Shown here: in pieces, positions 1 to 64,000 of the stretch | Layout: each line of letters starts with the position of its first letter | Position numbering within the stretch: position 1 is the first letter of the stretch | Origin: Bacteroidota bacterium | Lineage (GTDB): Bacteria > Bacteroidota > Ignavibacteria > Ignavibacteriales > Ignavibacteriaceae | Direction of reading: 5' to 3' | Assembly: GCA_022564295.1 (NCBI GenBank) | Contig: JADFLR010000014.1 | Coordinates: forward strand, 1-64,000 | DNA length: 64,000 nt | Translations under genes and position numbers: made by a program | The notes under the pieces: generated by a model | The model's database searches: none | What the model saw: the letters and a program-made list of their open reading frames with translations, nothing else | Told to the model about the DNA's origin: nothing

Positions 1-2
1 TT

Positions 3-302
3 TACTTAAACAAACGATCAAATGAAGAACTTGAAGCTGAAGGTTTTTCAAGGGAAGTTATGAGGCGTGTTCAAGCATTAAGGAAAGAAGCTGGACTGGA
101 GAAGACTGATAAAATTTCTTTATTCGTCAAAGTTGATGAAGAATTAAAAGAAATGCTTGATAAATGGGAAAAAACAATAAAAGAAAAAGTCAATGCTTCC
201 ATAATAAAAATTTCTGAATTAAATCCAGTTAAAAAGTTCAAAAATCGCAGTAAAGAGAAAGTTAGACATGAAAGATTTGAATTGTTTTTGGAAAAGGTTT
301 GA
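3..302 (+). CDS. ileS: Isoleucine--tRNA ligase, C-terminal fragment (cut by window edge)
   Basis: Only the last ~99 codons are in the window; the frame is open from base 3 and stops with TGA at 300-302. The residues EEGFSREVMRRVQ-type stretch followed by ALRKEAGLEKTDKISLFVKV, then a Lys-rich end, match the anticodon-binding/tail region of the eukaryote/archaeal-like IleRS used by many Bacteroidota. The first in-frame ATG (60) is internal, not a start. The enzyme charges tRNA-Ile in the cytoplasm; its catalytic core lies upstream of the window. Identification rests on this tail only. Confidence 0.8.
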   Translation, partial: YLNKRSNEELEAEGFSREVMRRVQALRKEAGLEKTDKISLFVKVDEELKEMLDKWEKTIKEKVNASIIKISELNPVKKFKNRSKEKVRHERFELFLEKV

Positions 303-303
303 T

Positions 304-651
304 ATGGAAAATTTGTCTTCAAATGGAACCAGTTTGTTTTATGATGTAAATCTTAAGAGTATAGCCAAGAATAGACTTTTACTTACTTTTAAGCTCTTAA
401 ATTCTCCCTTAGAGAAAATTGTTTTAGGTGTTTTTACAAGGACCAATTCCGGATTTTTTAAGTATAAACATTTGAATCCTGAAATTATTGTATCTTTCTC
501 TGATTATACAAATAATACACAACGTGTAGATTTTTTAGAAGAAATTGAAATATATTGGACTTTGATACGAAAAAGTAGGGTTGACATTGGGATGTGTGGA
601 TATGAACCTTGCAAAAATTATGAATCTCCTGAATTCCATCTAAATAATTAA
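304..651 (+). CDS. Hypothetical protein, 115 aa
   Basis: Not recognised. I start it at ATG 304, one base after the ileS stop, rather than at an ATG at 268 inside ileS. The product is soluble-looking, mixed alpha/beta, with no signal peptide, TM segment or known motif; two Cys occur near the C-terminus (GMCGYEPCKN). It sits between ileS and a chimeric cysS-like ORF, i.e. beside a probable rearrangement junction, so it could be part of inserted foreign DNA. Codon use looks like real coding sequence, but nothing supports a function. Confidence 0.4.
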   Translation: MENLSSNGTSLFYDVNLKSIAKNRLLLTFKLLNSPLEKIVLGVFTRTNSGFFKYKHLNPEIIVSFSDYTNNTQRVDFLEEIEIYWTLIRKSRVDIGMCGYEPCKNYESPEFHLNN

Positions 652-1075
652 AGATTTACAAAAACTCGTATCTAATTTCGCAGAAGAATTTGGATTACGA
701 GGTGAAGCACTTTATAAAAAAGTCAGGGATTTTCTCAAAGACAAGATCGATCCCAAATTATTAGATGATAACAGAGGTGAAATAATGGGTGAATTTGAAA
801 AACCGGAAAAGGAATTAGCCGGCATTAAAAAAGCCCTTGTACCGGAAGAGAAAATTACCGAAATTCCAATAGAAAAAAGAACACCAGAACAGATGCTTGA
901 AAGAGGTAAGGAATTGGTTGATAAAGGAGAAATTAATCCTCAATCCATTACAGAAGAAATAGCAAACGGAAAGCAGAGAGCATTACAACCGGATGAAGTT
1001 GCATCACTTGTTTATTACAAAGCTAAGTTAGATAAAGAGTTTGATAGTGTTTACAAAAAAATAGATGAAGCAATA
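644..1075 (+). other. Phage/mobile-element-like coding segment fused in frame to cysS
   Basis: After a stop at 641-643 the frame is open from 644 and runs without a stop into the ORF that begins with ATG 785. The encoded stretch (KDLQKLVSNFAEEFGLRGEAL..., then RTPEQMLERGKELVDKGEI... and a short helix with VASLVYYKAKLDKEF) is unlike any CysRS. It resembles the helical linker regions of large polyvalent proteins of phages and conjugative elements (resemblance from memory, not searched). The switch to CysRS sequence occurs around 1060-1095. No start codon precedes 785 convincingly, which suggests the 5' part of this mobile gene has been lost. Confidence 0.5.
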
Positions 1076-2251
1076 AAAAATGAAAACTTTAACGAATTTG
1101 CAAAAAAATACATCACCGCTTTTTTTGATGACCTGGAAGAATTAAAACGAATGAAAGCAGATATTTATCCTAAAGCAACAGAGCATATGGATGATATAAT
1201 AAGTATGATTGAATCTTTGGAGGATAAGGGATTTGCATATAACATTGATGGCAATGTGTTTTATGAGGTATCAAAATTTAAAGAGTATGGAAAGTTAAGC
1301 GGAAAAAATATTGATGATCTGGTTTCTGGGGCGAGAATAGAAATAAATGAAGATAAGAAAAATCCGCTTGATTTTGCACTTTGGAAAAAAGCAAAGTCCG
1401 GTGAACCGTATTGGGAAAGCAGGTGGGGCAAAGGCAGACCCGGCTGGCACATCGAGTGCTCTGCAATGAGCTGCAAACACCTTGGAGAATATTTTGATAT
1501 TCACGCTGGTGGAAATGATCTCATCTTTCCGCATCACGAAAATGAAATTGCACAAAGTGTTGCTTCAAACGATAAACCGTTTGTTAAGTACTGGCTTCAC
1601 TTTGGCTTTTTAAATATCGAAAATGAAAAAATGTCTAAATCACTTAGTAATTTTATTACCGCAAGAGATGTGTTAGCAAGACATTCCACTGAAGCAGTAC
1701 GATTATTTTTTACACAGGCATATTATCGCGGTCCGCTTAATTTTAGTGATGAACTACTTGTTGCGGCTGGAAAAGGATTGGAGAAGTTCAAAAATCTTGT
1801 TGATAGAATAAGCCTGGAATTAAATAAAAACCGAACTGAAGGAGCAGCACCTGATATAGGTATAAAGCAATTTGAAGATAAATTTATTGCAGCAATGGAT
1901 GACGATTTTAACACAGCGCAGGCAGTTGCTGTTATTTTTGATTTTGTAAAAGAAGTAAACCGTAGGATTACAGAAACCGAACACATTAGTGTTGAATTTT
2001 ATAAAAATGTTAAAGTATTCCTGGAAAAAACTGCGGTAGAAGTATTAGGAATTATGAATTTTGATGTTGATGACAAATCTGCAAATAAGGATATCGATGT
2101 AAATTTTATTCAACAAATGATTGACCGGAGAACGGAAGCAAAAAATGAAAAGAATTACGCTCGTGCAGATAAAATAAGGGAAGAGTTAAAAGAACTTGGT
2201 ATTGAATTGAAAGATTCAAAAGAGGGCACGACTTATAAAATAGTTAATTGA
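785..2251 (+). CDS. cysS: Chimeric cysteinyl-tRNA synthetase lacking the N-terminal catalytic half
   Basis: From about residue 100 onward this is a class I CysRS: ATEHMDDI, GKLSG, GKGRPGWHIECSAMS with zinc-ligand Cys225, FPHHENEIAQS with zinc-ligand His250/251 and Glu, the KMSKS loop at 282-286, and the C-terminal DALR-like helical domain. The first ~100 residues are not CysRS. The usual start, with the zinc-ligand Cys of the VCGPTVY motif, the HIGH signature and half of the Rossmann fold, is missing and replaced by a phage-like helical stretch. Without HIGH it should not activate cysteine, so an intact cysS must exist elsewhere if this is genuine. An assembly join is the main alternative explanation. 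Confidence 0.75.
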   Translation: MGEFEKPEKELAGIKKALVPEEKITEIPIEKRTPEQMLERGKELVDKGEINPQSITEEIANGKQRALQPDEVASLVYYKAKLDKEFDSVYKKIDEAIKNENFNEFAKKYITAFFDDLEELKRMKADIYPKATEHMDDIISMIESLEDKGFAYNIDGNVFYEVSKFKEYGKLSGKNIDDLVSGARIEINEDKKNPLDFALWKKAKSGEPYWESRWGKGRPGWHIECSAMSCKHLGEYFDIHAGGNDLIFPHHENEIAQSVASNDKPFVKYWLHFGFLNIENEKMSKSLSNFITARDVLARHSTEAVRLFFTQAYYRGPLNFSDELLVAAGKGLEKFKNLVDRISLELNKNRTEGAAPDIGIKQFEDKFIAAMDDDFNTAQAVAVIFDFVKEVNRRITETEHISVEFYKNVKVFLEKTAVEVLGIMNFDVDDKSANKDIDVNFIQQMIDRRTEAKNEKNYARADKIREELKELGIELKDSKEGTTYKIVN

Positions 2252-2283
2252 TTTAACGCAAATAGTTTTTTAATGATAGAGAA

Positions 2284-3756
2284 TCACTCTTTCTCAAAAA
2301 TATTCCCCACCCCAAAAATATAATTCGGGTCGAGAGTCTTTTTAAGCACTCTCATTTTGTTTACATTTTCCTGCCCGTACATTTCTATAAGATATTCCGT
2401 TTTATTTTTACCAACTCCATGTTCTGCTGAGAATGTTCCACCTAACGAAATTGCATGGCTGCAAATGCCTTTATATAGTTTTTTCCCTTTTGCAAATTCT
2501 TCTTCAGTTTTCGGCAGCATATTAAGATGAATGTGTGAATTGCCCAAATGACCATAAATAACATAGTCTAATTTCTTTTCTTCTACATCCTTCTTAATAG
2601 CATAATAAAAATCAATAAGATTTTTATCCGGCACAGCAACGTCTGTTCCTAGCTTTCGAAAATTGTTTAGGCTTATATACTCGTTCACGTTAGTGGAAAT
2701 TGTATGTCTGAAACCGATAATATTTTCTTTGTCTTTTTCAGTCATTGCTAACCATGCATCTTCTTCTTTACCGTTGTAATCTAAAAATAAGTTTATCCAC
2801 AATTCTAATAAATCGTCTTCATTTTCATTGCATTGCTGCTCAAACCAAACTGCAGCTTCGGCATTAACAGGAATATTTGGATAATCGTTTATTAAGAATT
2901 TTAAAGAGTTCTTATCAAAATATTCAAGTGCTGCTGCATCGATTGAATTAATTATTTTTAGTCTTCTGTTCTTATACGATTCATCTCTTGCTTTGATTAA
3001 AAAGTCTAAAGCATTATTTTCAGTCTCAAAAAATAAAATGCAAGAAAGTTCATTAAATGGTAATGGTAGTAGTTTTAATTTTATTTTTGTAATCACTCCC
3101 AAAGTTCCCTCCGAACCGATAAACAGGTCAATTGCATCCATATTACGTTTACAAAAATAGCCGGAGGCATTTTTTGTTTTCGGCATCTCATAATCAGGGA
3201 GTGTTAATTTGATATCTTTCCCGGAAGATGTTCTTAACGTTAAGTAAAGATCATCCGCAAAATTTTCTCCTCTCTTCAGATAAAGAAAATCTCCATCAGG
3301 TAGTATTATTTCTAATTCTTCAATGTAATTTCTTGTGGGACCGTATTTAAATGTTCTTGCACCCGAAGCATTAGTTGCAACGGTTCCACCAATAAAACAA
3401 TTTCGTTCTGTCGGATCGGGCGCATAAAGCAGCCCTTTTTGTTTAACCGTATCCTGTAATTCTGAAAGGAGTATGCCCGGCTCAACTATTACAAAGTTTT
3501 GTTCCGTATTTATTTCAACTATCCTGTTAAGCCTTTCAGTTGAAATTACAATTCCGCCTTTCGGAACTCTAGCTCCTGTTAAGCCAGTGCCATTACCCGA
3601 AATTGTAACTGATTGTTTTTTTTCATTTGCTTCCTTAATTATTTCAGCCGTTTCAGAAACATTTTCCGGAATATAAACTGCATCGCAAAATCCTTTTGTG
3701 TTAGAAGCATCAACTAAATAGTTTTGTATTTCATCTTGTTCGGTTTTAATTATCAT
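2284..3756 (-). CDS. FAD-linked oxidase, GlcD/D-lactate dehydrogenase family
   Basis: 490 aa from ATG 3756. An N-terminal PCMH-type FAD-binding domain shows VTISGNGTGLTGARVPKGG and EPGILLSELQDTVKQKGLLYAPDPTE, with the FIGGTVATNASGARTFKYG flavin-binding run. The C-terminal FAD-oxidase domain has YGHLGNSHIHLNM and a closing GGTFSAEHGVGKNK. This is the glycolate/D-lactate dehydrogenase family, oxidising a 2-hydroxyacid with electrons to a quinone or partner protein. The substrate cannot be told from sequence. The frame stays open upstream to 3936, but that part translates a palindromic repeat element (3869-3993), so I exclude it from the gene. Confidence 0.85.
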   Translation of the reverse strand: MIIKTEQDEIQNYLVDASNTKGFCDAVYIPENVSETAEIIKEANEKKQSVTISGNGTGLTGARVPKGGIVISTERLNRIVEINTEQNFVIVEPGILLSELQDTVKQKGLLYAPDPTERNCFIGGTVATNASGARTFKYGPTRNYIEELEIILPDGDFLYLKRGENFADDLYLTLRTSSGKDIKLTLPDYEMPKTKNASGYFCKRNMDAIDLFIGSEGTLGVITKIKLKLLPLPFNELSCILFFETENNALDFLIKARDESYKNRRLKIINSIDAAALEYFDKNSLKFLINDYPNIPVNAEAAVWFEQQCNENEDDLLELWINLFLDYNGKEEDAWLAMTEKDKENIIGFRHTISTNVNEYISLNNFRKLGTDVAVPDKNLIDFYYAIKKDVEEKKLDYVIYGHLGNSHIHLNMLPKTEEEFAKGKKLYKGICSHAISLGGTFSAEHGVGKNKTEYLIEMYGQENVNKMRVLKKTLDPNYIFGVGNIFEKE

Positions 3757-3868
3757 TTTTTTGTTTTCTTGTTGATTCGCATTCAAATTTTCTTTGTTGT
3801 TAAAAAACTGTTGTACAAATGACTCCTTCGGAGAAACGGTTAAACTATTAATTTGATTGTTGGGTAGA

Positions 3869-3993
3869 GGTTGTCTCAAAAGTAAAAATTGCGGAATTGT
3901 CATTCCCACGAAAGTGGAAATCTCGTAAATTTTCAAACAGCTGGATTTCCGTTTTCACTGAAATGACAAACATTCGGACCTTTTGAGACAGCC
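3869..3993. repeat. 125-bp element with terminal inverted repeats (MITE-like)
   Basis: The ends are GGTTGTCTCAAAAG (3869-3882) and CTTTTGAGACAGCC (3980-3993), which are inverted copies with one mismatch. Nested inside is a second inverted pair around GTCATTCCCACGAAAGTGG and TTTTCACTGAAATGAC. It codes for nothing and is too small for a transposase, so it resembles a miniature inverted-repeat element or large palindromic repeat. It lies just upstream of the FAD-linked oxidase gene and could spuriously extend that gene's predicted N-terminus. No target-site duplication is evident by eye. Confidence 0.6.
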
Positions 3994-4048
3994 GCTACGA
4001 TATAAAAAAGTGCTTATCTAACTGTTAATAATTTATCAAGACGACCGA

Positions 4049-5377
4049 TCAACTAAAGTTTCTAAGTAAATTAAGATATTCTTTTTGAACATCTAATTCC
4101 GGAACCTCCTTTCCATTTCTAATAATAGAATTATTAATGCCCAATTTAATAAAAAGCATATTCAATGCATCAAACATATTTATTTCGGGGAAGGCAGTAT
4201 CTCTTAAATGATGAATGAGTTTTAATGTTTTAAATCCATCGAACCAAATTTTTCTTTGGTGTGATAATTGTTTCCCGGATTTTGTATTACTTAAAATCTT
4301 CTCCCATTGCTTTAGGTAATTATTTTGGAGTAAAAAGTTATAAAGTTCGGTATGGATTTCTTTAGCTTGATTTAAAACATCCTGTGGATCTGAAATCGCA
4401 TCCGAATTATAAATTTCCAACCATTCTTTTAATATTCCAAACACATCAGGATCAAATAATAAATATTCATCCCGAATCTTTGACAAAAATCTTGTTACAC
4501 GTTGTCCTGTTCCAAAAGGCACCCGCCATGAACTTCTTTTTGATGGATAAACTATTGCACAATCAATTTTATTAATTGGATAATTCTTAGCGAGCTTTTC
4601 CAGAAAGTAAAAATCTTCAGCCGCTTTTCGTTTGTTCATTCCGCCGATTTTCATATAGGCGTTGTGATAACACATCATAGTTGAACCGATTGTGTGAAAT
4701 GCATAATCTGAGCCGGCGAATATTAATCCTGTTACATAGTATCTTAAAAATATTTCGTAGCAAATTATTGCCGCATTATACTCATCTGTCCCATCAACCG
4801 GATGTTCAAAATTTACAACTGCAACAGAGTAATTGTTTTTATTAAAATCATTTATGATGTTGGTTAAATAAGTTTGCGAGATGGTGCAGTCAGCATCTAG
4901 ACATATGATCATCTTTTTTGTGCCTTTTGAATAATCAAAAATTGTAAGTGAGAGATCCATTCCAATCTTTCTTGCTAAACCAACTCCCGCTTGCTTTGTG
5001 TTTAACTCTTTGCCTTCAGATGAAGCATCTATCAATCCAATCTGCAATCCCGAATTAATTATCTCTCTTGAAAAATCACTATTATTATCAGCACCAATGA
5101 TTGAACGAAGAAGATTTATACTATTTAAATTATCTTCTTTTATTTCATTACTGGAAACAGGGGAGTTATTGATAACAAATAAAATCAAAGACAATGGAAA
5201 AAATGCCGGATCATTTTTAGAGAGAGATTTTAGCAACACTTTTATATTATCATATTCGGCAATTGCAGGAATTACGATTACATTATTAATTCCATTTTTT
5301 CTTTGCCATTCAATCTCATAATTTTTTATTAAATGTTTACTCAGATATGAAAGAACATCAATCGAAAGGTTTTGCAT
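4049..5377 (-). CDS. Glycosyltransferase family 2-like protein
   Basis: 442 aa. The N-terminus INNVIVIPAIAEYDNIKVLLKSL is a GT-A nucleotide-sugar-binding strand; CLDADCT supplies the DxD-type metal-binding motif, and AAEDFYFLEKLAK supplies the ED acceptor/base motif of family 2. No TM segments are clear, so a soluble or peripheral enzyme is likely. Its start overlaps the end of miaA by 20 bp, so the two are probably translated from one mRNA. Donor and acceptor are unknown. Confidence 0.75.
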   Translation of the reverse strand: MQNLSIDVLSYLSKHLIKNYEIEWQRKNGINNVIVIPAIAEYDNIKVLLKSLSKNDPAFFPLSLILFVINNSPVSSNEIKEDNLNSINLLRSIIGADNNSDFSREIINSGLQIGLIDASSEGKELNTKQAGVGLARKIGMDLSLTIFDYSKGTKKMIICLDADCTISQTYLTNIINDFNKNNYSVAVVNFEHPVDGTDEYNAAIICYEIFLRYYVTGLIFAGSDYAFHTIGSTMMCYHNAYMKIGGMNKRKAAEDFYFLEKLAKNYPINKIDCAIVYPSKRSSWRVPFGTGQRVTRFLSKIRDEYLLFDPDVFGILKEWLEIYNSDAISDPQDVLNQAKEIHTELYNFLLQNNYLKQWEKILSNTKSGKQLSHQRKIWFDGFKTLKLIHHLRDTAFPEINMFDALNMLFIKLGINNSIIRNGKEVPELDVQKEYLNLLRNFS

Positions 5378-6314
5378 TTTTCTCCATTCTCTCCTTGATA
5401 AAACTTAGAACAGCATTATAATCTTTCCCATCAAACCAATTTATATTAACGCCCTCCCTTTCCATTTTTCTAAACCAGGTCATCTGCCTCTTGGCAAAAC
5501 TGTGAATTGCGCTGTTAAGCTTTTGGTACATATCATTATAATTTAGTTCTCCCCGCAAGTGTTGGCTTATAAATTTATATTCCAAACCAAAGAATGATAA
5601 TTTATTATGTGTAATTCCCATATCCGAGAGATTTTTAACTTCATCAATCATTCCTTCATCCAATCTTTTTTTAAGCCTGTTAGTTATTCGTCTTTTTATT
5701 TCGTTACGCTCTAATTTAATTCCAATATTCAAAGAAGAAATGGGATTTTGGGATTGAATATTTTCAAATTGATTTGCTTCTTCAATTAATATTGCTTTAA
5801 TAATTCTCTCTTTAGTAATTAAATCGGTTATGTTATGCTGTTTTGGTTTGATGTTTAGAAGTATTTCCCGCAGTTTTTCTTCCGAACAATTTTCTAATTC
5901 CTCAATTCGGTTTTGTGATAAATCTGCTTTACGTAATTTATAGTTTTGTAAGATTGCACTTAAATACATTCCTGTTCCACCTACAAGAAACGGCATCTTT
6001 CCTGCAGTTTTAATTTTTTCAAACGATTGATAAAAATCTGATTTAAAACGATAAAGATTATATTCTTCGGTCGGTTCGGCAATATTGATCAAATGATAAG
6101 GGACATTAATAATGTCAACTATATAATCACTTAAATCTTTCCCCGTACCAATATCCATATATTTATAAACTTGGCGAGAATCTGCAGAAATTATTTCTCC
6201 GTTTAATTCTTTTGCAAGAAATGCGGCTAACTTTGTTTTACCTGTAGCAGTTGCACCGAGAAGAGCAACTAAATTGAAATTTGTTGGTTCATCTTTAAGA
6301 TGGGGTAGTTCCAT
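5358..6314 (-). CDS. miaA: tRNA dimethylallyltransferase
   Basis: 318 aa, normal length. P-loop LLGATATGKTKLA, IISADSRQVYKYMDIGTGK and LVGGTGMYLSAIL are the diagnostic blocks of MiaA; the C-terminal FAKRQMTWFRK is also characteristic. The enzyme transfers a dimethylallyl group from DMAPP to N6 of A37 in tRNAs reading UNN codons, the precursor of ms2i6A. It overlaps the downstream glycosyltransferase gene and lies 12 bp after the kinase-like gene 6327-8321, forming a minus-strand operon. Confidence 0.95.
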   Translation of the reverse strand: MELPHLKDEPTNFNLVALLGATATGKTKLAAFLAKELNGEIISADSRQVYKYMDIGTGKDLSDYIVDIINVPYHLINIAEPTEEYNLYRFKSDFYQSFEKIKTAGKMPFLVGGTGMYLSAILQNYKLRKADLSQNRIEELENCSEEKLREILLNIKPKQHNITDLITKERIIKAILIEEANQFENIQSQNPISSLNIGIKLERNEIKRRITNRLKKRLDEGMIDEVKNLSDMGITHNKLSFFGLEYKFISQHLRGELNYNDMYQKLNSAIHSFAKRQMTWFRKMEREGVNINWFDGKDYNAVLSFIKERMEKNAKPFD

Positions 6315-6326
6315 AGATGAAAAACA

Positions 6327-8321
6327 CTACTCTGTTTTTGTATCAGAGTTACTATCTACATCTGATTTTAACTCTGCATCATCATTAACGAATGGAGAAT
6401 GGTCAAATTGAGGTATCAATTCAGCATCTGTAGAAATAGGTATGCTAAATGTAAATGTTGTTCCTTCATTCAATTTGCTCGAAAATGTAACCTGTCCCTT
6501 ATGCAGTTCAATTATTTTTTTCGTGATTGCCAAACCAAACTTATTCCTTCCTTTGGTTTCGGAAAAAACTGTCTCAAATATTTCATCTTTGTCTTCATCG
6601 GGTATTCCTGCACCTTCATCACTGATAATTATATTTGCGTAAAGACCTTCTTTCTCCGTACTTATATAAAGATTTCCATTTTTTTCCATCGCATCACAGC
6701 CATTTTTGATTGCCTGGTATAATGCCATATAAAGTTTGCCCGGATCAATTTTTACTTTGGCATCCTCACTAAATTTTTTAAAAAGATTTATATTTCGTGA
6801 ATCACAATATTCTGAAAGCAGTTCGGATATGCTGTTCAGGTAGGAGTTAAGACTGAAGTTTTCCAAATTTAATTCGAAATCTGATTTATAATAATCGGAA
6901 GCTGCTTGAATAATATCGGGGAATAAGTTTGCCTGTTTCTGAAGCATTGATATTATCTCTTTTACTTTCTCCGAAAATTCTTCGTTGTTTAAAAGTAAAG
7001 CGTAACGGTTAATAACATTTACGGGAGTTGAAATGTTGTCAGCTAAAAATTTTGATATATTCATACTCGCATCTTGCTTTTCTTCCTCAATCATTTGCTC
7101 AATACGCTTGCTTCTTTCAATGGCAAGAGCAGTATGACCCGAAATCAATTTAACTTTTGTTATTTCATCCTCTGTAAATTTTTTGCTACTATGTGCTAAT
7201 TGGAGCACCGCAACAATTTCTTCGTTGGTGTTTAATAGAGGGACATAAATAATATATTTTAACCTGTCATCTCCCGGTTGATCAATTTCAGAAACGAACC
7301 GGCTGTCTTCCGAAGGATTATCGAAATTAATAATTCTTTTTTGCAGTAAACATGTACCTGTTAAACCCTCGGAAATTTTATAAAACGTATGTTTTTTTAT
7401 CCTCCCCTTATCATTGACGTACCTTGTTATGTTACCAGCATATTCTTCTACCAAATAAATTTCTCCGGCTTCTGATGAGGTTAAAACTTTCATTCCGTTT
7501 ATTACAGATTGGATTGTATCATAAACAGTTAACTGGCTATGCACGGCAATTAGGACCCCAAGAATTATTTGAACATCAATTTCTTCCATGGGAGGTTCTT
7601 CTACCAATTGTTCCTGCTCTTCTAAAGTCGGTTGTTCAATTTTAATTTCCGTGCCCTCGTCTAATTCCATATTTAATTTTATGTTTTCATCACTAAAATC
7701 TTTACTTAAATTTTCGTCATCAATTTCTAATTTCTGTTCAGTATTAGAGTCTTCTTGCTCAATAATTGCAGATATTGTTTCTGAAATAGATTCGCTGCTA
7801 TTTTCAAATTCTTGGGTAACAATTTTAGATTGTTCTTTTTTAGGTGAGTTTGTTGCTCTAAATGAAATTGGTTTTGCTGCATCAGTCAACTTAATTCCAC
7901 CGGTGGAAACCGATTCTGCTTCGGGAAGTTCAACCTCACCATAATTATCGATATTATTTTTGATGACTTCTGATTTGGATAACAGAGCGTCGAATATTTT
8001 TTCATCTATTAAATATAAAAGGCATTTGCTGTTAGCAACAGCCGAGGAAATTCTGCGGGTTTTTTCTATCAGTTCTTTTTCACCAAAGAAGTTATTAAAT
8101 ATTTTATTGCTTATATAATGACTGGAAGGGAATTTTATTTTAACATCACCCCTAAGCAATAAGTATAGAGAATCAGCACTGTCGCCAGTTTCAAAAATTA
8201 TATCACCCTCTATAACATCCTTAAAATATTCCGGCTTGAAAAGAGTGTTTATCACCGAATCGTTTACACCGGCAAAAAACTTATTTAGTTTTATTTCTTT
8301 AGTGTTCCTGTGTATTGTCAT
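6327..8321 (-). CDS. Cyclic-nucleotide-binding/GAF/histidine-kinase-like protein without the phospho-acceptor His
   Basis: 664 aa. Residues ~20-125 are a cNMP-binding beta-barrel (GDIIFETGDSADSLYLLLRG); 150-250 is an acidic, low-complexity linker; 255-400 is a GAF domain; 535-630 is an HATPase_c domain with N-box NGCDAM, G1 DEGAGIP and G2 GRNKFGLAI. In the dimerisation helix the usual HELRTP is FLADNISTP, so the position of the phosphorylated His is Asp428. It may therefore be a pseudokinase or regulate a partner rather than autophosphorylate. No TM segment is seen, so it is cytoplasmic. It is divergent from the sigma-factor gene starting at 8527. Confidence 0.8.
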   Translation of the reverse strand: MTIHRNTKEIKLNKFFAGVNDSVINTLFKPEYFKDVIEGDIIFETGDSADSLYLLLRGDVKIKFPSSHYISNKIFNNFFGEKELIEKTRRISSAVANSKCLLYLIDEKIFDALLSKSEVIKNNIDNYGEVELPEAESVSTGGIKLTDAAKPISFRATNSPKKEQSKIVTQEFENSSESISETISAIIEQEDSNTEQKLEIDDENLSKDFSDENIKLNMELDEGTEIKIEQPTLEEQEQLVEEPPMEEIDVQIILGVLIAVHSQLTVYDTIQSVINGMKVLTSSEAGEIYLVEEYAGNITRYVNDKGRIKKHTFYKISEGLTGTCLLQKRIINFDNPSEDSRFVSEIDQPGDDRLKYIIYVPLLNTNEEIVAVLQLAHSSKKFTEDEITKVKLISGHTALAIERSKRIEQMIEEEKQDASMNISKFLADNISTPVNVINRYALLLNNEEFSEKVKEIISMLQKQANLFPDIIQAASDYYKSDFELNLENFSLNSYLNSISELLSEYCDSRNINLFKKFSEDAKVKIDPGKLYMALYQAIKNGCDAMEKNGNLYISTEKEGLYANIIISDEGAGIPDEDKDEIFETVFSETKGRNKFGLAITKKIIELHKGQVTFSSKLNEGTTFTFSIPISTDAELIPQFDHSPFVNDDAELKSDVDSNSDTKTE

Positions 8322-8526
8322 TAAAGTTTACAGATTTGAGAAAATTATATTTAATAAATGATTGTACTAGATATTAATTATTCAATACAATTAAATTACT
8401 AATTACTTTGAAAAATGACCAATAAGAATATTGAATTCCAATACAATATGCGAACAATTTATGTTAAATTACAGCGCAAAAAATAAAGATAAGTGGAAAC
8501 CAATTTTTGATCAGTGCATCATATTA

Positions 8527-9087
8527 ATGGAAGAAACAGAAATTATAAAACTTGCGCAGGAAGGCGATAGAAAAGCTCTTGCTCAAATTGTGAAAAATTA
8601 TGAGCAAACCATCTATAACTTTGCATTTAAAATATGCAGGGATAAAAACAAAGCAGAGCATATTATGCAGGAGACATTTTACAGCATGGTTAAGTCACTG
8701 CATCAGTTTGATGGTAACTCAAAATTATCTACCTGGCTGTACAAGATAGTTTCGAATCATTGTTTAATGCTTGCGAGGAAGATGAAGAGTCGTCCGTTTG
8801 TTTCGCTTGATGATGATGAAGGATTATTTGAAGATAAGTATGCTGCCGATTGGAGTACGCTTCCGTATAAAAGTACGGAAAATGATGAACTTAAATCGAT
8901 ACTGGACGATGCAATAAAAAAATTATCTCCGGATTATCGGATGATTTTTATTTTACGTGATGTAGAAGGACTATCAACCAAAGAAACAGCAGGGGCAACA
9001 GAACTTTCTGTTCCGGCAGTTAAATCGAGATTGCACCGTGCAAGAGCTTTTTTAAGAAACGAACTAAATAAATCTTTTCAAAAATGA
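8527..9087 (+). CDS. ECF-family RNA polymerase sigma factor
   Basis: 186 aa from ATG 8527 (MEETEIIKLAQEGDRKAL). Region 2 is present (YNFAFKICRDKNKAEHIMQETF, then STWLYKIVSNHCL) and region 4 ends in LSVPAVKSRLHRARAFLRNEL, the typical recognition helix. I prefer 8527 because ECF proteins begin this close to region 2; a TTG at 8431 and an ATG at 8461 are longer alternatives. Its stop overlaps the ATG of the next gene (ATGA), a translational coupling typical of sigma/anti-sigma pairs. Confidence 0.85.
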   Translation: MEETEIIKLAQEGDRKALAQIVKNYEQTIYNFAFKICRDKNKAEHIMQETFYSMVKSLHQFDGNSKLSTWLYKIVSNHCLMLARKMKSRPFVSLDDDEGLFEDKYAADWSTLPYKSTENDELKSILDDAIKKLSPDYRMIFILRDVEGLSTKETAGATELSVPAVKSRLHRARAFLRNELNKSFQK

Positions 9088-9326
9088 ACAAAGATAAAGT
9101 TAATTGTAAAGATGTAATGCACCATATTTGTGAGTCTCTTGGTGAAGATCTCAATTCGTATAGGTGTATTGCAATTAAAAAGCATCTTGAGGAATGCTCT
9201 GGGTGCAAGAGTTATTTTGAAACGGTTGAAATTACTATAGATTACTACCGTAAGTATAACGTAAAAATGCCGAAAGATGCTCACGAAAAATTAATGAAAT
9301 TTCTTCATCTTGATGATTGCGAGTGA
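9084..9326 (+). CDS. Anti-sigma factor, zinc-finger type, soluble
   Basis: 80 aa. Contains the zf-HC2-like signature in KHLEECSGCKSYF (HxxxCxxC), the zinc-binding anti-sigma domain. There is no membrane segment, so it is a short cytoplasmic regulator rather than a transmembrane one. The ATGA overlap with the upstream ECF gene indicates co-translation and a role in holding that sigma factor inactive. The presumed release signal cannot be read from the sequence; zinc- and thiol-dependent release is known for some relatives. Confidence 0.75.
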   Translation: MNKDKVNCKDVMHHICESLGEDLNSYRCIAIKKHLEECSGCKSYFETVEITIDYYRKYNVKMPKDAHEKLMKFLHLDDCE

Positions 9327-9423
9327 GTTAACCGGATAAATAACTTAGCACAGATATTCTAAACATTTAATTACTTATTGAAGACAAATTTTATCTAATA
9401 CATCAGTAAAATGGGATAAAGGC

Positions 9424-9618
9424 ATGGTGGGTACTCTTTCTTCTCCAACATTGGATTCATTTAAAGTTGCAACACCCCCGGAATTTCCTAAATGTGTGCC
9501 GAATACACGGCTACCTGAACATATTTATGTTGCTTCGGAAAAAATTTGTTTAATATCTAATTCAGTAAAAACAAAAATAATTCTTAACCTACAAATAATT
9601 ACCCAAAACACTAATTAA
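9424..9618 (+). pseudogene. Remnant of an OsmC/Ohr-like peroxiredoxin gene
   Basis: The frame encodes SSPTLDSFKVATPPEFPKC followed by VPNTRLPEHIYVASEKICL. This matches the N-terminal block of OsmC-family proteins, which typically reads ...VATPPEFPGGxPxxWSPEHLFVAAVxxCL. After that the similarity ends abruptly and the reading frame drifts into AT-rich sequence and a stop. Key changes (the glycines replaced by KC, W by R) and loss of the remaining ~100 residues say it is a dead fragment. The family detoxifies organic hydroperoxides using two Cys, one of which falls in this block. Confidence 0.55.
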
Positions 9619-9646
9619 TAATTATTATATTAACAGGAGAATAAAT

Positions 9647-9892
9647 ATGCCAATTTTCGAATATAAATGTTCCGAATGTGAATCCAGGTTTGAGATACTT
9701 ACTAAAAGCAACGATGATAATAAAATTTCATGTCCGGAATGCGATTCATCAAGAGTAAAAAAATTATTTTCGGCTTTTAGCGCCTCAACGGGTAGTGTTG
9801 GTTATTCCGATAACAGTTGTGCTGCCGGTAATTGCAATGTAGAAGTTCCGAGTGTTAGCGGCTGTGCAAGCGGAATGTGCGGCTTAAATTAA
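9647..9892 (+). CDS. FmdB-family zinc-ribbon protein
   Basis: 81 aa, starting MPIFEYKCSECESRFE after an SD-like AGGAG. Two CxxC pairs (CSEC and CPEC) form the FmdB regulatory zinc ribbon; residues 50-81 are a Cys- and Gly-rich tail (SCAAGNC, GCASGMCG). FmdB-type proteins are small metal-binding proteins of uncertain role, once proposed as regulators. It is followed 16 bp later by the rhodanese gene, so a two-gene operon connected with sulfur or metal handling is possible. Confidence 0.85.
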   Translation: MPIFEYKCSECESRFEILTKSNDDNKISCPECDSSRVKKLFSAFSASTGSVGYSDNSCAAGNCNVEVPSVSGCASGMCGLN

Positions 9893-9908
9893 TTTCAACG
9901 GAGATTAA

Positions 9909-10307
9909 ATGAACTCAATTAATTTTATTTTTATCAGCATTATCTTATCAGCGGTAAACTTTGTCGGTTGTGCGCAAACTGCTGATGAAAATGCCATCAC
10001 CGTGGATCAATTGCGGGAAATGATGGGAAACGACTCAAATTTGGTTCTTCTCGATGTTCGCAATCCATACGAGCTTGAAGATAAATCGTTAGGTCATATT
10101 GATGGTGTGTTAAACATTCCATTGCCGGAACTTGAAAAACGATTGAGTGAGTTAGATGAATTTAAAGACAAAGATATTGCAGTAATTTGCAGAAGCGGAA
10201 GAAGATCGGGAATCGCAACTGATTTACTTGTAAAAAATGGTTTTAATGCTGTAAACGTTTTAGGTGGGATGGTACAATATCGTGCAACCGAAAATAAAAC
10301 AGAATAA
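9909..10307 (+). CDS. Rhodanese-domain lipoprotein/periplasmic protein
   Basis: 132 aa. An N-terminal hydrophobic segment ends in NFVGCAQ, a plausible lipobox, so the protein is probably exported and lipid-anchored. The rest is a single rhodanese domain: VVLLDVRNPYE-type strand, HIDGVLNIPL and the active-site loop CRSGRRS with the catalytic Cys. The family moves sulfane sulfur from thiosulfate or persulfides to acceptors. SD-like GGAG stands just before the ATG. It lies downstream of the FmdB-like gene. Confidence 0.85.
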   Translation: MNSINFIFISIILSAVNFVGCAQTADENAITVDQLREMMGNDSNLVLLDVRNPYELEDKSLGHIDGVLNIPLPELEKRLSELDEFKDKDIAVICRSGRRSGIATDLLVKNGFNAVNVLGGMVQYRATENKTE

Positions 10308-10340
10308 AAATAAGTTTTAATTTAGCAGTTCATCTAAATT

Positions 10341-10620
10341 TTATTTTGCTTTCCGTTTTGCAAACGTATCCCTGAAATTGACTTTTTGCAATTCGAGAAC
10401 TTTTTTAAGCATCCCAATTTCTTTTTCTTCTTTACCCATCTCCCGGTAAGTTAAAGAAAGATGTAATGTTGCGATTACAATTTCCGGCTGAAGCTCAAGC
10501 GCTTTAAGCATCATCTTTTCCGATTCTTCAAAACTGCCTTCAGCATATCACCCAAAAACATATTTGCAAATAATGTCTCAAACCAGTTTAATGCAACTAT
10601 TTGCCTGTTGTAAAATCCAA
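10341..10620 (-). pseudogene. 3' fragment of a tetratricopeptide-repeat protein gene
   Basis: Read on the minus strand, about 56 codons ending at TAA 10341-10343 encode a TPR-like helix pair (KALELQPEIVIATLHLSLTY, then REMGKEEKEIGMLKKVLE). Immediately upstream another coding-like stretch (NWFETLFANMFLGDML) is in a different frame, so a small deletion near 10545 separates the two. No start codon or complete gene is present. I read it as a decayed gene tail; nothing indicates what it interacted with. Confidence 0.55.
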
Positions 10621-10624
10621 GTAT

Positions 10625-10748
10625 AACATATGCAGGTAATCTGTTGATTCATACTCGCGGGGCAAAAGTTTCCGGCGGAAAAATAGTCTTCAAAGTAAAA
10701 CCTACGGGAGGAAGAATTCTATTAAGAGATTATTATGAAAAACAATAA
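10625..10748 (+). pseudogene. Possible 3' remnant of an unidentified gene
   Basis: An open stretch of roughly 37 codons, ending with TAA at 10746-10748, encodes LIHTRGAKVSGGKIVFKV followed by KPTGGRILLRDYYEKQ. The composition looks like the C-terminal beta-strand region of a real protein, yet a stop lies just upstream and there is no start. Together with the adjacent TPR fragment on the other strand it suggests a short zone of gene debris between 10.3 and 10.75 kb. I do not recognise the family. Confidence 0.3.
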
Positions 10749-10762
10749 ACTGACTAAATAGA

Positions 10763-11047
10763 TTAATCTGTTATTTCAACATCTTTCCAAAAAGCAACAA
10801 AATTTATTATATTTTCTGCTGCAGGTTTTGGATTTGGGTAATACCAGCCTGCATCCGAATTTGTTTTTCCATCAACTACAATATTATAATAGCTTGCTTC
10901 ACCTTTCCATGGACAAGTTGAACGTGTATCACTCTCGGTGAAAAATTCCCGCTTTATCGAATCTGCCGGAAAATAATGATTGCCCTCAACAATTTCCGTA
11001 TTATCACTTTCGGCGATTACCTGTCCGTTCCAAATTGCTTTTGCCAT
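10763..11047 (-). CDS. DUF427-domain protein
   Basis: 94 aa, complete. AIWNGQVIAESDNTEIVEGNHYFP, CPWKGEASYYNI and the closing NPKPAAENIINFVAFWKDVEI are the typical blocks of the small DUF427 family. These are compact all-beta cytoplasmic proteins of unproven function. The gene stands alone, flanked on both sides by gene debris. Confidence 0.9.
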   Translation of the reverse strand: MAKAIWNGQVIAESDNTEIVEGNHYFPADSIKREFFTESDTRSTCPWKGEASYYNIVVDGKTNSDAGWYYPNPKPAAENIINFVAFWKDVEITD

Positions 11048-11556
11048 AACTTTACCCGGTAATTAATTGATTTAGAGATATTAATATTAGCTTTTAATTT
11101 ATGAATTGTTAAATTTTGCGCCAATAATTTTTGCTTTAATGAATGAGAAAAGATAATTTATAGCGGTACATATAATTACACTTTTACTAATTTCAACCGT
11201 GAATATATCTAAGATAATTATTTATTTTATAATAATATAAGATTTAATGATACAAAAAAGAAAAATAAGTTTTCACTCCGGAGGGTTATATGAAAAGACT
11301 TTAACTGTTTTGTTTAAACTTATTACATTTTAACATATTATTCTTTAATCCTTCATTTACCCATAGCAATAAGATTAGGGAAAGGTGGTTGGTGGAACAA
11401 TCGGTGAACTGTTGCCCTTTGTTAATGTTTTAGTATTAGAAATAATCCATTGAAATGTTTCGATATTGACGTATACGATGGATCAATCGTAGTAGATATT
11501 AATACAAATTCATTCCAAAAGCTGCAGTTTGAAACTGGTGCATTTAATGTTGAATA
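11048..11556. other. Gene-poor stretch with one coding-like remnant
   Basis: No complete gene. From about 11420 to 11553 on the plus strand a frame encodes NNPLKCFDIDVYDGSIVVDI followed by NTNSFQKLQFETGAFNVE and a stop. It looks like the C-terminus of a lost protein, directly before the small basic ORF at 11557. The remainder (11048-11400) is AT-rich with stops in all frames and I see no recognisable site. Confidence 0.4.
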
Positions 11557-11706
11557 ATGACAAAGAAAGAGAAAATAATAGTAGAGAAAAAGAAAAAGCG
11601 AATTCCTCTTCCACAAAAACCTCCTAAAGTTGAGAAATCAAAAAAGGTTTACGACAGAAAAAAGGAGAAAGAAAAGCTTAGAAAAAAAAGAAATAAGGAA
11701 GTGTAA
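11557..11706 (+). CDS. Small, very basic hypothetical protein (49 aa)
   Basis: Starts at ATG 11557, overlapping the tail of the upstream remnant, and ends TAA at 11704-11706, seven bases before the glycosyltransferase gene. About half the residues are Lys/Arg, with a central PLPQKPPKVEKSKK and a final KEKEKLRKKRNKEV that may form a charged helix. There is no TM segment. Such short Lys-rich proteins could bind RNA or ribosomes, but that is speculation; similar PPKVE-containing small proteins occur in Bacteroidota genomes (from memory). Confidence 0.5.
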   Translation: MTKKEKIIVEKKKKRIPLPQKPPKVEKSKKVYDRKKEKEKLRKKRNKEV

Positions 11707-11712
11707 ATTTGT

Positions 11713-12525
11713 ATGCCCAGAGCAACCGTTATTGCAGCGTTTTATAATAAGATTGATTATCTGCGTTTAGTGCTTGCAGGATTTGAAAGGCAATCCGAAA
11801 AGGATTTTGAATTTATTGTTGCCGATGATGGTTCAAAGCAAGAAATAGTAAAAGAACTTGAAAGCTTATCAAAAGAAATTTCCTTTCCGTTGATACATAT
11901 CTGGCAGGAAGATAAAGGATTTCGTAAAAATAAAATTCTTAACAAAGCCATATCCACAGCAAATTCCGAATACATAATATTTATTGATGCAGATTGCATT
12001 CCGCACTCTCGTTTTGTTGAGGAACATATTTCATATTCTGAAAAAGGGAGCTGCCTTACCGGAAGGCGAGTAAACTTATCGCATAAATACACCCGGAATC
12101 TTTCACAGCAAAAAGTAAGAGATGGAATTATCGAAAAAAATAATTTCGCATTAATTATAGATGGTTTAATCGGTGAGTCGTTTTATGTTGAAAAGGGATT
12201 TTACTTTAAAAGCAGATTGCTGAGAAAAATCTTCAACAAAAAGGAAAGAGGATTGCTTGGTTGTAATTTCTCCCTCTATAAGGAAGATATGTTGAACATC
12301 AATGGTTTTGATGAAAGATACGAAGCACCGTCAATCGGGGAAGATAGTGACGTACAATTTCGTCTCGAATTAAATGGAATTAAAATTGTCTCTTTGAATC
12401 ATATTGCGGTTCAATACCATCTTTATCATCAGCTTCTTGAACGCCCACAGGAAAATCTTACCCTCTTCAACAAAATAAAAGAGGAAAAACTTGCCCTTAC
12501 ACCTTTCGGAATTAAAAAAACTTAG
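11713..12525 (+). CDS. Glycosyltransferase family 2
   Basis: 270 aa. GT-A fold start (ATVIAAFYNKIDYLRLVLAG), DDGS nucleotide-binding turn, FIDADCIP metal-binding DxD-type motif, and a galactosyltransferase-like C-terminal half with GLLGCNFSLYKEDMLNINGF and ED near SIGEDSDVQFRL. It is soluble or peripheral and probably adds a sugar to a surface glycan or lipid. No other glycan genes surround it. It is a different subfamily from the family 2-like enzyme at 4049-5377. Confidence 0.85.
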   Translation: MPRATVIAAFYNKIDYLRLVLAGFERQSEKDFEFIVADDGSKQEIVKELESLSKEISFPLIHIWQEDKGFRKNKILNKAISTANSEYIIFIDADCIPHSRFVEEHISYSEKGSCLTGRRVNLSHKYTRNLSQQKVRDGIIEKNNFALIIDGLIGESFYVEKGFYFKSRLLRKIFNKKERGLLGCNFSLYKEDMLNINGFDERYEAPSIGEDSDVQFRLELNGIKIVSLNHIAVQYHLYHQLLERPQENLTLFNKIKEEKLALTPFGIKKT

Positions 12526-12688
12526 CACGATTGTTGTAAAATATCTTATTTAATTAGGATAAATTGAAATAAAACAATAATTAATCTGGTAAAATCAAAA
12601 TATAAACTAAAAGTATTTGTTCCGTATTGATACATTCCTTATTTTACGAGATATAATATTATATATACCTAAATAATTAAGGTAATTT

Positions 12689-13135
12689 ATGTTAGATGAC
12701 ATAGACATTAAGATATTAAAGACACTTCAGAAAAAAGGCAGAACTAAAAGAAATCAATTAGCCGAACAAGTAGGACTTTCTGTTCCTTCGGTTAGTGAAA
12801 GATTAAATAAACTGGAGGAGCACGGTATTATTGAAGGTTATTATGCTAAAGTCAATAAACAATCTTTTGGTCTGGATATTATGGCGTATATTCATGTTGT
12901 TATGGATTCTTCCAGACATTATAAATCTTTGATAGCTCATGTGGACAAAATGCCTCAGATTCTTGAATGTCATTCCGTTCTTGGGGAGGGATCACATTTA
13001 CTTAAAGTTGTTGTGAGGAACACCGAGGCGCTTGAAAAATTATTAGGTGAAATTCAAACCTGGCTGGGCGTTACGGCAACTAAAACAACATTTGTACTTT
13101 CAACAATTAAAGAAACAACAGCAATCAATATTTAA
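12689..13135 (+). CDS. Lrp/AsnC-family transcriptional regulator
   Basis: 148 aa, normal length. N-terminal winged HTH (LDDIDIKILKTLQKKGRTKR, then LSVPSVSERLNKLEEHGIIEGY) and a C-terminal RAM ligand-binding domain (AYIHVVMDSS, ECHSVLGEGSHLLKVV). These regulators oligomerise and respond to amino acids. It lies 23 bp upstream of glutamine synthetase in the same direction, so it probably controls, or is co-transcribed with, nitrogen assimilation; the link is by context. Confidence 0.9.
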   Translation: MLDDIDIKILKTLQKKGRTKRNQLAEQVGLSVPSVSERLNKLEEHGIIEGYYAKVNKQSFGLDIMAYIHVVMDSSRHYKSLIAHVDKMPQILECHSVLGEGSHLLKVVVRNTEALEKLLGEIQTWLGVTATKTTFVLSTIKETTAINI

Positions 13136-13158
13136 TTAAAAAAATATAGGATAAAAAA

Positions 13159-14586
13159 ATGGCAAAAACAGTTTCACCCGAAAACAAAGTTCTTAACTTT
13201 ATTAAAAGTAAAAAGATAAAGTTTGTTGATCTTAAGTTTATGGATTTCCCGGGTCAGTGGCAGCATTTTACTGTGCCGACCAGCCAGATTGATAAAGATT
13301 CGTTTGATGACGGATACGGTTTTGATGGTTCATCAATTCGCGGTTGGAAAAAAATAAACGAAAGCGATATGCTGATAATTCCTAATGCCTCAACTATGTT
13401 TGTTGATCCGTTTGTTGAAGCACCGACAATTAGTTTGATATGTGATGTTTACGAACCCGCAACAAAAGAAAAATATTCACGCTGCCCGAGAAACATTGCA
13501 CAGAAAGCCACAGCATATTTAAAAACTTCCGGTATTGCAGATACAGTTTTCTTTGGACCGGAAGCTGAATTTTTTGTTTTTGATGATGTGAGATATGATT
13601 CACAGCCGAACCATTGTTTTTATCATGTTGATTCAGTTGAAGGCAGATGGAACAGTGGAAAAGAAGAGAATCCAAACTTAGGCTACAAACCGCAATATAA
13701 GGAAGGATATTTCCCTGTACCTCCTACAGATTCATTAAATGATTTACGAAATGAAATGGTGCTTAAACTGATTGATTGCGGAATTGATGTTGAAGCGCAG
13801 CATCACGAAGTTGCCAGCGGCGGGCAGTGTGAAATTGATTTAAAATTTGAACCGTTGGTTAAATCTGCAGATCAATTATTAATGTTTAAATATATTGTAA
13901 AGAATACAGCTAAGCTTCACAATAAATCTGTTACTTTTATGCCCAAACCAATTCAGGGTGATAACGGAAGCGGTATGCACGTGCACATTTCTCTGTGGAA
14001 AAAAGGGAAACCGTTGTTTGCAGGATCCGGTTATGCAGGATTAAGTGAAATGGCACTTTATTTTATTGGTGGAATTTTAAAGCATGCAGCATCCCTGTTA
14101 GCGTTTACAAATCCCACAACAAATTCATATAAAAGATTAGTCCCGGGTTTTGAAGCACCGGTGAATCTTGCTTACTCACAGCGTAACAGGAGTGCAGCTG
14201 TAAGAATACCTATGTACTCGTCAAGTCCAAAATCAAAAAGAGTTGAGTTCAGATGCCCCGATCCTTCGGCAAATCCTTATCTTGCATTTTCTGCTTTGAT
14301 GATGGCAGGATTAGATGGAATAACAAACCGAATTGATCCGGGTGAACCATTGGATAAAGATATATATGATCTTCCACCGGAAGAACTACAAAACGTACCA
14401 TCGACTCCCGGTTCTTTGGAAGAAGCAATAAAGGCATTAGCAAATGATCACGAGTATTTATTAAAAGGCGATGTATTTACAGAGGATGTAATTGAAACGT
14501 GGATAAATTATAAGATGGAAAAAGAAATCAAACCCATGGCTTTGCAGCCGCACCCATTTGAGTTTGGGCTTTATTATGATGTGTAA
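13159..14586 (+). CDS. glnA: Glutamine synthetase, type I
   Basis: 475 aa, the usual GS-I size. It shows [10 protein letters not shown], the metal-binding [10 protein letters not shown] (133-142), the [13 protein letters not shown]-site block, and the [18 protein letters not shown] active-site run. [10 protein letters not shown] motif places Tyr403 where enteric GS is adenylylated, so it belongs to the GS-I beta type that can be regulated by adenylylation. It makes glutamine from glutamate, ammonia and ATP. The Lrp-like gene precedes it and a terminator follows. Confidence 0.97.
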
Positions 14587-14643
14587 TATTTAGCATATTA
14601 TAGGTGTCACCCTGAGCCCATCGAAGGGTAGCAATCTCAATTC

Positions 14644-14678
14644 AAGCCGCTGAGGAAATTTTTTTCGCGGCTTTTTTA
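14644..14678 (+). terminator. Rho-independent terminator after glnA
   Basis: Stem AAGCCGC (14644-14650) and GCGGCTT (14667-14673) with a T-run continuing to 14678. It lies ~60 bp after the glnA stop, behind a short interspersed repeat at ~14605-14632 containing GTCACCCTGAGCCCATCGAA, a type common in this lineage. Confidence 0.75.
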
Positions 14679-14811
14679 TAAGTGAAGGAAAAAGTTAAAT
14701 AGATTTCTTTCAATTCGGTTACTTACGCGTTGTTAAATTATCGAATACCATTATTAGCAATTCGGTAAGGTTTGCATTAAAATAGCTTCCTCTTTTGTAG
14801 CTGAGTGAAAG

Positions 14812-14830
14812 TACTTTGGTAATCAAAGTA
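14812..14830. promoter_or_regulatory. Candidate operator TACTTTG-N5-CAAAGTA, distal copy
   Basis: Perfect palindrome with 7-bp arms (14812-14818 and 14824-14830) and a 5-bp spacer GTAAT. An identical-arm copy lies at 15764-15782, in front of the operon; this one lies 15 bp beyond the stop of the regulator gene. Identical arms with unrelated spacers suggest a protein-binding site, probably for the regulator encoded between them. Confidence 0.6.
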
Positions 14831-14845
14831 TATTGTTAAAAATTA

Positions 14846-15142
14846 TTATTTCTTAATTAATTTCTCCAAACGCTCCACGTACATTTCAAAAGCAGTTCTC
14901 CCTTTTTTTGTAAGCATATAACGGGAGACAGGTTTCCTGTTTTCAAATGATTTACTAACCGCAACATAGCCGCTTTCTTCCAATTTTTTTAAGTGAGTGC
15001 TAAGGTTTCCGTCTGTAGCATTAACTTTTTCCCTTAGAAAAGTAAATTCTGCCTCATCCACAGTAACAAGCATAGCCATAATAGCAAGACGAATACGAGA
15101 ATGTATTATTTCATCAAGTTGTTGATAATTAAAGTCGCTCAT
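14846..15142 (-). CDS. Winged-helix transcriptional regulator
   Basis: 98 aa. The single wHTH domain shows IIHSRIRLAIMAMLV, then VNATDGNLSTHLKKLEESGY as recognition region and VSRYMLTKKGRTAFEMYVE as wing plus dimerisation helix. This is the short ArsR/MarR-like type (HTH_34-like) usually found next to a small membrane-protein gene. Its start codon abuts the stop of the membrane-protein gene, so the two are translated together. The flanking TACTTTG-N5-CAAAGTA palindromes are its likely binding sites. Confidence 0.85.
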   Translation of the reverse strand: MSDFNYQQLDEIIHSRIRLAIMAMLVTVDEAEFTFLREKVNATDGNLSTHLKKLEESGYVAVSKSFENRKPVSRYMLTKKGRTAFEMYVERLEKLIKK

Positions 15143-15742
15143 TTACTCTGTAATCGCTCTCTCTATTTTGAATTCTCTATATAAAAATATTCCTGGAATG
15201 ATCTGTAAAAGTATCAGCATACCAATCATTATTAAAAGCGTTTCTAAGTTTTGCATATAAAACATCAAAATAGCTCCGCCCCACCATCCAATAGATAAAT
15301 AGGAAACCCAGGATTTACCATACAAAACTCCACAAACGAGGTAACCGGTTCCAAGAAGCACTGCAATTAGGGGACTAATAATTACACCATGATAAGCACC
15401 CATAACTGTTCCGACAAAACCAAGAATTGTTGCTGATATTCCAAAAGCAATCCAAACTGCACCCATAATTTTTCCGGCAAATGTTTTAACTCTTCTTTTT
15501 CTTTCGCGCCTTATCTCAGTAACTATTGTATAAATCCATCCGAAACCAATTAAAGCGGGCCAGAACCAGCTAAGAGTTGATTCCCATCCTTGTGCTACTG
15601 AAAGGTACGTGATCAGTAATCCGAAGGATATTAATAAACCCCAGAATATTGTCCCCCTACCATCATCAATCAATATTTTCCGGCTGTCTGTCATTACCTT
15701 TTTTATAAAGGCAAGTTCTTGCTGTGCGTCTAAATCAGTCAT
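15143..15742 (-). CDS. Polytopic membrane protein, regulator partner
   Basis: 199 aa from ATG 15742, chosen because GAGGG stands at SD distance; an ATG at 15754 would add four residues. Residues ~30-190 contain six hydrophobic helices (GTIFWGLLISFGLLITYL is the first), preceded by a short cytoplasmic head. No catalytic motif is visible. The operon with a wHTH regulator and a palindromic operator in the leader suggests an autoregulated membrane module; the signal is unknown. Confidence 0.75.
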   Translation of the reverse strand: MTDLDAQQELAFIKKVMTDSRKILIDDGRGTIFWGLLISFGLLITYLSVAQGWESTLSWFWPALIGFGWIYTIVTEIRRERKRRVKTFAGKIMGAVWIAFGISATILGFVGTVMGAYHGVIISPLIAVLLGTGYLVCGVLYGKSWVSYLSIGWWGGAILMFYMQNLETLLIMIGMLILLQIIPGIFLYREFKIERAITE

Positions 15743-15763
15743 TTTGTCCCTCATTTATTAAAG

Positions 15764-15782
15764 TACTTTGAATTACAAAGTA
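15764..15782. promoter_or_regulatory. Candidate operator TACTTTG-N5-CAAAGTA, promoter-proximal copy
   Basis: Same 7-bp arms as at 14812-14830 (arms 15764-15770 and 15776-15782), spacer AATTA. It ends about 22 bp upstream of the chosen start of the membrane-protein gene on the minus strand, a position where bound repressor would block transcription or initiation. Confidence 0.65.
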
Positions 15783-15863
15783 AATATAGCATTTTTTTTC
15801 TAAGCTGTCAAGTAAAAAATTAAAACTGTGATATTCGGAAAAATTTAATTATAATTGGTATGA

Positions 15864-16214
15864 TTAGTAGGATTTGGATTCAGCAATCCATTCTTTCCAG
15901 ATTTCCGGTTCATAGCCAACGGTTGATAAATTTCCATTTCGCGCAATAGGGGTTTTTAAGAGGAGTGGATCATTTAACAATTCATCTTCAGTATTGAAAA
16001 TCATATACTCCATATTTCTTTTCTTAAACTGTTTCCCTTCCTTATTCAACAAATTATCCACAGGAATTTCCCGTTTAATATTATCAAGTTCACCTTTTGA
16101 TAAACCTTTTATAGTTAAATCTCTAAAATGATATTGAATGTTTCTTTCTTTAAAGAACCGTTCTGCCTTCTGTGTTTCTTTGCACTTTTTTGTGCCGATG
16201 ATTTGAATGTTCAT
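15864..16214 (-). CDS. ArsC/Spx-family thioredoxin-fold protein
   Basis: 116 aa. GTKKCKETQKAERFFKERNI gives the family's N-terminal Cys (CxxT here, not CxxC), followed by FRDLTIKGLSKGELDNI and LLLKTPIARNGN, which ends in the conserved Pro-Ile-Arg segment. It could be an arsenate-reductase-like or Spx-like protein; with one Cys only, the Spx/YffB-like subset fits best. It is single-gene and not near the arsenic cluster at 50 kb. Confidence 0.8.
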   Translation of the reverse strand: MNIQIIGTKKCKETQKAERFFKERNIQYHFRDLTIKGLSKGELDNIKREIPVDNLLNKEGKQFKKRNMEYMIFNTEDELLNDPLLLKTPIARNGNLSTVGYEPEIWKEWIAESKSY

Positions 16215-16296
16215 TTTTTAATCCTTTTAAACACCTTTTTATATTATACAATTAAAACTATTTTTATATTAAAACAATTACAAATTGAGAACAAAA

Positions 16297-18048
16297 ATGA
16301 TAAAAATTCTATTGCTATTTCTGCTCTTTATTCCTTTTAATAATTTATCCGCTCAATCTCTGCCTATTTTTTTGGATGGGAAAACAGACGACTGGAACAT
16401 ACCCCTCCCAACTTACATTGATGATATTGGCGACGGGAATATTTTTGATTTCAGATATTTTTCTGTTACAAACGACGAACAATTTCTTTTTATAAGATTG
16501 AAAATAACACCTGAGTTTAAGCTTGTTGAAGATAATTTTATTTCCCTGTACATCGATGGTGATAATAACATGGGAACCGGCATTGTTGTAAACGGAATAG
16601 GTGCCGAGCTTAAATGGGATTTCGGTTTTAGAAATGGTGAATTTTACAAAAACGGAACTACGCAGATTGGATTTCCTGATATTCAATATAGAAGCTTACC
16701 AACCGTTACCGATACAACTTATGAAATCGCAATTGGAAGAAATGTGCTGCCAAATGGGACCGATCTGCTTTTCACTTCTTCAACTATTAAAATATTTTTT
16801 AAAGATAATGATTCAAACGGCGATTGGATGCCGAACAGTGGAAATATTTTTGATTACACTTTCGATGAAACACCAACGCCGCCTGTTAACTTAATTGAAA
16901 TTAACAAGGAAAATCCTTCCTTGATGAGAGTGATGAATTACAATGTTTTGAACGATGGCTTGCTGGACCTTAGCAGAGAAGAAAACTTTACGCGAATACT
17001 TCAGGCAATTCGACCCGATATTATAGGTTTTAATGAATTATGGAACTCGACGGCTTCTCAGGTTCAAACATTGTTGGATGATATTTTACCATTACAAAAC
17101 GGTGAGAGCTGGACCACTGTTAAATTAGACGGCGGAAATGTTACCGCATCAATTTATCCTATTATTCAGAGCTGGTTGGTATTTCCAGGTCAGCGAATCA
17201 CAGCATCCTTAATTGATCTACCTGCAGAATTCGATAAGGATGTTATGGTCATAAATGCTCATTATAGATGCTGCGGTGCTAATGTAATCAGACAAGAGGA
17301 AGCTGATGCAACAATTGCTTTTATTTTGGATGCAAAAACTCCCGGCGGTTCAATTGATTTACTGCAAGACACACCTTTTATTATTTTAGGCGATCTCAAT
17401 CTTGTGGGCGATAGACAACAGTTAACTACATTAGTAACAGGAGAGATAATTAACACTCAGCTTTTTGGTAACGGAGGTCCGCCGGATTGGGATGAGACTG
17501 ATCTTGAAGATTTGATAGCTCAGCAGACAGACAAACGCACTGCTTATACATGGCGTAATGATAATTCATCTTTCCCACCTGGAAGATTGGATTTTCAAAT
17601 CTATTCAAATAGTGTAATGAGTATTGAAAAATCATTTGTTATCCAAACAGAAATAATGAGTATGGACAGGCTTACTCAATACGGTTTGCTGCAGTTTGAC
17701 ACACGGAATGCATCCGATCATTTCCCGAAAGTTACTGATTACAGTTTTACTATAACCTCAAATGCATCGGAAGATTTTCAGCCAATGGATTTTAAGTTAG
17801 AACAGAATTTTCCAAATCCGTTTAATCCAAGTACAAGTATTCAGTATGCAATGAGCAGTGGACAATTTGTGATACTGAAGGTTTATGATGTTTTGGGAAC
17901 TGAAGTTAAGACACTTGTAAACGAAGAGTTACCCGCAGGAATTTATGAAGTTATCTTTGATGCAGCCAATCTACCAAGCGGTATTTATTTTTACAGATTG
18001 CAAGCCGGAATCTTTACTGAAACAAAGAAGATGTTGATTCTGAAGTAA
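16297..18048 (+). CDS. T9SS-secreted endonuclease/exonuclease/phosphatase-family protein
   Basis: 583 aa from ATG 16297 (a TTG at 16285 is rejected). Signal peptide to ~SAQS; residues 20-200 are a CBM9-like beta domain (FLDGKTDDWN, LYIDGDNNMGTG); 215-485 are an EEP domain with MRVMNYNVLNDG, IIGFNELW, VINAHYRCC, ILGDLNLVGD and ASDHFP, keeping the metal-binding and His residues. The last ~80 residues are a T9SS sorting domain (QNFPNPFNPSTSIQY, GIYFYRLQAG, TKKMLILK). A secreted nuclease or phosphodiesterase is likely; the substrate is unknown. Confidence 0.85.
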   Translation: MIKILLLFLLFIPFNNLSAQSLPIFLDGKTDDWNIPLPTYIDDIGDGNIFDFRYFSVTNDEQFLFIRLKITPEFKLVEDNFISLYIDGDNNMGTGIVVNGIGAELKWDFGFRNGEFYKNGTTQIGFPDIQYRSLPTVTDTTYEIAIGRNVLPNGTDLLFTSSTIKIFFKDNDSNGDWMPNSGNIFDYTFDETPTPPVNLIEINKENPSLMRVMNYNVLNDGLLDLSREENFTRILQAIRPDIIGFNELWNSTASQVQTLLDDILPLQNGESWTTVKLDGGNVTASIYPIIQSWLVFPGQRITASLIDLPAEFDKDVMVINAHYRCCGANVIRQEEADATIAFILDAKTPGGSIDLLQDTPFIILGDLNLVGDRQQLTTLVTGEIINTQLFGNGGPPDWDETDLEDLIAQQTDKRTAYTWRNDNSSFPPGRLDFQIYSNSVMSIEKSFVIQTEIMSMDRLTQYGLLQFDTRNASDHFPKVTDYSFTITSNASEDFQPMDFKLEQNFPNPFNPSTSIQYAMSSGQFVILKVYDVLGTEVKTLVNEELPAGIYEVIFDAANLPSGIYFYRLQAGIFTETKKMLILK

Positions 18049-18050
18049 AA

Positions 18051-19505
18051 TTAAAACTCGCCCAACCGAATCGTTTGTGTCCTTTTAGAACGTGGAAAAC
18101 GGCTTTTAATTCCACCGCTTGTAACAATTGCTGTTCCTAAAACGTAATCACTATACTTAATAACATACTGACCTTTATCAATATCATCATTCGGTATTAA
18201 TCCTCCTGAGAGATAAAGTCTTAATTCGTCTTTATCCTTAACCTGGTAAATATTTTTGGTAATATGTTTATCAAGTATTTGTGCTGCATTTGTGTGAAGT
18301 ACAATATCATCTCTTTTATCAATTGTGCCAAACTTGGTGCCGATGCGATGAAACAAACCAAGATTAACATCATTCCAGTTTTTATTTAAAAAGAAAATAT
18401 CCTTTCGCTTTAAAATGTAGTTGTATTGCAGAAAAATTTCCTCATCAATTCCGAATGTTTCGGAAATGTAAGAAAGATACCTCTTAATTTTTTTATTATT
18501 CGGTTTTAAAAACTCTGATGTATAACTTTTTTTCCACTTTGTTTTTTTAAGAGGATCTGTTTCTTCTGTTTTTCTTAACTTTATCATGAAAAAACCATCG
18601 GAATCTGCTTCCCACGGAAGGATTCGGATTGCTCTTTTAAGATCGGGATGAAGCTGTTTCCCATTATAAATTGTAAACCCGTTTCTATACTTAACAGGAA
18701 GATCAATCTTAATTACTTCAACAGGATACTTCTTTAACAGCTTTTCAATTACAAGTTCATTTTCTTCAGGAGTGAGAGTACAGGTTGAATAAACAACCTC
18801 GCCGCCTGCTTTAAGCATTTTAATTGCGGCGACTAATAATCTAACCTGTAAATCGTGTAACTTGTTAACGCGGTCTAAAGACCACCATTGGTTCACCTCT
18901 ATTTTTTTCTGCATAATGCCGAGACCGCTGCATGGCGCATCAACTAAAATTTTATCAAAATAGTTTAGATAATATTTTGTTAGCAGCTCTCCCTTTGAAT
19001 GAATAACACCGGTGTTTATAATATTTAATCTATCAAGATTATAGATGAGCGCTTTTATTCTATCGAGTTTTACTTCATTCACAATCAATGTTCCCTTGTT
19101 ATTCATCAACTCAGCAATTTGTGTTGTTTTAGAACCAGGTGCTGAACATAGATCCAGAACTTTATCATTTTCAGAAGGGTTAAGTACATAAGGAGGAAGC
19201 ATAGAAGAAAAACCCTGAATGTAATAATAACCTAATACTATTTCTAATGTTTTACCGAGATCTTCTTCACGCTCATGGAATTTTAAAGTGTTGGGCAAAA
19301 CATCAAAAATTTCCGGTTTGATGTTGTAGCGTTTATTTAATCTTTTAACAAGCTCATCCCGTTCAATTTTAAGATCATTTACACGAACATAAACGGAAGG
19401 ATATTCTTCAATGTAGTTTAAATATTTTTCGGCAGATTCTTTACCATAAATTTCAGTGAGATAATCATAAACCTTATCGGATATTCTTTGCTTACTTTTA
19501 CTCAA
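18051..19505 (-). CDS. RsmB/NOL1/NOP2-type RNA (cytosine-5) methyltransferase
   Basis: 484 aa. SAM-binding VLDLCSAPGSKTTQIAELM, motif IV DAPCSGLG with one catalytic Cys and motif VI STCTLTPEENE with the other. The C-terminal ~180 residues are an RsmF-like extension with a PUA-type end. It makes m5C in rRNA or tRNA. It is the last gene of a minus-strand operon: its start overlaps the next upstream gene by 4 bp (19502-19505). Confidence 0.9.
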   Translation of the reverse strand: MSKSKQRISDKVYDYLTEIYGKESAEKYLNYIEEYPSVYVRVNDLKIERDELVKRLNKRYNIKPEIFDVLPNTLKFHEREEDLGKTLEIVLGYYYIQGFSSMLPPYVLNPSENDKVLDLCSAPGSKTTQIAELMNNKGTLIVNEVKLDRIKALIYNLDRLNIINTGVIHSKGELLTKYYLNYFDKILVDAPCSGLGIMQKKIEVNQWWSLDRVNKLHDLQVRLLVAAIKMLKAGGEVVYSTCTLTPEENELVIEKLLKKYPVEVIKIDLPVKYRNGFTIYNGKQLHPDLKRAIRILPWEADSDGFFMIKLRKTEETDPLKKTKWKKSYTSEFLKPNNKKIKRYLSYISETFGIDEEIFLQYNYILKRKDIFFLNKNWNDVNLGLFHRIGTKFGTIDKRDDIVLHTNAAQILDKHITKNIYQVKDKDELRLYLSGGLIPNDDIDKGQYVIKYSDYVLGTAIVTSGGIKSRFPRSKRTQTIRLGEF

Positions 19506-19930
19506 TGGCGAACCAAATTTAATTTTAAAAATATCTCATTTGTTACAGAATGAAGATTTCTTGATTCCGGCAATTTCTTTTTTAGCTCTTCTTCAATATC
19601 AAGCAATATCCAATCCAGGTGTTTTTCATAATTCTCAACTGCGGTTTTAATTTCATATTCATTTTTGGGGACGATGATATTACCGCTTCGATTTAAATTT
19701 GCATAAACAATGTACTTTGCTTTATGAATGCTTTCTGCCTGTAAAACGGGTGTACCTTCGGTTGTGAGAATTTCAACAGCGCCAAAAAATTCGGATCCCA
19801 ACACAAGAGTGTTAGGCGGCATCTCCAGCTTTTCTGTATCACTTAGGTTGGTAAAATCATCCGGAAAGATTTTGTTGCTTGTTTCAGAGTGCTTGTTTAT
19901 GTACTGGGAGATGAATTCCTTTTCCGTCAC
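19502..19930 (-). CDS. Hypothetical protein (142 aa)
   Basis: Not recognised. A small acidic soluble protein with NTLVLGSEFFGAVEILTTEG and a long C-terminal helix (YEKHLDWILLDIEEELKKKL). Its first 47 bp overlap the end of the upstream DNPH1-like gene, and its stop overlaps the RNA methyltransferase start, so it is tightly coupled to both. No signal peptide or TM segment. The conserved-looking tight packing argues for a real gene. Confidence 0.65.
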   Translation of the reverse strand: MTEKEFISQYINKHSETSNKIFPDDFTNLSDTEKLEMPPNTLVLGSEFFGAVEILTTEGTPVLQAESIHKAKYIVYANLNRSGNIIVPKNEYEIKTAVENYEKHLDWILLDIEEELKKKLPESRNLHSVTNEIFLKLNLVRH

Positions 19931-20351
19931 TTTCCTGTTCCAAATTCTTAAAATAATCTGAAATTATGTTTTGCATATCTTCGATATCCTGATATCTTTT
20001 TACTTTAAGCAGTTCGGAATTACATCCGGTAATCATAGCCGATATATTTTCAACATCTGCTGATACGAGTGCCAAAACAGGAATCTCCTTTTGAAATATT
20101 GCATAAGCGATTTCGAAACCTACTCCCAAACTCGGACCTGATATTTCAGCAATCATCAGTGCGCTGCCTTCAATCCATTTTATATCTCTCGTGTAAATCT
20201 GGTTATCGCTAAGCGGGATAGAAGCGTTGAACTTACCGTTTAACTCGGCTAATGCTGTGTGATTCATAGATTGGATAAACCGAATCATTTCTAAATAATT
20301 ATTTTGGTAAGTGGTATCGCCTTTTATGGCTCCCGCACAATAAACTATCAT
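19884..20351 (-). CDS. Nucleoside 2-deoxyribosyltransferase-like protein (DNPH1/RCL type)
   Basis: 155 aa. YCAGAIKGDTTYQNNYLEMI, YTRDIKWIEGSALMIAEISG and PSLGVGFEIAYAI form the Rossmann-like fold and the Glu-containing active site of the RCL subgroup, which hydrolyses 5-prime-monophosphate deoxynucleosides. A nucleotide-salvage or nucleotide-cleaning role is likely; specificity is inferred only from motif type. It sits 3 bp after bshA and overlaps the next gene by 47 bp. Confidence 0.8.
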   Translation of the reverse strand: MIVYCAGAIKGDTTYQNNYLEMIRFIQSMNHTALAELNGKFNASIPLSDNQIYTRDIKWIEGSALMIAEISGPSLGVGFEIAYAIFQKEIPVLALVSADVENISAMITGCNSELLKVKRYQDIEDMQNIISDYFKNLEQESDGKGIHLPVHKQAL

Positions 20352-20354
20352 ACT

Positions 20355-21479
20355 TTAACTATTCAATATGGTTTGATAATGTTTTTCATAAATAGGTATA
20401 ATTTTCGATTTATCGAATTTATTAACTGCTCTGTCTCTGGCATTTTTAGAAAAAAGTTTGTACTTCTTATCATTATTTAGTAAGTCAACAACATACTTAG
20501 CCATCCTGTCAACATCACCAATTTCTGCAATAAAACCAGTTTCATTATGGCTTATTAATTCCGGCAGCCCTCCCACGCTTGAGCTAATAACAGGCAACCC
20601 GCAAGCCATAGCTTCCAATGCAGCTAATCCAAAACTTTCTGATTGTGAAGGGATTAAAAACAGGTCGGCTGAGTTTAAAATTTCTACGAGCCCTTCCTGT
20701 TTGCCGAGGAATTTCACTTGATCACACAAATCCAATTGTCTGCAAAGCCGTTCGCATTCCGAACGATCAGGCCCATCGCCAACTAGAATAAGTTTGGTAG
20801 GGATATATTCAATAACTTTTTTAAGAATTTTTATTGTATCGGGCACGCGTTTTACAGGTCTGAAGTTAGATGTATGTACAAGAACCTTTTCCCCGTTCGG
20901 TGCAATGTTTTCTCTGAAAGTAGTTTTTCCGTCGGGTTTATAAAGGTCGCTATCAATAAAATTTGGTATTACGTCAATTGGTATTTCGCAGGAATAGTTG
21001 GTTATAGTTTTTTCTTTTAAAAATCGGGAAACTGTTGTAACACCGTCACTTTGTTCTATGCTGAACTTCACAAGCGGAAGGAAAGATGGTTCTAATCCAA
21101 CCAAAGTAATATCGGTACCGTGCAAAGTAGTTATTATTTTCAAATCCTTTTTGCTTTTAATCATCTGCTTTGCAAGAAAAGCGCTAGTTGCATGAGGAAT
21201 AGCATAATGAACATGAAGCAAATCTAAATCTTCAAAGTCGGCAACTTCAACCATCTTACTGGCAAGTGCTAAACTGTAAAGAGGAAATTCAAACAACGGG
21301 TAGCTGCTCATTTCAACTTCGTGAAAAACGATATTCTCAATGTAACTGCTTAATCTGAATGGTAGAGCGTAACTTATAAAATGAACCTCGTGACCCCTAA
21401 GTGCAAGTTCTTTTCCTAATTCGGTGGCAATCACACCGCTTCCGCCGTATGTTGGATAGCAGGTTATTCCTATTTTCAT
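20355..21479 (-). CDS. bshA: N-acetyl-alpha-D-glucosaminyl L-malate synthase
   Basis: 374 aa. Begins MKIGITCYPTYGGSGVIATELGKELA, the BshA signature, with HVHYAIPHA, HTSNFRPVKRV, FLIPSQSESFGLAALEAMAC (GT-B family 4 donor site) and GGLPELI. It joins UDP-GlcNAc and L-malate, the first step of bacillithiol synthesis. BshA is common in Bacteroidota; the other bsh genes are not in the window. First gene of the minus-strand operon reaching to 18051. Confidence 0.95.
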   Translation of the reverse strand: MKIGITCYPTYGGSGVIATELGKELALRGHEVHFISYALPFRLSSYIENIVFHEVEMSSYPLFEFPLYSLALASKMVEVADFEDLDLLHVHYAIPHATSAFLAKQMIKSKKDLKIITTLHGTDITLVGLEPSFLPLVKFSIEQSDGVTTVSRFLKEKTITNYSCEIPIDVIPNFIDSDLYKPDGKTTFRENIAPNGEKVLVHTSNFRPVKRVPDTIKILKKVIEYIPTKLILVGDGPDRSECERLCRQLDLCDQVKFLGKQEGLVEILNSADLFLIPSQSESFGLAALEAMACGLPVISSSVGGLPELISHNETGFIAEIGDVDRMAKYVVDLLNNDKKYKLFSKNARDRAVNKFDKSKIIPIYEKHYQTILNS

Positions 21480-21766
21480 ACTAACTATAAATTAAACTTT
21501 CGGATTAAAAATGGAAATCAAATATAAACGAATTCTAACCAACTTAGAAACCAATTATCACATTCATCGTGTTCTTAAACACAGAATGCAAAACAATTTT
21601 TGTAAATCGAAAAAAGCAATTTATACAAACTTACAAATTTTAGGATTTTAGAGACCCTATAATCCCGACTTATTTAATTAATATAAACGTAAAGATAAAA
21701 TGGGAATAGCACACAAAACTACATCACTGTTTATTAAATTAAACGAGCGAATTTTAAACAATATTT

Positions 21767-22654
21767 ATGAAACTATTAATAATAGGACAATCGGTAGTTG
21801 ACAGGATCAGCTATAAAGGAAATGATGAGTTAAAACCCGGCGGAATTTTTTATTCAGCAATTGCTCTAAGGTATTTGACAGAGCCAGATGATGAAATATT
21901 TCTTTGTACTTCCATGTGCAAAAAAAATGAGTATCTGTTTAAGGATATTTATGAAATGGTTAATACACAGTATGTTCAATATGTTGATCATATCCCAACG
22001 GTAAAACTCACCGTTTATGACAACAAAGAAAGAGATGAAACATACAGCAACATCACACAGAATCTTATTCTTCCAATGAACGAGCTTAACAAATTCGACG
22101 GCATCTTTATTAATATGGTTACAGGTTTTGATATTAATCTAAAACAGATGGAAGAGGTTAGAAAAGAATTTAACGGTTTAATTTATTTCGATGTTCACAC
22201 TTTTTCGCGCGGAGTAAGCAATGATATGAGAAGAAACTTCCGCCGCATTTCTGGTTTTGATAAATGGGCAAAGAACATTGATATACTTCAGGTAAATGAA
22301 GAGGAAATTCAAACAATATCTGATGAAAAAAATGAAATTGATATTGTACGGGAGATGTTTTCGTATGGAATAAAAATTTTAATTGTTACAAAAGATGAAC
22401 ATGGTGCAAGGGCTTATTTTATTGAGGAGAGAGAGATCAAATCTGTTTTCATCTCTGCTATCAAAGTTAAAGTGCTTAATAAAGTGGGCTGCGGCGATGT
22501 TTTTGGGGCGGTTATCTTTTATAATTATATTAGAAAAGTAGATATAATTGATTCCTTAATGGCTGCCAACTTAGCAGCCGGGGTTTCCACAACATACTCA
22601 TTAATAACAGAATTTAAAGATTTTAAAAAAGATGTACTTCAGAGACTTAATTAA
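21767..22654 (+). CDS. PfkB-family carbohydrate kinase
   Basis: 295 aa. IIGQSVVDRI at the start and GCGDVFGAVIFYNY near the end, where the usual DTxGAGD anion hole and catalytic Asp read KVGCGDVF; the Asp is kept. The N-terminal region KPGGIFYSAIAL is the sugar-binding Gly-rich lid. The substrate is not predictable. It overlaps the RmlD-like gene by 23 bp, so it may act in a nucleotide-sugar or surface-sugar route. Confidence 0.85.
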   Translation: MKLLIIGQSVVDRISYKGNDELKPGGIFYSAIALRYLTEPDDEIFLCTSMCKKNEYLFKDIYEMVNTQYVQYVDHIPTVKLTVYDNKERDETYSNITQNLILPMNELNKFDGIFINMVTGFDINLKQMEEVRKEFNGLIYFDVHTFSRGVSNDMRRNFRRISGFDKWAKNIDILQVNEEEIQTISDEKNEIDIVREMFSYGIKILIVTKDEHGARAYFIEEREIKSVFISAIKVKVLNKVGCGDVFGAVIFYNYIRKVDIIDSLMAANLAAGVSTTYSLITEFKDFKKDVLQRLN

Positions 22655-23546
22655 GAATAGGATATTGATAACAGGTACTAACGGAATGCTTGGTCAACGA
22701 GTTGTGGATTTTTATACTCACCCCGGGAATCTCGAACTGCTATCAATTTCAGTTGAAGAAAAATCGGTTATTGATTCCGTGAACTATCTTCAATGTGATA
22801 TTACCGACCGTGAAAAAATAAAAAAAGCTGTCTATGATTTTTGTCCGGATTTTATTGTTAATACAGCCGCATACACAAACGTAGATAAAAGCGAAACCGA
22901 ACGTGAAGCCGCCTGGAAAGTAAATGTTAAAGCGGTTGAGTATCTCGCAGAAGCCGCCCGTGCAATCGATGCACACTTAATTCATATCTCTTCCGATTAT
23001 ATTTTTGATGGTAATAACGGACCTTATTCAGAAAATGCAACCCCTAATCCGCTCGGATATTACGGAAGAACAAAACTCGCTAGTGAAAATGCGTTAAGAA
23101 TTAGCGGTTGTGGTTATACAATATTAAGAACGAATGTTCTTTACGGAACAGCTCCTGAGGGTCGACCCGATTTTGTTAAATGGGTAGTAAAATCTTTGTT
23201 TGATGGAAATGAAATTAGAATTGTAACCGATCAGATTAACAACCCAACTTTTATCGATGACCTTGTTCAGGCAATAAGTAAAATCAACGAGTTTAATAAA
23301 ACAGGTATTTATAATATTGGCGGAAGGGAGTTCCTTTCAAGATTTGATTTCACTTTAAAGATTGCGGATTATTTTGAACTCGATAATACTTTAATCAAAC
23401 CGATTACAACTAATGAATTGAATCAGCTTGCCCGACGACCGCTGAAATCAGGACTTATTACTTTGAAAGCTGAAACGGAACTTGGTTATAAACCCCACAC
23501 AATAAAGGAAGCACTTGCCGAAATGAAAAGGGAGCTGGTTCTATGA
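22632..23546 (+). CDS. dTDP-4-dehydrorhamnose reductase-like SDR protein
   Basis: 304 aa. Rossmann motif ITGTNGMLGQRVVDF, NTAAYTNVDKSE, HISSDYIFDG with the Ser/Thr, and catalytic YGRTKLASE (YxxxK). The RmlD blocks are all present, and FVKWVVKSL plus NIGGREFLSRFDF fit. It reduces a 4-keto sugar nucleotide using NAD(P)H. The start chosen (22632) overlaps the kinase; ATG 22686 (MLGQ) is too late because it would cut the Rossmann strand. Confidence 0.8.
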   Translation: MYFRDLIKNRILITGTNGMLGQRVVDFYTHPGNLELLSISVEEKSVIDSVNYLQCDITDREKIKKAVYDFCPDFIVNTAAYTNVDKSETEREAAWKVNVKAVEYLAEAARAIDAHLIHISSDYIFDGNNGPYSENATPNPLGYYGRTKLASENALRISGCGYTILRTNVLYGTAPEGRPDFVKWVVKSLFDGNEIRIVTDQINNPTFIDDLVQAISKINEFNKTGIYNIGGREFLSRFDFTLKIADYFELDNTLIKPITTNELNQLARRPLKSGLITLKAETELGYKPHTIKEALAEMKRELVL

Positions 23547-23571
23547 TTGAAATTCAAATGGATCATAAATT

Positions 23572-24354
23572 ATGATTGAAAAATACCAAGGGTTTATTTT
23601 TGATCTCGATGGAACGATTTACCGCGGGAGTCATTTAATACCGAATGCGGAAAAAACTGTAAATTATATTAAAACATCCGGCAAGGAAGTAATATTTATC
23701 TCCAACAAAACCACCGGAAGTGTTAACGATTATTATAAATTTCTAATTACACATGGATTGAAAATTGAAGAAGATGAAATTGTAAATTCAACTATCGTGC
23801 TTAAAAAATATTTATCCAATACATTTGCCAAAGCGAATTTTTTTGCGATAGGAGAAGATATTTTTATTAAGGAGATTGAAGCATCGGGATTAGTTTATTC
23901 AGAATCGCCCAATGAGATTGATATACTTATCGTTACCCTGGATAGAACACTTACTTATGAAAAGCTTGAAATTGCAGCCCGCGCACTTGAAAATGGTGCA
24001 CGCTTTTTCGCTGCAAATATTGATGATACCTGCCCTGTGGATGATGGCGAAGTGTTAGATGCCGGTTCTACAATTTCTGCGTTGGAAAAAAGAACACACA
24101 AAAAACTCGAGCAACATTTCGGCAAACCATCTGTGTTTATGTTTGAGGAAATTAAGAAGCGATTAAAAGTTGATCTTAAAAAAGTTTTGTTGATTGGAGA
24201 CCGGCTTGAAACGGATATTGCGTTAGGAAATAATTTCGGAATAGATTCCGCATTAGTTTCCACAGGTGTAAAGTATTATCCGAATGGGGCGGATGGTATA
24301 AAGCCAACATATCACTTGAATTCAGTAGCTGATTTGTTAAATAGTAAATCGTGA
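23572..24354 (+). CDS. HAD-superfamily IIA sugar-phosphatase-like hydrolase
   Basis: 260 aa. Motif I FDLDGTIYRG (nucleophile Asp), motif II FISNKTTG, and motif III/IV FMFEEIKKRL with LIGDRLETDIALG. The NagD/PGP-like C2A cap lies between. It dephosphorylates small sugar or nucleotide phosphates; the natural substrate is unknown. It follows the RmlD-like gene by 25 bp in the same direction. Confidence 0.88.
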   Translation: MIEKYQGFIFDLDGTIYRGSHLIPNAEKTVNYIKTSGKEVIFISNKTTGSVNDYYKFLITHGLKIEEDEIVNSTIVLKKYLSNTFAKANFFAIGEDIFIKEIEASGLVYSESPNEIDILIVTLDRTLTYEKLEIAARALENGARFFAANIDDTCPVDDGEVLDAGSTISALEKRTHKKLEQHFGKPSVFMFEEIKKRLKVDLKKVLLIGDRLETDIALGNNFGIDSALVSTGVKYYPNGADGIKPTYHLNSVADLLNSKS

Positions 24355-24454
24355 TCTCTTCTATCCGAATTTTTCAAATCAAATTATTTCTTATTATTAC
24401 ACACAACCTTTTTTATCTAATTCAGGTCTAAGCAAATAACATTTAGGAAACTTA

Positions 24455-25036
24455 ATGGCATTAAGCGACAACGAATTACTAATACAAGCTAAAAGTGGAA
24501 ATGATACGGCATTTGAGAAATTGATTTATCGTTATGATAGATCAGTGCTGGCAATTGCCCTCAAATACGTGTATGATACTGATGAAGCTAAAGATATTTA
24601 CCAGGAAGTTTTTATACGTGTTTACAGGGGACTGAAAAATTTTGAGATGAAAAGTGAGTTCTCAACGTGGTTATTCCGGATTGCAACCAACGTTTGCTTA
24701 ACGCATAAAAGCAGAAGCAAAAAACATTTGCATGAGTCTATCGATGAACAGATTGCAACTGAAGACGATGAAGTTCAAAAATATGAGCTGGCTGATGATG
24801 AAATGGATCCGGGAGAAATGATGATAAATCTTGATCTTGGTGATATTATCCGTGATGCGGTCGATTCACTTTCATCAAAACAAAGAATTACTTTTATTCT
24901 TAAACATTATGAAGGATATAAAATTAGGGAAATAGCTAATATGTTAAATTGTAAAGAAGGAACAGTGAAAAAATATTTATTCGATGCAATTAGAAATTTA
25001 CGAAAGAAACTTAAACCTATTCATCAAACAGCTTAA
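24455..25036 (+). CDS. ECF-family RNA polymerase sigma factor
   Basis: 193 aa. Region 2: LAIALKYVYDTDEAKDIYQE, then FEMKSEFSTWLFRIATNVCL; region 4: LSSKQRITFILKHYEGYKIR and CKEGTVKKYLFDAIRNLRKKL. An acidic linker (DEQIATEDDEVQKYELADDE) separates them. It is followed 19 bp later by a zinc-finger anti-sigma gene and then a solenoid-protein gene, a three-gene regulatory and envelope operon. Confidence 0.92.
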   Translation: MALSDNELLIQAKSGNDTAFEKLIYRYDRSVLAIALKYVYDTDEAKDIYQEVFIRVYRGLKNFEMKSEFSTWLFRIATNVCLTHKSRSKKHLHESIDEQIATEDDEVQKYELADDEMDPGEMMINLDLGDIIRDAVDSLSSKQRITFILKHYEGYKIREIANMLNCKEGTVKKYLFDAIRNLRKKLKPIHQTA

Positions 25037-25055
25037 TTGGTTTTAGGAGATTATT

Positions 25056-26009
25056 ATGAATCACAATGAAATAAAAAAATGGATCCGGCTTTCCCTTTAT
25101 GGCGAGCTTACTAATGAAGAACAATCTGTGCTGGAGTTGCACTTGAAAGACTGTGATGAATGCAGAAATGAACTAGAACAACAGAGAAATCTGCTGTCCT
25201 TAATATCAAATAAAAAACTTGAAGTTGATGATAAACTGCTGATGGAAGCACGTGTACAACTAAGAGGAGCCATCCGGAATGAAAGACAACGCAAAGGTTA
25301 TTTAGATAATATGGTTCAATACTTAAATGAATTTATAACAATCCCTTTTCGGGCAGTACTATCAGGAGCAGCATTGCTTGCAATTGGTTTTTTTGTCGGT
25401 TACTTATTCTATGGCTCTTCAACAATTGATCCCAACAAATTACCGGATAAAATAAATCACCAGTTCACTGTTTTTCAAGATGATGTTACTATTAGTAATA
25501 TCAGCTTTATTGATTCAGATCTATCAGATGGGGAAGTTGAATTCACATTTGTAGCAATGAAACCTGTCTATCTTAAAGGTCGGGTTGATGACCCCCAAAT
25601 CCAAAGCATTCTTACTTACTCAATGCTCAATGAGCAAAATCCTGGTTCCAGGTTTAATTCGATTAATGCAATGTATTCGGAAAAATCAATAAAGTTTGAT
25701 GTGGATGTAAAGAACGCCTTAATTACGGTTGTTATGACTGATGAAAATCCTGGTGTTAGAAGAGAAGCATTAAAGCTGATGAAGAAGCTTCCTTATGATG
25801 AGGATGTTAAACAAGCATTTATTTATGTGCTTACAACCGATACAAGTTCAGGATTAAGGATAGAGGCCATAAATGCTCTCGTCGATGCGGGCAAAAAAGG
25901 TTTCACATTTAATAAAAATGAAATCGATCTATTTAAACAAAAACTACAGACGGATGATAATTCATACATCCGTTATAGGACAAAAACAATATTACAAGAG
26001 TACAACTAA
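25056..26009 (+). CDS. Transmembrane anti-sigma factor with HEAT-like C-terminal domain
   Basis: 317 aa. An N-terminal zf-HC2 zinc motif LHLKDCDECRNEL (H29, C33, C36) faces the cytoplasm; one TM helix is at ~105-127 (AVLSGAALLAIGFFVGYLF). Residues ~205-315 are a HEAT-like helical repeat domain (LITVVMTDENPGVRREALKL, VLTTDTSSGLRIEAINALVD) placed outside the membrane. A HEAT sensor domain on an anti-sigma factor is less usual than a WD40 or OmpA-like one. It likely senses a partner in the periplasm and releases the sigma factor encoded just upstream. Confidence 0.8.
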   Translation: MNHNEIKKWIRLSLYGELTNEEQSVLELHLKDCDECRNELEQQRNLLSLISNKKLEVDDKLLMEARVQLRGAIRNERQRKGYLDNMVQYLNEFITIPFRAVLSGAALLAIGFFVGYLFYGSSTIDPNKLPDKINHQFTVFQDDVTISNISFIDSDLSDGEVEFTFVAMKPVYLKGRVDDPQIQSILTYSMLNEQNPGSRFNSINAMYSEKSIKFDVDVKNALITVVMTDENPGVRREALKLMKKLPYDEDVKQAFIYVLTTDTSSGLRIEAINALVDAGKKGFTFNKNEIDLFKQKLQTDDNSYIRYRTKTILQEYN

Positions 26010-26010
26010 A

Positions 26011-27201
26011 ATGAAAGCAATGAAATCCAAACATCTTACAGCAATTGCAATTACTTTATTACTGTCTGCTATAATCAGTATTACAGCTGCGCAGGATCAA
26101 AAAAAATCCTTTACAGTTAAATCAGGGGATATGCTCGAGGTTTCTACCAGGATGGGAAATATTACAATTGATACCTGGGATAAAAACGAAGTAAATGTAG
26201 TTGTAAAAAATGTTATTGATAGTGAAATCGCTTTACTTACTATGGTTCAGAACGGAAATAAAGTTGAAGTTATTTTCGAAGGAGAAGATTCATACCATAT
26301 TGAATTTGATATTTCTATTCCTTCCAAATTTGACCTGGAACTTTCAACCGGTGGAGGTAACATAACATTAAAAAATGATCTGGATGGAAAGATTGATGCA
26401 TCAACAGCTGGCGGAAATATATCAATGAAGAACATAAAAGGCGAAGCTGATATTTCCACAGCCGGAGGAAATATTAAGGTGGGAGATATAAATAGCAAGG
26501 CAGATATTTCCACAGCCGGAGGCAATATTAAGGTAGGAGATATAAATAGTGATGCTGATATATCTACTGCAGGCGGAGATATGAAAATTGGGAATATCAA
26601 TGGTATGGCTGATATCAGCACAGCCGGAGGGAATATAAAAATTGGATATATAAAAGGTGGTGCTGATGTATCCAGTGCTGGAGGGAATATTTCTGTGGAT
26701 AACATCGGTGGTAATGCAGATATCTCTACAGGAGGGGGAAACGTGAAAGTTGGAAGTGTTAGTGGAAGTGCAGAGCTAAATACGGGTGGTGGTAATATTA
26801 GTCTGGAAGCTGCAACAGGAAAAGTTGAAGTGAACACCGGGGCAGGAAATATTAATCTTGAAAATATTAAAGGGGGTATTGAAGCCAATACTGGTGCAGG
26901 CAACATATATGCCAAATTAATTCCCGATGGCGAAAGTGTAAGTGAGTTAAATACAGGTGTGGGTAATATTACATTATATGTTCCGGCTTCTGCAAAAGTT
27001 ACAATTGTTGCTACTGCTCACGTGCAAATGTGGGATGATGAATCAGAATTGCAAAATATTAAATCAGAATTTGCTCCAACGACTGTAAATCGATATAGAA
27101 ATAAAAAACAGATTGAAGTTACTTTTGAATTGAACGGTGGCGGCAGTAAAATTGAACTGAATGTTGCACTGGGTGAGATAGAAATTAAAAAATTGCGGTA
27201 A
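26011..27201 (+). CDS. Exported DUF4097-like beta-solenoid protein with 18-residue tandem repeats
   Basis: 396 aa from ATG 26011, one base after the anti-sigma stop; longer upstream starts in this frame lie inside the anti-sigma gene. Signal peptide ends near ITAAQ. Residues ~114-325 are about eleven 18-residue units of the form GGNIKVGDINSxADISTA, which should fold as a right-handed beta-solenoid (DUF4097-like 'putative adhesin'). Neighbouring units at 26440-26600 are nearly identical in DNA, i.e. recently duplicated. It is probably a periplasmic or surface-exposed product of the sigma regulon. No T9SS sorting domain is present. Confidence 0.8.
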   Translation: MKAMKSKHLTAIAITLLLSAIISITAAQDQKKSFTVKSGDMLEVSTRMGNITIDTWDKNEVNVVVKNVIDSEIALLTMVQNGNKVEVIFEGEDSYHIEFDISIPSKFDLELSTGGGNITLKNDLDGKIDASTAGGNISMKNIKGEADISTAGGNIKVGDINSKADISTAGGNIKVGDINSDADISTAGGDMKIGNINGMADISTAGGNIKIGYIKGGADVSSAGGNISVDNIGGNADISTGGGNVKVGSVSGSAELNTGGGNISLEAATGKVEVNTGAGNINLENIKGGIEANTGAGNIYAKLIPDGESVSELNTGVGNITLYVPASAKVTIVATAHVQMWDDESELQNIKSEFAPTTVNRYRNKKQIEVTFELNGGGSKIELNVALGEIEIKKLR

Positions 27202-27290
27202 GAAGTTTTTTATCACTTTATTAAACCGTTCGTATAAATATAGTTAAATCGTTTCGAATATTTTTTTAATTTTCTTTAGTAAAATTTATA

Positions 27291-27321
27291 GGGTTGCATG
27301 TAACTTGAGTGCAACCCTTTG
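27291..27321 (+). terminator. Terminator-like hairpin after the sigma operon
   Basis: Stem GGGTTGCA (27291-27298) and TGCAACCC (27310-27317), followed by TTTGTT. It lies 90 bp after the solenoid gene; the T-tract is short, so it is a moderate candidate. Confidence 0.55.
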
Positions 27322-27643
27322 TTAATTTAAATTGAACTTATGTGATGCTATCAAGACTTAATATTTTATGCAATGAATAAATTGATAATAAAACGAGTCC
27401 CGATGTATCGGGACGAGTTTCCCGACCCATCGGGACAAAAATGAGCAATGATAAGTGGGATAAAAAAAACAAACGAAGGATTGGGTTTTAACCCCAACTT
27501 GTTTTAGTTTTTATTTCAATCCTTCAAGTTATGGCTAAAGCCGTATTTCTGTTGTGTTCGCAAGTCCCCCCGACTCAAAAGTCGGGGCAATTAAGTTGTC
27601 TCATATACCGTATATCAGGACAAAAAATTAAAATTATAAACAG
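27322..27643. repeat. Intergenic cluster of short palindromic repeats
   Basis: No gene between 27202 and 27643. Besides the terminator hairpin it contains TCCCGAT-GT-ATCGGGA at 27398-27413, repeated loosely as TCCCGACCCATCGGGA at 27420-27435, and CCCCGACT-CAAA-AGTCGGGG at 27568-27587. The final 20-mer AAAATTATAAACAGATGAAA (27630-27649), which contains the start codon of the next gene, recurs exactly at 54060-54079. These are interspersed palindromic units typical of this kind of genome, not coding sequence. Confidence 0.6.
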
Positions 27644-30295
27644 ATGAAAGCGATATTATTTCCAATCCTTCTTCTTGTTAGTTCTGAGTTTCTTTTCGGA
27701 ACAGATCCCGATTCACTTATAATAAAAAATGATGATGTTAAAATTTATGCGAAAAGATTAACATCACCTATTCATATCGATGGCAAACTAATTGAACCTT
27801 TCTGGCAGCAAATAGAAGGGTTTGAAGACTTCATTCAGAGGGAACCAATTGAGGGTGCACTGCCTTCGGAAAGAACTGTTGTAAAAATTGCTTATGATGA
27901 TAACGCGCTCTACATCGCCGCACGAATGTTTGACTCATCACCCGATTCAATTATCGCACGTTTATCTAGAAGAGATAATTTAGAAAACTCGGATTTTTTT
28001 GCAGTTGGTCTTGATCCCTATCATGATAAAAGAAGTGGTTATTTCTTTGTTATAAATGCTGCGGGTGTTTTGATTGATGGAGTTCTGTTTAACGATACGT
28101 ATGATGATGATTCATGGGATGCTGTATGGGAAGGGGAAGCAGCAATTGATGGCTTAGGTTGGACTGTTGAAATGCGTATTCCTTTCTCACAATTAAAATT
28201 TCATAAATCTAACCCTAATGTTTGGGGAATAAATTATAGAAGGACCATTGCCAGAAAAAACGAAGATGATTTTCTCGTTTTTGTCCCTAAAACGGAGAAT
28301 GGATTCGTTTCACACTTTGCTGAATTACATGGAATGAATGATTTAATTCCGCCAAATCAAATTGAGATATTCCCATATATAACAGGGAAAGCGGAATACA
28401 CACAAGCGGAAAATGGAAATCCATTTAATGATGGCTCCAATTATGTGCCCGGTGCTGGTTTAGATCTTAAAATGAGTGTTGGAACGGGCTTAACTCTTAA
28501 CGGAACAATTAACCCTGATTTTGGGCAGGTTGAAATCGATCCGGCAATAATTAATTTATCAGATGTAGAAACTTTTTTCCCGGAAAGACGACCGTTTTTT
28601 ATAGAAGGTTCTTCAATATTTGATTTTGGCAGAGGCGGGGCACAAAACTACTGGGGTTTCAATTGGGGAAGCCCTGATTTTTTTTATAGCCGAAGAATTG
28701 GAAGAGATCCTCAGGGAAGTGTACCGGATGCAGACTACATTGATTACCCAACGGGCACTCATATTCTTGGAGCAGCGAAATTAACAGGTAAACTCGGCAC
28801 TAGTTGGAACTTCGGAACAATTCAATCATTAACAAAACGCGAATATGCAAGGTTGTATACAGATGGTATTGAATCCCGGGCTGAAGTTGAACCACTAACA
28901 TATTACGGTGTTATAAGGGCGCAGAAGGAATTTAATGAAGGAAGTCAGGGACTTGGTGTGTTATCAACTTTGGCATTAAGAGATTTTAAAGAACAACGTT
29001 TAGAGGATGAATTTAACAAGAGTTCCCTTTCCGTTGGATTAGATGGCTGGACTTTCCTCGATTCTTCGAGGACTTGGGTACTTGCCGGTTGGACGGGGTT
29101 GAGCAATGTTAAAGGTAATTCACAGCAGATTTTGGATATTCAGGAGAGCTCCCGACATTATTTTCAAAGACCGGATGCAAATCAGGTTTCAGTAGATAGT
29201 AGTGCAGAATCTTTAATAGGATTTGCCGGCAGAGTAGTACTAAATAAAGAGAAAGGAAATTTATTCGTTAACAGTGCTTTTGGATTTATTACACCATCAT
29301 TCGAAGTAAATGACCTTGGATTTTTATTTCGCACTGATGTGATAAATATGCATATAGGGGCTGGCTATGATTGGACGATTCCAACGGACTATTATCGTTC
29401 CCTAACATTAATGCTTGCTGCGTTCCAAAACTATGATTTCGGCGGCAATCTTATAGGTCGTGGTTTATTTCATTTCGGAGACTTCCAGTTTCTTAACTAC
29501 TATAATTTATACTGGAACATCGGGATAAACCCTGAGGTGATGAATAATACACGAACAAGAGGCGGACCAATAACGCTTAATCCGCCCAATTTTTTTGGAA
29601 GGATTTCTTTAAGTACAGATAATAGAGAAGATTGGATTTTAAGCTTTTTTACAAACACATTTCAAAATGGATTTTCTAAATTCTGGAATTTTGGTTTCGG
29701 AATTGAGTTTAGACCGGCACCTAATATATCAATCAGTTTTAATCCGGATTTTGAAAACAACCTTGATTTCTCCCAGTACATCGGTACTTATGATGACGCT
29801 ATGGCAACAGAAACTTTTGGGAAACGATATGTATTCGGTGAACTCGAACAGAAAACTTATTCGGGAAGTATAAGATTAAACTGGACTTTTAGCCCCAATT
29901 TAAGCTTGGAGCTTTATGTTCAGCCGCTAATATCCTCTGGTAAATATGTAAAGTATAAAGAACTTAGGGCAGCAGGTACTTATGATTGGATAAACTATGG
30001 TGAAGAAGGATCAACTTTTGATGATGAAAATTTTATAGCCGATCCTGATGGCGATGGTCCTGCACCTGAAATTGATATAGGTAACAATGATTTCAATTTT
30101 GTATCGCTGCGAGGCAATGCGGTTTTAAGATGGGAATATTTACCCGGCTCAGTTATCTTTTTTGTATGGACTCAAACGAGGACACGTAATGAAGACGATG
30201 GCGATATTGATTTCGGAACATCATTCAATAATTTAACGGACCTTACACCCGATAATATATTTGTGGTTAAATTTACTTATTGGTTTAATATTTAG
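27644..30295 (+). CDS. DUF5916 / CBM9-like outer-membrane protein
   Basis: 883 aa. The signal peptide (SSEFLFG) is followed by a CBM9-like beta-sandwich (DGKLIEPFWQQI, YDDNALYIAARMFD, WTVEMRIPFSQL). The long C-terminal DUF5916 region contains EIDPAIINLSDVETFFPERR and then many amphipathic beta strands ending in FTYWFNI, a typical outer-membrane barrel end. The family may bind carbohydrate or glycan-linked material at the cell surface; no catalytic residues are evident. Monocistronic, with the repeat-rich leader upstream. Confidence 0.85.
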   Translation: MKAILFPILLLVSSEFLFGTDPDSLIIKNDDVKIYAKRLTSPIHIDGKLIEPFWQQIEGFEDFIQREPIEGALPSERTVVKIAYDDNALYIAARMFDSSPDSIIARLSRRDNLENSDFFAVGLDPYHDKRSGYFFVINAAGVLIDGVLFNDTYDDDSWDAVWEGEAAIDGLGWTVEMRIPFSQLKFHKSNPNVWGINYRRTIARKNEDDFLVFVPKTENGFVSHFAELHGMNDLIPPNQIEIFPYITGKAEYTQAENGNPFNDGSNYVPGAGLDLKMSVGTGLTLNGTINPDFGQVEIDPAIINLSDVETFFPERRPFFIEGSSIFDFGRGGAQNYWGFNWGSPDFFYSRRIGRDPQGSVPDADYIDYPTGTHILGAAKLTGKLGTSWNFGTIQSLTKREYARLYTDGIESRAEVEPLTYYGVIRAQKEFNEGSQGLGVLSTLALRDFKEQRLEDEFNKSSLSVGLDGWTFLDSSRTWVLAGWTGLSNVKGNSQQILDIQESSRHYFQRPDANQVSVDSSAESLIGFAGRVVLNKEKGNLFVNSAFGFITPSFEVNDLGFLFRTDVINMHIGAGYDWTIPTDYYRSLTLMLAAFQNYDFGGNLIGRGLFHFGDFQFLNYYNLYWNIGINPEVMNNTRTRGGPITLNPPNFFGRISLSTDNREDWILSFFTNTFQNGFSKFWNFGFGIEFRPAPNISISFNPDFENNLDFSQYIGTYDDAMATETFGKRYVFGELEQKTYSGSIRLNWTFSPNLSLELYVQPLISSGKYVKYKELRAAGTYDWINYGEEGSTFDDENFIADPDGDGPAPEIDIGNNDFNFVSLRGNAVLRWEYLPGSVIFFVWTQTRTRNEDDGDIDFGTSFNNLTDLTPDNIFVVKFTYWFNI

Positions 30296-30384
30296 TTGTT
30301 TTACTGCTAATCCCTCCAAATTAATCTTTTAAAAGATTTTAAACTTGTTTACTTTTGTATCGCTTATTTTTAATGATATCTTAT

Positions 30385-30458
30385 GCCCCGGTAGCTCAGC
30401 AGGATAGAGCGTCGGTTTCCTAAACCGTAGGTCGGAGGTTCGAATCCTCTCCGGGGTA
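30385..30458 (+). tRNA. tRNA-Arg (anticodon CCU)
   Basis: Cloverleaf: acceptor GCCCCGG/CCGGGGT, D-arm GCTC...GAGC, anticodon loop TTCCTAA (anticodon CCT in DNA) on stem CGGT/ACCG, variable AGGTC, T-arm GGAGG-TTCGAAT-CCTCT, discriminator A58. The CCA end is not encoded. The 3-prime side is followed by a wrecked recombinase and a restriction-modification system, i.e. it may mark the edge of an island, although I could not find a second copy of its 3-prime end within the window. Confidence 0.95.
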
Positions 30459-30504
30459 CAAATTGGAATATGTGGAATTATTATTCTTGTAAGTTGTTCT
30501 ATTA

Positions 30505-30955
30505 TAAGGTGTTAGATGAGGTTCTAACCTTGATATTTTGCTCTTAACCCCATTTAACTCAGAAGCTATATCCTGAATGTAAATTATTGGTTTTTAGATC
30601 TGAATTGAAAACTTTTTGTCATTTAATAACAATTTCGAACCTAAGAGATTTAGAAGTTCTCTTTTCTGATTTAGAATTCCATCCTCAAAAATTTCTAAAG
30701 CTCTGCTTCCAAAATTGAATGACTATTCTGTTTTTTGAATCCGGTTATAAACAATTGAATCTACTGCATGCATCAATATTTTTCTAGCCAACCTTTCCTT
30801 TAACATTTCATTATAAGATACTCTATCGCTTTCAGAACCGCTCCCGATATATTAATATTCTTTAAATATTATTATTCCACGAGCCTCACAATACTTTCGT
30901 AGTTCCATTAATTACATTTGATGGTCTTGGTTTTTGTGGACACCCTAAAATATAA
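30505..30955 (-). pseudogene. Degenerate serine recombinase
   Basis: On the minus strand the start region gives RVSTK, then in another frame NQDHQM*LMELRKYCEARG and FKEY*YIGSGSESDRVSYNEMLKE. This matches the serine-recombinase catalytic domain (RVSTKDQ..., ELRxYCExRGW, SGSKxSR) with stops replacing conserved residues. The catalytic Ser belongs to the RVS motif. A deletion removes the middle, and the C-terminal end (NQKRELLNLLGSKLLLN, SELNGVKSKISRLEPHL) fits the large serine-recombinase tail. Frameshift, several stops and a deletion make it inactive. Confidence 0.7.
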
Positions 30956-31261
30956 GGAAACTTTCTCGTTCATAATCAATTTAGACCGAACCTTCCTTGT
31001 TCTGCAAATATATTAGTTTTATTTTGCTGTGAAATGAATAGAATTTTCCTAAAGAAATTATCCATTATTATCTTTAATTTGTAAATTAATACTCGGATTC
31101 TTACCAGTACTATCTATGTACTGTAAATTTTCTCCTTCCAAAAAATCTTTAAATAATAATAGTAATTTTCTAAATTCTTCTTGTTTAAATATCCATAAAT
31201 GTATATATTTATATATAAAATATAGTATTTTATATATATAATATAACCAATTTTATATTAA
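30956..31261. other. AT-rich leader before the HTH gene, with one minus-strand coding remnant
   Basis: No complete gene. On the minus strand, 31058 to about 31205 reads WIFKQEEFRKLLLLFKDFLE followed by GENLQYIDSTGKNPSINLQI and a stop, which looks like the C-terminal piece of a lost protein. Bases 31200-31260 are almost pure A/T (TATATATATAATATAA), a likely promoter region for the HTH gene at 31262. Confidence 0.35.
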
Positions 31262-31624
31262 ATGTTAAAAAAATATATAATTAAAGATATTAGTCCAAAA
31301 ACTAAAAAAGAAATTGGGAACAGATTAAAAACCTTTGCACAGGTTAAATTTGGAGGTGTGACAGGACTGGCAAAGGTTATTGGAGTTCCTCAAAGTCAAT
31401 TATCTAAGTATACGACTGGTAACACTGTCCCAAGTGGTTACATACTTTTCAGTTTAGCCCAGGTAGGATTAAGTTTGGATTATCTATTTTTAGGTGATAA
31501 AAAAACAGGTAACGAATCATTCACCAAAATGTTGAACATATATGGTATTAGTGACCCAAAACAATTAGAAGATGTGCTAAAATTAATTAAGAACTTAAAG
31601 AGTAGAATTGATAATTATCATTAA
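31262..31624 (+). CDS. XRE-type helix-turn-helix protein (possible R-M controller)
   Basis: 120 aa. One HTH domain at ~20-80: TKKEIGNRLKTFAQ, LAKVIGVPQSQLSKYTTGNT and YILFSLAQVGLSLDYLFLG, the Cro/CI-like arrangement. The C-terminal helix (QLEDVLKLIKNLKSRI) may dimerise. It precedes a DNA methyltransferase by ~160 bp in the same direction, the position of a controller (C) protein in type II R-M systems. Controller function is inferred from position only. Confidence 0.75.
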   Translation: MLKKYIIKDISPKTKKEIGNRLKTFAQVKFGGVTGLAKVIGVPQSQLSKYTTGNTVPSGYILFSLAQVGLSLDYLFLGDKKTGNESFTKMLNIYGISDPKQLEDVLKLIKNLKSRIDNYH

Positions 31625-31785
31625 CAATTTGAAAATATTTCCTAATTACAATTGTTGTATAATAGTTTAATATAAAATTATTTATGCAATTTTGCATTAT
31701 ATATTATAGTTTATTTTTTCAACATATTATTTAGAGATAGTAACTCTCTTATGATAAAAACTTATTAAGATTTTTTAATTGTAAA

Positions 31786-32940
31786 ATGAAGGATTCCTTT
31801 ACAACGACTCACAAAGTTCTCTATAATGATTCAAGAGATATGAGTGGAATTGAACCCAATACAGTGAACTTAATTATAACATCTCCTCCTTATCCTATGA
31901 TTAAAATGTGGGATGATGTTTTTAACTCAATGAATATTGATATTGGTAATGAGCTAAATATTGGTAAGGGAGAAAGAGCTTTTGAATTGATGCATCAAGA
32001 ATTAGACAGAGTATGGGACGAATGTTTTAGAGTTTTGAAAAATGGTGGTATTATGTGTATAAATGTTGGTGATGCAACAAGAACAATAAAAAACAATTTT
32101 CAGTTATACTCAAACCATTCAAGAATTCTAAGTTATTGTTTGAAAAAAGGTTTTCATAACCTTCCAAATATAATTTGGAGAAAAACAACAAATGCACCTA
32201 ACAAATATATGGGCTCAGGTATGCTTCCTGTTGGAGCATATGTAACATTGGAACATGAGTATATTTTAATATTTAGAAAGGGATTAAAAAGAGAATTTAA
32301 ATCTCAATTAGAAAAAAGTCAAAGAAGAAAGAGCGCTTTCTTTTGGGAAGAGAGAAATCAATGGTTTTCAGATATTTGGTTTAATATGACAGGGGCAAAT
32401 CAGAATTTAAATAATAAAGAATTAAGAGAAAGAAGTGGAGCATTTCCATTTGAATTAGCACATCGTCTAATTAATATGTTTTCTGTTTACGGCGACTCAG
32501 TATTAGACCCCTTTTTAGGCACAGGGACTACTACCATTGCTTCTATTGTTAATGGAAGAAACAGTTATGGTTTTGAAATAGACCACAATTTTCAAACTGT
32601 GATTGAATCTTGGATTATTCATTCTATTAATTTATCAAAAGCAGTACTTAAAAATAGAATAACTCAACATCTAAATTTTATTAACGAAAGGGAAAAAGAA
32701 AAAGAAGTCAAATATTATAATTCAAATTATAGCTTTAAATGTGTCAGTAATCAGGAGAAGGATTTAGTTTTTCATCAATTGTTGAAGATTACTGAATTGG
32801 ATGATAATTCTTTCTCGGCAGTTCTTAAAGAATTATTAGCGGAACAGATGGAAGAAATGCTACATCAAAAAATCAAACATAATATCAAGAATACCCAACA
32901 AAAATTAAAGAATAATAGGAATCAACTAAATCTAATTTAA
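31786..32940 (+). CDS. Type II DNA methyltransferase, SPPY class (likely N4-cytosine)
   Basis: 384 aa. Catalytic motif IV TSPPYPMIKMWDD is near the N-terminus and SAM-binding motif I DPFLGTGTTTIA at ~241, so motif order is IV...I, the beta arrangement. SPPY is most common in N4-cytosine enzymes, but N6-adenine is not excluded. It protects host DNA from the nuclease encoded convergently at 32971-33750. Low GC and strongly A-rich codons compared with neighbouring genes fit horizontal acquisition. Confidence 0.88.
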   Translation: MKDSFTTTHKVLYNDSRDMSGIEPNTVNLIITSPPYPMIKMWDDVFNSMNIDIGNELNIGKGERAFELMHQELDRVWDECFRVLKNGGIMCINVGDATRTIKNNFQLYSNHSRILSYCLKKGFHNLPNIIWRKTTNAPNKYMGSGMLPVGAYVTLEHEYILIFRKGLKREFKSQLEKSQRRKSAFFWEERNQWFSDIWFNMTGANQNLNNKELRERSGAFPFELAHRLINMFSVYGDSVLDPFLGTGTTTIASIVNGRNSYGFEIDHNFQTVIESWIIHSINLSKAVLKNRITQHLNFINEREKEKEVKYYNSNYSFKCVSNQEKDLVFHQLLKITELDDNSFSAVLKELLAEQMEEMLHQKIKHNIKNTQQKLKNNRNQLNLI

Positions 32941-32970
32941 CTAAAATCACAATTTAAATTATTTAAATTA

Positions 32971-33750
32971 TTAATCTAACAACCCTCTAATATTTTTTAT
33001 CTGATTATTGTCTATTATATTTCCTCTCATATCAGCAGTAATATAGTACACAGGGCTTTTAAACACTTTTTTATATCCATCATGTTTTATCTGATTTGCA
33101 GATTGTGCAATTTTAAGATATGGAAAATTGTAAAAATAACTTCTTGGTTTAATTTGAATCGCACATACTAGTTCATCATCTTTTGACAATTCATAATCTA
33201 TTCCATATTTATAATCTGCATCTCCGCCAGATTTTTTAAATGTTAAGTCGGGAAATAATTTTTTTAATTTTTCAATTGTGTTATGTTCTCTAACAATTAC
33301 TCCATTCCAAGTTTCACAAATAACCCTAAATCTAACACATTCTGTTGCTTCTTCTTCAGTGAGATTCAATTTATTTAGATTTCGTTTCTTTAGCTCATCG
33401 AATAAAATTGCACCTTTCTTTTTAAAATCATCCTCTGTTCTTCCAAAATTGTGATTAATGTTTTTTAAAGAATAATTAATTTTATTAAATAGGATTGGGT
33501 TATTCTTCTTATATAACTCATCCGTGACGATGACTCTTTCTGAATCTTTAAGTTTTATTATTTCTTGATTTCTTTTGGCTCCCGAATTATAATAAAAAAT
33601 TTCCCATTCCTCTTTATTATGAAATGGTGATGATACTATTAAAGTTGTTATATATCCAACACTCCAGGGGTCGTTTAATGTTAGTTCATTCCATAATCCA
33701 TTTGTCGAGGCGAATTTTTTCGAATCAAGTGTATTTAAAAATTCAGACAT
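32971..33750 (-). CDS. Type II restriction endonuclease (PD-(D/E)XK-like, possibly MjaI-type)
   Basis: 259 aa, convergent with the methyltransferase gene and separated by 30 bp. KKSGGDADYKYGIDYEL followed by CAIQIKPRSYF gives an Asp...(Q/E)xK active-site arrangement of the PD-(D/E)XK superfamily. The N-terminal NTLDSKKFASTNGLWNEL and DPWSVGYITTL look like the MjaI family (recognises CTAG), from memory and not searched. With the methyltransferase it forms a complete restriction-modification pair. Confidence 0.7.
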   Translation of the reverse strand: MSEFLNTLDSKKFASTNGLWNELTLNDPWSVGYITTLIVSSPFHNKEEWEIFYYNSGAKRNQEIIKLKDSERVIVTDELYKKNNPILFNKINYSLKNINHNFGRTEDDFKKKGAILFDELKKRNLNKLNLTEEEATECVRFRVICETWNGVIVREHNTIEKLKKLFPDLTFKKSGGDADYKYGIDYELSKDDELVCAIQIKPRSYFYNFPYLKIAQSANQIKHDGYKKVFKSPVYYITADMRGNIIDNNQIKNIRGLLD

Positions 33751-33959
33751 ATTTTTGCATAAATAAAATCAGTTAAAATTATTACATACTGTTCTTTCTT
33801 TTCATAGAAGACAATTTGGACTTTTATTTTTTCAGCAAGAAACACCTTTATTTCTATATATGCTGAAGGTTTGATTGAAATTGCAATCTCTCCAATATAT
33901 CCATCAATTCCTCTCGGAAGTATAATTTTTAAAGGAAGCAGGTTAAGATACTTACACAC
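33735..33959 (-). CDS. Uncertain small ORF upstream of the restriction gene
   Basis: 74 aa from a GTG; the frame is open back to a stop at 33978-33980. It overlaps the start of the nuclease gene by 16 bp. IILPRGIDGYIGEIAISIKP and VQIVFYEKKEQYVIILTDFI look protein-like in this AT-rich context, but I recognise no family and no good ribosome-binding site. It may be a fragment left at the island edge or a chance ORF. Confidence 0.25.
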   Translation of the reverse strand: MCKYLNLLPLKIILPRGIDGYIGEIAISIKPSAYIEIKVFLAEKIKVQIVFYEKKEQYVIILTDFIYAKICLNF

Positions 33960-34038
33960 AAAAGGGGGGACTTCGAATTAAATTACTATATCATTTAATT
34001 ATCAATCTGCAAAGCGCAATTACGTATTAAATGAAAGA

Positions 34039-35769
34039 TCATTTAACTATCAGCATTTTTTTTGTTTGGATAAAATTTCCTGCTTTCAATTGATAGAAAT
34101 AAATTCCACTCGTGAGTGCAAGTCTGTGGCTTGCTCCCAAATCGAATTCAATATCATACACACCTGGCGATAACTCTTGATTTACGAGAGTTGCAATTTC
34201 ATTCCCAAGAATGTCATATACCTTTAAACTTACAAATCCAAAATCTGATATCCGAAATTCGATAATTGTAGATGGGTTAAAAGGATTAGGATAGTTCTGT
34301 GAAAGTGAATAATTATATAGTTCATGTATTTCTTCCTCCACAGAAACCGGGTACGTTGTTCCTTCAACAAATACTTGCCGGGCAATAAGCAAAGTGTCTG
34401 TAACAGATCTGAAATTTATTTTATCGACAAAGCTTCCATTTTCAATCGGCTCAAATACTATTGTTGCTTCAACAGAATCGTGTGGAGCAATTATTATTGG
34501 AAGAGTTTCATCTACATAAAAAGAAGAATCCCTTTTAAATACTTCGTTAATAATTACTGGGTAGTTTTTTGCATTATACAGTTTTACATCAATGCTGAAA
34601 GAATTTCCAACAGTTATAACTCCAAAATCGAGGGAATCGTATTGTATTGAAAAAAGATTTGTTTTCCAGGGAAATTTATATGCACGGTATTGGTGAGCGT
34701 GGTTATCATACCTAACTTCATATTCAGTAGAGTCATCAGGGTTTATTTCAGAAACAAATGGATTTTGTATGTCATCCCAGCTAATTAAAATATTCCCGTT
34801 TGATAATTCCTGCAAACCGCCTCTCGTTGGAGAATAGATTGTGCCATTACGTGAATACCTTCTTATAAGTGTTGCTGTAAAATTCTGTTCATCAATATCA
34901 TATTCAACATAACTCGAGTATTGAGGAATAAGAAAATGCCCATTATCAAATAACGCAAGATTGCCGTTTGAAAGCATCCTTGCATCGTGCTGTCTTCCAA
35001 AGCCGCGGTTATCATTAATAAACTGGAACTGATTTCTCTCTCCGCCAAGCCGCCATATTATTTCGCCGGTTTGCCTGTTTATTTTAGTAATCTCATTAAA
35101 GTTTCTTGTAGAGATAATTAAATTACCGTCAGGGTCTATCTCTAATGAATTACAATGCGTCCAGTCAATCGTGTGATTGGTTAGATCAACAGTTTCATCA
35201 ACATCAAGAATATCGTAATGATCAAACGAATGCCATCTCCAGAGTTCATTGTCATCGGCATCCATATGGTGGATTGTATGGGCTATAAGAATTGCAGCAG
35301 TATCTCCTCCGTGAACATACTGACTCATATCAATTGTGATATGATCTCTTCCGAAAACGTAATATGATCCGTCTTCCATCACCTGCAAATCGTGAACATC
35401 CAATGCGAACCCCTGTGGAGTTAAGTACTGTTTATCTCTAATACCCGAGCTATCCATACCATAACTGTAAACTGAATAAATGTTATAAGTTAATTTGCCA
35501 TTTGGTTGTAGTTTAAAATCAAAAACCTGCCCGGTAACCTTTTTATAGAACAAGGGAATTAACTCATTATCCAATATGATTAAATGACCTGACCCGGAAC
35601 TGGAAGGTCCTAAAAAGAGGTGTTCGGGAGATGGATTATTATTAACAGTAACTGTAAGGCTTGGGTAAGTAAAAGTAAAACTTTCGTTTCCATCTTCTCG
35701 TACTGGTTGGGCGAAAACAGATTGAACAGATAAGCTAAAAAACATCAAAAATAGAAAAATCTTTTTCAT
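34039..35769 (-). CDS. T9SS-secreted arylsulfotransferase-fold protein, paralogue 1 (short form)
   Basis: 576 aa. Signal peptide to VFAQ; residues ~35-360 are the ASST propeller, with DLNLG-free blocks such as NRQTGEIIWRLGG, then an ASH/HYDIN-like Ig domain (~370-470) and a T9SS sorting domain. Positions matching ASST catalytic residues are kept: His126 (DVHD), His205/Asn207 (HCN), Arg222 (STR), His261 (RQHD). The known enzyme moves sulfate from one phenol ester to another through a sulfo-His. Its sorting domain differs from the other five and carries an extra GASHRLALTSG segment. Last gene of the tandem array; stop at 34039. Confidence 0.82.
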   Translation of the reverse strand: MKKIFLFLMFFSLSVQSVFAQPVREDGNESFTFTYPSLTVTVNNNPSPEHLFLGPSSSGSGHLIILDNELIPLFYKKVTGQVFDFKLQPNGKLTYNIYSVYSYGMDSSGIRDKQYLTPQGFALDVHDLQVMEDGSYYVFGRDHITIDMSQYVHGGDTAAILIAHTIHHMDADDNELWRWHSFDHYDILDVDETVDLTNHTIDWTHCNSLEIDPDGNLIISTRNFNEITKINRQTGEIIWRLGGERNQFQFINDNRGFGRQHDARMLSNGNLALFDNGHFLIPQYSSYVEYDIDEQNFTATLIRRYSRNGTIYSPTRGGLQELSNGNILISWDDIQNPFVSEINPDDSTEYEVRYDNHAHQYRAYKFPWKTNLFSIQYDSLDFGVITVGNSFSIDVKLYNAKNYPVIINEVFKRDSSFYVDETLPIIIAPHDSVEATIVFEPIENGSFVDKINFRSVTDTLLIARQVFVEGTTYPVSVEEEIHELYNYSLSQNYPNPFNPSTIIEFRISDFGFVSLKVYDILGNEIATLVNQELSPGVYDIEFDLGASHRLALTSGIYFYQLKAGNFIQTKKMLIVK

Positions 35770-35833
35770 TGTTATTATATCTTAAAAATTATTTTAAACA
35801 TAGCAAATTATTAACCTTCGTTACGTTCACATA

Positions 35834-38011
35834 TTATTTTAGAAGTATCATCTTCTTAACAGAATGGAAATAATCAGTTCCATCTGTTGGAATTGCTTCA
35901 ATTGAATAAAAGTAAATTCCTGAAGCGATATTGCCGGCATTCCAACTAACTTCGTAACTACCAGTACTAAGATTTGCATTAATTAAATCAGCAATATTTT
36001 CTCCGATAGAATTATACACTTTTATACTTACTTTGCTTTGAGTTGGAATGGAATACCTGATAGTTGTGCCCGGATTAAATGGATTTGGATAATTTTGCTC
36101 CAATACATAATTGTAAATTATTTCATCTTTTTTCACATCAGAATATATTGTATCCGTCCTGCCGGCTAATATCATAACCTGTGCTATTCTGCTTGTCTCA
36201 GTATCCGATCTTATATGAAGAAAATCTTTAAAATAACCATCTTCGCTGGGAATAAATTTAATATTGAGAGTTACAGCACCAAACGCCGGAAGTGTAAATG
36301 GTACAGGATTTTCTACAACATAGTCTTCATTTACATTATAATACCCGGTAATATCAACAGGATCAGCTGAGTTATTAATTAGATCAACACTTATAGTGGC
36401 TGAGTCACCAACAGGAACGGATTCAAAAAATATGGAATCAGGTTTTGTTACAAATAGATTTGTTTTCCAGGGAAATTTGAAAGCACGGTAATTTATAAAT
36501 GTATCAACTAAAAAAATTTCCAGGGCAACCGAACCTTCTTGTTGGATCTCGCTTATTGCTTCAGCTCCCTGGTTTATCCATCCTCCCCAATCAATTAATG
36601 TATTATTTCCGGAAAGCCTTTGAACATTTCCCTGTGCTGATTTATATATTGGAGGTTCATTAGTATGTAGCCATATTAATTCTGCAGTCTTGTTTGATTC
36701 ATCTAATTTATACTCACGCGCTCTGGAAATTTTTGGGAAATGTAAATTACCATTATCATACAGAGTTACATTACCATTTGGCAATCGTCTTATGTCATGT
36801 TGATGAGAAAAAGTAATTGGATCATTGATAAATTGAAACTGATTGTTTTTTGATTTTAAGCCACCCCAGCGCCAGATGATTTCTCCGGTTTGTCGACTTA
36901 TTTTTGTAATCTCGTCCATATGCCTGCTGGAAATAAGTAAATTTCCATCGAAATCTAATTCAATTGCATTTCCATGTACATAATCAATAGTATGCTGAGT
37001 TAAATCGATATCCTCTGTTGCATCGGTAATTTGATAGTGATCCCAGCTTCTCCATTGAAAGACAACATTTTTATTAAGGTCCAATTCCTGTAAAATTAAT
37101 CCAATTACAATAGCAGATGAATCACCTCCTGCTACAATAGTATCCATTCTAACAGGTTGTGGATCATAAGCCATCAAAAAATAGTGTCCATTTGGTAGAA
37201 TTTGAAATTCATGACTGTCAGTCAAATAGCCATTGCCAGTGGAAAAACTATCAACTACAGAGTAGGATGAATCCATAGTGTAGAAATAACGGGTAAATAT
37301 ATTACCATAGCTCAATAATCCATTTGGTTGAACTTTAAAATCAGTTTGAACATTAGGCATCTTATTATAATAAATTGGTATCGCATTATTATCAATTATA
37401 ACCAGGTATCCAAAACGTGGATATAGCGTAAAGGGGGCAAAAAACAAATATCCATCAGTTGGATTATTATTTACGTTTACTGTGATAGTAGGAAAGTCTA
37501 CAGGCAAACAATTATTTATAGAGTAATTACTTCTTAGAAAGTAAGTATCGAAATTAGTATTTGTTTTAGTATATGGAAAATCCAAAACATCACCTAAAGC
37601 TTTCTCACGTTCATCATTAGATAATGTTTGGCTTATATAAAAATCAAAAGTGATGGGGCTCAACATTTCCCTGCTAGCTGTGTAAATTCCACTGTAAAGT
37701 TTTACGTTAACTTTTTCTCCCGGAGTAAAGTGGATCAATGGAATAAAGATGAGCGTTCGTATATCATCTGAAAGAAAAAATTCTCCGGAGTGCAAACCAC
37801 TTATCGAACCAACAACTTCAATTGATGCTTCTTTTATTGTTGTAGCATCTATAATATCCCCTTGCCTGATAATTATATTATTTTCGGGCATGATTAGCTT
37901 TGAGCCAGGAAGAGGTGAGATAAATTGATACTTTTCGATATTGTAATCTTGAGCTGGACTTAAGCCTGTAAATAATAAAATAAAGAGTAGTAAAAACATT
38001 GTTGTCCTCAA
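35834..38011 (-). CDS. T9SS-secreted arylsulfotransferase-fold protein, paralogue 2 (long form)
   Basis: 725 aa. Signal peptide (GLSPAQ), then an N-terminal Big_5-like Ig domain at ~25-135 (FISPLPGSKLIMPENNIII, GEFFLSDDIRTLIFIP). The ASST propeller follows, with SHEF (His), YVHGNAIE, SSRHMDE and SHQHDIR at the four catalytic-type positions. An ASH-like Ig domain (FFESVPVGDSATISVDLI) and the sorting domain QNYPNPFNPGTTIRYSI...KKMILLK close it. It lies 64 bp upstream of paralogue 1 in transcription direction. Confidence 0.82.
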   Translation of the reverse strand: MRTTMFLLLFILLFTGLSPAQDYNIEKYQFISPLPGSKLIMPENNIIIRQGDIIDATTIKEASIEVVGSISGLHSGEFFLSDDIRTLIFIPLIHFTPGEKVNVKLYSGIYTASREMLSPITFDFYISQTLSNDEREKALGDVLDFPYTKTNTNFDTYFLRSNYSINNCLPVDFPTITVNVNNNPTDGYLFFAPFTLYPRFGYLVIIDNNAIPIYYNKMPNVQTDFKVQPNGLLSYGNIFTRYFYTMDSSYSVVDSFSTGNGYLTDSHEFQILPNGHYFLMAYDPQPVRMDTIVAGGDSSAIVIGLILQELDLNKNVVFQWRSWDHYQITDATEDIDLTQHTIDYVHGNAIELDFDGNLLISSRHMDEITKISRQTGEIIWRWGGLKSKNNQFQFINDPITFSHQHDIRRLPNGNVTLYDNGNLHFPKISRAREYKLDESNKTAELIWLHTNEPPIYKSAQGNVQRLSGNNTLIDWGGWINQGAEAISEIQQEGSVALEIFLVDTFINYRAFKFPWKTNLFVTKPDSIFFESVPVGDSATISVDLINNSADPVDITGYYNVNEDYVVENPVPFTLPAFGAVTLNIKFIPSEDGYFKDFLHIRSDTETSRIAQVMILAGRTDTIYSDVKKDEIIYNYVLEQNYPNPFNPGTTIRYSIPTQSKVSIKVYNSIGENIADLINANLSTGSYEVSWNAGNIASGIYFYSIEAIPTDGTDYFHSVKKMILLK

Positions 38012-38084
38012 ATTATAAAGATTAAATAATTTACAGTTTGTTCCTTAATAAAATTATCCATTCTTAATCTAATAAACCTACCCA

Positions 38085-39851
38085 TTATTTTAGCAATATC
38101 ATCTTCCTTGCAGACCTAAATATTTCTGTTCCATCGGAAGGTATCGCTACTATGGAATAAAAATAAATTCCTGATGCAAAATTCCCGGCGACCCAATTAA
38201 TTTCATAACTACCAGCAGCTTGATTAACATCAACCAATTTTGCAATATTTTCTCCAATAGAATTATACACTTTTATACTTACTTTGCTTTGAGTTGGAAT
38301 GGTATATCTGATAGTTGTACCCGGATTAAATGGATTAGGATAATTCTGCGAAAGATAGAAACAGTCTGGCTTCTTATCATCTTTTTCTGCGGAGGTAAGA
38401 CTTGTTGCCCCCTCAACAAATACCTGCTGAGCCAAAAGCAGCGTATCATTCACATATCTAAAATTAATTTTATCCGTGAAATATTCATTTGAGTAAGGTT
38501 TAAACATGATTACAATTTCAACCGAATCCTGATGAGGTATGATAATCGGCAAACTTTCTTTAACAGAGAAAGAAGAATCCCGGTAGAATATTTCGTTAAT
38601 TGTAACTTCTTCTTCCCGGTAATTATATAATGTTAAATTTGTGGTTGCTGAATCGCCGACATCTACTATACCAAAGTTCACAGAATCACGATTAACTGAG
38701 AAATAATTTGTTTTCCATGGAAAGCGATAAGTACGATACCGGTGACCCCCGGTTGGAAACCTAATTTCATACTCAACCGCATTATTAGAGTTTATTTCTG
38801 TAACTGCTGGGTCATCTCTTTCTCCCCAGCAAATCAAAAAGTTGCCATTTGATAGTTCCTGAACTCCTCCTCTAATACGAGAATAAAAAGTATCACTCTT
38901 TGAATATCTCCTAACAAGAGTAGCAGTAAAGTTCGTTTCATCAAGTTGATACTCGACCAGGCTCGAGTATTCAGGGATAGCACGAACACCGTTATCAAAT
39001 AAAATAATGTTACCATTCAAAATTCTTCTTGCATCATGCTGCCTGGAAAAACCTCTGTTATCGTTTATAAACTGGAATTGATTTCTTTCACCTCCGAACC
39101 GCCAGATAATATCGCCGGTTTGTCTGTCAATCTTTGTTATTTCGTTAAAGTTTCTTGTTGATAGAATTATATTACTATCAGTATCAACTTCAATTGAATT
39201 GCAGTGTGTCCAGTCAATTTTATGCTGAGTTAAATCAACATACTCATCGGCATCAAGAATATCATAATGGTCAAAAGATCGCCACCTCCATATTTCGTTA
39301 TCCGAAGAACTCATATGATGAATATTGTGCGTAATCAAGATTGCATTTGTATCACCACCTTCAACATACTGACTCATATCTACAATAATCGATTCTTTGC
39401 CCAGTACATAATACGACCCATCGGATAAAACCTTTAATTCATGGAAATCGAACAGAAAACCCGGTGGAGTATAAAACCGGTTACTGGGTGTACCGGAGCT
39501 ATCCATACCGTAACTGGAGGTGGGAATGATAATATAGGTTAGCTCTCCATTTGGCTGCCACTTAAAATCAAATATGGTACCATAAATCCTTCTGTAAAAC
39601 ACAGGTATAGTTTGATTATCTACTATTAGAAGATGACCGAAACCTCCGGCTGTGAGACTTAAAAACAGATAATCATCGGATGGATTATTATTAATAACAA
39701 CTTCAATTTCAGGGTAATCTAAAAGTGTAGATTGGTTAGGATATTGTGCAAGCGCTAGATCATTTAAATTAAATGATAAGACACTACCAAGGAAAAATAT
39801 ATAGAATGCTTTAGCTGATCTTGAAATATATAACATTGCTCGCTTCTTCAC
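38085..39851 (-). CDS. T9SS-secreted arylsulfotransferase-fold protein, paralogue 3 (short form)
   Basis: 588 aa. A rather long N-terminus precedes the hydrophobic signal (FYIFFLGSVLSFNL); ATG 39836 is an alternative start. ASST propeller residues are present: FHEL, DWTHCNSIE, STRNFNE, SRQHDAR. Then come an ASH-like domain (FGIVDVGDSATTNLTLYNYR) and a sorting domain nearly identical to that of paralogue 2 from GTTIRYTIP onward, pointing to recent exchange of this end. No Big_5-like domain. Spacing to paralogue 2 is 73 bp. Confidence 0.82.
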   Translation of the reverse strand: MKKRAMLYISRSAKAFYIFFLGSVLSFNLNDLALAQYPNQSTLLDYPEIEVVINNNPSDDYLFLSLTAGGFGHLLIVDNQTIPVFYRRIYGTIFDFKWQPNGELTYIIIPTSSYGMDSSGTPSNRFYTPPGFLFDFHELKVLSDGSYYVLGKESIIVDMSQYVEGGDTNAILITHNIHHMSSSDNEIWRWRSFDHYDILDADEYVDLTQHKIDWTHCNSIEVDTDSNIILSTRNFNEITKIDRQTGDIIWRFGGERNQFQFINDNRGFSRQHDARRILNGNIILFDNGVRAIPEYSSLVEYQLDETNFTATLVRRYSKSDTFYSRIRGGVQELSNGNFLICWGERDDPAVTEINSNNAVEYEIRFPTGGHRYRTYRFPWKTNYFSVNRDSVNFGIVDVGDSATTNLTLYNYREEEVTINEIFYRDSSFSVKESLPIIIPHQDSVEIVIMFKPYSNEYFTDKINFRYVNDTLLLAQQVFVEGATSLTSAEKDDKKPDCFYLSQNYPNPFNPGTTIRYTIPTQSKVSIKVYNSIGENIAKLVDVNQAAGSYEINWVAGNFASGIYFYSIVAIPSDGTEIFRSARKMILLK

Positions 39852-39913
39852 TTATCGATTTATATAATTATATCATCCGGTAATCGCCGGATGGTATAAT
39901 TAAAAAGATTTAT

Positions 39914-41656
39914 TTACTTTAACAATATCATTTTCCTTACCGAGCGAAATATATCTGAACCATCAACCGGTACTGCTTCTATCGAGTAGAAATATATACC
40001 TGAAGCAACATTACCTGCATTCCAGTCTACTTGATAGTTGCCCTCACTCTGCATTAAATCGACCAGCTCAACAACATTTTCCCCAAGCGAGTTAAAGATT
40101 TTTATGGTAACCTGGCTTTGTACCGGAATTGAATATATGATAGTTGTGCCCGGATTAAATGGATTAGGATAATTTTGAAAAAGGGAGAATGCATTAATTG
40201 GATTGTTATTATTATCTTCTGCTGTAACTCTATTAGTTGAACCGAATAAATCAACTTGCTGACCAAGCAGAAGAGTATCATTTACATATCTTATATTTAA
40301 CTGATCTTCAAAATATCCTTCACTGTAAGGTTTGAATTTTACTTCTAATTCTACAGAATCGTTGCGTGTAATATTTATAGGCAGTTTGTTTAAAACTGTA
40401 AACGTTGAGTCTATAAAATAAAATTGATTTATGATTGCAGTATCATTCCCATTGTTTTTTACCCAAATGTTTTTGATTAAGGAATCGCCCACCGATACTG
40501 TCCCAAAGTTTAATGAATCGGTATTTACGGAAAAATAATTTGTTTTCCACGGAAAACGAAATGAACGGTAACGATGACCGCCGTTTGGAAAACTTATTTC
40601 ATAAACTATCTCATTATCAGAATTGATTTCAGTAACTGCCGGCTCATCACTTTCTCCCCAGCTAATAAGATGATTGCCGTTTGGTAAACCCTGCACGCCA
40701 CCTCTTATTCGAGACCAAACAGTTTCATCTCTTGAAAATCTTCTTACTAAGGTTGCAGTAAGTGAATCTTCATCAAGTGCATATTCTACCAGGCTGGAAT
40801 ATTGGGGTTCTAAACGTACTCCGTTATCGAAAAGAATTAAATTACCCGCAGCGTTTCTTTTTACATCATGCTGCCGCGCAAACCTTCTGGAATCATTAAT
40901 AAATTGGAATTGGTTTCGTTCCCCGCCAAATCTCCAGATGATATTTCCAGTTTGCCTGTTTATTTTTGTTACCTCGTTAAAATTTCTTGTTGAAAGCAGA
41001 ATGTTCCCATCATAATCTATTTTAATTGAATTACAATGGGACCAATCAATTACAGATTGAGTTAAAATTACGGCGCTATCTGCATCAAGTATATCGTAGT
41101 GATCGAAAGAGCGCCACCTCCATATTTCATTATTCTGTGCATCCATATGAAGAATATTTTGTGTAATCAAAGTTGCATTAGTTCGTCCGCCCGGAACAAT
41201 GTGGCTTAAATCCACAACAACACGTTCATCACCGAGAACATAGTAAGTGCCGTCTTCCAGAACGGTAAGTTCATGAAAATTAAAATCGATAGAATCGGGT
41301 GTAATGAATTTGTTTACAAATGATCCTGAGCTATCAAGCCCAAAACTTGAATCGGGAAAGATGTTGTATGTTAATTCTCCGTTTTCCTGCCATAAAAAAT
41401 TAAATATTACTCCCTCAACTTTTTTATAAAAAACAGGAGTTGCGTTATTATCAAGTATAAGTAAGTGCCCTGCACCCAAAGCTGTTAATCCCAGGAAAAG
41501 ATAATCATCGGATGGATTGATATTTACGTCTACCACAATTTGGGGATAATCTGGCAGTATGTCCGAAAATGATTGAGCCCGAAATAAATTACCGGGGCAC
41601 AATATCAAAAGGGAGCAAACTTGAAGCAGAAAAAATTTTATTAACAATCTTTGCAT
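39914..41656 (-). CDS. T9SS-secreted arylsulfotransferase-fold protein, paralogue 4 (short form)
   Basis: 580 aa. Signal peptide ends near FRAQS. Propeller with FHEL, DWSHCNSIK, STRNFNE and ARQHDVK at the catalytic-type positions, NRQTGNIIWRFGGERNQFQF as the blade signature, the ASH-like domain FGTVSVGDSLIKNIW, and the sorting domain ending RKMILLK. It is closest in style to paralogue 3, and both share 'NRQTG-type' and ERNQFQFINDxR blocks. Intergenic gap to paralogue 3 is 62 bp, to paralogue 5 35 bp. Confidence 0.82.
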   Translation of the reverse strand: MQRLLIKFFLLQVCSLLILCPGNLFRAQSFSDILPDYPQIVVDVNINPSDDYLFLGLTALGAGHLLILDNNATPVFYKKVEGVIFNFLWQENGELTYNIFPDSSFGLDSSGSFVNKFITPDSIDFNFHELTVLEDGTYYVLGDERVVVDLSHIVPGGRTNATLITQNILHMDAQNNEIWRWRSFDHYDILDADSAVILTQSVIDWSHCNSIKIDYDGNILLSTRNFNEVTKINRQTGNIIWRFGGERNQFQFINDSRRFARQHDVKRNAAGNLILFDNGVRLEPQYSSLVEYALDEDSLTATLVRRFSRDETVWSRIRGGVQGLPNGNHLISWGESDEPAVTEINSDNEIVYEISFPNGGHRYRSFRFPWKTNYFSVNTDSLNFGTVSVGDSLIKNIWVKNNGNDTAIINQFYFIDSTFTVLNKLPINITRNDSVELEVKFKPYSEGYFEDQLNIRYVNDTLLLGQQVDLFGSTNRVTAEDNNNNPINAFSLFQNYPNPFNPGTTIIYSIPVQSQVTIKIFNSLGENVVELVDLMQSEGNYQVDWNAGNVASGIYFYSIEAVPVDGSDIFRSVRKMILLK

Positions 41657-41691
41657 ATTTTAATTCTAAATCTATTACAGCGACCAATAAT

Positions 41692-43893
41692 TTATTTTAA
41701 CAGAATCATTTTACTTACTGATTGGAATATTTCCTTTCCGTTAACAGGTATTGCTCTGATGGAATAGAAATAAATTCCTGAAGCGACATTACCAGCATCC
41801 CAACTAACTTCGTAACTACCTGCACTTTGATTAGAATTAATTAATTCTGCAATATTTTCACCAATAGAATTATAAATTATTAATTTCACCCTACTTTGGA
41901 TCGGCATAGAATATCTTATAGTAGTTGATGGATTAAACGGGTTCGGATAATTTTGTTCTAATACAAATTCGTTAGTTATATATTCTGCGGTAACACTTAA
42001 AACTGTTGTATCAGTTTGTCCAACCAGGATCATCAATTGTGCAATTCTACTGGTGGTATCAGTATCAGACCTTATATGAAGTGTATCCTTATAACAGCCA
42101 TTAGCAATTGGTTTGAATTTAATCTTAATGGACTCTGATCTATAAGGTGAAAGTATAAATGGAACTGTATGTTCTACGGTGTAAGATTCCTCTCTATTAA
42201 AGAAACCTGTGATGTTTATATCTCCTGATGAATTACTAATTAAGTTAAACACAATCGTAGTAGAATCTCCAACAGGGACAGATTCAAAGAATATTAAATC
42301 CGGATCGGTTACGAATAAATTTGTCTTCCAGGGAAACCTGAATGCTTTATAGTTAAGAACAGAATTGGATAGAGAAAGCTCAAAAGCTATTGTGCCATCA
42401 ATCCGAACTTCACTCATGGCTCTAAGATCCGTTAAATTTCGGCCCCATCCAATTACAGTATTATTATTAGGTAATCTTTGAGTTCCTCCCATTCCTTGCG
42501 AAAATGTCTTTGGCACATTATAAAACTCCCATACTAATTCTGCCGTTTTATCAGTTTCATTCAACTTATATTCTAAACTTCTGGAGTATTGTGGCGTAAG
42601 GAGATTGCCATTATCAAATAGAGTTACATTACCGTTCGAAATCCTGCGAATATCATGTTGATGTGAAAATGTTCTAGGATCATTTATAAATTGGAATTCA
42701 TTATTTTTGCTTTTGATACCTCCCCAACGCCAGATGATATTTCCGGTTTGTCTATCTATTTTTGTAATTTCATCTAAATGACGGGATGATAATAATAGAT
42801 TCCCGTCGTTGTCGAGCTCAATTGCATTACAATGAAATGGATCTATTGAATGAGCAAGCAAATTTATACCTTCCGTTGCATCTGTTATCTGAAAGTGATC
42901 CTGAGTCCTCCACTTAAAGATTACATTTTTATCAGTATCTTGTTCTTGAATTATAAATTCCAGAACCTGCGCTGCTGAATCACCACCAGCTACAATTGTG
43001 TCCATTCTCACTGTTCGCCAATAAACTCCTAATAAAAGTGAGTGTCCATTAGGAAATAAATGGATATCGTGGAAATCTGTACCAAAATTTATGCAAGAAA
43101 AACTACCCACTACATTATAAGAAGAGTCCATTGCTAAAAATTTATTCGCGTCATTATTCCAGAATGTTAATAAACCATTATGCTGAACCTGAAAGGGACT
43201 TTTGCGTGATGATGTTTTTAAATAATAAATAGGTACTCCACTGTTATCTAAAATCATTAAGTATCCTACTGCAAAAACATTTTCATCCTTTGGATTTAGA
43301 AAAATATATCCCGGTGCGGGATTATCTGAAACATTAATGGTTATATGAGGGAAATCTTCAGGTAAGTCACTAATTTTAACAGGTTCTTCTGATTTTGATA
43401 AGTCGTTACTTATTTTATAATTTCCGGAGATACCAATATCATTAATTTCTTCTAATAGGAATTGAGAATCGTAATCAACTATTTTCTCAGAAACCTTAAA
43501 TGAAAATTCAATAGGTAACAATTCATCCCCTTTTAATGTTTTAATTCCACCATTATATTCAACAATAACTTCTTCACCCAGGGTAAAGGGAACTGCCGGG
43601 TCAAAGATCAGGGTTTTCAAATCGGTGGAAAGAATAAGTTCACCGTTATGTTTAAAACTCCGTGAGCCAATCACTTCAATCTGATTAAATCTATCAAGGC
43701 TTGACTCATCGAGTATTTCACCCTGGCTTATTATTATATTGTCTTCCGGAAGTAATTGTATGGAACCAGGAATAGGAAATATATATTGATATTTCTCAAG
43801 ATTAGAATTTTGAGGATTAGAAAAATTTGAAAAGAAAATAAAAATCATTGCCAACTTAGCAAGCAAGTGGCGAAAATCTTTAGAATTACTCAA
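41692..43893 (-). CDS. T9SS-secreted arylsulfotransferase-fold protein, paralogue 5 (long form)
   Basis: 733 aa. Signal peptide (IFIFFSNFSNPQ) and Big_5-like domain (~30-130, IFPIPGSIQLLPEDNIIIS) at the N-terminus; propeller with FHDI, FHCNAIE, SSRHLDE and SHQHDIR; ASH-like domain FFESVPVGDSTTIVFNLI; sorting domain QNYPNPFNPSTTIRYSM...SKMILLK. It is closest to paralogue 2 and 6 in layout. It starts 120 bp after paralogue 6 ends, the largest gap in the array, so a second promoter there is possible. Confidence 0.82.
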   Translation of the reverse strand: MSNSKDFRHLLAKLAMIFIFFSNFSNPQNSNLEKYQYIFPIPGSIQLLPEDNIIISQGEILDESSLDRFNQIEVIGSRSFKHNGELILSTDLKTLIFDPAVPFTLGEEVIVEYNGGIKTLKGDELLPIEFSFKVSEKIVDYDSQFLLEEINDIGISGNYKISNDLSKSEEPVKISDLPEDFPHITINVSDNPAPGYIFLNPKDENVFAVGYLMILDNSGVPIYYLKTSSRKSPFQVQHNGLLTFWNNDANKFLAMDSSYNVVGSFSCINFGTDFHDIHLFPNGHSLLLGVYWRTVRMDTIVAGGDSAAQVLEFIIQEQDTDKNVIFKWRTQDHFQITDATEGINLLAHSIDPFHCNAIELDNDGNLLLSSRHLDEITKIDRQTGNIIWRWGGIKSKNNEFQFINDPRTFSHQHDIRRISNGNVTLFDNGNLLTPQYSRSLEYKLNETDKTAELVWEFYNVPKTFSQGMGGTQRLPNNNTVIGWGRNLTDLRAMSEVRIDGTIAFELSLSNSVLNYKAFRFPWKTNLFVTDPDLIFFESVPVGDSTTIVFNLISNSSGDINITGFFNREESYTVEHTVPFILSPYRSESIKIKFKPIANGCYKDTLHIRSDTDTTSRIAQLMILVGQTDTTVLSVTAEYITNEFVLEQNYPNPFNPSTTIRYSMPIQSRVKLIIYNSIGENIAELINSNQSAGSYEVSWDAGNVASGIYFYSIRAIPVNGKEIFQSVSKMILLK

Positions 43894-44013
43894 TACACTC
43901 TCCCAATATTTAAAATAAATCCAGCCGAATTAAGTATAATATTTTAATAATAGGTAATTCATTCTACATTATCAATGCTGATTCTTAAAAGCATTGCCTT
44001 CCCCTTGGCGGAA

Positions 44014-46902
44014 TTAACGAAGCAGTATCATTTTCTTTGTTTCAATAAAACTTCCAACTTGCAGTCTGTAGAAATAGATACCACTTGATAATTCACTTCC
44101 ATCAAATTCAACTTCATAGCTTCCGGCATTTTGGGTTAGATCAATTATCTCAGCAATATTTTCACCGATTGAATTATAAATTGTTAAATTCACCTTACTT
44201 TGGATCGGTATAGAATATCTTATAATTGTTGATGGATTAAAAGGGTTCGGATAATTTTGCTCGAGTCTATAATCGGCAGTGATTTCTTCTATTTGTTCAA
44301 CATTTACGGGAATATAAATTATAGTAAAATTTATTTCACTCATATCTTCAAATGAGCCATCTAATGTAGTAACTTTTACTTTATAATCTGAACCATTCGG
44401 TATACTATCAAGCGCCCACCATTTATATCCACCTGTAATTGAAAACATACTATCTACAATTACACTATAGAAAGCCTCATTTCTGTATAATTCAATCCTA
44501 ACACTATCTAACAAGTTATGATCCCATTTAATTGCCATAGAGGTATCGGTTTTCCAAACCTCACCACCGTTAGGAAAAGTTAAGTCTAAGAAAGATGCAG
44601 AAGAATTAAAACTCCACACACTTGTCCAATCACCCCAGCCCGCCGAATTTTTCGATTTTGCTCTCCAGTAATAATCCTGTTCCTGTAATAATGGAGTTAA
44701 GGTATACGTCACCGTTGTAAGAGTTGAATCATCCACCACTTTATTATTAAAAGCGGCATCAGTAGCAACTTGTAGATTAAATTTATCTGCAAATCCTTGT
44801 GGAGACCATTCAAAATCTAAAGGAAGATTCTGATTTACTATCTTGTTATTCTCAGGTGAAACTAATATTGGAGATACCGGGATAACATTTACATCGGGAT
44901 AAGCAAATATAAATTCACCAAGACTTGGTAATGATGAGATTTTAAGTTCATTACTGGCTGGTAAATAAGTTGTTGCCAATGGAAGAAATATTCCCGAGCC
45001 TATAGTGGTACGGTGGTAAACAGTTGTGTTTTGCGGATCCGTTATCTGTGGTATGTGATTAAAATTAAACCAAATATCAACTTCCAGAGAAGTTATGCCG
45101 GCTGCAGTAGCTGTAATGCGGGTTGGATATACTACAGGTGCCCTTCCATTAAATAAAGGATTTACCGGGGAATACTCATAACGTTTTACGGTTACTGCAT
45201 TGTAGAGGACAGTTTCAAGAGTATTGAATTTAATTTTTGTTCCTGTTGTATCTCCCTCCTCATTAAAGGTGTATGTATTACCTTCTAGAATTTCAAACTT
45301 AGTAACCGAAGCGGTGGGTAAACCGCTCGCCCATGGAAAACGGAAAGCTCTGTAAGATGCCAGTTCAGGAGGGAAAAACATCTCAAAAGCTGTAGAGCCA
45401 TCAGGGTGTACTTCAGTAAGAACAGGACCGCCAAAAGCGCTAACCGTACCCCAGCCAACTAAAGTATTATCATTAGCTAGTCTTTGAACTGAGCCCATTG
45501 CGAATGCATATACATCATCCGGAGTATGCCTGTATTCCCATTCCAAAGTTGCAGTTTTATTAACTTCATCAAGCTTATATTCAACAGCCCTGGAGTATGG
45601 CGGCGTGTGGAAATCGCCGTTATCAAAAAGAGTAATATTTCCGTTATCTATTCTTCTTATGTGATGCGGTTCTGCAAAATAATTTGGTTCATTTTCAGGA
45701 TGTTCATTGATGAAGATGAACTCGTTTTGTTTACCACCAAGTCTCCAGATAATTTCACCTGTCTGCCTGCTTATTTTAGTAACCTCTGAAAGGTGCCTGC
45801 CGATGAATAACAAGTTCCCATCGTCATCCAAATCAAGAGCATTTAAATGAATGTAATCGATTTGTGATTCAAATAGATCATCGTATGTATCGGTAATAGG
45901 GATGTAATCCCAGCTTCTCCACTGGAATACAACATTTTTATCTGCATCCAGCTCCTGTATAATTCCGCCGATCACAATTGCATTCGGATCACCTCCTGGA
46001 ATTACTTCACTCATATCAAATGGCTGTGGATCATATATCATTAATAAATAGTGTCCGTTAGGCATAATCAAAAATTCATGCAAATCAGCTTGATAACCAT
46101 TACCCGCTTGAACCGAATCGATCACTGTTAATGATGTATCCATAATTTTGAACTGCCCGAAACTATAGCCCGGGAGAAATTGAAATACTTCGGAGTAACT
46201 TAGTAAACCGTTTTGTTGAACTTTAAAATCAAATCCGGCTATTGGAGACATACGTTTGTATTTTATTGGATTACCTTCATTATCGAGTATCATTAAAAAG
46301 AAGCCATCAGTGTTGTTCTCTCCAAATCTTACATTTGATACAAAGATATTACCGGGTGCAGGATTATCTACCGTACCAATTGTAATTTCAGGAAAATCCT
46401 CCGGAATTGTATCAAGTACTGAAACATTAGTTGGAACCTGAGGCGAATATAAGTCCTCCATAGTAATTCCTATGTCAAGTCTCTCAATAGGATCCATTCT
46501 TATTAGTTCTTCTAAAGGAGTGATAGAAAAGCTGTATGATATAGCATTAATTGATGTGCCTGTAATAGTTTTTATACCTGAATTTAATGCAACTGTAACT
46601 GTTTCGCCAGGTGCAAACAGTTCATCAGGTATAAATAAAATAGTTTTTCCATCATCCGATAATATAATTTTCCCACTATGAATACCACTTTGTAAACCGG
46701 TTACTTTTATCACGTTATCTTTAAGTAAAGTTGATTGATCTATAAAATTTTTATGACTAAAAATAATATTTGTTTGCCGCGAATGCAGTTTTGAATCCGG
46801 GAGCGGTGATATATATTGAAATGATGATTGAACCTGGGCTATTATGTAAACCGGGATTAAAAGACTTAAAATGAGTACAGATGTCAGTTTAGAAAGTTTC
46901 AT
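44014..46902 (-). CDS. T9SS-secreted arylsulfotransferase-fold protein, paralogue 6 (longest form)
   Basis: 962 aa from ATG 46902, chosen because AGGAGGG precedes it; the frame extends 21 bp further upstream. Signal peptide, Big_5-like domain (~20-120), ASST propeller (~170-500) with LHEF, YIHLNALD, IGRHLSE and AEPHHIR, so the last His motif is PHH rather than QHD. It then has an unrecognised beta domain and two fibronectin-like segments (FNLQVATDAAFNNKV, FPNGGEVWKTDTSMAIKWD) in place of the ASH domain, and a T9SS sorting domain. First gene of the array in transcription order. Confidence 0.8.
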   Translation of the reverse strand: MKLSKLTSVLILSLLIPVYIIAQVQSSFQYISPLPDSKLHSRQTNIIFSHKNFIDQSTLLKDNVIKVTGLQSGIHSGKIILSDDGKTILFIPDELFAPGETVTVALNSGIKTITGTSINAISYSFSITPLEELIRMDPIERLDIGITMEDLYSPQVPTNVSVLDTIPEDFPEITIGTVDNPAPGNIFVSNVRFGENNTDGFFLMILDNEGNPIKYKRMSPIAGFDFKVQQNGLLSYSEVFQFLPGYSFGQFKIMDTSLTVIDSVQAGNGYQADLHEFLIMPNGHYLLMIYDPQPFDMSEVIPGGDPNAIVIGGIIQELDADKNVVFQWRSWDYIPITDTYDDLFESQIDYIHLNALDLDDDGNLLFIGRHLSEVTKISRQTGEIIWRLGGKQNEFIFINEHPENEPNYFAEPHHIRRIDNGNITLFDNGDFHTPPYSRAVEYKLDEVNKTATLEWEYRHTPDDVYAFAMGSVQRLANDNTLVGWGTVSAFGGPVLTEVHPDGSTAFEMFFPPELASYRAFRFPWASGLPTASVTKFEILEGNTYTFNEEGDTTGTKIKFNTLETVLYNAVTVKRYEYSPVNPLFNGRAPVVYPTRITATAAGITSLEVDIWFNFNHIPQITDPQNTTVYHRTTIGSGIFLPLATTYLPASNELKISSLPSLGEFIFAYPDVNVIPVSPILVSPENNKIVNQNLPLDFEWSPQGFADKFNLQVATDAAFNNKVVDDSTLTTVTYTLTPLLQEQDYYWRAKSKNSAGWGDWTSVWSFNSSASFLDLTFPNGGEVWKTDTSMAIKWDHNLLDSVRIELYRNEAFYSVIVDSMFSITGGYKWWALDSIPNGSDYKVKVTTLDGSFEDMSEINFTIIYIPVNVEQIEEITADYRLEQNYPNPFNPSTIIRYSIPIQSKVNLTIYNSIGENIAEIIDLTQNAGSYEVEFDGSELSSGIYFYRLQVGSFIETKKMILLR

Positions 46903-46923
46903 TTGTCCCTCCTGAATTTTCAA

Positions 46924-47599
46924 AAATATAGTATCTCACAAAAAAAATAATTTCTTTATGTTTTTATCAATAATAATAATCAGATAATTGAGTCAGTATT
47001 TTATTTTATCAGCTATTGATATTTGTTCCATAAGACAATAAAAATTTATTTAACAAATTATAAAATCCTCCATTAACATATATATATTTAATTAATGTTT
47101 AAAGTCATAAGCCAATTACTCATTGTATTGTGAAAAAACAATAATACACCTGTTTAAATAAACCCATTAATAAATGAGATGACAAATAAACTTATTCTAT
47201 AAAAACCCATCTTTTTCTTTTTCTTATTGTTTCCTTTCTACATTTACAGTAGAAACACACTCGAATAAATAGGAAAATATTAAATGCATTTCATAAAAGA
47301 AACCCAATTAAGGCTAATAACTTGGTTTCCACAAAGAAATTATTGCTTTTGAAGTAAAAAATTTGGATACTCACAATCCGCATAATGAAATGGGTGCTTA
47401 CTGTTAGCACCCATTTTTTGTAAATATTTACAAATGGGACAATTTTTCGAGTAATTATTACCGACAACAAATTATTGTAAAATAAATTTGCGACAAAATA
47501 TACTTTTAATGAGATACTAGGCGACAAATCTGGTGGCATTAAACTTGAAAATTATCAGACACAGTCAAATAATCAGTTAAAAAAGGAGTAAATACTATT
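46924..47599. other. Gene-free leader upstream of the array and the small membrane protein
   Basis: No credible gene. It contains a strong hairpin at 47388-47419 (listed separately) behind a plus-strand stretch encoding GFHKEIIAFEVKNLDTHNPH and a few more residues before a stop, with a stop just upstream and no start; it may be a decayed gene end. The rest is A/T-rich and includes the likely promoter of paralogue 6 (minus strand) near 46930-47050. Confidence 0.4.
47388..47419 (+). terminator. Strong Rho-independent terminator without an obvious gene
   Basis: Stem AAATGGGTGCT (47388-47398) and AGCACCCATTT (47406-47416), 7-base loop, T-run to 47419. It would end a transcript coming from ~47200-47385, where no complete ORF is seen; a small RNA or a dead gene is possible. 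Confidence 0.7.
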
Positions 47600-47713
47600 A
47601 TGGGAATGACAGAACTTTTCGTTATCGGTTTTCTCGCAATGCTTGGTTTCATGGCATATAACAACTCAAGAAAGGTCTCCAAAGAACTTAAAAAGATGAG
47701 TGCTGGAAAATAA
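47600..47713 (+). CDS. Small single-pass membrane protein (37 aa)
   Basis: ATG 47600 behind AAAAGGAG, stop at 47711-47713. Sequence is MGMTELFVIGFLAMLGFMAY plus a Lys/Arg-rich tail ending KKMSAGK, so a single TM helix near the N-terminus with a basic cytoplasmic tail. It has a good ribosome-binding site and its own terminator (47735-47769), which makes it a likely real gene. Function unknown; such small TM proteins often modulate larger membrane complexes. Confidence 0.55.
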   Translation: MGMTELFVIGFLAMLGFMAYNNSRKVSKELKKMSAGK

Positions 47714-47734
47714 TTTTAGAATTGGGGGAAAGAG

Positions 47735-47769
47735 AAAAGACCGGTTTTAATATTAAGTCGGTCTTTTTT
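47735..47769 (+). terminator. Terminator between the small membrane protein and rpiA
   Basis: 9-bp stem AAAAGACCG (47735-47743) with CGGTCTTTT (47759-47767), loop of 15, T-run to 47769. On the plus strand it follows the small gene; on the minus strand an A-run at the 5' side means it can also serve the end of rpiA. Confidence 0.8.
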
Positions 47770-48455
47770 CAAGTTTTTAAAATTATTTTACATTCATCAT
47801 CTGCACTTATTATCAACACATCACAAACTTCTAAAAATAATCCTGTATCTACTACTCCGGGAATCAGCAATAATTTATTATTAAGTTCAGCAGGGTTTTT
47901 AATTTTATTTAAATGAAGATCTATAATGTAATGATTTCCATCAGTCACATAATTCTTTCCAGCAGCAGATCTGAATTCGGGTTTATATCCTAACAAAAAT
48001 AATTTATTTAAAGTTTGATTAATACCGAATGGAACCACTTCGACCGGCAAGGGAAATCTTCCTAGCAGTTCAACATGTTTAGTTGAATCAACCATCCATA
48101 TATTTTTTTTAGATGAAGATGCAACTATTTTTTCATTTAATAAGGCACCTCCTCCGCCTTTAATTCCATTCAGGTTTGGATCAACTTCATCCGCACCGTC
48201 TATTGTTATATCAATTTCTTCAACGTCATTAAAATTTAAAACGGTTATTCCAAGAGATTCTGCAAAGTTACTCGTAGCGTTTGATGTCGAAACGGTTTTT
48301 ACGTCCAATCCGTTCTTTATTTTTTTAGCTAAGCCCTCAATCATAAATTTTACAGTAGAGCCAGTACCAAGTCCGACCAACATTCCACTTTCAATAAACT
48401 CAACAGCTTTTTCTGCAGCAGCTTTCTTTTGCTTAATTAAATCTGATTTTGTCAT
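47769..48455 (-). CDS. rpiA: Ribose-5-phosphate isomerase A
   Basis: 228 aa from ATG 48455 (MTKSDLIKQKKAAAEKAVEF); a TTG at 48470 would add five residues. Family blocks VGLGTGSTVKFMIEGLA, ITIDGADEVDPNLNGIKGGGGALLNEKIVA and the KGGGG loop with catalytic Asp and Glu are present. It interconverts ribose-5-phosphate and ribulose-5-phosphate in the pentose-phosphate pathway. It is divergently placed from nnrE and not in an obvious operon. Confidence 0.96.
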   Translation of the reverse strand: MTKSDLIKQKKAAAEKAVEFIESGMLVGLGTGSTVKFMIEGLAKKIKNGLDVKTVSTSNATSNFAESLGITVLNFNDVEEIDITIDGADEVDPNLNGIKGGGGALLNEKIVASSSKKNIWMVDSTKHVELLGRFPLPVEVVPFGINQTLNKLFLLGYKPEFRSAAGKNYVTDGNHYIIDLHLNKIKNPAELNNKLLLIPGVVDTGLFLEVCDVLIISADDECKIILKT

Positions 48456-48606
48456 TTCGATGTTTCTCAATGTTTGGCTGAATTTAATACTGTAAAATCG
48501 GTTTTCTTTTCATTCCAGGCAAATACTTTTTTGTTAGAGCTGTGTTTTATTATATATTCGGCAATAATTATCTACAAAATAAAACAATCAATAAATAACA
48601 CTTCCA

Positions 48607-49338
48607 ATGATAAAAGAATTTGTAACCAAAGATGGGTTAACAGTACCTACAGTCACAAAAGAACAAATGATTAAAGTTGACCGTATAGCAGTTGAGGAAA
48701 ATGGACCAAATATGTTTCAGATGATGGAAAACGCCGGGAGAAATCTTGCATTAACTATTATTGACTTCATTAAAGAGAAATCACTTGGTAAAACAGCTTT
48801 AATATTTGCCGGTCCGGGGGGAAATGGCGGCGGCGGGATTTGTGCGGCAAGACATTTATTAAATCATAGTTATAAACCCGTTGTAATATTAAGCAACGAA
48901 GAAAAGATGCAGGAGATTCCTGCCTATCAATTGGGAATTTTTAGGAAAGCTGCGGGAGAAATTATTCCACTTGAAAAAGAGAATGATGTAAAACCGGATA
49001 TTATAATTGATGCACTGATTGGTTATTCTTTAATTTCTGCACCGAGGGGAAAAGTTTTAGAAATGATTAAATTCATTAATGAAAATGAAATCCCAACAAT
49101 CTCTTTAGACATTCCAACCGGAATTTTAGCAACATCTGGTGAGAATCCCGGTGAATTTGTAAAGCCTGATAAAACCATAACCTTAGCTTTACCAAAAACG
49201 GGTTTGTCTCCAGAAAAGTGTGGTGAGATCATACTTACTGATATCGGAATTCCTAAAGTTGTTTATGAAAAAATAGGTTTGAAATATAATTCGCCATTCT
49301 CCGATAAGTATATTATTCCGATTTTTGTGAAAGAATAA
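48607..49338 (+). CDS. nnrE: NAD(P)H-hydrate epimerase
   Basis: 243 aa, YjeF_N fold. MIKVDRIAVEENGPNMFQMMENAGRNLA and AGPGGNGGGGICAARHL are the family hallmarks, and DIPTGILATSGENPGE with TITLALPKTGL completes the domain. It epimerises R-NAD(P)HX to the S form so that a dehydratase can repair it; the dehydratase (YjeF_C) domain is absent, i.e. it is not the usual bifunctional protein. Its 3-prime end overlaps that of the PAP2 gene on the other strand by 26 bp. Confidence 0.88.
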   Translation: MIKEFVTKDGLTVPTVTKEQMIKVDRIAVEENGPNMFQMMENAGRNLALTIIDFIKEKSLGKTALIFAGPGGNGGGGICAARHLLNHSYKPVVILSNEEKMQEIPAYQLGIFRKAAGEIIPLEKENDVKPDIIIDALIGYSLISAPRGKVLEMIKFINENEIPTISLDIPTGILATSGENPGEFVKPDKTITLALPKTGLSPEKCGEIILTDIGIPKVVYEKIGLKYNSPFSDKYIIPIFVKE

Positions 49339-50158
49339 AATAGTTTTGTGTGTATTTAATAAGCAGCAAGAAAACAATTAAGATTATTAATGTACCAAAC
49401 AATGCATCCGAAGCATAATGTGCACCTATTTCTACTCTGCTTAAACTTACTGCTAATCCCCAGGAAAAAATTAATACAAGAAGAATGATTTTAATTATTG
49501 TACTTTTGTTAACAACAAGAAGTAAAAGCGGAAGTATTATCCATGCCATTGCTGCGTGTCCCGAAGGAAAGGATTGATTTCCATTTATTCCATTGGGAAG
49601 AAACCACGGAGTGAAGTTAGAGTATAGTGCATCCAGATCTCTAAACCTGACTCTTCCACATAATTGTTTTATTGGTTGAACTAAAAAGAGATATCCATAT
49701 AAACCAAGTAATATGGTTACTTTGGAGTATGTTTTTAACGTATCGGAATAATTGAGCTTTTTTAATCTGGTATAAAGGAACCAGTTGAGTACAAAAAAAA
49801 TCAGAAAAATATACAATTTATAGTTAGTAACAATATCATAATTGCCTGTAACTTCGTTATAGATAATAATTGATATGCGTCTTGATAAATAAACTGCTGC
49901 AATAAAAACAAAGACAGAAAACGCATAGTATTTTAACTTACTCCCGGATTTATACCAAGCAATAAAGATAACAGCTCCTGAATAAAGAACAAGAAGACCA
50001 GGGATCTCACCAAAATTCTCTAAAAAGATTGCCCAACCAGAGTTTTGATTAACAACGGATATTGAGATTTTAAGATCAGTAAAAGCGAAATAAGCTGCAA
50101 GCGTTGTCCATATTAGCAATAAGTAAATAATTAAGATATTTATTTTCCGGTTGTTCAA
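49313..50158 (-). CDS. PAP2-type membrane phosphatase
   Basis: 281 aa with about six TM segments. The three PAP2 motifs are present: KQLCGRVRFRD (C1), SFPSGHAAM (C2, PSGH) and SRVEIGAHYASD (C3, SRxxxxxHxxxD). The enzyme probably dephosphorylates a lipid or isoprenyl phosphate at the membrane surface. Convergent and overlapping by 26 bp with nnrE. Confidence 0.88.
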   Translation of the reverse strand: MNNRKINILIIYLLLIWTTLAAYFAFTDLKISISVVNQNSGWAIFLENFGEIPGLLVLYSGAVIFIAWYKSGSKLKYYAFSVFVFIAAVYLSRRISIIIYNEVTGNYDIVTNYKLYIFLIFFVLNWFLYTRLKKLNYSDTLKTYSKVTILLGLYGYLFLVQPIKQLCGRVRFRDLDALYSNFTPWFLPNGINGNQSFPSGHAAMAWIILPLLLLVVNKSTIIKIILLVLIFSWGLAVSLSRVEIGAHYASDALFGTLIILIVFLLLIKYTQNYFILSQKSE

Positions 50159-50243
50159 TTTTTCACTTGTTTTTACTTCTTAAAGATATTTCACTGGGAT
50201 CAATTATCAAAATAAAAATGATATTGATGAATTCTTAAGCAAC

Positions 50244-50281
50244 TTGACATTAAAATATATTCATCGTATATTTACGATGAA
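50244..50281 (+). promoter_or_regulatory. Sigma70-like promoter overlapped by a perfect ArsR operator
   Basis: TTGACA (50244-50249), 17-bp spacer, TATATT (50267-50272). Overlapping the -10 is a perfect inverted repeat TTCATCGTA (50260-50268), spacer TATT, TACGATGAA (50273-50281), 12 bp upstream of the arsR start. An ArsR-type dimer there would block polymerase, so arsR-arsM and perhaps arsC are autoregulated. Confidence 0.75.
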
Positions 50282-50292
50282 CGATAAAGGAA

Positions 50293-50616
50293 ATGAAAAT
50301 GGCAGTCTCAAAAACTGAAGAGTTTAACAAAGTCGATATTGAATTAGCCGAAATTGCAAAAGCACTTTCTCATCCGGCAAGAATAAAAATACTCAAAATT
50401 TTGAATGATCTTGACTCATGCATGGTTGGGAGTATAGTTGATTTGCTTCCGCTCTCTCAATCAACAGTATCACAGCATTTAAAAGAACTTAAAAGGGTGG
50501 ACTTAATTAAGGGAGAAATTGAAGGACCAAAAATCTGCTACTGCATTAATCCAATAGTTTTGGAAAAGGCAATGAATGGTTTTAATAAATTATTTTTACA
50601 AGTATGTAAATGTTAA
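50293..50616 (+). CDS. arsR: ArsR-family metal(loid)-responsive repressor
   Basis: 107 aa (or 105 from ATG 50299, better spaced from AAAGGA). Winged HTH: LAEIAKALSHPARIKILKIL and VDLLPLSQSTVSQHLKELKRVDLIKG. It has cysteines at DSCMVG, in KICYCIN and in the C-terminal VCKC, giving possible As(III) thiol ligands. It is upstream of arsM by 16 bp and preceded by a promoter-overlapping operator. Repression released by arsenite is the expected behaviour. Confidence 0.88.
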   Translation: MKMAVSKTEEFNKVDIELAEIAKALSHPARIKILKILNDLDSCMVGSIVDLLPLSQSTVSQHLKELKRVDLIKGEIEGPKICYCINPIVLEKAMNGFNKLFLQVCKC

Positions 50617-50631
50617 AGAAAGGAAAATATC

Positions 50632-51438
50632 ATGCTTACAAATAATGAAATAAAGGAAATGGTAAAAGAAAAATATGGGGAGATTGCAGAAGGAAATTCC
50701 TCGTGTTGTGGTCCCACCTCGTGTTGCGGTCCTAAAAGCAAAGTTGTTGATTATACAATAATGCAAGATGATTATACAAATCTTGAAGGCTATGTTGCTG
50801 ATGCGGATTTAGGACTTGGCTGCGGACTACCAACTGAATACGCAGGAATTAAAAAAGGTGATACTGTAGTTGATCTCGGTAGTGGTGCAGGTAATGATGT
50901 TTTTGTTGCAAGAGCAATTGTTGGTGAAGAGGGAAAGGTAATCGGTTTGGATTTCACACAGGAAATGATTGATAAAGCGAAAGAGAACAAAGAAAAAGTT
51001 GGCTTTATAAATGTTGAATTTAAATTAGGCGGGATCGAAGAAATACCTCTTGAACAAGATATTGCTGATGTTGTTGTTAGCAACTGTGTGCTCAATCTTG
51101 TTCCCGATAAAGAAAAAGCATTTGCAGAGATGTACCGGATAATCAAACCAGGCGGACATTTCTGTGTGTCGGATATAGTACTTAAAGGCGAACTTCCAGC
51201 TGAGTTAAAAAAATCAGCAGAGATGTACGCGGGCTGTGTTGCCGGAGCCGTTCAACAGGCAGATTATTTGAGTATGATTGAGAAGGCAGGCTTTGAAAAT
51301 GTTGAAATAAAAAAGACTAAAGTGATTGAACTGCCAGATGATATATTAAAGAATTATCTTACCGATGAAGAAATGAACATCTTTAAAGAAAATAAGATCG
51401 GAATATTCAGCATAACCGTAGTTGGTTATAAAAGCTAA
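50632..51438 (+). CDS. arsM: Arsenite S-adenosylmethionine methyltransferase
   Basis: 268 aa. N-terminal Cys cluster (SSCCGPTSCCGPKS), LGLGCGLPTEYA, SAM-binding VVDLGSGAGNDVFVARAI, and the conserved cysteines in VVSNCVLNLVPDK and MYAGCVAGA are the ArsM signature; the protein binds As(III) with these thiols and methylates it. Same operon as arsR. The product can be volatilised or exported. Confidence 0.93.
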   Translation: MLTNNEIKEMVKEKYGEIAEGNSSCCGPTSCCGPKSKVVDYTIMQDDYTNLEGYVADADLGLGCGLPTEYAGIKKGDTVVDLGSGAGNDVFVARAIVGEEGKVIGLDFTQEMIDKAKENKEKVGFINVEFKLGGIEEIPLEQDIADVVVSNCVLNLVPDKEKAFAEMYRIIKPGGHFCVSDIVLKGELPAELKKSAEMYAGCVAGAVQQADYLSMIEKAGFENVEIKKTKVIELPDDILKNYLTDEEMNIFKENKIGIFSITVVGYKS

Positions 51439-51446
51439 TCTTTAAC

Positions 51447-51512
51447 CACTAAGACACTTAGGACGCTAAGAATCACCAAGTAAAACTAAGTGCTCTTAGT
51501 GTCTGAGTGATG
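51447..51512. repeat. Interspersed palindromic repeat between arsM and arsC
   Basis: Contains AGACACTTAG and, in inverted orientation, CTTAGTGTCT, separated by ~40 bases (ACTAAGACACTTAGGACGCT ... CTCTTAGTGTCTGAGT). Such repeats are dispersed in related genomes. It separates arsM from arsC and could attenuate the transcript. Confidence 0.45.
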
Positions 51513-51522
51513 AAATAAATTT

Positions 51523-51957
51523 ATGAATATGAATAAAAGAATATTAATTTTATGTACCGGTAATACCTGCCGCAGCCAGATGGCAGAGGGATTTCTAAAA
51601 TCTTTTGATAATGAATTAGAAGTGTTTTCAGCGGGAGTAAAACCCGAAGGAAAAGTAAATCCAAATGCAATAAAGGTAATGAATGAACTGGCAATAGACA
51701 TTAGTGAAGGGAAACCACAAGATGTAAACGAGTTTGTCAATGATCATTTCGATTATGTTATTACAGTTTGTGATAATGCTAAGGAAACCTGTCCAGTTTT
51801 TATGGGTGATGTAAAAGAGAAACTTCACATTGGTTTTGAAGATCCTGCAGATGCAACCGGAACAGAAGAAGTAATTCTCTCTATATTTAGAAAAGTAAGA
51901 GACGAAATTAAAGTAGAGTTTACTCAAATCTATAATGATAAAATAAAAAATCAGTAA
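51523..51957 (+). CDS. arsC: Arsenate reductase, thioredoxin-coupled LMW-PTP type
   Basis: 144 aa. P-loop LCTGNTCRSQMAEGF with the nucleophile Cys and Arg, then VCDNAKETCPVF, which carries the two further redox Cys of the thioredoxin-linked family, and FEDPADATG. It reduces arsenate to arsenite. Its location 84 bp after arsM fits a detoxification operon: reduce, methylate, export. Confidence 0.93.
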   Translation: MNMNKRILILCTGNTCRSQMAEGFLKSFDNELEVFSAGVKPEGKVNPNAIKVMNELAIDISEGKPQDVNEFVNDHFDYVITVCDNAKETCPVFMGDVKEKLHIGFEDPADATGTEEVILSIFRKVRDEIKVEFTQIYNDKIKNQ

Positions 51958-52003
51958 ATAAATTATAACTCTGAAACTTCTATTCTAATTTGTATTTTAG
52001 ATT

Positions 52004-52930
52004 ATGTCATTCAAAATTGAACTAATAAACGAAAAAATAATAGAGATAAAAGAAGAACAAACAATTCTTCAGGCATCTTTGGAAGCAGGCATTCCGCATT
52101 ACCATGCCTGCGGTGGAAATGCAGAATGCTCCACCTGCAGGGTAGTTGTGCAGGAAGGTGGAGAACATCTTTCTCATCCAAACAAAGCAGAACTAAGTTT
52201 ACGCATGAAAAAGAAATTTCCTGAAAATGCTCGTCTTGCCTGCCAAACGAAAGTTATGAGTAACGATGTTAAAATTCAGAGAATTATAAGAGATGAAACG
52301 GATCTCGATCTTTATGTTTATGAAAACGATTCTGAAAATTTACAGACTGTCGGAGAAGAAAAATCGATGGCGCTTTTCTTTTTGGATATACGAAACTTCA
52401 CACCTTTTATAGAACAGCATCTTCCGTTTGATGTGATACATATATTAAGACGGTTAAACATTATGTTTAGTGATATTATAATTAAGCATAATGGAAAAAT
52501 AATTGAATTTACCGGTGATGGATTTTATGCGGTCTTCGGTTTTGATGAACCAATTAAAGATGCAATTAACAATGCCTATACTGCAGGCAAACAAATTCTT
52601 GATTCACTTATCGGGCTGAATGAAAACTACATTACAAAATACTTTGATCATAAAATTGATGTAGGGATTGGTTTACATTCAGGAAAGGTTATTGTTGGTA
52701 AAACCGGGGTTAATGAACATAGTTCTTACACAGTAATGGGTTTCCCGGTAAATGTAGCTGCACGACTCGAATCAGCCACTAAAGAACTGAATAATAATTT
52801 CGTTATTTCCGAATATGTTTATGAGATGTTAAATGGGCGCAGTAATTTAGCAGAGCAAAAACAAATTAAATTAAAAGGTATAAGCGAACCATTTTGTGTT
52901 AGGTTAATGGGGAAGAGTTATAACTATTAG
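52004..52930 (+). CDS. 2Fe-2S ferredoxin fused to a class III nucleotidyl cyclase
   Basis: 308 aa. Residues ~1-95 are a plant-type ferredoxin with ACGGNAECSTCRV and LACQT supplying four Cys. Residues ~120-300 are a class III cyclase domain with metal-binding Asp in FFLDIRNFTPF and GDGFYAVFGF, plus LHSGKVIVGKTG and NVAARLES. The fusion suggests cAMP or cGMP production controlled by redox or iron-sulfur state. It lies 46 bp downstream of arsC, which hints at an arsenic- or redox-stress link; this is inference. Confidence 0.85.
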   Translation: MSFKIELINEKIIEIKEEQTILQASLEAGIPHYHACGGNAECSTCRVVVQEGGEHLSHPNKAELSLRMKKKFPENARLACQTKVMSNDVKIQRIIRDETDLDLYVYENDSENLQTVGEEKSMALFFLDIRNFTPFIEQHLPFDVIHILRRLNIMFSDIIIKHNGKIIEFTGDGFYAVFGFDEPIKDAINNAYTAGKQILDSLIGLNENYITKYFDHKIDVGIGLHSGKVIVGKTGVNEHSSYTVMGFPVNVAARLESATKELNNNFVISEYVYEMLNGRSNLAEQKQIKLKGISEPFCVRLMGKSYNY

Positions 52931-52972
52931 TCCCAAACCTGCCCGTCCGACAGACAGGCAAACAATTTAACA

Positions 52973-53872
52973 TCAATGCTTTCCATTTATAACCAGCCCA
53001 ACATCTTTACACTGCTCGCACTCAAACTGAAGTGTTATATGATTAATACCAAATTTAGTTTTTAATAATGCCTCAATCTGCTCACCCAAAATATTACTTT
53101 TACTTATCATCATATCTGCAACATCAATATGAGCTTCAAGATGAACATCGTTTTCTCCGACTGTCCAGATATGTACGTGGTGAATGTTTTCTACTCTCTC
53201 CAGTTTTTCCACTTCAGATTGTATCTTTTGAATAGAAATATCGGGAGGAGCGCCTTCCATCAATACGTGAATTGCATCCGATAAAATTTTAAAACTTTCC
53301 CGCGTAATGTAAACGGCAATTAATATTGTTAATAGAGGATCGAGCCAATACATATTCCAAAACGTAATTGCCAATCCGCCGATTATTACAGCTACGGAAG
53401 AAACGGCATCACTAAGAAGATGAAAATAAGATGACCTGATATTCATGCTCGTCTTAGCATCCCGTTTCAGTAATAATGTGCCGGTTATGTTTGCGGTTAA
53501 ACCTATTGATGCAACAACCGTCATCAAAATACCTTTAATTGGTTCAGGATTTTGGAATCTTAGTATCGCTTCGTAAAAAAGATAAATTGAAATTATAACC
53601 AGCACCGATGAATTAATAACAGCAGCAAGAATTTCAGCACGTTTAAAACCAAATGTGTGCTTTGAAGAACTATCTTTTTCTTTTAACCTTATTGCTATGT
53701 AACTGATTATAACCGAAATAGCATCACTAAAATTATGAAGTGCATCCGAAATTAATGCAAGACTGCCGGATATTATTCCGCCAATAACTTCTGCTACAGT
53801 TATGAACAGATTCAAAAGAACTGTTATAAGCAGTCTTATTCCCGTAGATGAATGTGAATTATTATGAGCCAT
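52973..53872 (-). CDS. Cation diffusion facilitator (zinc/cadmium/iron efflux)
   Basis: 299 aa, CDF family. Six TM helices; metal-site HxxxD pairs appear in LISDALHNFSD and SYFHLLSDAVSS, plus the cytoplasmic C-terminal domain with VHIWTVGENDVHLEAH. A final CEQCKDVG adds two Cys. It exports divalent metal against proton influx. The start MAHNNSHSS carries a His-rich head. Reads toward the cyclase gene, from the other strand. Confidence 0.9.
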   Translation of the reverse strand: MAHNNSHSSTGIRLLITVLLNLFITVAEVIGGIISGSLALISDALHNFSDAISVIISYIAIRLKEKDSSSKHTFGFKRAEILAAVINSSVLVIISIYLFYEAILRFQNPEPIKGILMTVVASIGLTANITGTLLLKRDAKTSMNIRSSYFHLLSDAVSSVAVIIGGLAITFWNMYWLDPLLTILIAVYITRESFKILSDAIHVLMEGAPPDISIQKIQSEVEKLERVENIHHVHIWTVGENDVHLEAHIDVADMMISKSNILGEQIEALLKTKFGINHITLQFECEQCKDVGLVINGKH

Positions 53873-53998
53873 AAAAAACTATTAAGATTATCTTATCGTC
53901 AAAAATAATAAAAAATGCAGGAATCCTTTTGAAGTATTTCTTCATCCTAACTAATGAGTTAAATTAGGTATATTTATTTGTAGAAGTAATATTAGCAG

Positions 53999-54078
53999 TT
54001 GAAACGAATCCCCATGAATAGGGATGAGTTTTTCACCTTCAGCGGACTGACAAAAATAAAAAATTATAAACAGATGAA
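53999..54078. repeat. Repeat segment ending at the exporter start codon
   Basis: Contains ATCCCCATGAATAGGGAT (54008-54025; palindrome-like) and ends in AAAATTATAAACAGATGAAA (54060-54079), identical to 27630-27649 upstream of the DUF5916 gene. In this copy the repeat ATG (54074) gives ATG-AAA-TGA, overlapping the exporter start at 54079. Confidence 0.55.
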
Positions 54079-55101
54079 ATGATTCTTGAAGTACTAAAAC
54101 ACGCAATTTTAATAACCAGCTTCGTATTTGTAATGATGCTTTTAATAGAGTACATCAATGTACAAACTCATGGAAGCTGGCAAAATAATTTGAAAAAAAG
54201 TAGATTCGGGCAATATGCACTTGGGATAATTTTAGGTGCAATTCCCGGCTGTCTTGGTGCATTTACCATTGTTTCGCTCTACTCACATGGGGTGGTGAGT
54301 TTCGGTGCACTTGTAGCAACTATGATAGCAACCAGTGGTGACGAAGCTTATGTTATGTTATCGCTTTTTCCAACAAAAGCTTTACTATTAATTTTTATTT
54401 TATCAATCGTTGGTTTTACTGCCGGATATTTGGTTGATAAAATATATGCAAAACAGGAAAAGTTATTAGAAAAACTTGGGCATTCTTTACAACTACACGA
54501 AGATGAATTATTGGATTGCTATCCAAAAGGTTACATTTTAAAACAACTGAAGGAAATAACTTTTGAAAGAGTATTATTATTAAGTGTTTTAAGTTTATTC
54601 CTTATCTTAATATTATTAGGTACGATTGAACCCTATGAATGGAACTGGGTAAGGATAACTTTGTTAGCGGGTACTTTATTTGGATTGTTTGTCGTGCTCA
54701 CTGTCCCGGATCACTTTTTGGAAAAGCATTTGTGGGAACATGTACTTAAAAAACATCTGCTTAGAATTTTTCTCTGGACATTTGGTGCATTGTTGGTAAT
54801 CCACATTCTGGATAATTATATAGATGTGGAGGCATGGATCCAAGCCAACATGTATTTTGTGCTGATAATTGCTGTACTAATAGGTATAATTCCAGAATCA
54901 GGGCCCCACCTTATTTTTGTTACTTTATTTGCAAGCGGAACCATTCCATTCGGAATATTGCTGGCAAGCTCTATTGCACAGGATGGGCATGGCGCTCTTC
55001 CGCTGCTTGCAGTTTCTAATAGAGGATTTATTACTTTAAAAGTTATTAATATTATCGTTGGCTTTGGAATAGGACTTGCAGCGATTCTGTTTGGGTTTTG
55101 A
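54079..55101 (+). CDS. Putative 10-TM metal(loid) exporter (ArsP_2-like)
   Basis: 340 aa, about ten hydrophobic helices. GAIPGCLGAFTIVSLYSHG, TMIATSGDEAYVMLSLFP and IIPESGPHLIFVTLFASG resemble the putative heavy-metal exporter family (formerly DUF2899). The two GxIPxxG-type halves suggest an internal duplication. Transported species is not known; near arsM/arsC and a CDF gene it plausibly exports a metalloid or manganese. Starts 206 bp after the CDF gene (opposite strand) at a repeat. Confidence 0.75.
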   Translation: MILEVLKHAILITSFVFVMMLLIEYINVQTHGSWQNNLKKSRFGQYALGIILGAIPGCLGAFTIVSLYSHGVVSFGALVATMIATSGDEAYVMLSLFPTKALLLIFILSIVGFTAGYLVDKIYAKQEKLLEKLGHSLQLHEDELLDCYPKGYILKQLKEITFERVLLLSVLSLFLILILLGTIEPYEWNWVRITLLAGTLFGLFVVLTVPDHFLEKHLWEHVLKKHLLRIFLWTFGALLVIHILDNYIDVEAWIQANMYFVLIIAVLIGIIPESGPHLIFVTLFASGTIPFGILLASSIAQDGHGALPLLAVSNRGFITLKVINIIVGFGIGLAAILFGF

Positions 55102-55177
55102 CATCCAGCGGCTTAGACTATACAAACCGGAATAAGAAAAATTATAAATATAGGTTTACAATATAATTTTCAAAATC

Positions 55178-56494
55178 TTATGAGACAATTATCTCCTTTT
55201 TAAATGAAAATCCCAAAGTTTCCATTTCTTCTAAAATAGGTTCGTACATTTCCTTTGTTGATGGTATACACACTCCTTTTCTTATAATTTTTCCTTCCAA
55301 AATTAGTTTTGCGGCAATAGCCGGTGGTAATGAAACAGCTCTTGCCATAGCAGAATTACCATAAGGAATACCTTCGACCAGCATACTGGAAATTCGTTTT
55401 TCTTTCCTATCAGGAAATTCAACCACCATTTCGTTGTGAACGATTATCATATCTCTTTCATGTGGTTCGTACGCCATTTTTTTCAGCATCAGATCCACAA
55501 GCAGATTCGAATTTGTGCCGCTGCTTATTGATATTTGAACATCATCAAATAATCCGAGCCAATCTAATTTTTTAACAAAATCATCATTAACATCCAGACT
55601 TATTGATTTTGCAAATTTAATTTTTATATCTTCTGTAGTTGAAGAGCCAATGAGATTAGCAATAAATTGGCTATAAGTTGTATTTTCAAAATTCTTTTCT
55701 TTGGTATTCTCAATCAATTTTATTTTTAAGAGGTTTATCATTGTGTTGCAATAACCGACATACCTCAGTAATCCTTTGTAGATGGAAATATTTTCATCCA
55801 ATCCAAATTCTTTTAAATAACGGGTGCTGTCGCTGCTGGGATAAGTTTCAAATGTACCGATTCCATGAATATCCACCAATCTGTGATGCTCAAACTTTGC
55901 GGGTGCTTCAATTACTTTTCCATCTATCTGGTAAGTAGCAGGTGATACTGCTGAACGCATAAGTCCATTTGGATCCCATGAGAATTTATAACCCCAGGGA
56001 TTGCGATTATGCTCAAACGAAGGCAGACCTGCTCCATAGGATTCAATTTTTGTGATTTTCCCTTCCGTAGAATGCACTTCATCAATCATTTGTTTTAAAC
56101 CCATGTTATCGAGCCCAGGATCTTCACCAAGTTCTGTAAGAATAAGAGTCTCTTGTTTTTTGGCTTCTTCATCAAAACATGCAATTCCAGGATGTTTAAA
56201 ATCTGTTGTTAACATCGGAGTTTTGTTTTTCAGACATAGTTTGGCAATTACCATATGACATGATCGAGGTATCATCGCAACAACAATTTCAACTTCTCTA
56301 ATTATCTTTTCCAAAGCATCAACTTGATCAATTGTCCAACTAACTGGAGTACCAAGCGATCTCCCAGCAATTATTTTTTCTGCTTTTGAAACGGTGCGCG
56401 TTGCAATAATAACTTTATATTTACAAATATCAATAAAATAATCAATCATTGGTTTTACTACATAACCTGCACCTAAAACTGCTACTTTCCCCAT
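55178..56494 (-). CDS. Saccharopine dehydrogenase family protein
   Basis: 438 aa. Rossmann start MGKVAVLGAGYVVKPMIDYF, VVAMIPRSCHMVIAKLCLK, TELGEDPGLDNMG and ESYGAGLPSFEHNRNPWGYK, the C-terminal saccharopine-type domain. It catalyses NAD(P)-dependent cleavage or formation of saccharopine-like opines in lysine metabolism; the exact direction is not evident. Stands alone on the minus strand. Confidence 0.9.
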   Translation of the reverse strand: MGKVAVLGAGYVVKPMIDYFIDICKYKVIIATRTVSKAEKIIAGRSLGTPVSWTIDQVDALEKIIREVEIVVAMIPRSCHMVIAKLCLKNKTPMLTTDFKHPGIACFDEEAKKQETLILTELGEDPGLDNMGLKQMIDEVHSTEGKITKIESYGAGLPSFEHNRNPWGYKFSWDPNGLMRSAVSPATYQIDGKVIEAPAKFEHHRLVDIHGIGTFETYPSSDSTRYLKEFGLDENISIYKGLLRYVGYCNTMINLLKIKLIENTKEKNFENTTYSQFIANLIGSSTTEDIKIKFAKSISLDVNDDFVKKLDWLGLFDDVQISISSGTNSNLLVDLMLKKMAYEPHERDMIIVHNEMVVEFPDRKEKRISSMLVEGIPYGNSAMARAVSLPPAIAAKLILEGKIIRKGVCIPSTKEMYEPILEEMETLGFSFKKEIIVS

Positions 56495-56990
56495 TTTCTA
56501 ATCCTTTCTGTTAAATAATTAACTTCTGTTATCAATGTTCTATAACTCCTTGAGTAAAAGAAGTGTGATCAGATCCACCCATGAAAAGCCTCCCCTAACC
56601 ACATTGCTTTTACTCTATGTCGTGCACCGTTTATTTTTGTCCTGTGCTACGAAATAAAACTGTAATTTACAAAAATTCCGAATGCGACCCGTGATACTTT
56701 GATTTATTAATTCCAGATTAAATTATACCCGAAACCATGGATCTTCATTACCTTTTAAGGAACAACAGTGTTCAAGGATATTTAGAGTTGTGCTGCAATG
56801 GTTATTTACCTTCCTTTTTTGTGTGGATCTTTATGAGGCTGAATGAGAGTCATCGTTTAGTGAGTTTTAAAATATTAATTATTACAAAAAAATGATATCT
56901 TGTCTTCAGATAATTATTTTTTTTCATTGATTATTATCATTATAATTGTAACAACTTAATGGTGCTATTCATTAAAAAAGAACAAAGACA
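56495..56990. other. Gene-free divergent region between the saccharopine dehydrogenase and porin genes
   Basis: No gene. A moderately GC-richer tract (56560-56650) contains no palindrome or riboswitch that I can recognise. The last 120 bases (56870-56990) are A/T-rich and must hold the promoter of the porin-amt pair; no perfect sigma54 or ntr site is visible. Confidence 0.4.
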
Positions 56991-57815
56991 ATGAAAATCA
57001 AAAATTTAATCATTCATATTGTAATGATTGTTACAGTGATTGTCGGTTCTATCAACCTTGGTTTTGCGCAGGATTCGTCACAGGTTTCATCAATAGTAAA
57101 TTTGGACTTGGGCGCTGATATTGTGAGTCGATATGTATGGAGGGGCACTCAGCTTGGAGGAGCATCACCAAATATTCAACCATACATAGAAATGGGAATT
57201 GGAAACTTTGTTATAGGAATCTGGGGAGCATATTCACTGGGCGGGGATAACCCTTTTCAGGAATTTGATTTATATGCTACCTACAATTTATTTGATGATA
57301 AAGTATCTATTACCCTAACCGATTATTTTTTCCCGGATGAGTCATCGGATTATAAATATTTTGATTATGCTGACACTACAACCGGGCATATATTTGAGGG
57401 AAAAATTAGTTTTAACGGAACCGATAAAATACCTTTTTCGGTTTTTATTGCTGTCAACTTATACGGAGCTGATGCCAGCAGGATTTCCGATAATCCTGCC
57501 TCTTTAAACAGTTTAGATGGCATACAAAACTCAACCTACTTAGAATTGGGTTATGAAACTACATTAAATAGTGGTGTTAAATTTGAAGCCTTTGTAGGTT
57601 TCAATCTAACAGACCCACGCTCAGCAGATCTTTCCGGGTCAGGCTATGTAGGTGAAACCGGTTTTTATGGTAATGATATAGGTGTTGTGAATTTGGGTAT
57701 TACTGTATCAAAAGATATTAAGATCTCTGAAGATTTCAGTTTGCCAATGATGACTTCAGTGATTACCAATCCACAAGCACAAAAAGTATATTTGGTCTTT
57801 GGCTTCTCATTATAG
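56991..57815 (+). CDS. TorF/Gcw_chp-family putative outer-membrane porin
   Basis: 274 aa. Signal peptide ending GFAQD; then LGADIVSRYVWRGTQLGGAS, IGIWGAYSL and FDLYATYNL, the hallmark start of this small barrel family, with alternating amphipathic strands and a Phe/Leu end (VYLVFGFSL). Likely a beta-barrel in the outer membrane. It precedes the ammonium transporter by 51 bp, an arrangement in which it may let ammonium or small solutes across the outer membrane. Confidence 0.8.
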   Translation: MKIKNLIIHIVMIVTVIVGSINLGFAQDSSQVSSIVNLDLGADIVSRYVWRGTQLGGASPNIQPYIEMGIGNFVIGIWGAYSLGGDNPFQEFDLYATYNLFDDKVSITLTDYFFPDESSDYKYFDYADTTTGHIFEGKISFNGTDKIPFSVFIAVNLYGADASRISDNPASLNSLDGIQNSTYLELGYETTLNSGVKFEAFVGFNLTDPRSADLSGSGYVGETGFYGNDIGVVNLGITVSKDIKISEDFSLPMMTSVITNPQAQKVYLVFGFSL

Positions 57816-57866
57816 AGGTCGTAGGCTTAATTGCGAAATATTATTAATTAACAGGAATTAAATATT

Positions 57867-59078
57867 ATGGACACAGGAAACATAGTTTTTATGATCTTAT
57901 GCACCAGCCTGGTCATGCTGATGACACCGGGGCTTGCTTTTTTTTATGGCGGTTTAGCTGGCAAGAGAAACATATTAGGGATAATGATGCAAACCTTTGT
58001 ATCATTGGGAATCACTACAATATTGTGGGTTGTTGTAGGTTATTCACTATGTTTCAGCGGTGACGTTGGAGGTATTATTGGTAACCTTGACCTGGCTTTT
58101 TTAAAAGGAATAGCCTTCGATGAAGCCTGGGGAGATGATGGCTTATTTCCAACCTACATCTTCATCGCATATCAGATGATGTTTGCCGTCATTACACCAG
58201 TACTGATAACCGGTGCGTTCGTCAATCGAATTACTTTTAAAGCTTATTTGATTTTCTTAGTGTTCTGGCAATTATTGGTTTACTATCCATTTGTACACAT
58301 GATTTGGGGCGGCGGTATTATGGCTCAATGGGGCGTTCTTGATTTTGCCGGTGGTATTGTGGTACATGCGTCAGCTGGATTTGCCGCACTTGCTTCTGTT
58401 ATCTATGTGGGTAAAAGAAGAGATCAAAAGTCGCCTCCCAATAGTATTCCATTAATTGCTATCGGTACAGGATTACTTTGGTTTGGGTGGTACGGCTTTA
58501 ATGCGGGAAGTGCACTAGCCGTTAATAGTGTTTCAACATTGGCATTCTTAAATACTGATATTGCAGCATCTTTTGCTGCAACAACTTGGTTAATTGTCGA
58601 ATGGATCAGGGAAGGAAAGCCGAAGTTTGTTGGTTTCCTTACAGGCGCTATTGCCGGTCTTGCTACAATTACACCTGCAGCAGGTTTTGTACCCCTTTGG
58701 GCGGCTATGATTATCGGTATTTTGGCTGGACTTGGATGTTATATGGCAGTTCAGCTCAAGAATAAGCTTGGATGGGATGATGCCCTGGATGTTTGGGGAG
58801 TTCACGGAGTTGGTGGTGTAATAGGCATTATTTCTCTAGGCATATTTGCTTCGACGACAGTTAATTTTCAAAGTGGATTACTTGAAGGAAACTCTGGATT
58901 TTTCATGATACAAATTGGAGCTGTTGCCATTGCTGCGGCTTATGCCTTTGTATTTACATATGGTATGTTAGCAGTGATTAATTTCATCACTCCTGTGAAG
59001 GTTACTGAAGAGCAGGAAACAATCGGAATCGATCACTCAGTTCATGGTGAGAAAGCATATGACGAGGGAGTTCTTTAA
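57867..59078 (+). CDS. amtB: Ammonium transporter
   Basis: 403 aa, 11 TM. LVMLMTPGLAFFYGGL, IAYQMMFAVITPVLITGAFV and LIWGGG-like HMIWGGGIMAQWGVLDFAGG carry the family's selectivity residues; GTGLLWFGWYGFNAGSAL and DVWGVHGVGGVIG include the twin-His pair (His in VHASAGF and GVHGVGG). It imports ammonium. A glnK gene, which usually accompanies amtB, is not next to it; glnA at 13 kb is the assimilation partner. Confidence 0.95.
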   Translation: MDTGNIVFMILCTSLVMLMTPGLAFFYGGLAGKRNILGIMMQTFVSLGITTILWVVVGYSLCFSGDVGGIIGNLDLAFLKGIAFDEAWGDDGLFPTYIFIAYQMMFAVITPVLITGAFVNRITFKAYLIFLVFWQLLVYYPFVHMIWGGGIMAQWGVLDFAGGIVVHASAGFAALASVIYVGKRRDQKSPPNSIPLIAIGTGLLWFGWYGFNAGSALAVNSVSTLAFLNTDIAASFAATTWLIVEWIREGKPKFVGFLTGAIAGLATITPAAGFVPLWAAMIIGILAGLGCYMAVQLKNKLGWDDALDVWGVHGVGGVIGIISLGIFASTTVNFQSGLLEGNSGFFMIQIGAVAIAAAYAFVFTYGMLAVINFITPVKVTEEQETIGIDHSVHGEKAYDEGVL

Positions 59079-59395
59079 TCGTGTTATAAAAGTTTGAAAA
59101 GCTCACGCGTTTAACATTTTTCTAACTGCATACTTCTGTATTCCAACACTAATGCGAGACTTTAGGGGCGAGTGCAAGTCTGAGGATCCCCGCTGAACCA
59201 GTATATTGTTCGGAGCGGAAAATAGTACACAACGTTTTGAATATAGGCTGCACGAACTGGAAGCAAGCAGTAACCAAGATACACTCGTGCCGGGCTACGA
59301 GTTTACATATCACGGTGATACTCACCTAATACACGAAGTAACTAAGAGTGTGATGAGAAACAGGAGTACTATTGTAGCGTTGAAGATATAATAAA
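59079..59395 (+). ncRNA. Candidate structured RNA downstream of amtB
   Basis: A tract of visibly higher GC than its surroundings with no credible gene (a TTG-initiated 61-codon ORF at 59206 has no family). It has palindromes: GACTT/AAGTC (59158-59162 and 59176-59180), ACTCGT-GCCGGGCT-ACGAGT (59283-59302) and TATCAC-G-GTGATA (59308-59320), then the terminator at 59396-59420. It also shares GAGTGCAAGTCTG (59170-59182) with 34114-34126. Either a structured RNA or a repeat element; identity unknown. Confidence 0.35.
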
Positions 59396-59420
59396 AAGCC
59401 CTTAATAAAAAGGGCTTAAA
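59396..59420. terminator. Bidirectional terminator
   Basis: Stem AAGCCCTT (59396-59403) with AAGGGCTT (59410-59417), 6-base loop. A-rich flank on the left and T/A-rich on the right; it lies between the RNA-like tract and the minus-strand gene ending at 59421, so it may serve both. Confidence 0.7.
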
Positions 59421-59987
59421 TTAAAGTGCAAGTTTGTGATTTAAATAGGAATATCCTTTAACGACCTCATACTGCGTCTCGAATTTGTCAGAGTTCCATC
59501 TATTAATTAAGAAGATTATTATTGACTTTATGAATTTTGAAGTGAATAATATATTAAAGCCAATTTTTGTCATAGCCAACCTAAGCAACAAACTGTTTTC
59601 TCGGGCAGATTTTATTAAAAGCTCTCCTAACTCTTTGGCCTCAGGTGACATGTCGCTGGGCTTATAAATCCTAAGTGTTTCTTCGTTAAATACAAAATTA
59701 ACTTTTGCAGCTCTTTCTATGATGGTACTTAAATACCGTTCTAAAGCAGCCGAATAAAAATTAAAATTAAAATATTTAATAAGATTGACCGTAAAATTCA
59801 CTGTTGAATATATTGGTTCGTATTTCGATGGGTCTTTAGATTCTACTATGGCAGAGATTATTTGATCTCTCAATTTGAAGTATGGATATTTTTGTGTCTT
59901 TCTTCTCTGCTTTTTAAAGAAATTATATTCAATGATCATTATTACTATGGCAACGATCATTATTGCAATAGCAAGTATATCAGTCAT
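59421..59987 (-). CDS. Hypothetical membrane-anchored protein (188 aa)
   Basis: N-terminal TM helix (IAIMIVAIVIMIIEYNFF), then a basic stop-transfer KKQRRKTQK and a helical cytoplasmic domain. No known family. It belongs to a minus-strand group with the small membrane protein at 60009-60260 and the tiny gene at 60421-60567, flanked by the RNA-like tract. Probably part of acquired accessory DNA. Confidence 0.6.
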   Translation of the reverse strand: MTDILAIAIMIVAIVIMIIEYNFFKKQRRKTQKYPYFKLRDQIISAIVESKDPSKYEPIYSTVNFTVNLIKYFNFNFYSAALERYLSTIIERAAKVNFVFNEETLRIYKPSDMSPEAKELGELLIKSARENSLLLRLAMTKIGFNILFTSKFIKSIIIFLINRWNSDKFETQYEVVKGYSYLNHKLAL

Positions 59988-60008
59988 TATTTCCTCCTTA
60001 GAATATGA

Positions 60009-60260
60009 TTAATTATTTTTTGAGCTCTTTCTTTTTCCTCCTACTTGTTTTAACGCTATTTCTTGATATTTGTTTCTTTCTTCCCTTAAATCTTTGATCC
60101 ATTCATCCTTCACTTCAATTAATCTTTTACAGCTCCTATAACATCTTAAGCTATTTATAATTAACGCCACCATAATAGCTATCATTCCCACAATTATGGG
60201 GTCGTTATTTTCAGAGTTTAAAAGCGCCCACAGATCTTTAATAAAATCAATAAAAGCCAT
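60009..60260 (-). CDS. Small hypothetical membrane protein (83 aa)
   Basis: Start at ATG 60260 (MAFIDFIKDLWALL) preferred over 60287. One TM helix (IIVGMIAIMVALIINSLRCY) near residue 25-45, then a charged coiled-coil-like helix (LIEVKDEWIKDLREERNKYQ). The layout (short N-terminal head, one TM, charged tail) is holin- or spanin-like, but no family is recognised. 22 bp upstream of the 188-aa gene, in one transcript. Confidence 0.5.
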   Translation of the reverse strand: MAFIDFIKDLWALLNSENNDPIIVGMIAIMVALIINSLRCYRSCKRLIEVKDEWIKDLREERNKYQEIALKQVGGKRKSSKNN

Positions 60261-60420
60261 TCTTCCCTTCCCGTAAATATTTACCAAAGATTAAGCCAGA
60301 AATATTCCTTAATACTCAAACATCTTAATAAATATTCACAATGTCAATACTTTTAGTACAATTGGCATAAGAATTATTTATCGCGTCTATTCTCATTATC
60401 GAACATTTCATGGAAGTTAT

Positions 60421-60567
60421 TTAGTTCTTTTTCCGCTTACCAGCGCTCTTCTTAATTGTTTCAACTATTGTAGTTTTCTTTCGGCGCTCAGACTCTATAA
60501 CCTTTATAAATTTTCCAGTGCCAGCATCTCTTCCTACTTTGGACGTTTTGCTTTTCTTATTAGACAT
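60421..60567 (-). CDS. Small island-type protein (48 aa)
   Basis: ATG 60567 with SD-like AGAGGG upstream. VGRDAGTGKFIKVIESERRK followed by TTIVETIKK matches a widespread family of very small proteins found on mobile elements and phages in many bacteria (GRDxxTGxFIPVxEAxRRPxTxVVETIK); function unknown. Its presence supports the reading of 59.1-60.6 kb as accessory DNA. Confidence 0.6.
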   Translation of the reverse strand: MSNKKSKTSKVGRDAGTGKFIKVIESERRKKTTIVETIKKSAGKRKKN

Positions 60568-60800
60568 TGTTCCCTCTTGATTTAATTAATAAATAAACCA
60601 CACCCAATAATTGAGCTGTACTAGAATAATAACCACAGTAACAATCTCCATTTCTTTTTATTGTGTAACCGAACTTAATCCTGCCAGCTTGTATATGGCT
60701 ATTGAATCGATTGCAAAAAGTACCATGTTATCTTTCGCCGGCTTGGTCTCCGCAATTTTCACCTGTGTATCTCAAATCACATAAACGAAAATTATTACAC
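60568..60800. other. Short intergenic stretch with a weak hydrophobic ORF
   Basis: A TTG-initiated 57-codon frame (60611-60784) encodes MAIESIAKSTMLSFAGLVSA plus a few residues, hydrophobic but with no SD and no family. It is probably a chance or remnant ORF. Otherwise only the promoter of the mercury-like operon follows. Confidence 0.3.
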
Positions 60801-60849
60801 TTGACAAATAGATACTATTTAGTATTTTAGCAGTTGCTAATATACTAAA
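60801..60849 (+). promoter_or_regulatory. Promoter and operator of the mercury-resistance-like operon
   Basis: TTGACA (60801-60806) with a -10 TATTTT (60823-60828) 16 bp on. An inverted repeat TTTAGTATTTTAGCA (60818-60832), spacer GT, TGCTAATATACTAAA (60835-60849) has one mismatch in 15 and covers the -10 and start region, 10 bp before the ArsR/SmtB-type gene. This fits autorepression by that protein. Confidence 0.7.
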
Positions 60850-60859
60850 GGTTAAATAA

Positions 60860-61264
60860 ATGAAAAAGAAAGAAATACTGGTTGAAGGTCATCTCTGCAT
60901 TGGTCCGCATTTTACAGATGAAGAGTTTGGTTTGATAAAAAAGAATATCAATCAACTTGAAGGTTTGAATACTCTTGCGGATCTTCTCTCGGTTGTTGGA
61001 AATGCGGTACGATTGAAGATTGTCTATCTTCTTTATGCACATAAAGAGTTATGTGTTTGCGATTTGGCAGAAATTCTTCAAATGAGTGATTCTGCAGTTT
61101 CGCAGCATTTAAGAAAACTTAAAGATAGGCTCATCGTAAAAAGTAGAAAGGATTCCCAAACAGTTTATTACTCTTTAGAAAGTAAATTGTTTATGGATAT
61201 TCTTTCTCAGTACTTTGTTATACCAGAAGTACAAAACAGGTTTGATTTGATCAGCCAGAACTAA
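60860..61264 (+). CDS. ArsR/SmtB-type metal repressor
   Basis: 134 aa. wHTH: TLADLLSVVGNAVRLKIVYL and ELCVCDLAEILQMSDSAVSQ with the ELCVCDL metal motif of the CadC/CmtR type in helix 4; an N-terminal Cys (HLCIGPHF) adds a possible ligand. The preceding operator overlaps its promoter. It opens an operon with mercury-transport-like genes, where MerR is the usual regulator. Confidence 0.88.
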   Translation: MKKKEILVEGHLCIGPHFTDEEFGLIKKNINQLEGLNTLADLLSVVGNAVRLKIVYLLYAHKELCVCDLAEILQMSDSAVSQHLRKLKDRLIVKSRKDSQTVYYSLESKLFMDILSQYFVIPEVQNRFDLISQN

Positions 61265-61320
61265 ATATGATTTTATTATTAATAACAAACAATCATTAAC
61301 ATTAATAACAGGAAACTAAA

Positions 61321-61653
61321 ATGAAATACTTATTAATTCTTTCCACGCTGATAATTTTCGGATTAACAGTTACAATCAGTGCACAATCCGAAACAAAAAG
61401 TGATGAAACAAAAGTTGAAACAAAAACTTATTCCGTTGAAGGTATGACCTGTCAGGGTTGTGTCAGTTCGGTCGAAAGTAAACTTGGAAAGATTGACGGT
61501 GTACAAGAGTATGAAGTTGATCTGGAAAAAGGTGAAGCCGTTGTTGAATTTGATCCTGAAAAAGTAAAGAGCGAAGATATTGAAAAGGAATTCGAGAAGA
61601 GTCCTTATAAAGTAACTGTTAAGGAAACTGAAAAGAATAACCAGCAGGAGTGA
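61321..61653 (+). CDS. Exported heavy-metal-associated (MerP-like) protein
   Basis: 110 aa. Signal peptide to SAQSE, then one HMA domain with the GMTCQGCVSS metal-binding CxxC. A basic and acidic tail (KETEKNNQQE) ends it. This is the MerP role: capturing Hg(II) (or another soft metal) in the periplasm for the transporter encoded next. Confidence 0.85.
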   Translation: MKYLLILSTLIIFGLTVTISAQSETKSDETKVETKTYSVEGMTCQGCVSSVESKLGKIDGVQEYEVDLEKGEAVVEFDPEKVKSEDIEKEFEKSPYKVTVKETEKNNQQE

Positions 61654-61728
61654 TTCGTTTATTTAGATTTTATTGATGTGAGAGAACATACAAAAAAGCG
61701 ATAGAAAATTTATTGTAAGGCATAAGTT

Positions 61729-62385
61729 ATGGAAACGAAAACAGCATCTGAAAATAAATGGATAGGTGCAGGAATGTTAGCTGCAATTGCTGCATCGCTC
61801 TGTTGTATTACGCCTGTTTTAGCAGTGCTGGTCGGTTTGGGAGGTATTGCATCAACATTTGCCTTTCTTGATCCGTTAAGACCATACTTGATTGGCTTTA
61901 CAGCCATTGTGCTGGGATATGCTTTTTACAATGCATATAAACCGAAGAAGGATGGTGATTTGGAATGTGCATGTGATGACGAAGAAATTCCTGCAAAGAA
62001 AAGCTTTCTTAACTCAAAAGCATTCCTCTGGGTTGTTGCAGGCGCTAGTATTTTAATGTTCGCATTTCCTTCTTACTCGCATATCTTCTTTCCGGATACA
62101 AATAATAATATTGTTGTTGTAAATGAAAGCAATATTATAGAAGCAAAACTATTTATCGAAGGAATGACCTGCACTGGCTGTGAAGAATCGGTGAACTATG
62201 CATTAAGAACTAAAGAAGGTGTAATCAGGGTAACTTCTTCTTATGAAACAGGAATTGCTAATGTAAAGTATGATAAGTCTAAAATAAAGCCGGAGCAACT
62301 TGCACAAGCAATTGAAGATGAAGTTGGTTATAAAGTAAAAAGTTATGAAATAAAAAAGATAAATGAAGGATTAGAAAATGAATGA
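61729..62385 (+). CDS. MerTP-like mercury transporter with C-terminal HMA domain
   Basis: 218 aa. MerT-like membrane part: SLCCITPVLAVLVGLGG with the vicinal Cys-Cys in TM1, a cytoplasmic loop with CACDDEE, and a further TM segment. Residues ~140-205 are an HMA domain with GMTCTGCEES. A MerT-MerP fusion of this kind imports mercuric ion to the cytoplasm for reduction. Overlaps the next gene by 8 bp, so the operon is tight. merA is not seen within the window. Confidence 0.85.
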   Translation: METKTASENKWIGAGMLAAIAASLCCITPVLAVLVGLGGIASTFAFLDPLRPYLIGFTAIVLGYAFYNAYKPKKDGDLECACDDEEIPAKKSFLNSKAFLWVVAGASILMFAFPSYSHIFFPDTNNNIVVVNESNIIEAKLFIEGMTCTGCEESVNYALRTKEGVIRVTSSYETGIANVKYDKSKIKPEQLAQAIEDEVGYKVKSYEIKKINEGLENE

Positions 62386-62689
62386 TAAATTAAAAATTGA
62401 AATTCAACATTTTCGCGGCTGCCCCAACTCTCCAGAAATGATCCACAGAGTTAAAGAGGCAATAAAAGGTAGCGAAGAAAAAATTGAGTATAACGAAGTT
62501 CTTGTTGAGAGTAATGAACTCGCCGAAAAATTAAAATTCAGAGGATCACCGACAGTACTTATTAACGGAGAAGATATTGAAGGAAGAGAAGAACCGGAGT
62601 CTGCTTCATTAAATTGCAGGGTTTATGAGAATGGTTTGCCTTCTATAGATGAGATTAGAGAAAAAATCCTAAGCAATAATCAAGTTTAA
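62378..62689 (+). CDS. Thioredoxin-like metal-operon protein
   Basis: 103 aa. A small thioredoxin fold: IEIQHFRGCPNSPEMIHRV with a single N-terminal Cys (GCPN), then the cis-Pro RGSPTVLINGEDIEG. The canonical CxxC is reduced to one Cys. Such proteins are often found in mer operons, near MerB or MerA. Start overlaps merTP by 8 bp. Thiol-handling of the metal is the probable job. Confidence 0.7.
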   Translation: MNDKLKIEIQHFRGCPNSPEMIHRVKEAIKGSEEKIEYNEVLVESNELAEKLKFRGSPTVLINGEDIEGREEPESASLNCRVYENGLPSIDEIREKILSNNQV

Positions 62690-62846
62690 TAAATATAATT
62701 GAAAAGTCTGCAGATGTTGCGGTCACTTCGGATGGTTTTATTTAGGTAGTAAACTTTGGAAATGACCAAATCATGATGTTCAAACCTAGAAGATAATTTT
62801 TTTAATGTAATGATCAAAATTACAATAGAAAAAGGAAAAGAAAACC

Positions 62847-63374
62847 ATGAATACATGTTGTACTGTACCAATTAAAGAAATAGCTGCTGACCAGCATAAA
62901 GAGGGCGGCGAGTGTTGTCTAATAGAACAGACCCCAGCGCCTGCACTAGCAACTTGTCCGGTATCTAAAACCAGTTCACGGAAAATCAACAGGAGAACGC
63001 TTGAACATCTTCTGAAACCAGATTCAGTAAAAAAGATACAAAATGTCCAATACTACTATTGTAACGAGCCCTCCTGTGACGTTGTCTACTTCAGTCACCA
63101 AGGACCATCCTATTTCATTAAGGAAGACCTCACGGTAAAAATTTTTCACAAAGATAATGGCGATAATGTAAACGTCTGTTATTGTTTTGATTGGACACGG
63201 GGAAGGATCGAAGAGCAGATTCGTTCAACCGGGCAATCCACCGCCTCAGAAGAAATCGCCCAACAAGTAAAAGATCAAAAATGTATCTGTGACATTACAA
63301 ACCCTAAAGGTCGATGTTGTTTAGGGGATATCAATCGAGTTATAAAAGAAGTAAAACAACAGCAAAAACTTTAA
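62847..63374 (+). CDS. Iron-sulfur metallochaperone, CopZ N-terminal-like
   Basis: 175 aa. Cys clusters NTCCTVPIK, GECCLIE, ATCPVSK in the N-terminal part, then NVQYYYCNEPSCDVVYF, VCYCFDWTRG and KCICDITNPKGRCCLGDINR: the conserved Cys block of the [2Fe-2S]-containing domain found at the N-terminus of archaeal-type CopZ. The copper-binding HMA domain of CopZ is missing. It probably handles metal or redox in the same operon. Confidence 0.8.
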   Translation: MNTCCTVPIKEIAADQHKEGGECCLIEQTPAPALATCPVSKTSSRKINRRTLEHLLKPDSVKKIQNVQYYYCNEPSCDVVYFSHQGPSYFIKEDLTVKIFHKDNGDNVNVCYCFDWTRGRIEEQIRSTGQSTASEEIAQQVKDQKCICDITNPKGRCCLGDINRVIKEVKQQQKL

Positions 63375-63403
63375 ACGCAATTAAATCATCAAGAGGTTAT
63401 AAA

Positions 63404-63787
63404 ATGAAAACTCTTATTTGCCGTACTTGTGGCTGTTCCCTTGTTAGATTAGGGATTAGCAAAGAGCATGCTGCCACTTACAGTTATAATGGTGAAGAAC
63501 ACCATTTTTGTTGTCAGGGATGTAGTGAATTGTTCATCACGGATCCGATCAAATACCTCCAGGATACTGACAATTTAATTGTATGCCCAAGCTGTCTGGC
63601 TGAAAAACCACCGGATATGGCAGTCATATTGGAAATTGCCGGGCGGGAAGTTGACTTCTGCCGATGTCCATATTGCGCAGAAGTATTCCGGAAAGACCCT
63701 GATTTTTACATCAACCGTTTAGAAGGGACGATAGCCAACGAGGGAGCGGTTCTTGACCATGAAGGATGTTGTATCAGACCAGACTAA
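63404..63787 (+). CDS. TRASH/YHS-like Cys-rich metal-binding protein
   Basis: 127 aa from ATG 63404, chosen over 63314, which overlaps the previous gene, because AAGAGG precedes it. RTCGCSLVRLG, then HHFCCQGCSELFITDP (TRASH/YHS-like metal site), CPSCLAEKPP and DFCRCPYCAEVF: about four paired-Cys sites. It is presumably a cytoplasmic metal-binding or sensing protein of the operon; a merA or P-type ATPase gene might follow outside the window. Confidence 0.7.
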   Translation: MKTLICRTCGCSLVRLGISKEHAATYSYNGEEHHFCCQGCSELFITDPIKYLQDTDNLIVCPSCLAEKPPDMAVILEIAGREVDFCRCPYCAEVFRKDPDFYINRLEGTIANEGAVLDHEGCCIRPD

Positions 63788-64000
63788 AAACCTTTAGATG
63801 AGAAACAAGCAGTGTATTTGGCTAAAATAAACAAGTTTTGAGAAAGGATTCTATTGCACAAAATCAGGCAAAGAATACTATTGTAAAATAAAATGCTTTA
63901 AATAGATCCTGAAAAAAAGTATTATCATGAAAGCAGCAATTATCCATAAATATTAAGATGGTGGTATATTATTGTAAACTATTTGTGGTGGATGTTATAA

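Follow-up and report, generated by a model that had tools for sequence, protein, structure and literature searches.

The window analysed here is a 64,000-nucleotide stretch of an Ignavibacteriaceae genome. At 34039-46923 it carries six open reading frames on the minus strand, each encoding an arylsulfotransferase (ASST) propeller and a type IX secretion (T9SS) tail. From high to low coordinate, these are:

44014..46923, minus strand: paralogue 6, predicted to be transcribed first; 969 aa from a TTG start or 962 aa from an inner Met (46902); Big_5-like N-terminus, ASST propeller (DNA 45331-46401), weak fn3-like and Ig-like matches, T9SS tail.
41692..43893, minus strand: paralogue 5; 733 aa; ASST propeller (DNA 42328-43359), ASH-like domain, T9SS tail.
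39914..41656, minus strand: paralogue 4, a short form of 580 aa; propeller (DNA 40547-41554), ASH/HYDIN-like Ig domain, T9SS tail.
38085..39851, minus strand: paralogue 3, a short form of 588 aa; propeller (DNA 38715-39722), ASH/HYDIN-like Ig domain, T9SS tail.
35834..38011, minus strand: paralogue 2; 725 aa; ASST propeller (DNA 36467-37501), ASH domain, T9SS tail.
34039..35769, minus strand: paralogue 1, a short form of 576 aa; ASST propeller (DNA 34666-35673), ASH-like domain, T9SS tail.

This layout bears out an earlier reading of the DNA made from sequence only, which had described six adjacent minus-strand genes of 576-962 aa (the longest becomes 969 aa if the TTG start is used). The gaps between the genes are short (64, 73, 62, 35 and 120 nt from low to high coordinate), a spacing that fits one operon transcribed from paralogue 6 to paralogue 1. 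A promoter and terminator scan of positions 33700-47800 returned the same counts as shuffled sequence (67 versus 68.7; 8 versus 7.4). The accessory domains proposed by the sequence-only reading stand in part. A Big_5-like N-terminus had been assigned to three proteins; sequence alignment does place the N-terminal domain of paralogue 6 also in paralogues 2 and 5, but the Pfam cut-off is passed by paralogue 6 only. Of the five proposed ASH-like domains, those of paralogue 2 (PF15780) and paralogues 3 and 4 (PF22544) pass the cut-off, while those of paralogues 1 and 5 fall below it. The single fibronectin-like domain has an fn3 match in paralogue 6, below the Pfam cut-off.

For the T9SS sorting domain, Por_Secre_tail scores above the Pfam cut-off and TIGR04183 above the NCBIfam cut-off in all six paralogues. 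Their N-termini, judged by eye, are hydrophobic and may be signal peptides, and the window's genome has a T9SS pore gene (SprA_N match of 2.8e-41 at G000:C31, G000 being this genome). Such tails are widespread in the family: our own model finds one in at least 125 of 162 complete ASST ORFs of relatives, a lower bound because two of the failing ORFs show weak Por_Secre_tail matches below the cut-off.

All six paralogues pass the cut-offs of both PF05935 and PF14269. AlphaFold models were made for two of them, paralogue 1 (pLDDT 91.3) and paralogue 6 (pLDDT 86.5). For both, the best structural match is Cpz4, the PAPS-independent ASST of caprazamycin biosynthesis (Z 42.7 and rmsd 4.5 over 362 residues for paralogue 1; Z 46.2, rmsd 2.0 over 346 residues and 32% identity for paralogue 6), followed by E. 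coli ASST (Z 33.6 and 31.9) and then by other propellers (Z 21.7). The ASST fold expected from comparison with the E. coli enzyme was therefore found in both models. Comparison with the E. coli enzyme, the earlier reference, was apt in kind, although Cpz4 stands nearer among characterised proteins. The order is the same when a profile built from the six paralogues is used: Cpz4 scores 6e-53, E. coli ASST 1.2e-10.

The four sulfuryl-transfer blocks first recognized in the sequence-only reading are confirmed in every paralogue, and at the positions proposed for paralogue 1. Five residues (His126, His205, Asn207, Arg222 and His261 in paralogue 1 numbering) are identical in six of six, with some variation around them: in block 1, paralogue 4 has N-F-H-E, and in the last block, paralogue 6 has P-H-H. 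Identity is common in this domain (82 of 339 columns are identical in all six), and the chance that all five named columns would be so is about 0.0008 if columns are treated as independent. The profile places His356, Asn358, Arg374 and His436 of the E. coli enzyme on conserved residues, and His252 in a weak stretch only; the same His, His, Asn, Arg and His also align with residues of Cpz4. At the position of E. coli Thr501 the window copies have Arg, Gln or Met. By alignment, Gln occupies this position in Cpz4, which is a working ASST, so Thr501 is not a family-wide requirement. That the five residues would meet in one active site rests on the fold match together with the alignment.

Do the relatives keep these residues as well? 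Across 159 relatives, all less than 90% identical, His261 is present in 158 of 158, His126 in 157 of 159, His205 in 156, Asn207 in 157 and Arg222 in 147 of 159. This set was partly retrieved with two peptide patterns that do not contain the five residues. In the 61 relatives retrieved by other means, a subset that takes in the window's own six, the counts are 61 for His261, 60 for His126, 60 for His205, 59 for Asn207 and 59 for Arg222. Of the 337 columns aligned for the set of 159, the 30 most conserved include all five positions (p about 4e-6, with columns treated as independent). In a wider set of 184 rows, which includes a few double entries from overlapping loci, 27 rows differ at one or several of the five residues, most often at Arg. 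The sulfated His is lost in three rows (L157:5173-7596, L159:4956-7817 and L104:3586-6045) and one further row is gapped there. These conservation counts exclude rows shorter than 230 columns, among them the ASST-like genes of L175 and L176 and a copy on contig C8 of the window's genome (L126:8553-10280), which has His at the Arg position. Free variation of the His and Arg positions, which the sequence-only reading had named as a sign against its proposal, is not seen for the near-invariant His and Asn; Arg does vary in a minority.

This pattern bears on the view that the propellers are surface binding or adhesion proteins of ASST descent that no longer catalyse anything. Propellers and Ig-like domains are indeed frequent in T9SS cargo, and some relatives in arrays have lost the catalytic residues. 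On the other hand, a sulfated His without exception in 158 relatives, and five residues all near the top of the conservation ranking, speak against such a role. The departures are a minority and fall mostly at Arg, and relatives are linked to PAPS chemistry, as described below. We regard a non-catalytic role as improbable.

Arrays of this kind are not special to the window's genome. A PF05935 match occurs in 185 of 391 genomes of the class, many with several; at most four candidates per genome were scored in this survey, so its copy numbers are lower bounds. Tandem ASST genes are present at 19 of the 52 loci from relatives that span 10 kb or more (two genes in 14 loci, three in 2, four in 2 and five in 1). 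One genome, G323 (locus L127), has six ASST genes in a row, and three genomes of family f21 have interrupted clusters of five to eight copies. With arrays of up to six in a row and eight when interrupted, the window's six lie at the upper end of the sizes seen and are not unique. Tandem arrays as such are common in relatives.

The six genes also do not descend from a single expanded gene. In a quick tree with many open forks, paralogues 1, 3 and 4 fall into one clade with five rows from near relatives (support 100), paralogues 2 and 5 into a second clade with the copies on contigs C5 and C10 of the same genome (99), and paralogue 6 sits in a third, paired with a relative of the same genus (95). 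Rows more than 72% identical to a kept row were dropped unless they came from the window or a linked locus, and close orthologues are missing from the tree for this reason. The proposal of expansion by duplication is to be corrected accordingly: three lineages stand side by side, although copy number does vary within the genus. The latter is seen at the site itself. In L042, from the same genus, the genes for rpiA, YjeF_N and PAP2 lie on the same side of the array as in the window, and none of this shared flank is related to sulfation. Two ASST genes make up the array there: the first shares 90% identity with paralogue 6 across the domain, and the second belongs to the short-form lineage (61-66% identical to paralogues 1, 3 and 4). 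L043 has one gene of the paralogue 6 type followed by three of the short-form lineage, the first of which is 77% identical to paralogue 4. Comparison of these loci indicates that copy number at the site changes within the genus, and that L042 and the window have both retained the head gene.

Clues to the sulfate donor come from other members of the family. Strong matches to a PAPS-type sulfotransferase were found in ten genomes, and all ten have an ASST gene within 6.5 kb, in some cases directly adjacent (L127/L157, L128, L129/L159, L154, L071, L082, L173, L174, L175 and L176). The search gave four strong matches (seven at E 1e-3) in the 391 class genomes, six strong matches, one of them cut by a contig end (11 at E 1e-3), in 40 genomes chosen for their ASST genes, and none better than 1e-9 (13 at E 1e-3) in a phylum sample of 395 genomes. 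Two features of the sample limit the weight of the ten: six of the linked genomes come from the set preselected for ASST genes (41 of 79 fetched loci, in 40 genomes, some of them Ignavibacteria), and the loci are not independent (three share a genus, three are KSB1 and two are of Marinimicrobia type).

The linked loci share further genes. In the three f21 genomes (G323, G225 and G214) the ASST array is interrupted by a PAPS-type sulfotransferase gene, a KAS III gene and an APS kinase gene; the first two were identified with Pfam in G225 and with our own models in G323 and G214, and the kinase with NCBIfam in two genomes and our own model in the third. Across the ten loci, a ketosynthase is found in nine (at least 396 bits with our own model), with none within the 14 kb of L176, and an APS kinase in four. 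L154 has CysD and a CysN-CysC protein between the sulfotransferase and the ASST (Pfam PAPS_reduct, GTP_EFTU and APS_kinase). MMPL and LolA_like genes occur in L082, L175 and L176; the ASSTs of L175 and L176 are distant ones (PF05935 at 1e-29 and 8e-24).

Against the PDB, the ketosynthase of L128 (L128:13135-14223, with the sulfotransferase gene at 12042-13181) matches 4v2p best (6e-57), then CorB (2e-53), with the best FabH entry at 4e-43, and a profile of four linked ketosynthases is also led by 4v2p and CorB. The FabH of the window's genome was run as a control: its best matches are FabH entries, and MxnB and CorB are both absent at 1e-40. The 4v2p entry is MxnB (PMC5724707, excerpt). MxnB and CorB are described as alpha-pyrone synthases, which join two beta-ketoacyl chains (excerpts of PMC4578411, PMC4901931 and PMC5724707). 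Because both enzymes are placed within the FabH clade (PMC4578411, excerpt), the linked ketosynthases are only putative pyrone formers.

The ASSTs of the linked loci have peculiarities of their own. Eight of the ten loci have one copy with Leu, Val or Ala instead of Arg. This copy adjoins the ketosynthase in L157, L128, L129, L071, L082 and L173, and is the only ASST in the examined stretch of L082, L154 and L174. The Arg is kept by Cpz4 and by the other copies in L071, L173 and the f21 arrays (all but the head-end copy). The copies lacking the Arg fall into two tree clades, though they may have one origin. Among ten ASST proteins from these loci, the T9SS tail scores above the Pfam cut-off in six and below it in three, and one (L174) is unmatched.

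That the family is linked to a PAPS sulfotransferase together with a pyrone-type ketosynthase speaks for sulfuryl transfer as its chemistry, and by analogy suggests a sulfate donor made by the cell in the linked relatives. Our confidence in such a donor there is moderate because of the Arg-less copies, the weak or missing tails and the rarity of the module.

The window's own genome is different in this respect. The module-type sulfotransferase gave no match at E 1e-3 in an alignment search of this genome (five of six candidates scored), and the only KAS III match is the housekeeping FabH, in a plsX-fabH-fabD operon, rather than a pyrone-type ketosynthase. ATP sulfurylase and APS kinases are present at C33 and C19 and a Sulfotransfer_3 (PF13469) gene at C33, all unlinked to the array; the genome should therefore be able to make PAPS, judged from its gene content. 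PF05935 matches number ten in this genome: six in the window, one each on C5 and C10, and two on C8. The second C8 copy is unmatched by our own profile.

A scan of ten genes flanking the array found no sulfation gene; a DNA methylase and a ribose-5-phosphate isomerase are present, and one gene is without a match. Clustering of neighbours covered 998 ORFs from 85 loci and the window, and those that recur are part of the donor module or of a separate single-copy ASST locus (with LemA and an M48 peptidase). The largest, present at 18 loci, was taken for antisense ORFs lying over ASST genes, a judgement made from the coordinates of one member, and was set aside.

Where, then, might the sulfate come from in the window's genome? 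With four strong module matches against 185 ASST-bearing genomes among the 391 of the class, most arrays must use other donors. The same imbalance, and the absence of the module from the window's genome, favour the view that the array scavenges or detoxifies aryl sulfates from the environment, shuttling sulfate between phenolics outside the cell with no donor made inside. It would also agree with E. coli ASST working between small phenols and with the natural acceptors of most ASSTs being unknown (PMC13426309, excerpt). However, a PAPS-type sulfotransferase near an ASST in ten genomes speaks for an endogenous donor there, and the ten genes flanking the array (one without a match) include none for aromatic uptake or degradation. 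We see scavenging as possible, though somewhat doubtful. Another proposal is that the enzymes redistribute sulfate onto or between the cell's own exported glycans, whose precursors would first be sulfated by PAPS enzymes in the cell. The sulfurylase and APS kinases at C33 and C19 and the Sulfotransfer_3 gene at C33 would provide for this, flippase and sugar genes were noted nearby by eye, and Cpz4 itself sulfates a sugar hydroxyl (PMC13426309, excerpt); against it, no polysaccharide locus lies among the ten flanking genes. We consider this proposal rather unlikely.

Most likely, as predicted from sequence and models, the six genes encode surface-displayed, catalytically competent sulfotransferases of the Cpz4 type. 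We hold with fairly good confidence the fuller reading, in which they are PAPS-independent sulfuryl transferases of the surface and several relatives make the donor by a dedicated module. From the observed genes, tails, fold, residue conservation and linkage in relatives, we infer the reaction, the nature of the donor and its export as follows. Each transferase would probably be exported by Sec and T9SS. By a ping-pong mechanism it would draw a sulfuryl group from an organic sulfate ester onto the conserved His, which is His261 in paralogue 1, before handing it on to the hydroxyl of an acceptor at the surface or in the medium. The choice of donor or acceptor may differ with the Ig-like accessory domains and the propeller lineage. 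A hydroxy-pyrone-like lipid would, in several relatives, be built inside the cell by the ketosynthase and sulfated by the PAPS sulfotransferase, for which APS kinase would supply the PAPS; export of the MMPL/LolA-like type would take the sulfated donor outward. The overall logic would be that of two-step sulfation as in caprazamycin biosynthesis, transferred to the surface of the cell.

A bolder extension is an outer-surface sulfation relay spread over several phyla, in which a sulfated pyrone lipid, made in the cytosol by the ketosynthase and the PAPS sulfotransferase, would be exported by MMPL/LolA to the outer membrane and T9SS-tailed Cpz4-type arrays would use it to sulfate surface polymers, with the window's array as the acceptor end, fed by a donor yet to be recognised. 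We put this forward tentatively, as less likely than not.

Which substrates bacterial ASSTs use in nature, and what their physiological roles are, is described as poorly understood (PMC13426309, excerpt). Clusters in which Cpz4-type transferases occur together with a PAPS sulfotransferase and a pyrone-type ketosynthase, in some cases also with an APS kinase, open the donor question to direct tests. They suggest as well that bacterial sulfation can reach targets beyond the cell, in places where no PAPS would be expected. New sulfation catalysts could also be drawn from tandem arrays, with their different lineages and accessory domains. In the literature searched (subscription journals lay mostly outside it), we found no work joining arylsulfotransferases with Ignavibacteria or with type IX secretion, where the sole T9SS match concerned thiol oxidoreductases. 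Neither the linkage of ASST, PAPS sulfotransferase and pyrone-type ketosynthase seen here in several phyla nor a published account of the Cpz4 structure was found there. A PAPS sulfotransferase of a macrolactone has been described (PMC7081687, excerpt).

Among characterised enzymes, Cpz4 (PDB 9kf4, 9kf6) is closest to the window proteins: the propeller fold is shared over the whole ASST domain, as are His, His, Asn, Arg and His by alignment. It differs in setting, being an enzyme of a Streptomyces antibiotic pathway, whereas the window proteins are T9SS-tailed, multi-domain and encoded in a tandem array. AssT of E. coli CFT073 (PDB 3elq, 3ets, 3ett) has the propeller too, with His356, Asn358, Arg374 and the sulfated His436 aligned; in the window proteins, Thr501 is not kept and a T9SS tail is present. 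E. coli ASST has a disulfide. Paralogue 6 is without any cysteine, so it can have no disulfide of that kind. The E. coli propeller is six-bladed (PMC13426309, excerpt).

At the level of pathways, it is the linked relatives that resemble caprazamycin biosynthesis. The ketosynthase of those loci has MxnB and CorB as its best PDB matches, ahead of all FabH entries, and is a KAS III enzyme. Caprazamycin biosynthesis instead relies on a type III PKS, Cpz6. There the PAPS enzyme Cpz8 sulfates a triketide pyrone, which Cpz4 afterwards uses as its donor (excerpts of PMC6731281 and PMC4257720). Ten relatives' loci have the matching pair of PAPS-type sulfotransferase and ASST, and nine add a pyrone-type ketosynthase. 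The relatives differ in that their ASSTs are mostly T9SS-tailed and often arrayed, with one copy often lacking the Arg, and in that some of their loci include APS kinase or MMPL/LolA-like genes; the module was not found in the window's genome.

The active-site Arg (Arg222 in paralogue 1 of the window's array) is replaced by Leu, Val or Ala in one arylsulfotransferase (ASST) copy per locus in eight of the ten sulfotransferase-linked loci, those with a PAPS-type sulfotransferase near an ASST gene (L071, L082, L128, L129, L154, L157, L173 and L174). The Arg-lacking copy adjoins the ketosynthase in six of these eight. Three array members (L157:5173-7596, L159:4956-7817 and L104:3586-6045) have lost the sulfated His and other catalytic residues and are possible non-catalytic copies. 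At the active-site Arg position, His is found in a distant ASST on contig C8 of the window's genome (L126:8553-10280; PF05935, 1.1e-21), which carries a C-terminal type IX secretion sorting domain.

ASST genes also occur in other settings. Loci L124, L050, L054, L055 and L056 represent another type of ASST locus, apart from the arrays, in which genes for LemA, an M48 peptidase and a DUF3078 protein are repeated neighbours across relatives; the copy on contig C5 of the window's genome belongs to this type. Separately, an ASST domain lies within one uninterrupted frame at L094:6489-17981 (3831 aa), which is truncated where the fetched stretch ends.

PAPS-supply genes were seen on two further contigs of the window's genome. 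On C19, a 746-aa protein (L156:10573-12810) starts with a pyruvate kinase barrel, after which come PUA_2 and ATP-sulfurylase domains, an unusual fusion; its gene adjoins an APS kinase gene, with an inositol-phosphatase family (CysQ-like) gene slightly farther away. On C33, an APS kinase whose N-terminus carries a DUF2061 membrane domain (L155:10267-11007) neighbours a plain APS kinase and an ATP sulfurylase.

Other genes in the window itself:
31786-33750, N6/N4 DNA methylase
52004-52930, protein in which a 2Fe-2S ferredoxin domain precedes an adenylate/guanylate cyclase domain
The methylase gene and a convergent 259-aa gene, which had no match in the Pfam scan, are possibly a restriction-modification pair.

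A distant ketosynthase and sulfotransferase pair was found at L178:4484-6637, preceded by a weak AMP-binding match and followed by an MMPL gene. The top PDB matches of its ketosynthase are the alpha-pyrone ketosynthases CorB and MxnB (4v2p), as for the linked-locus ketosynthase.
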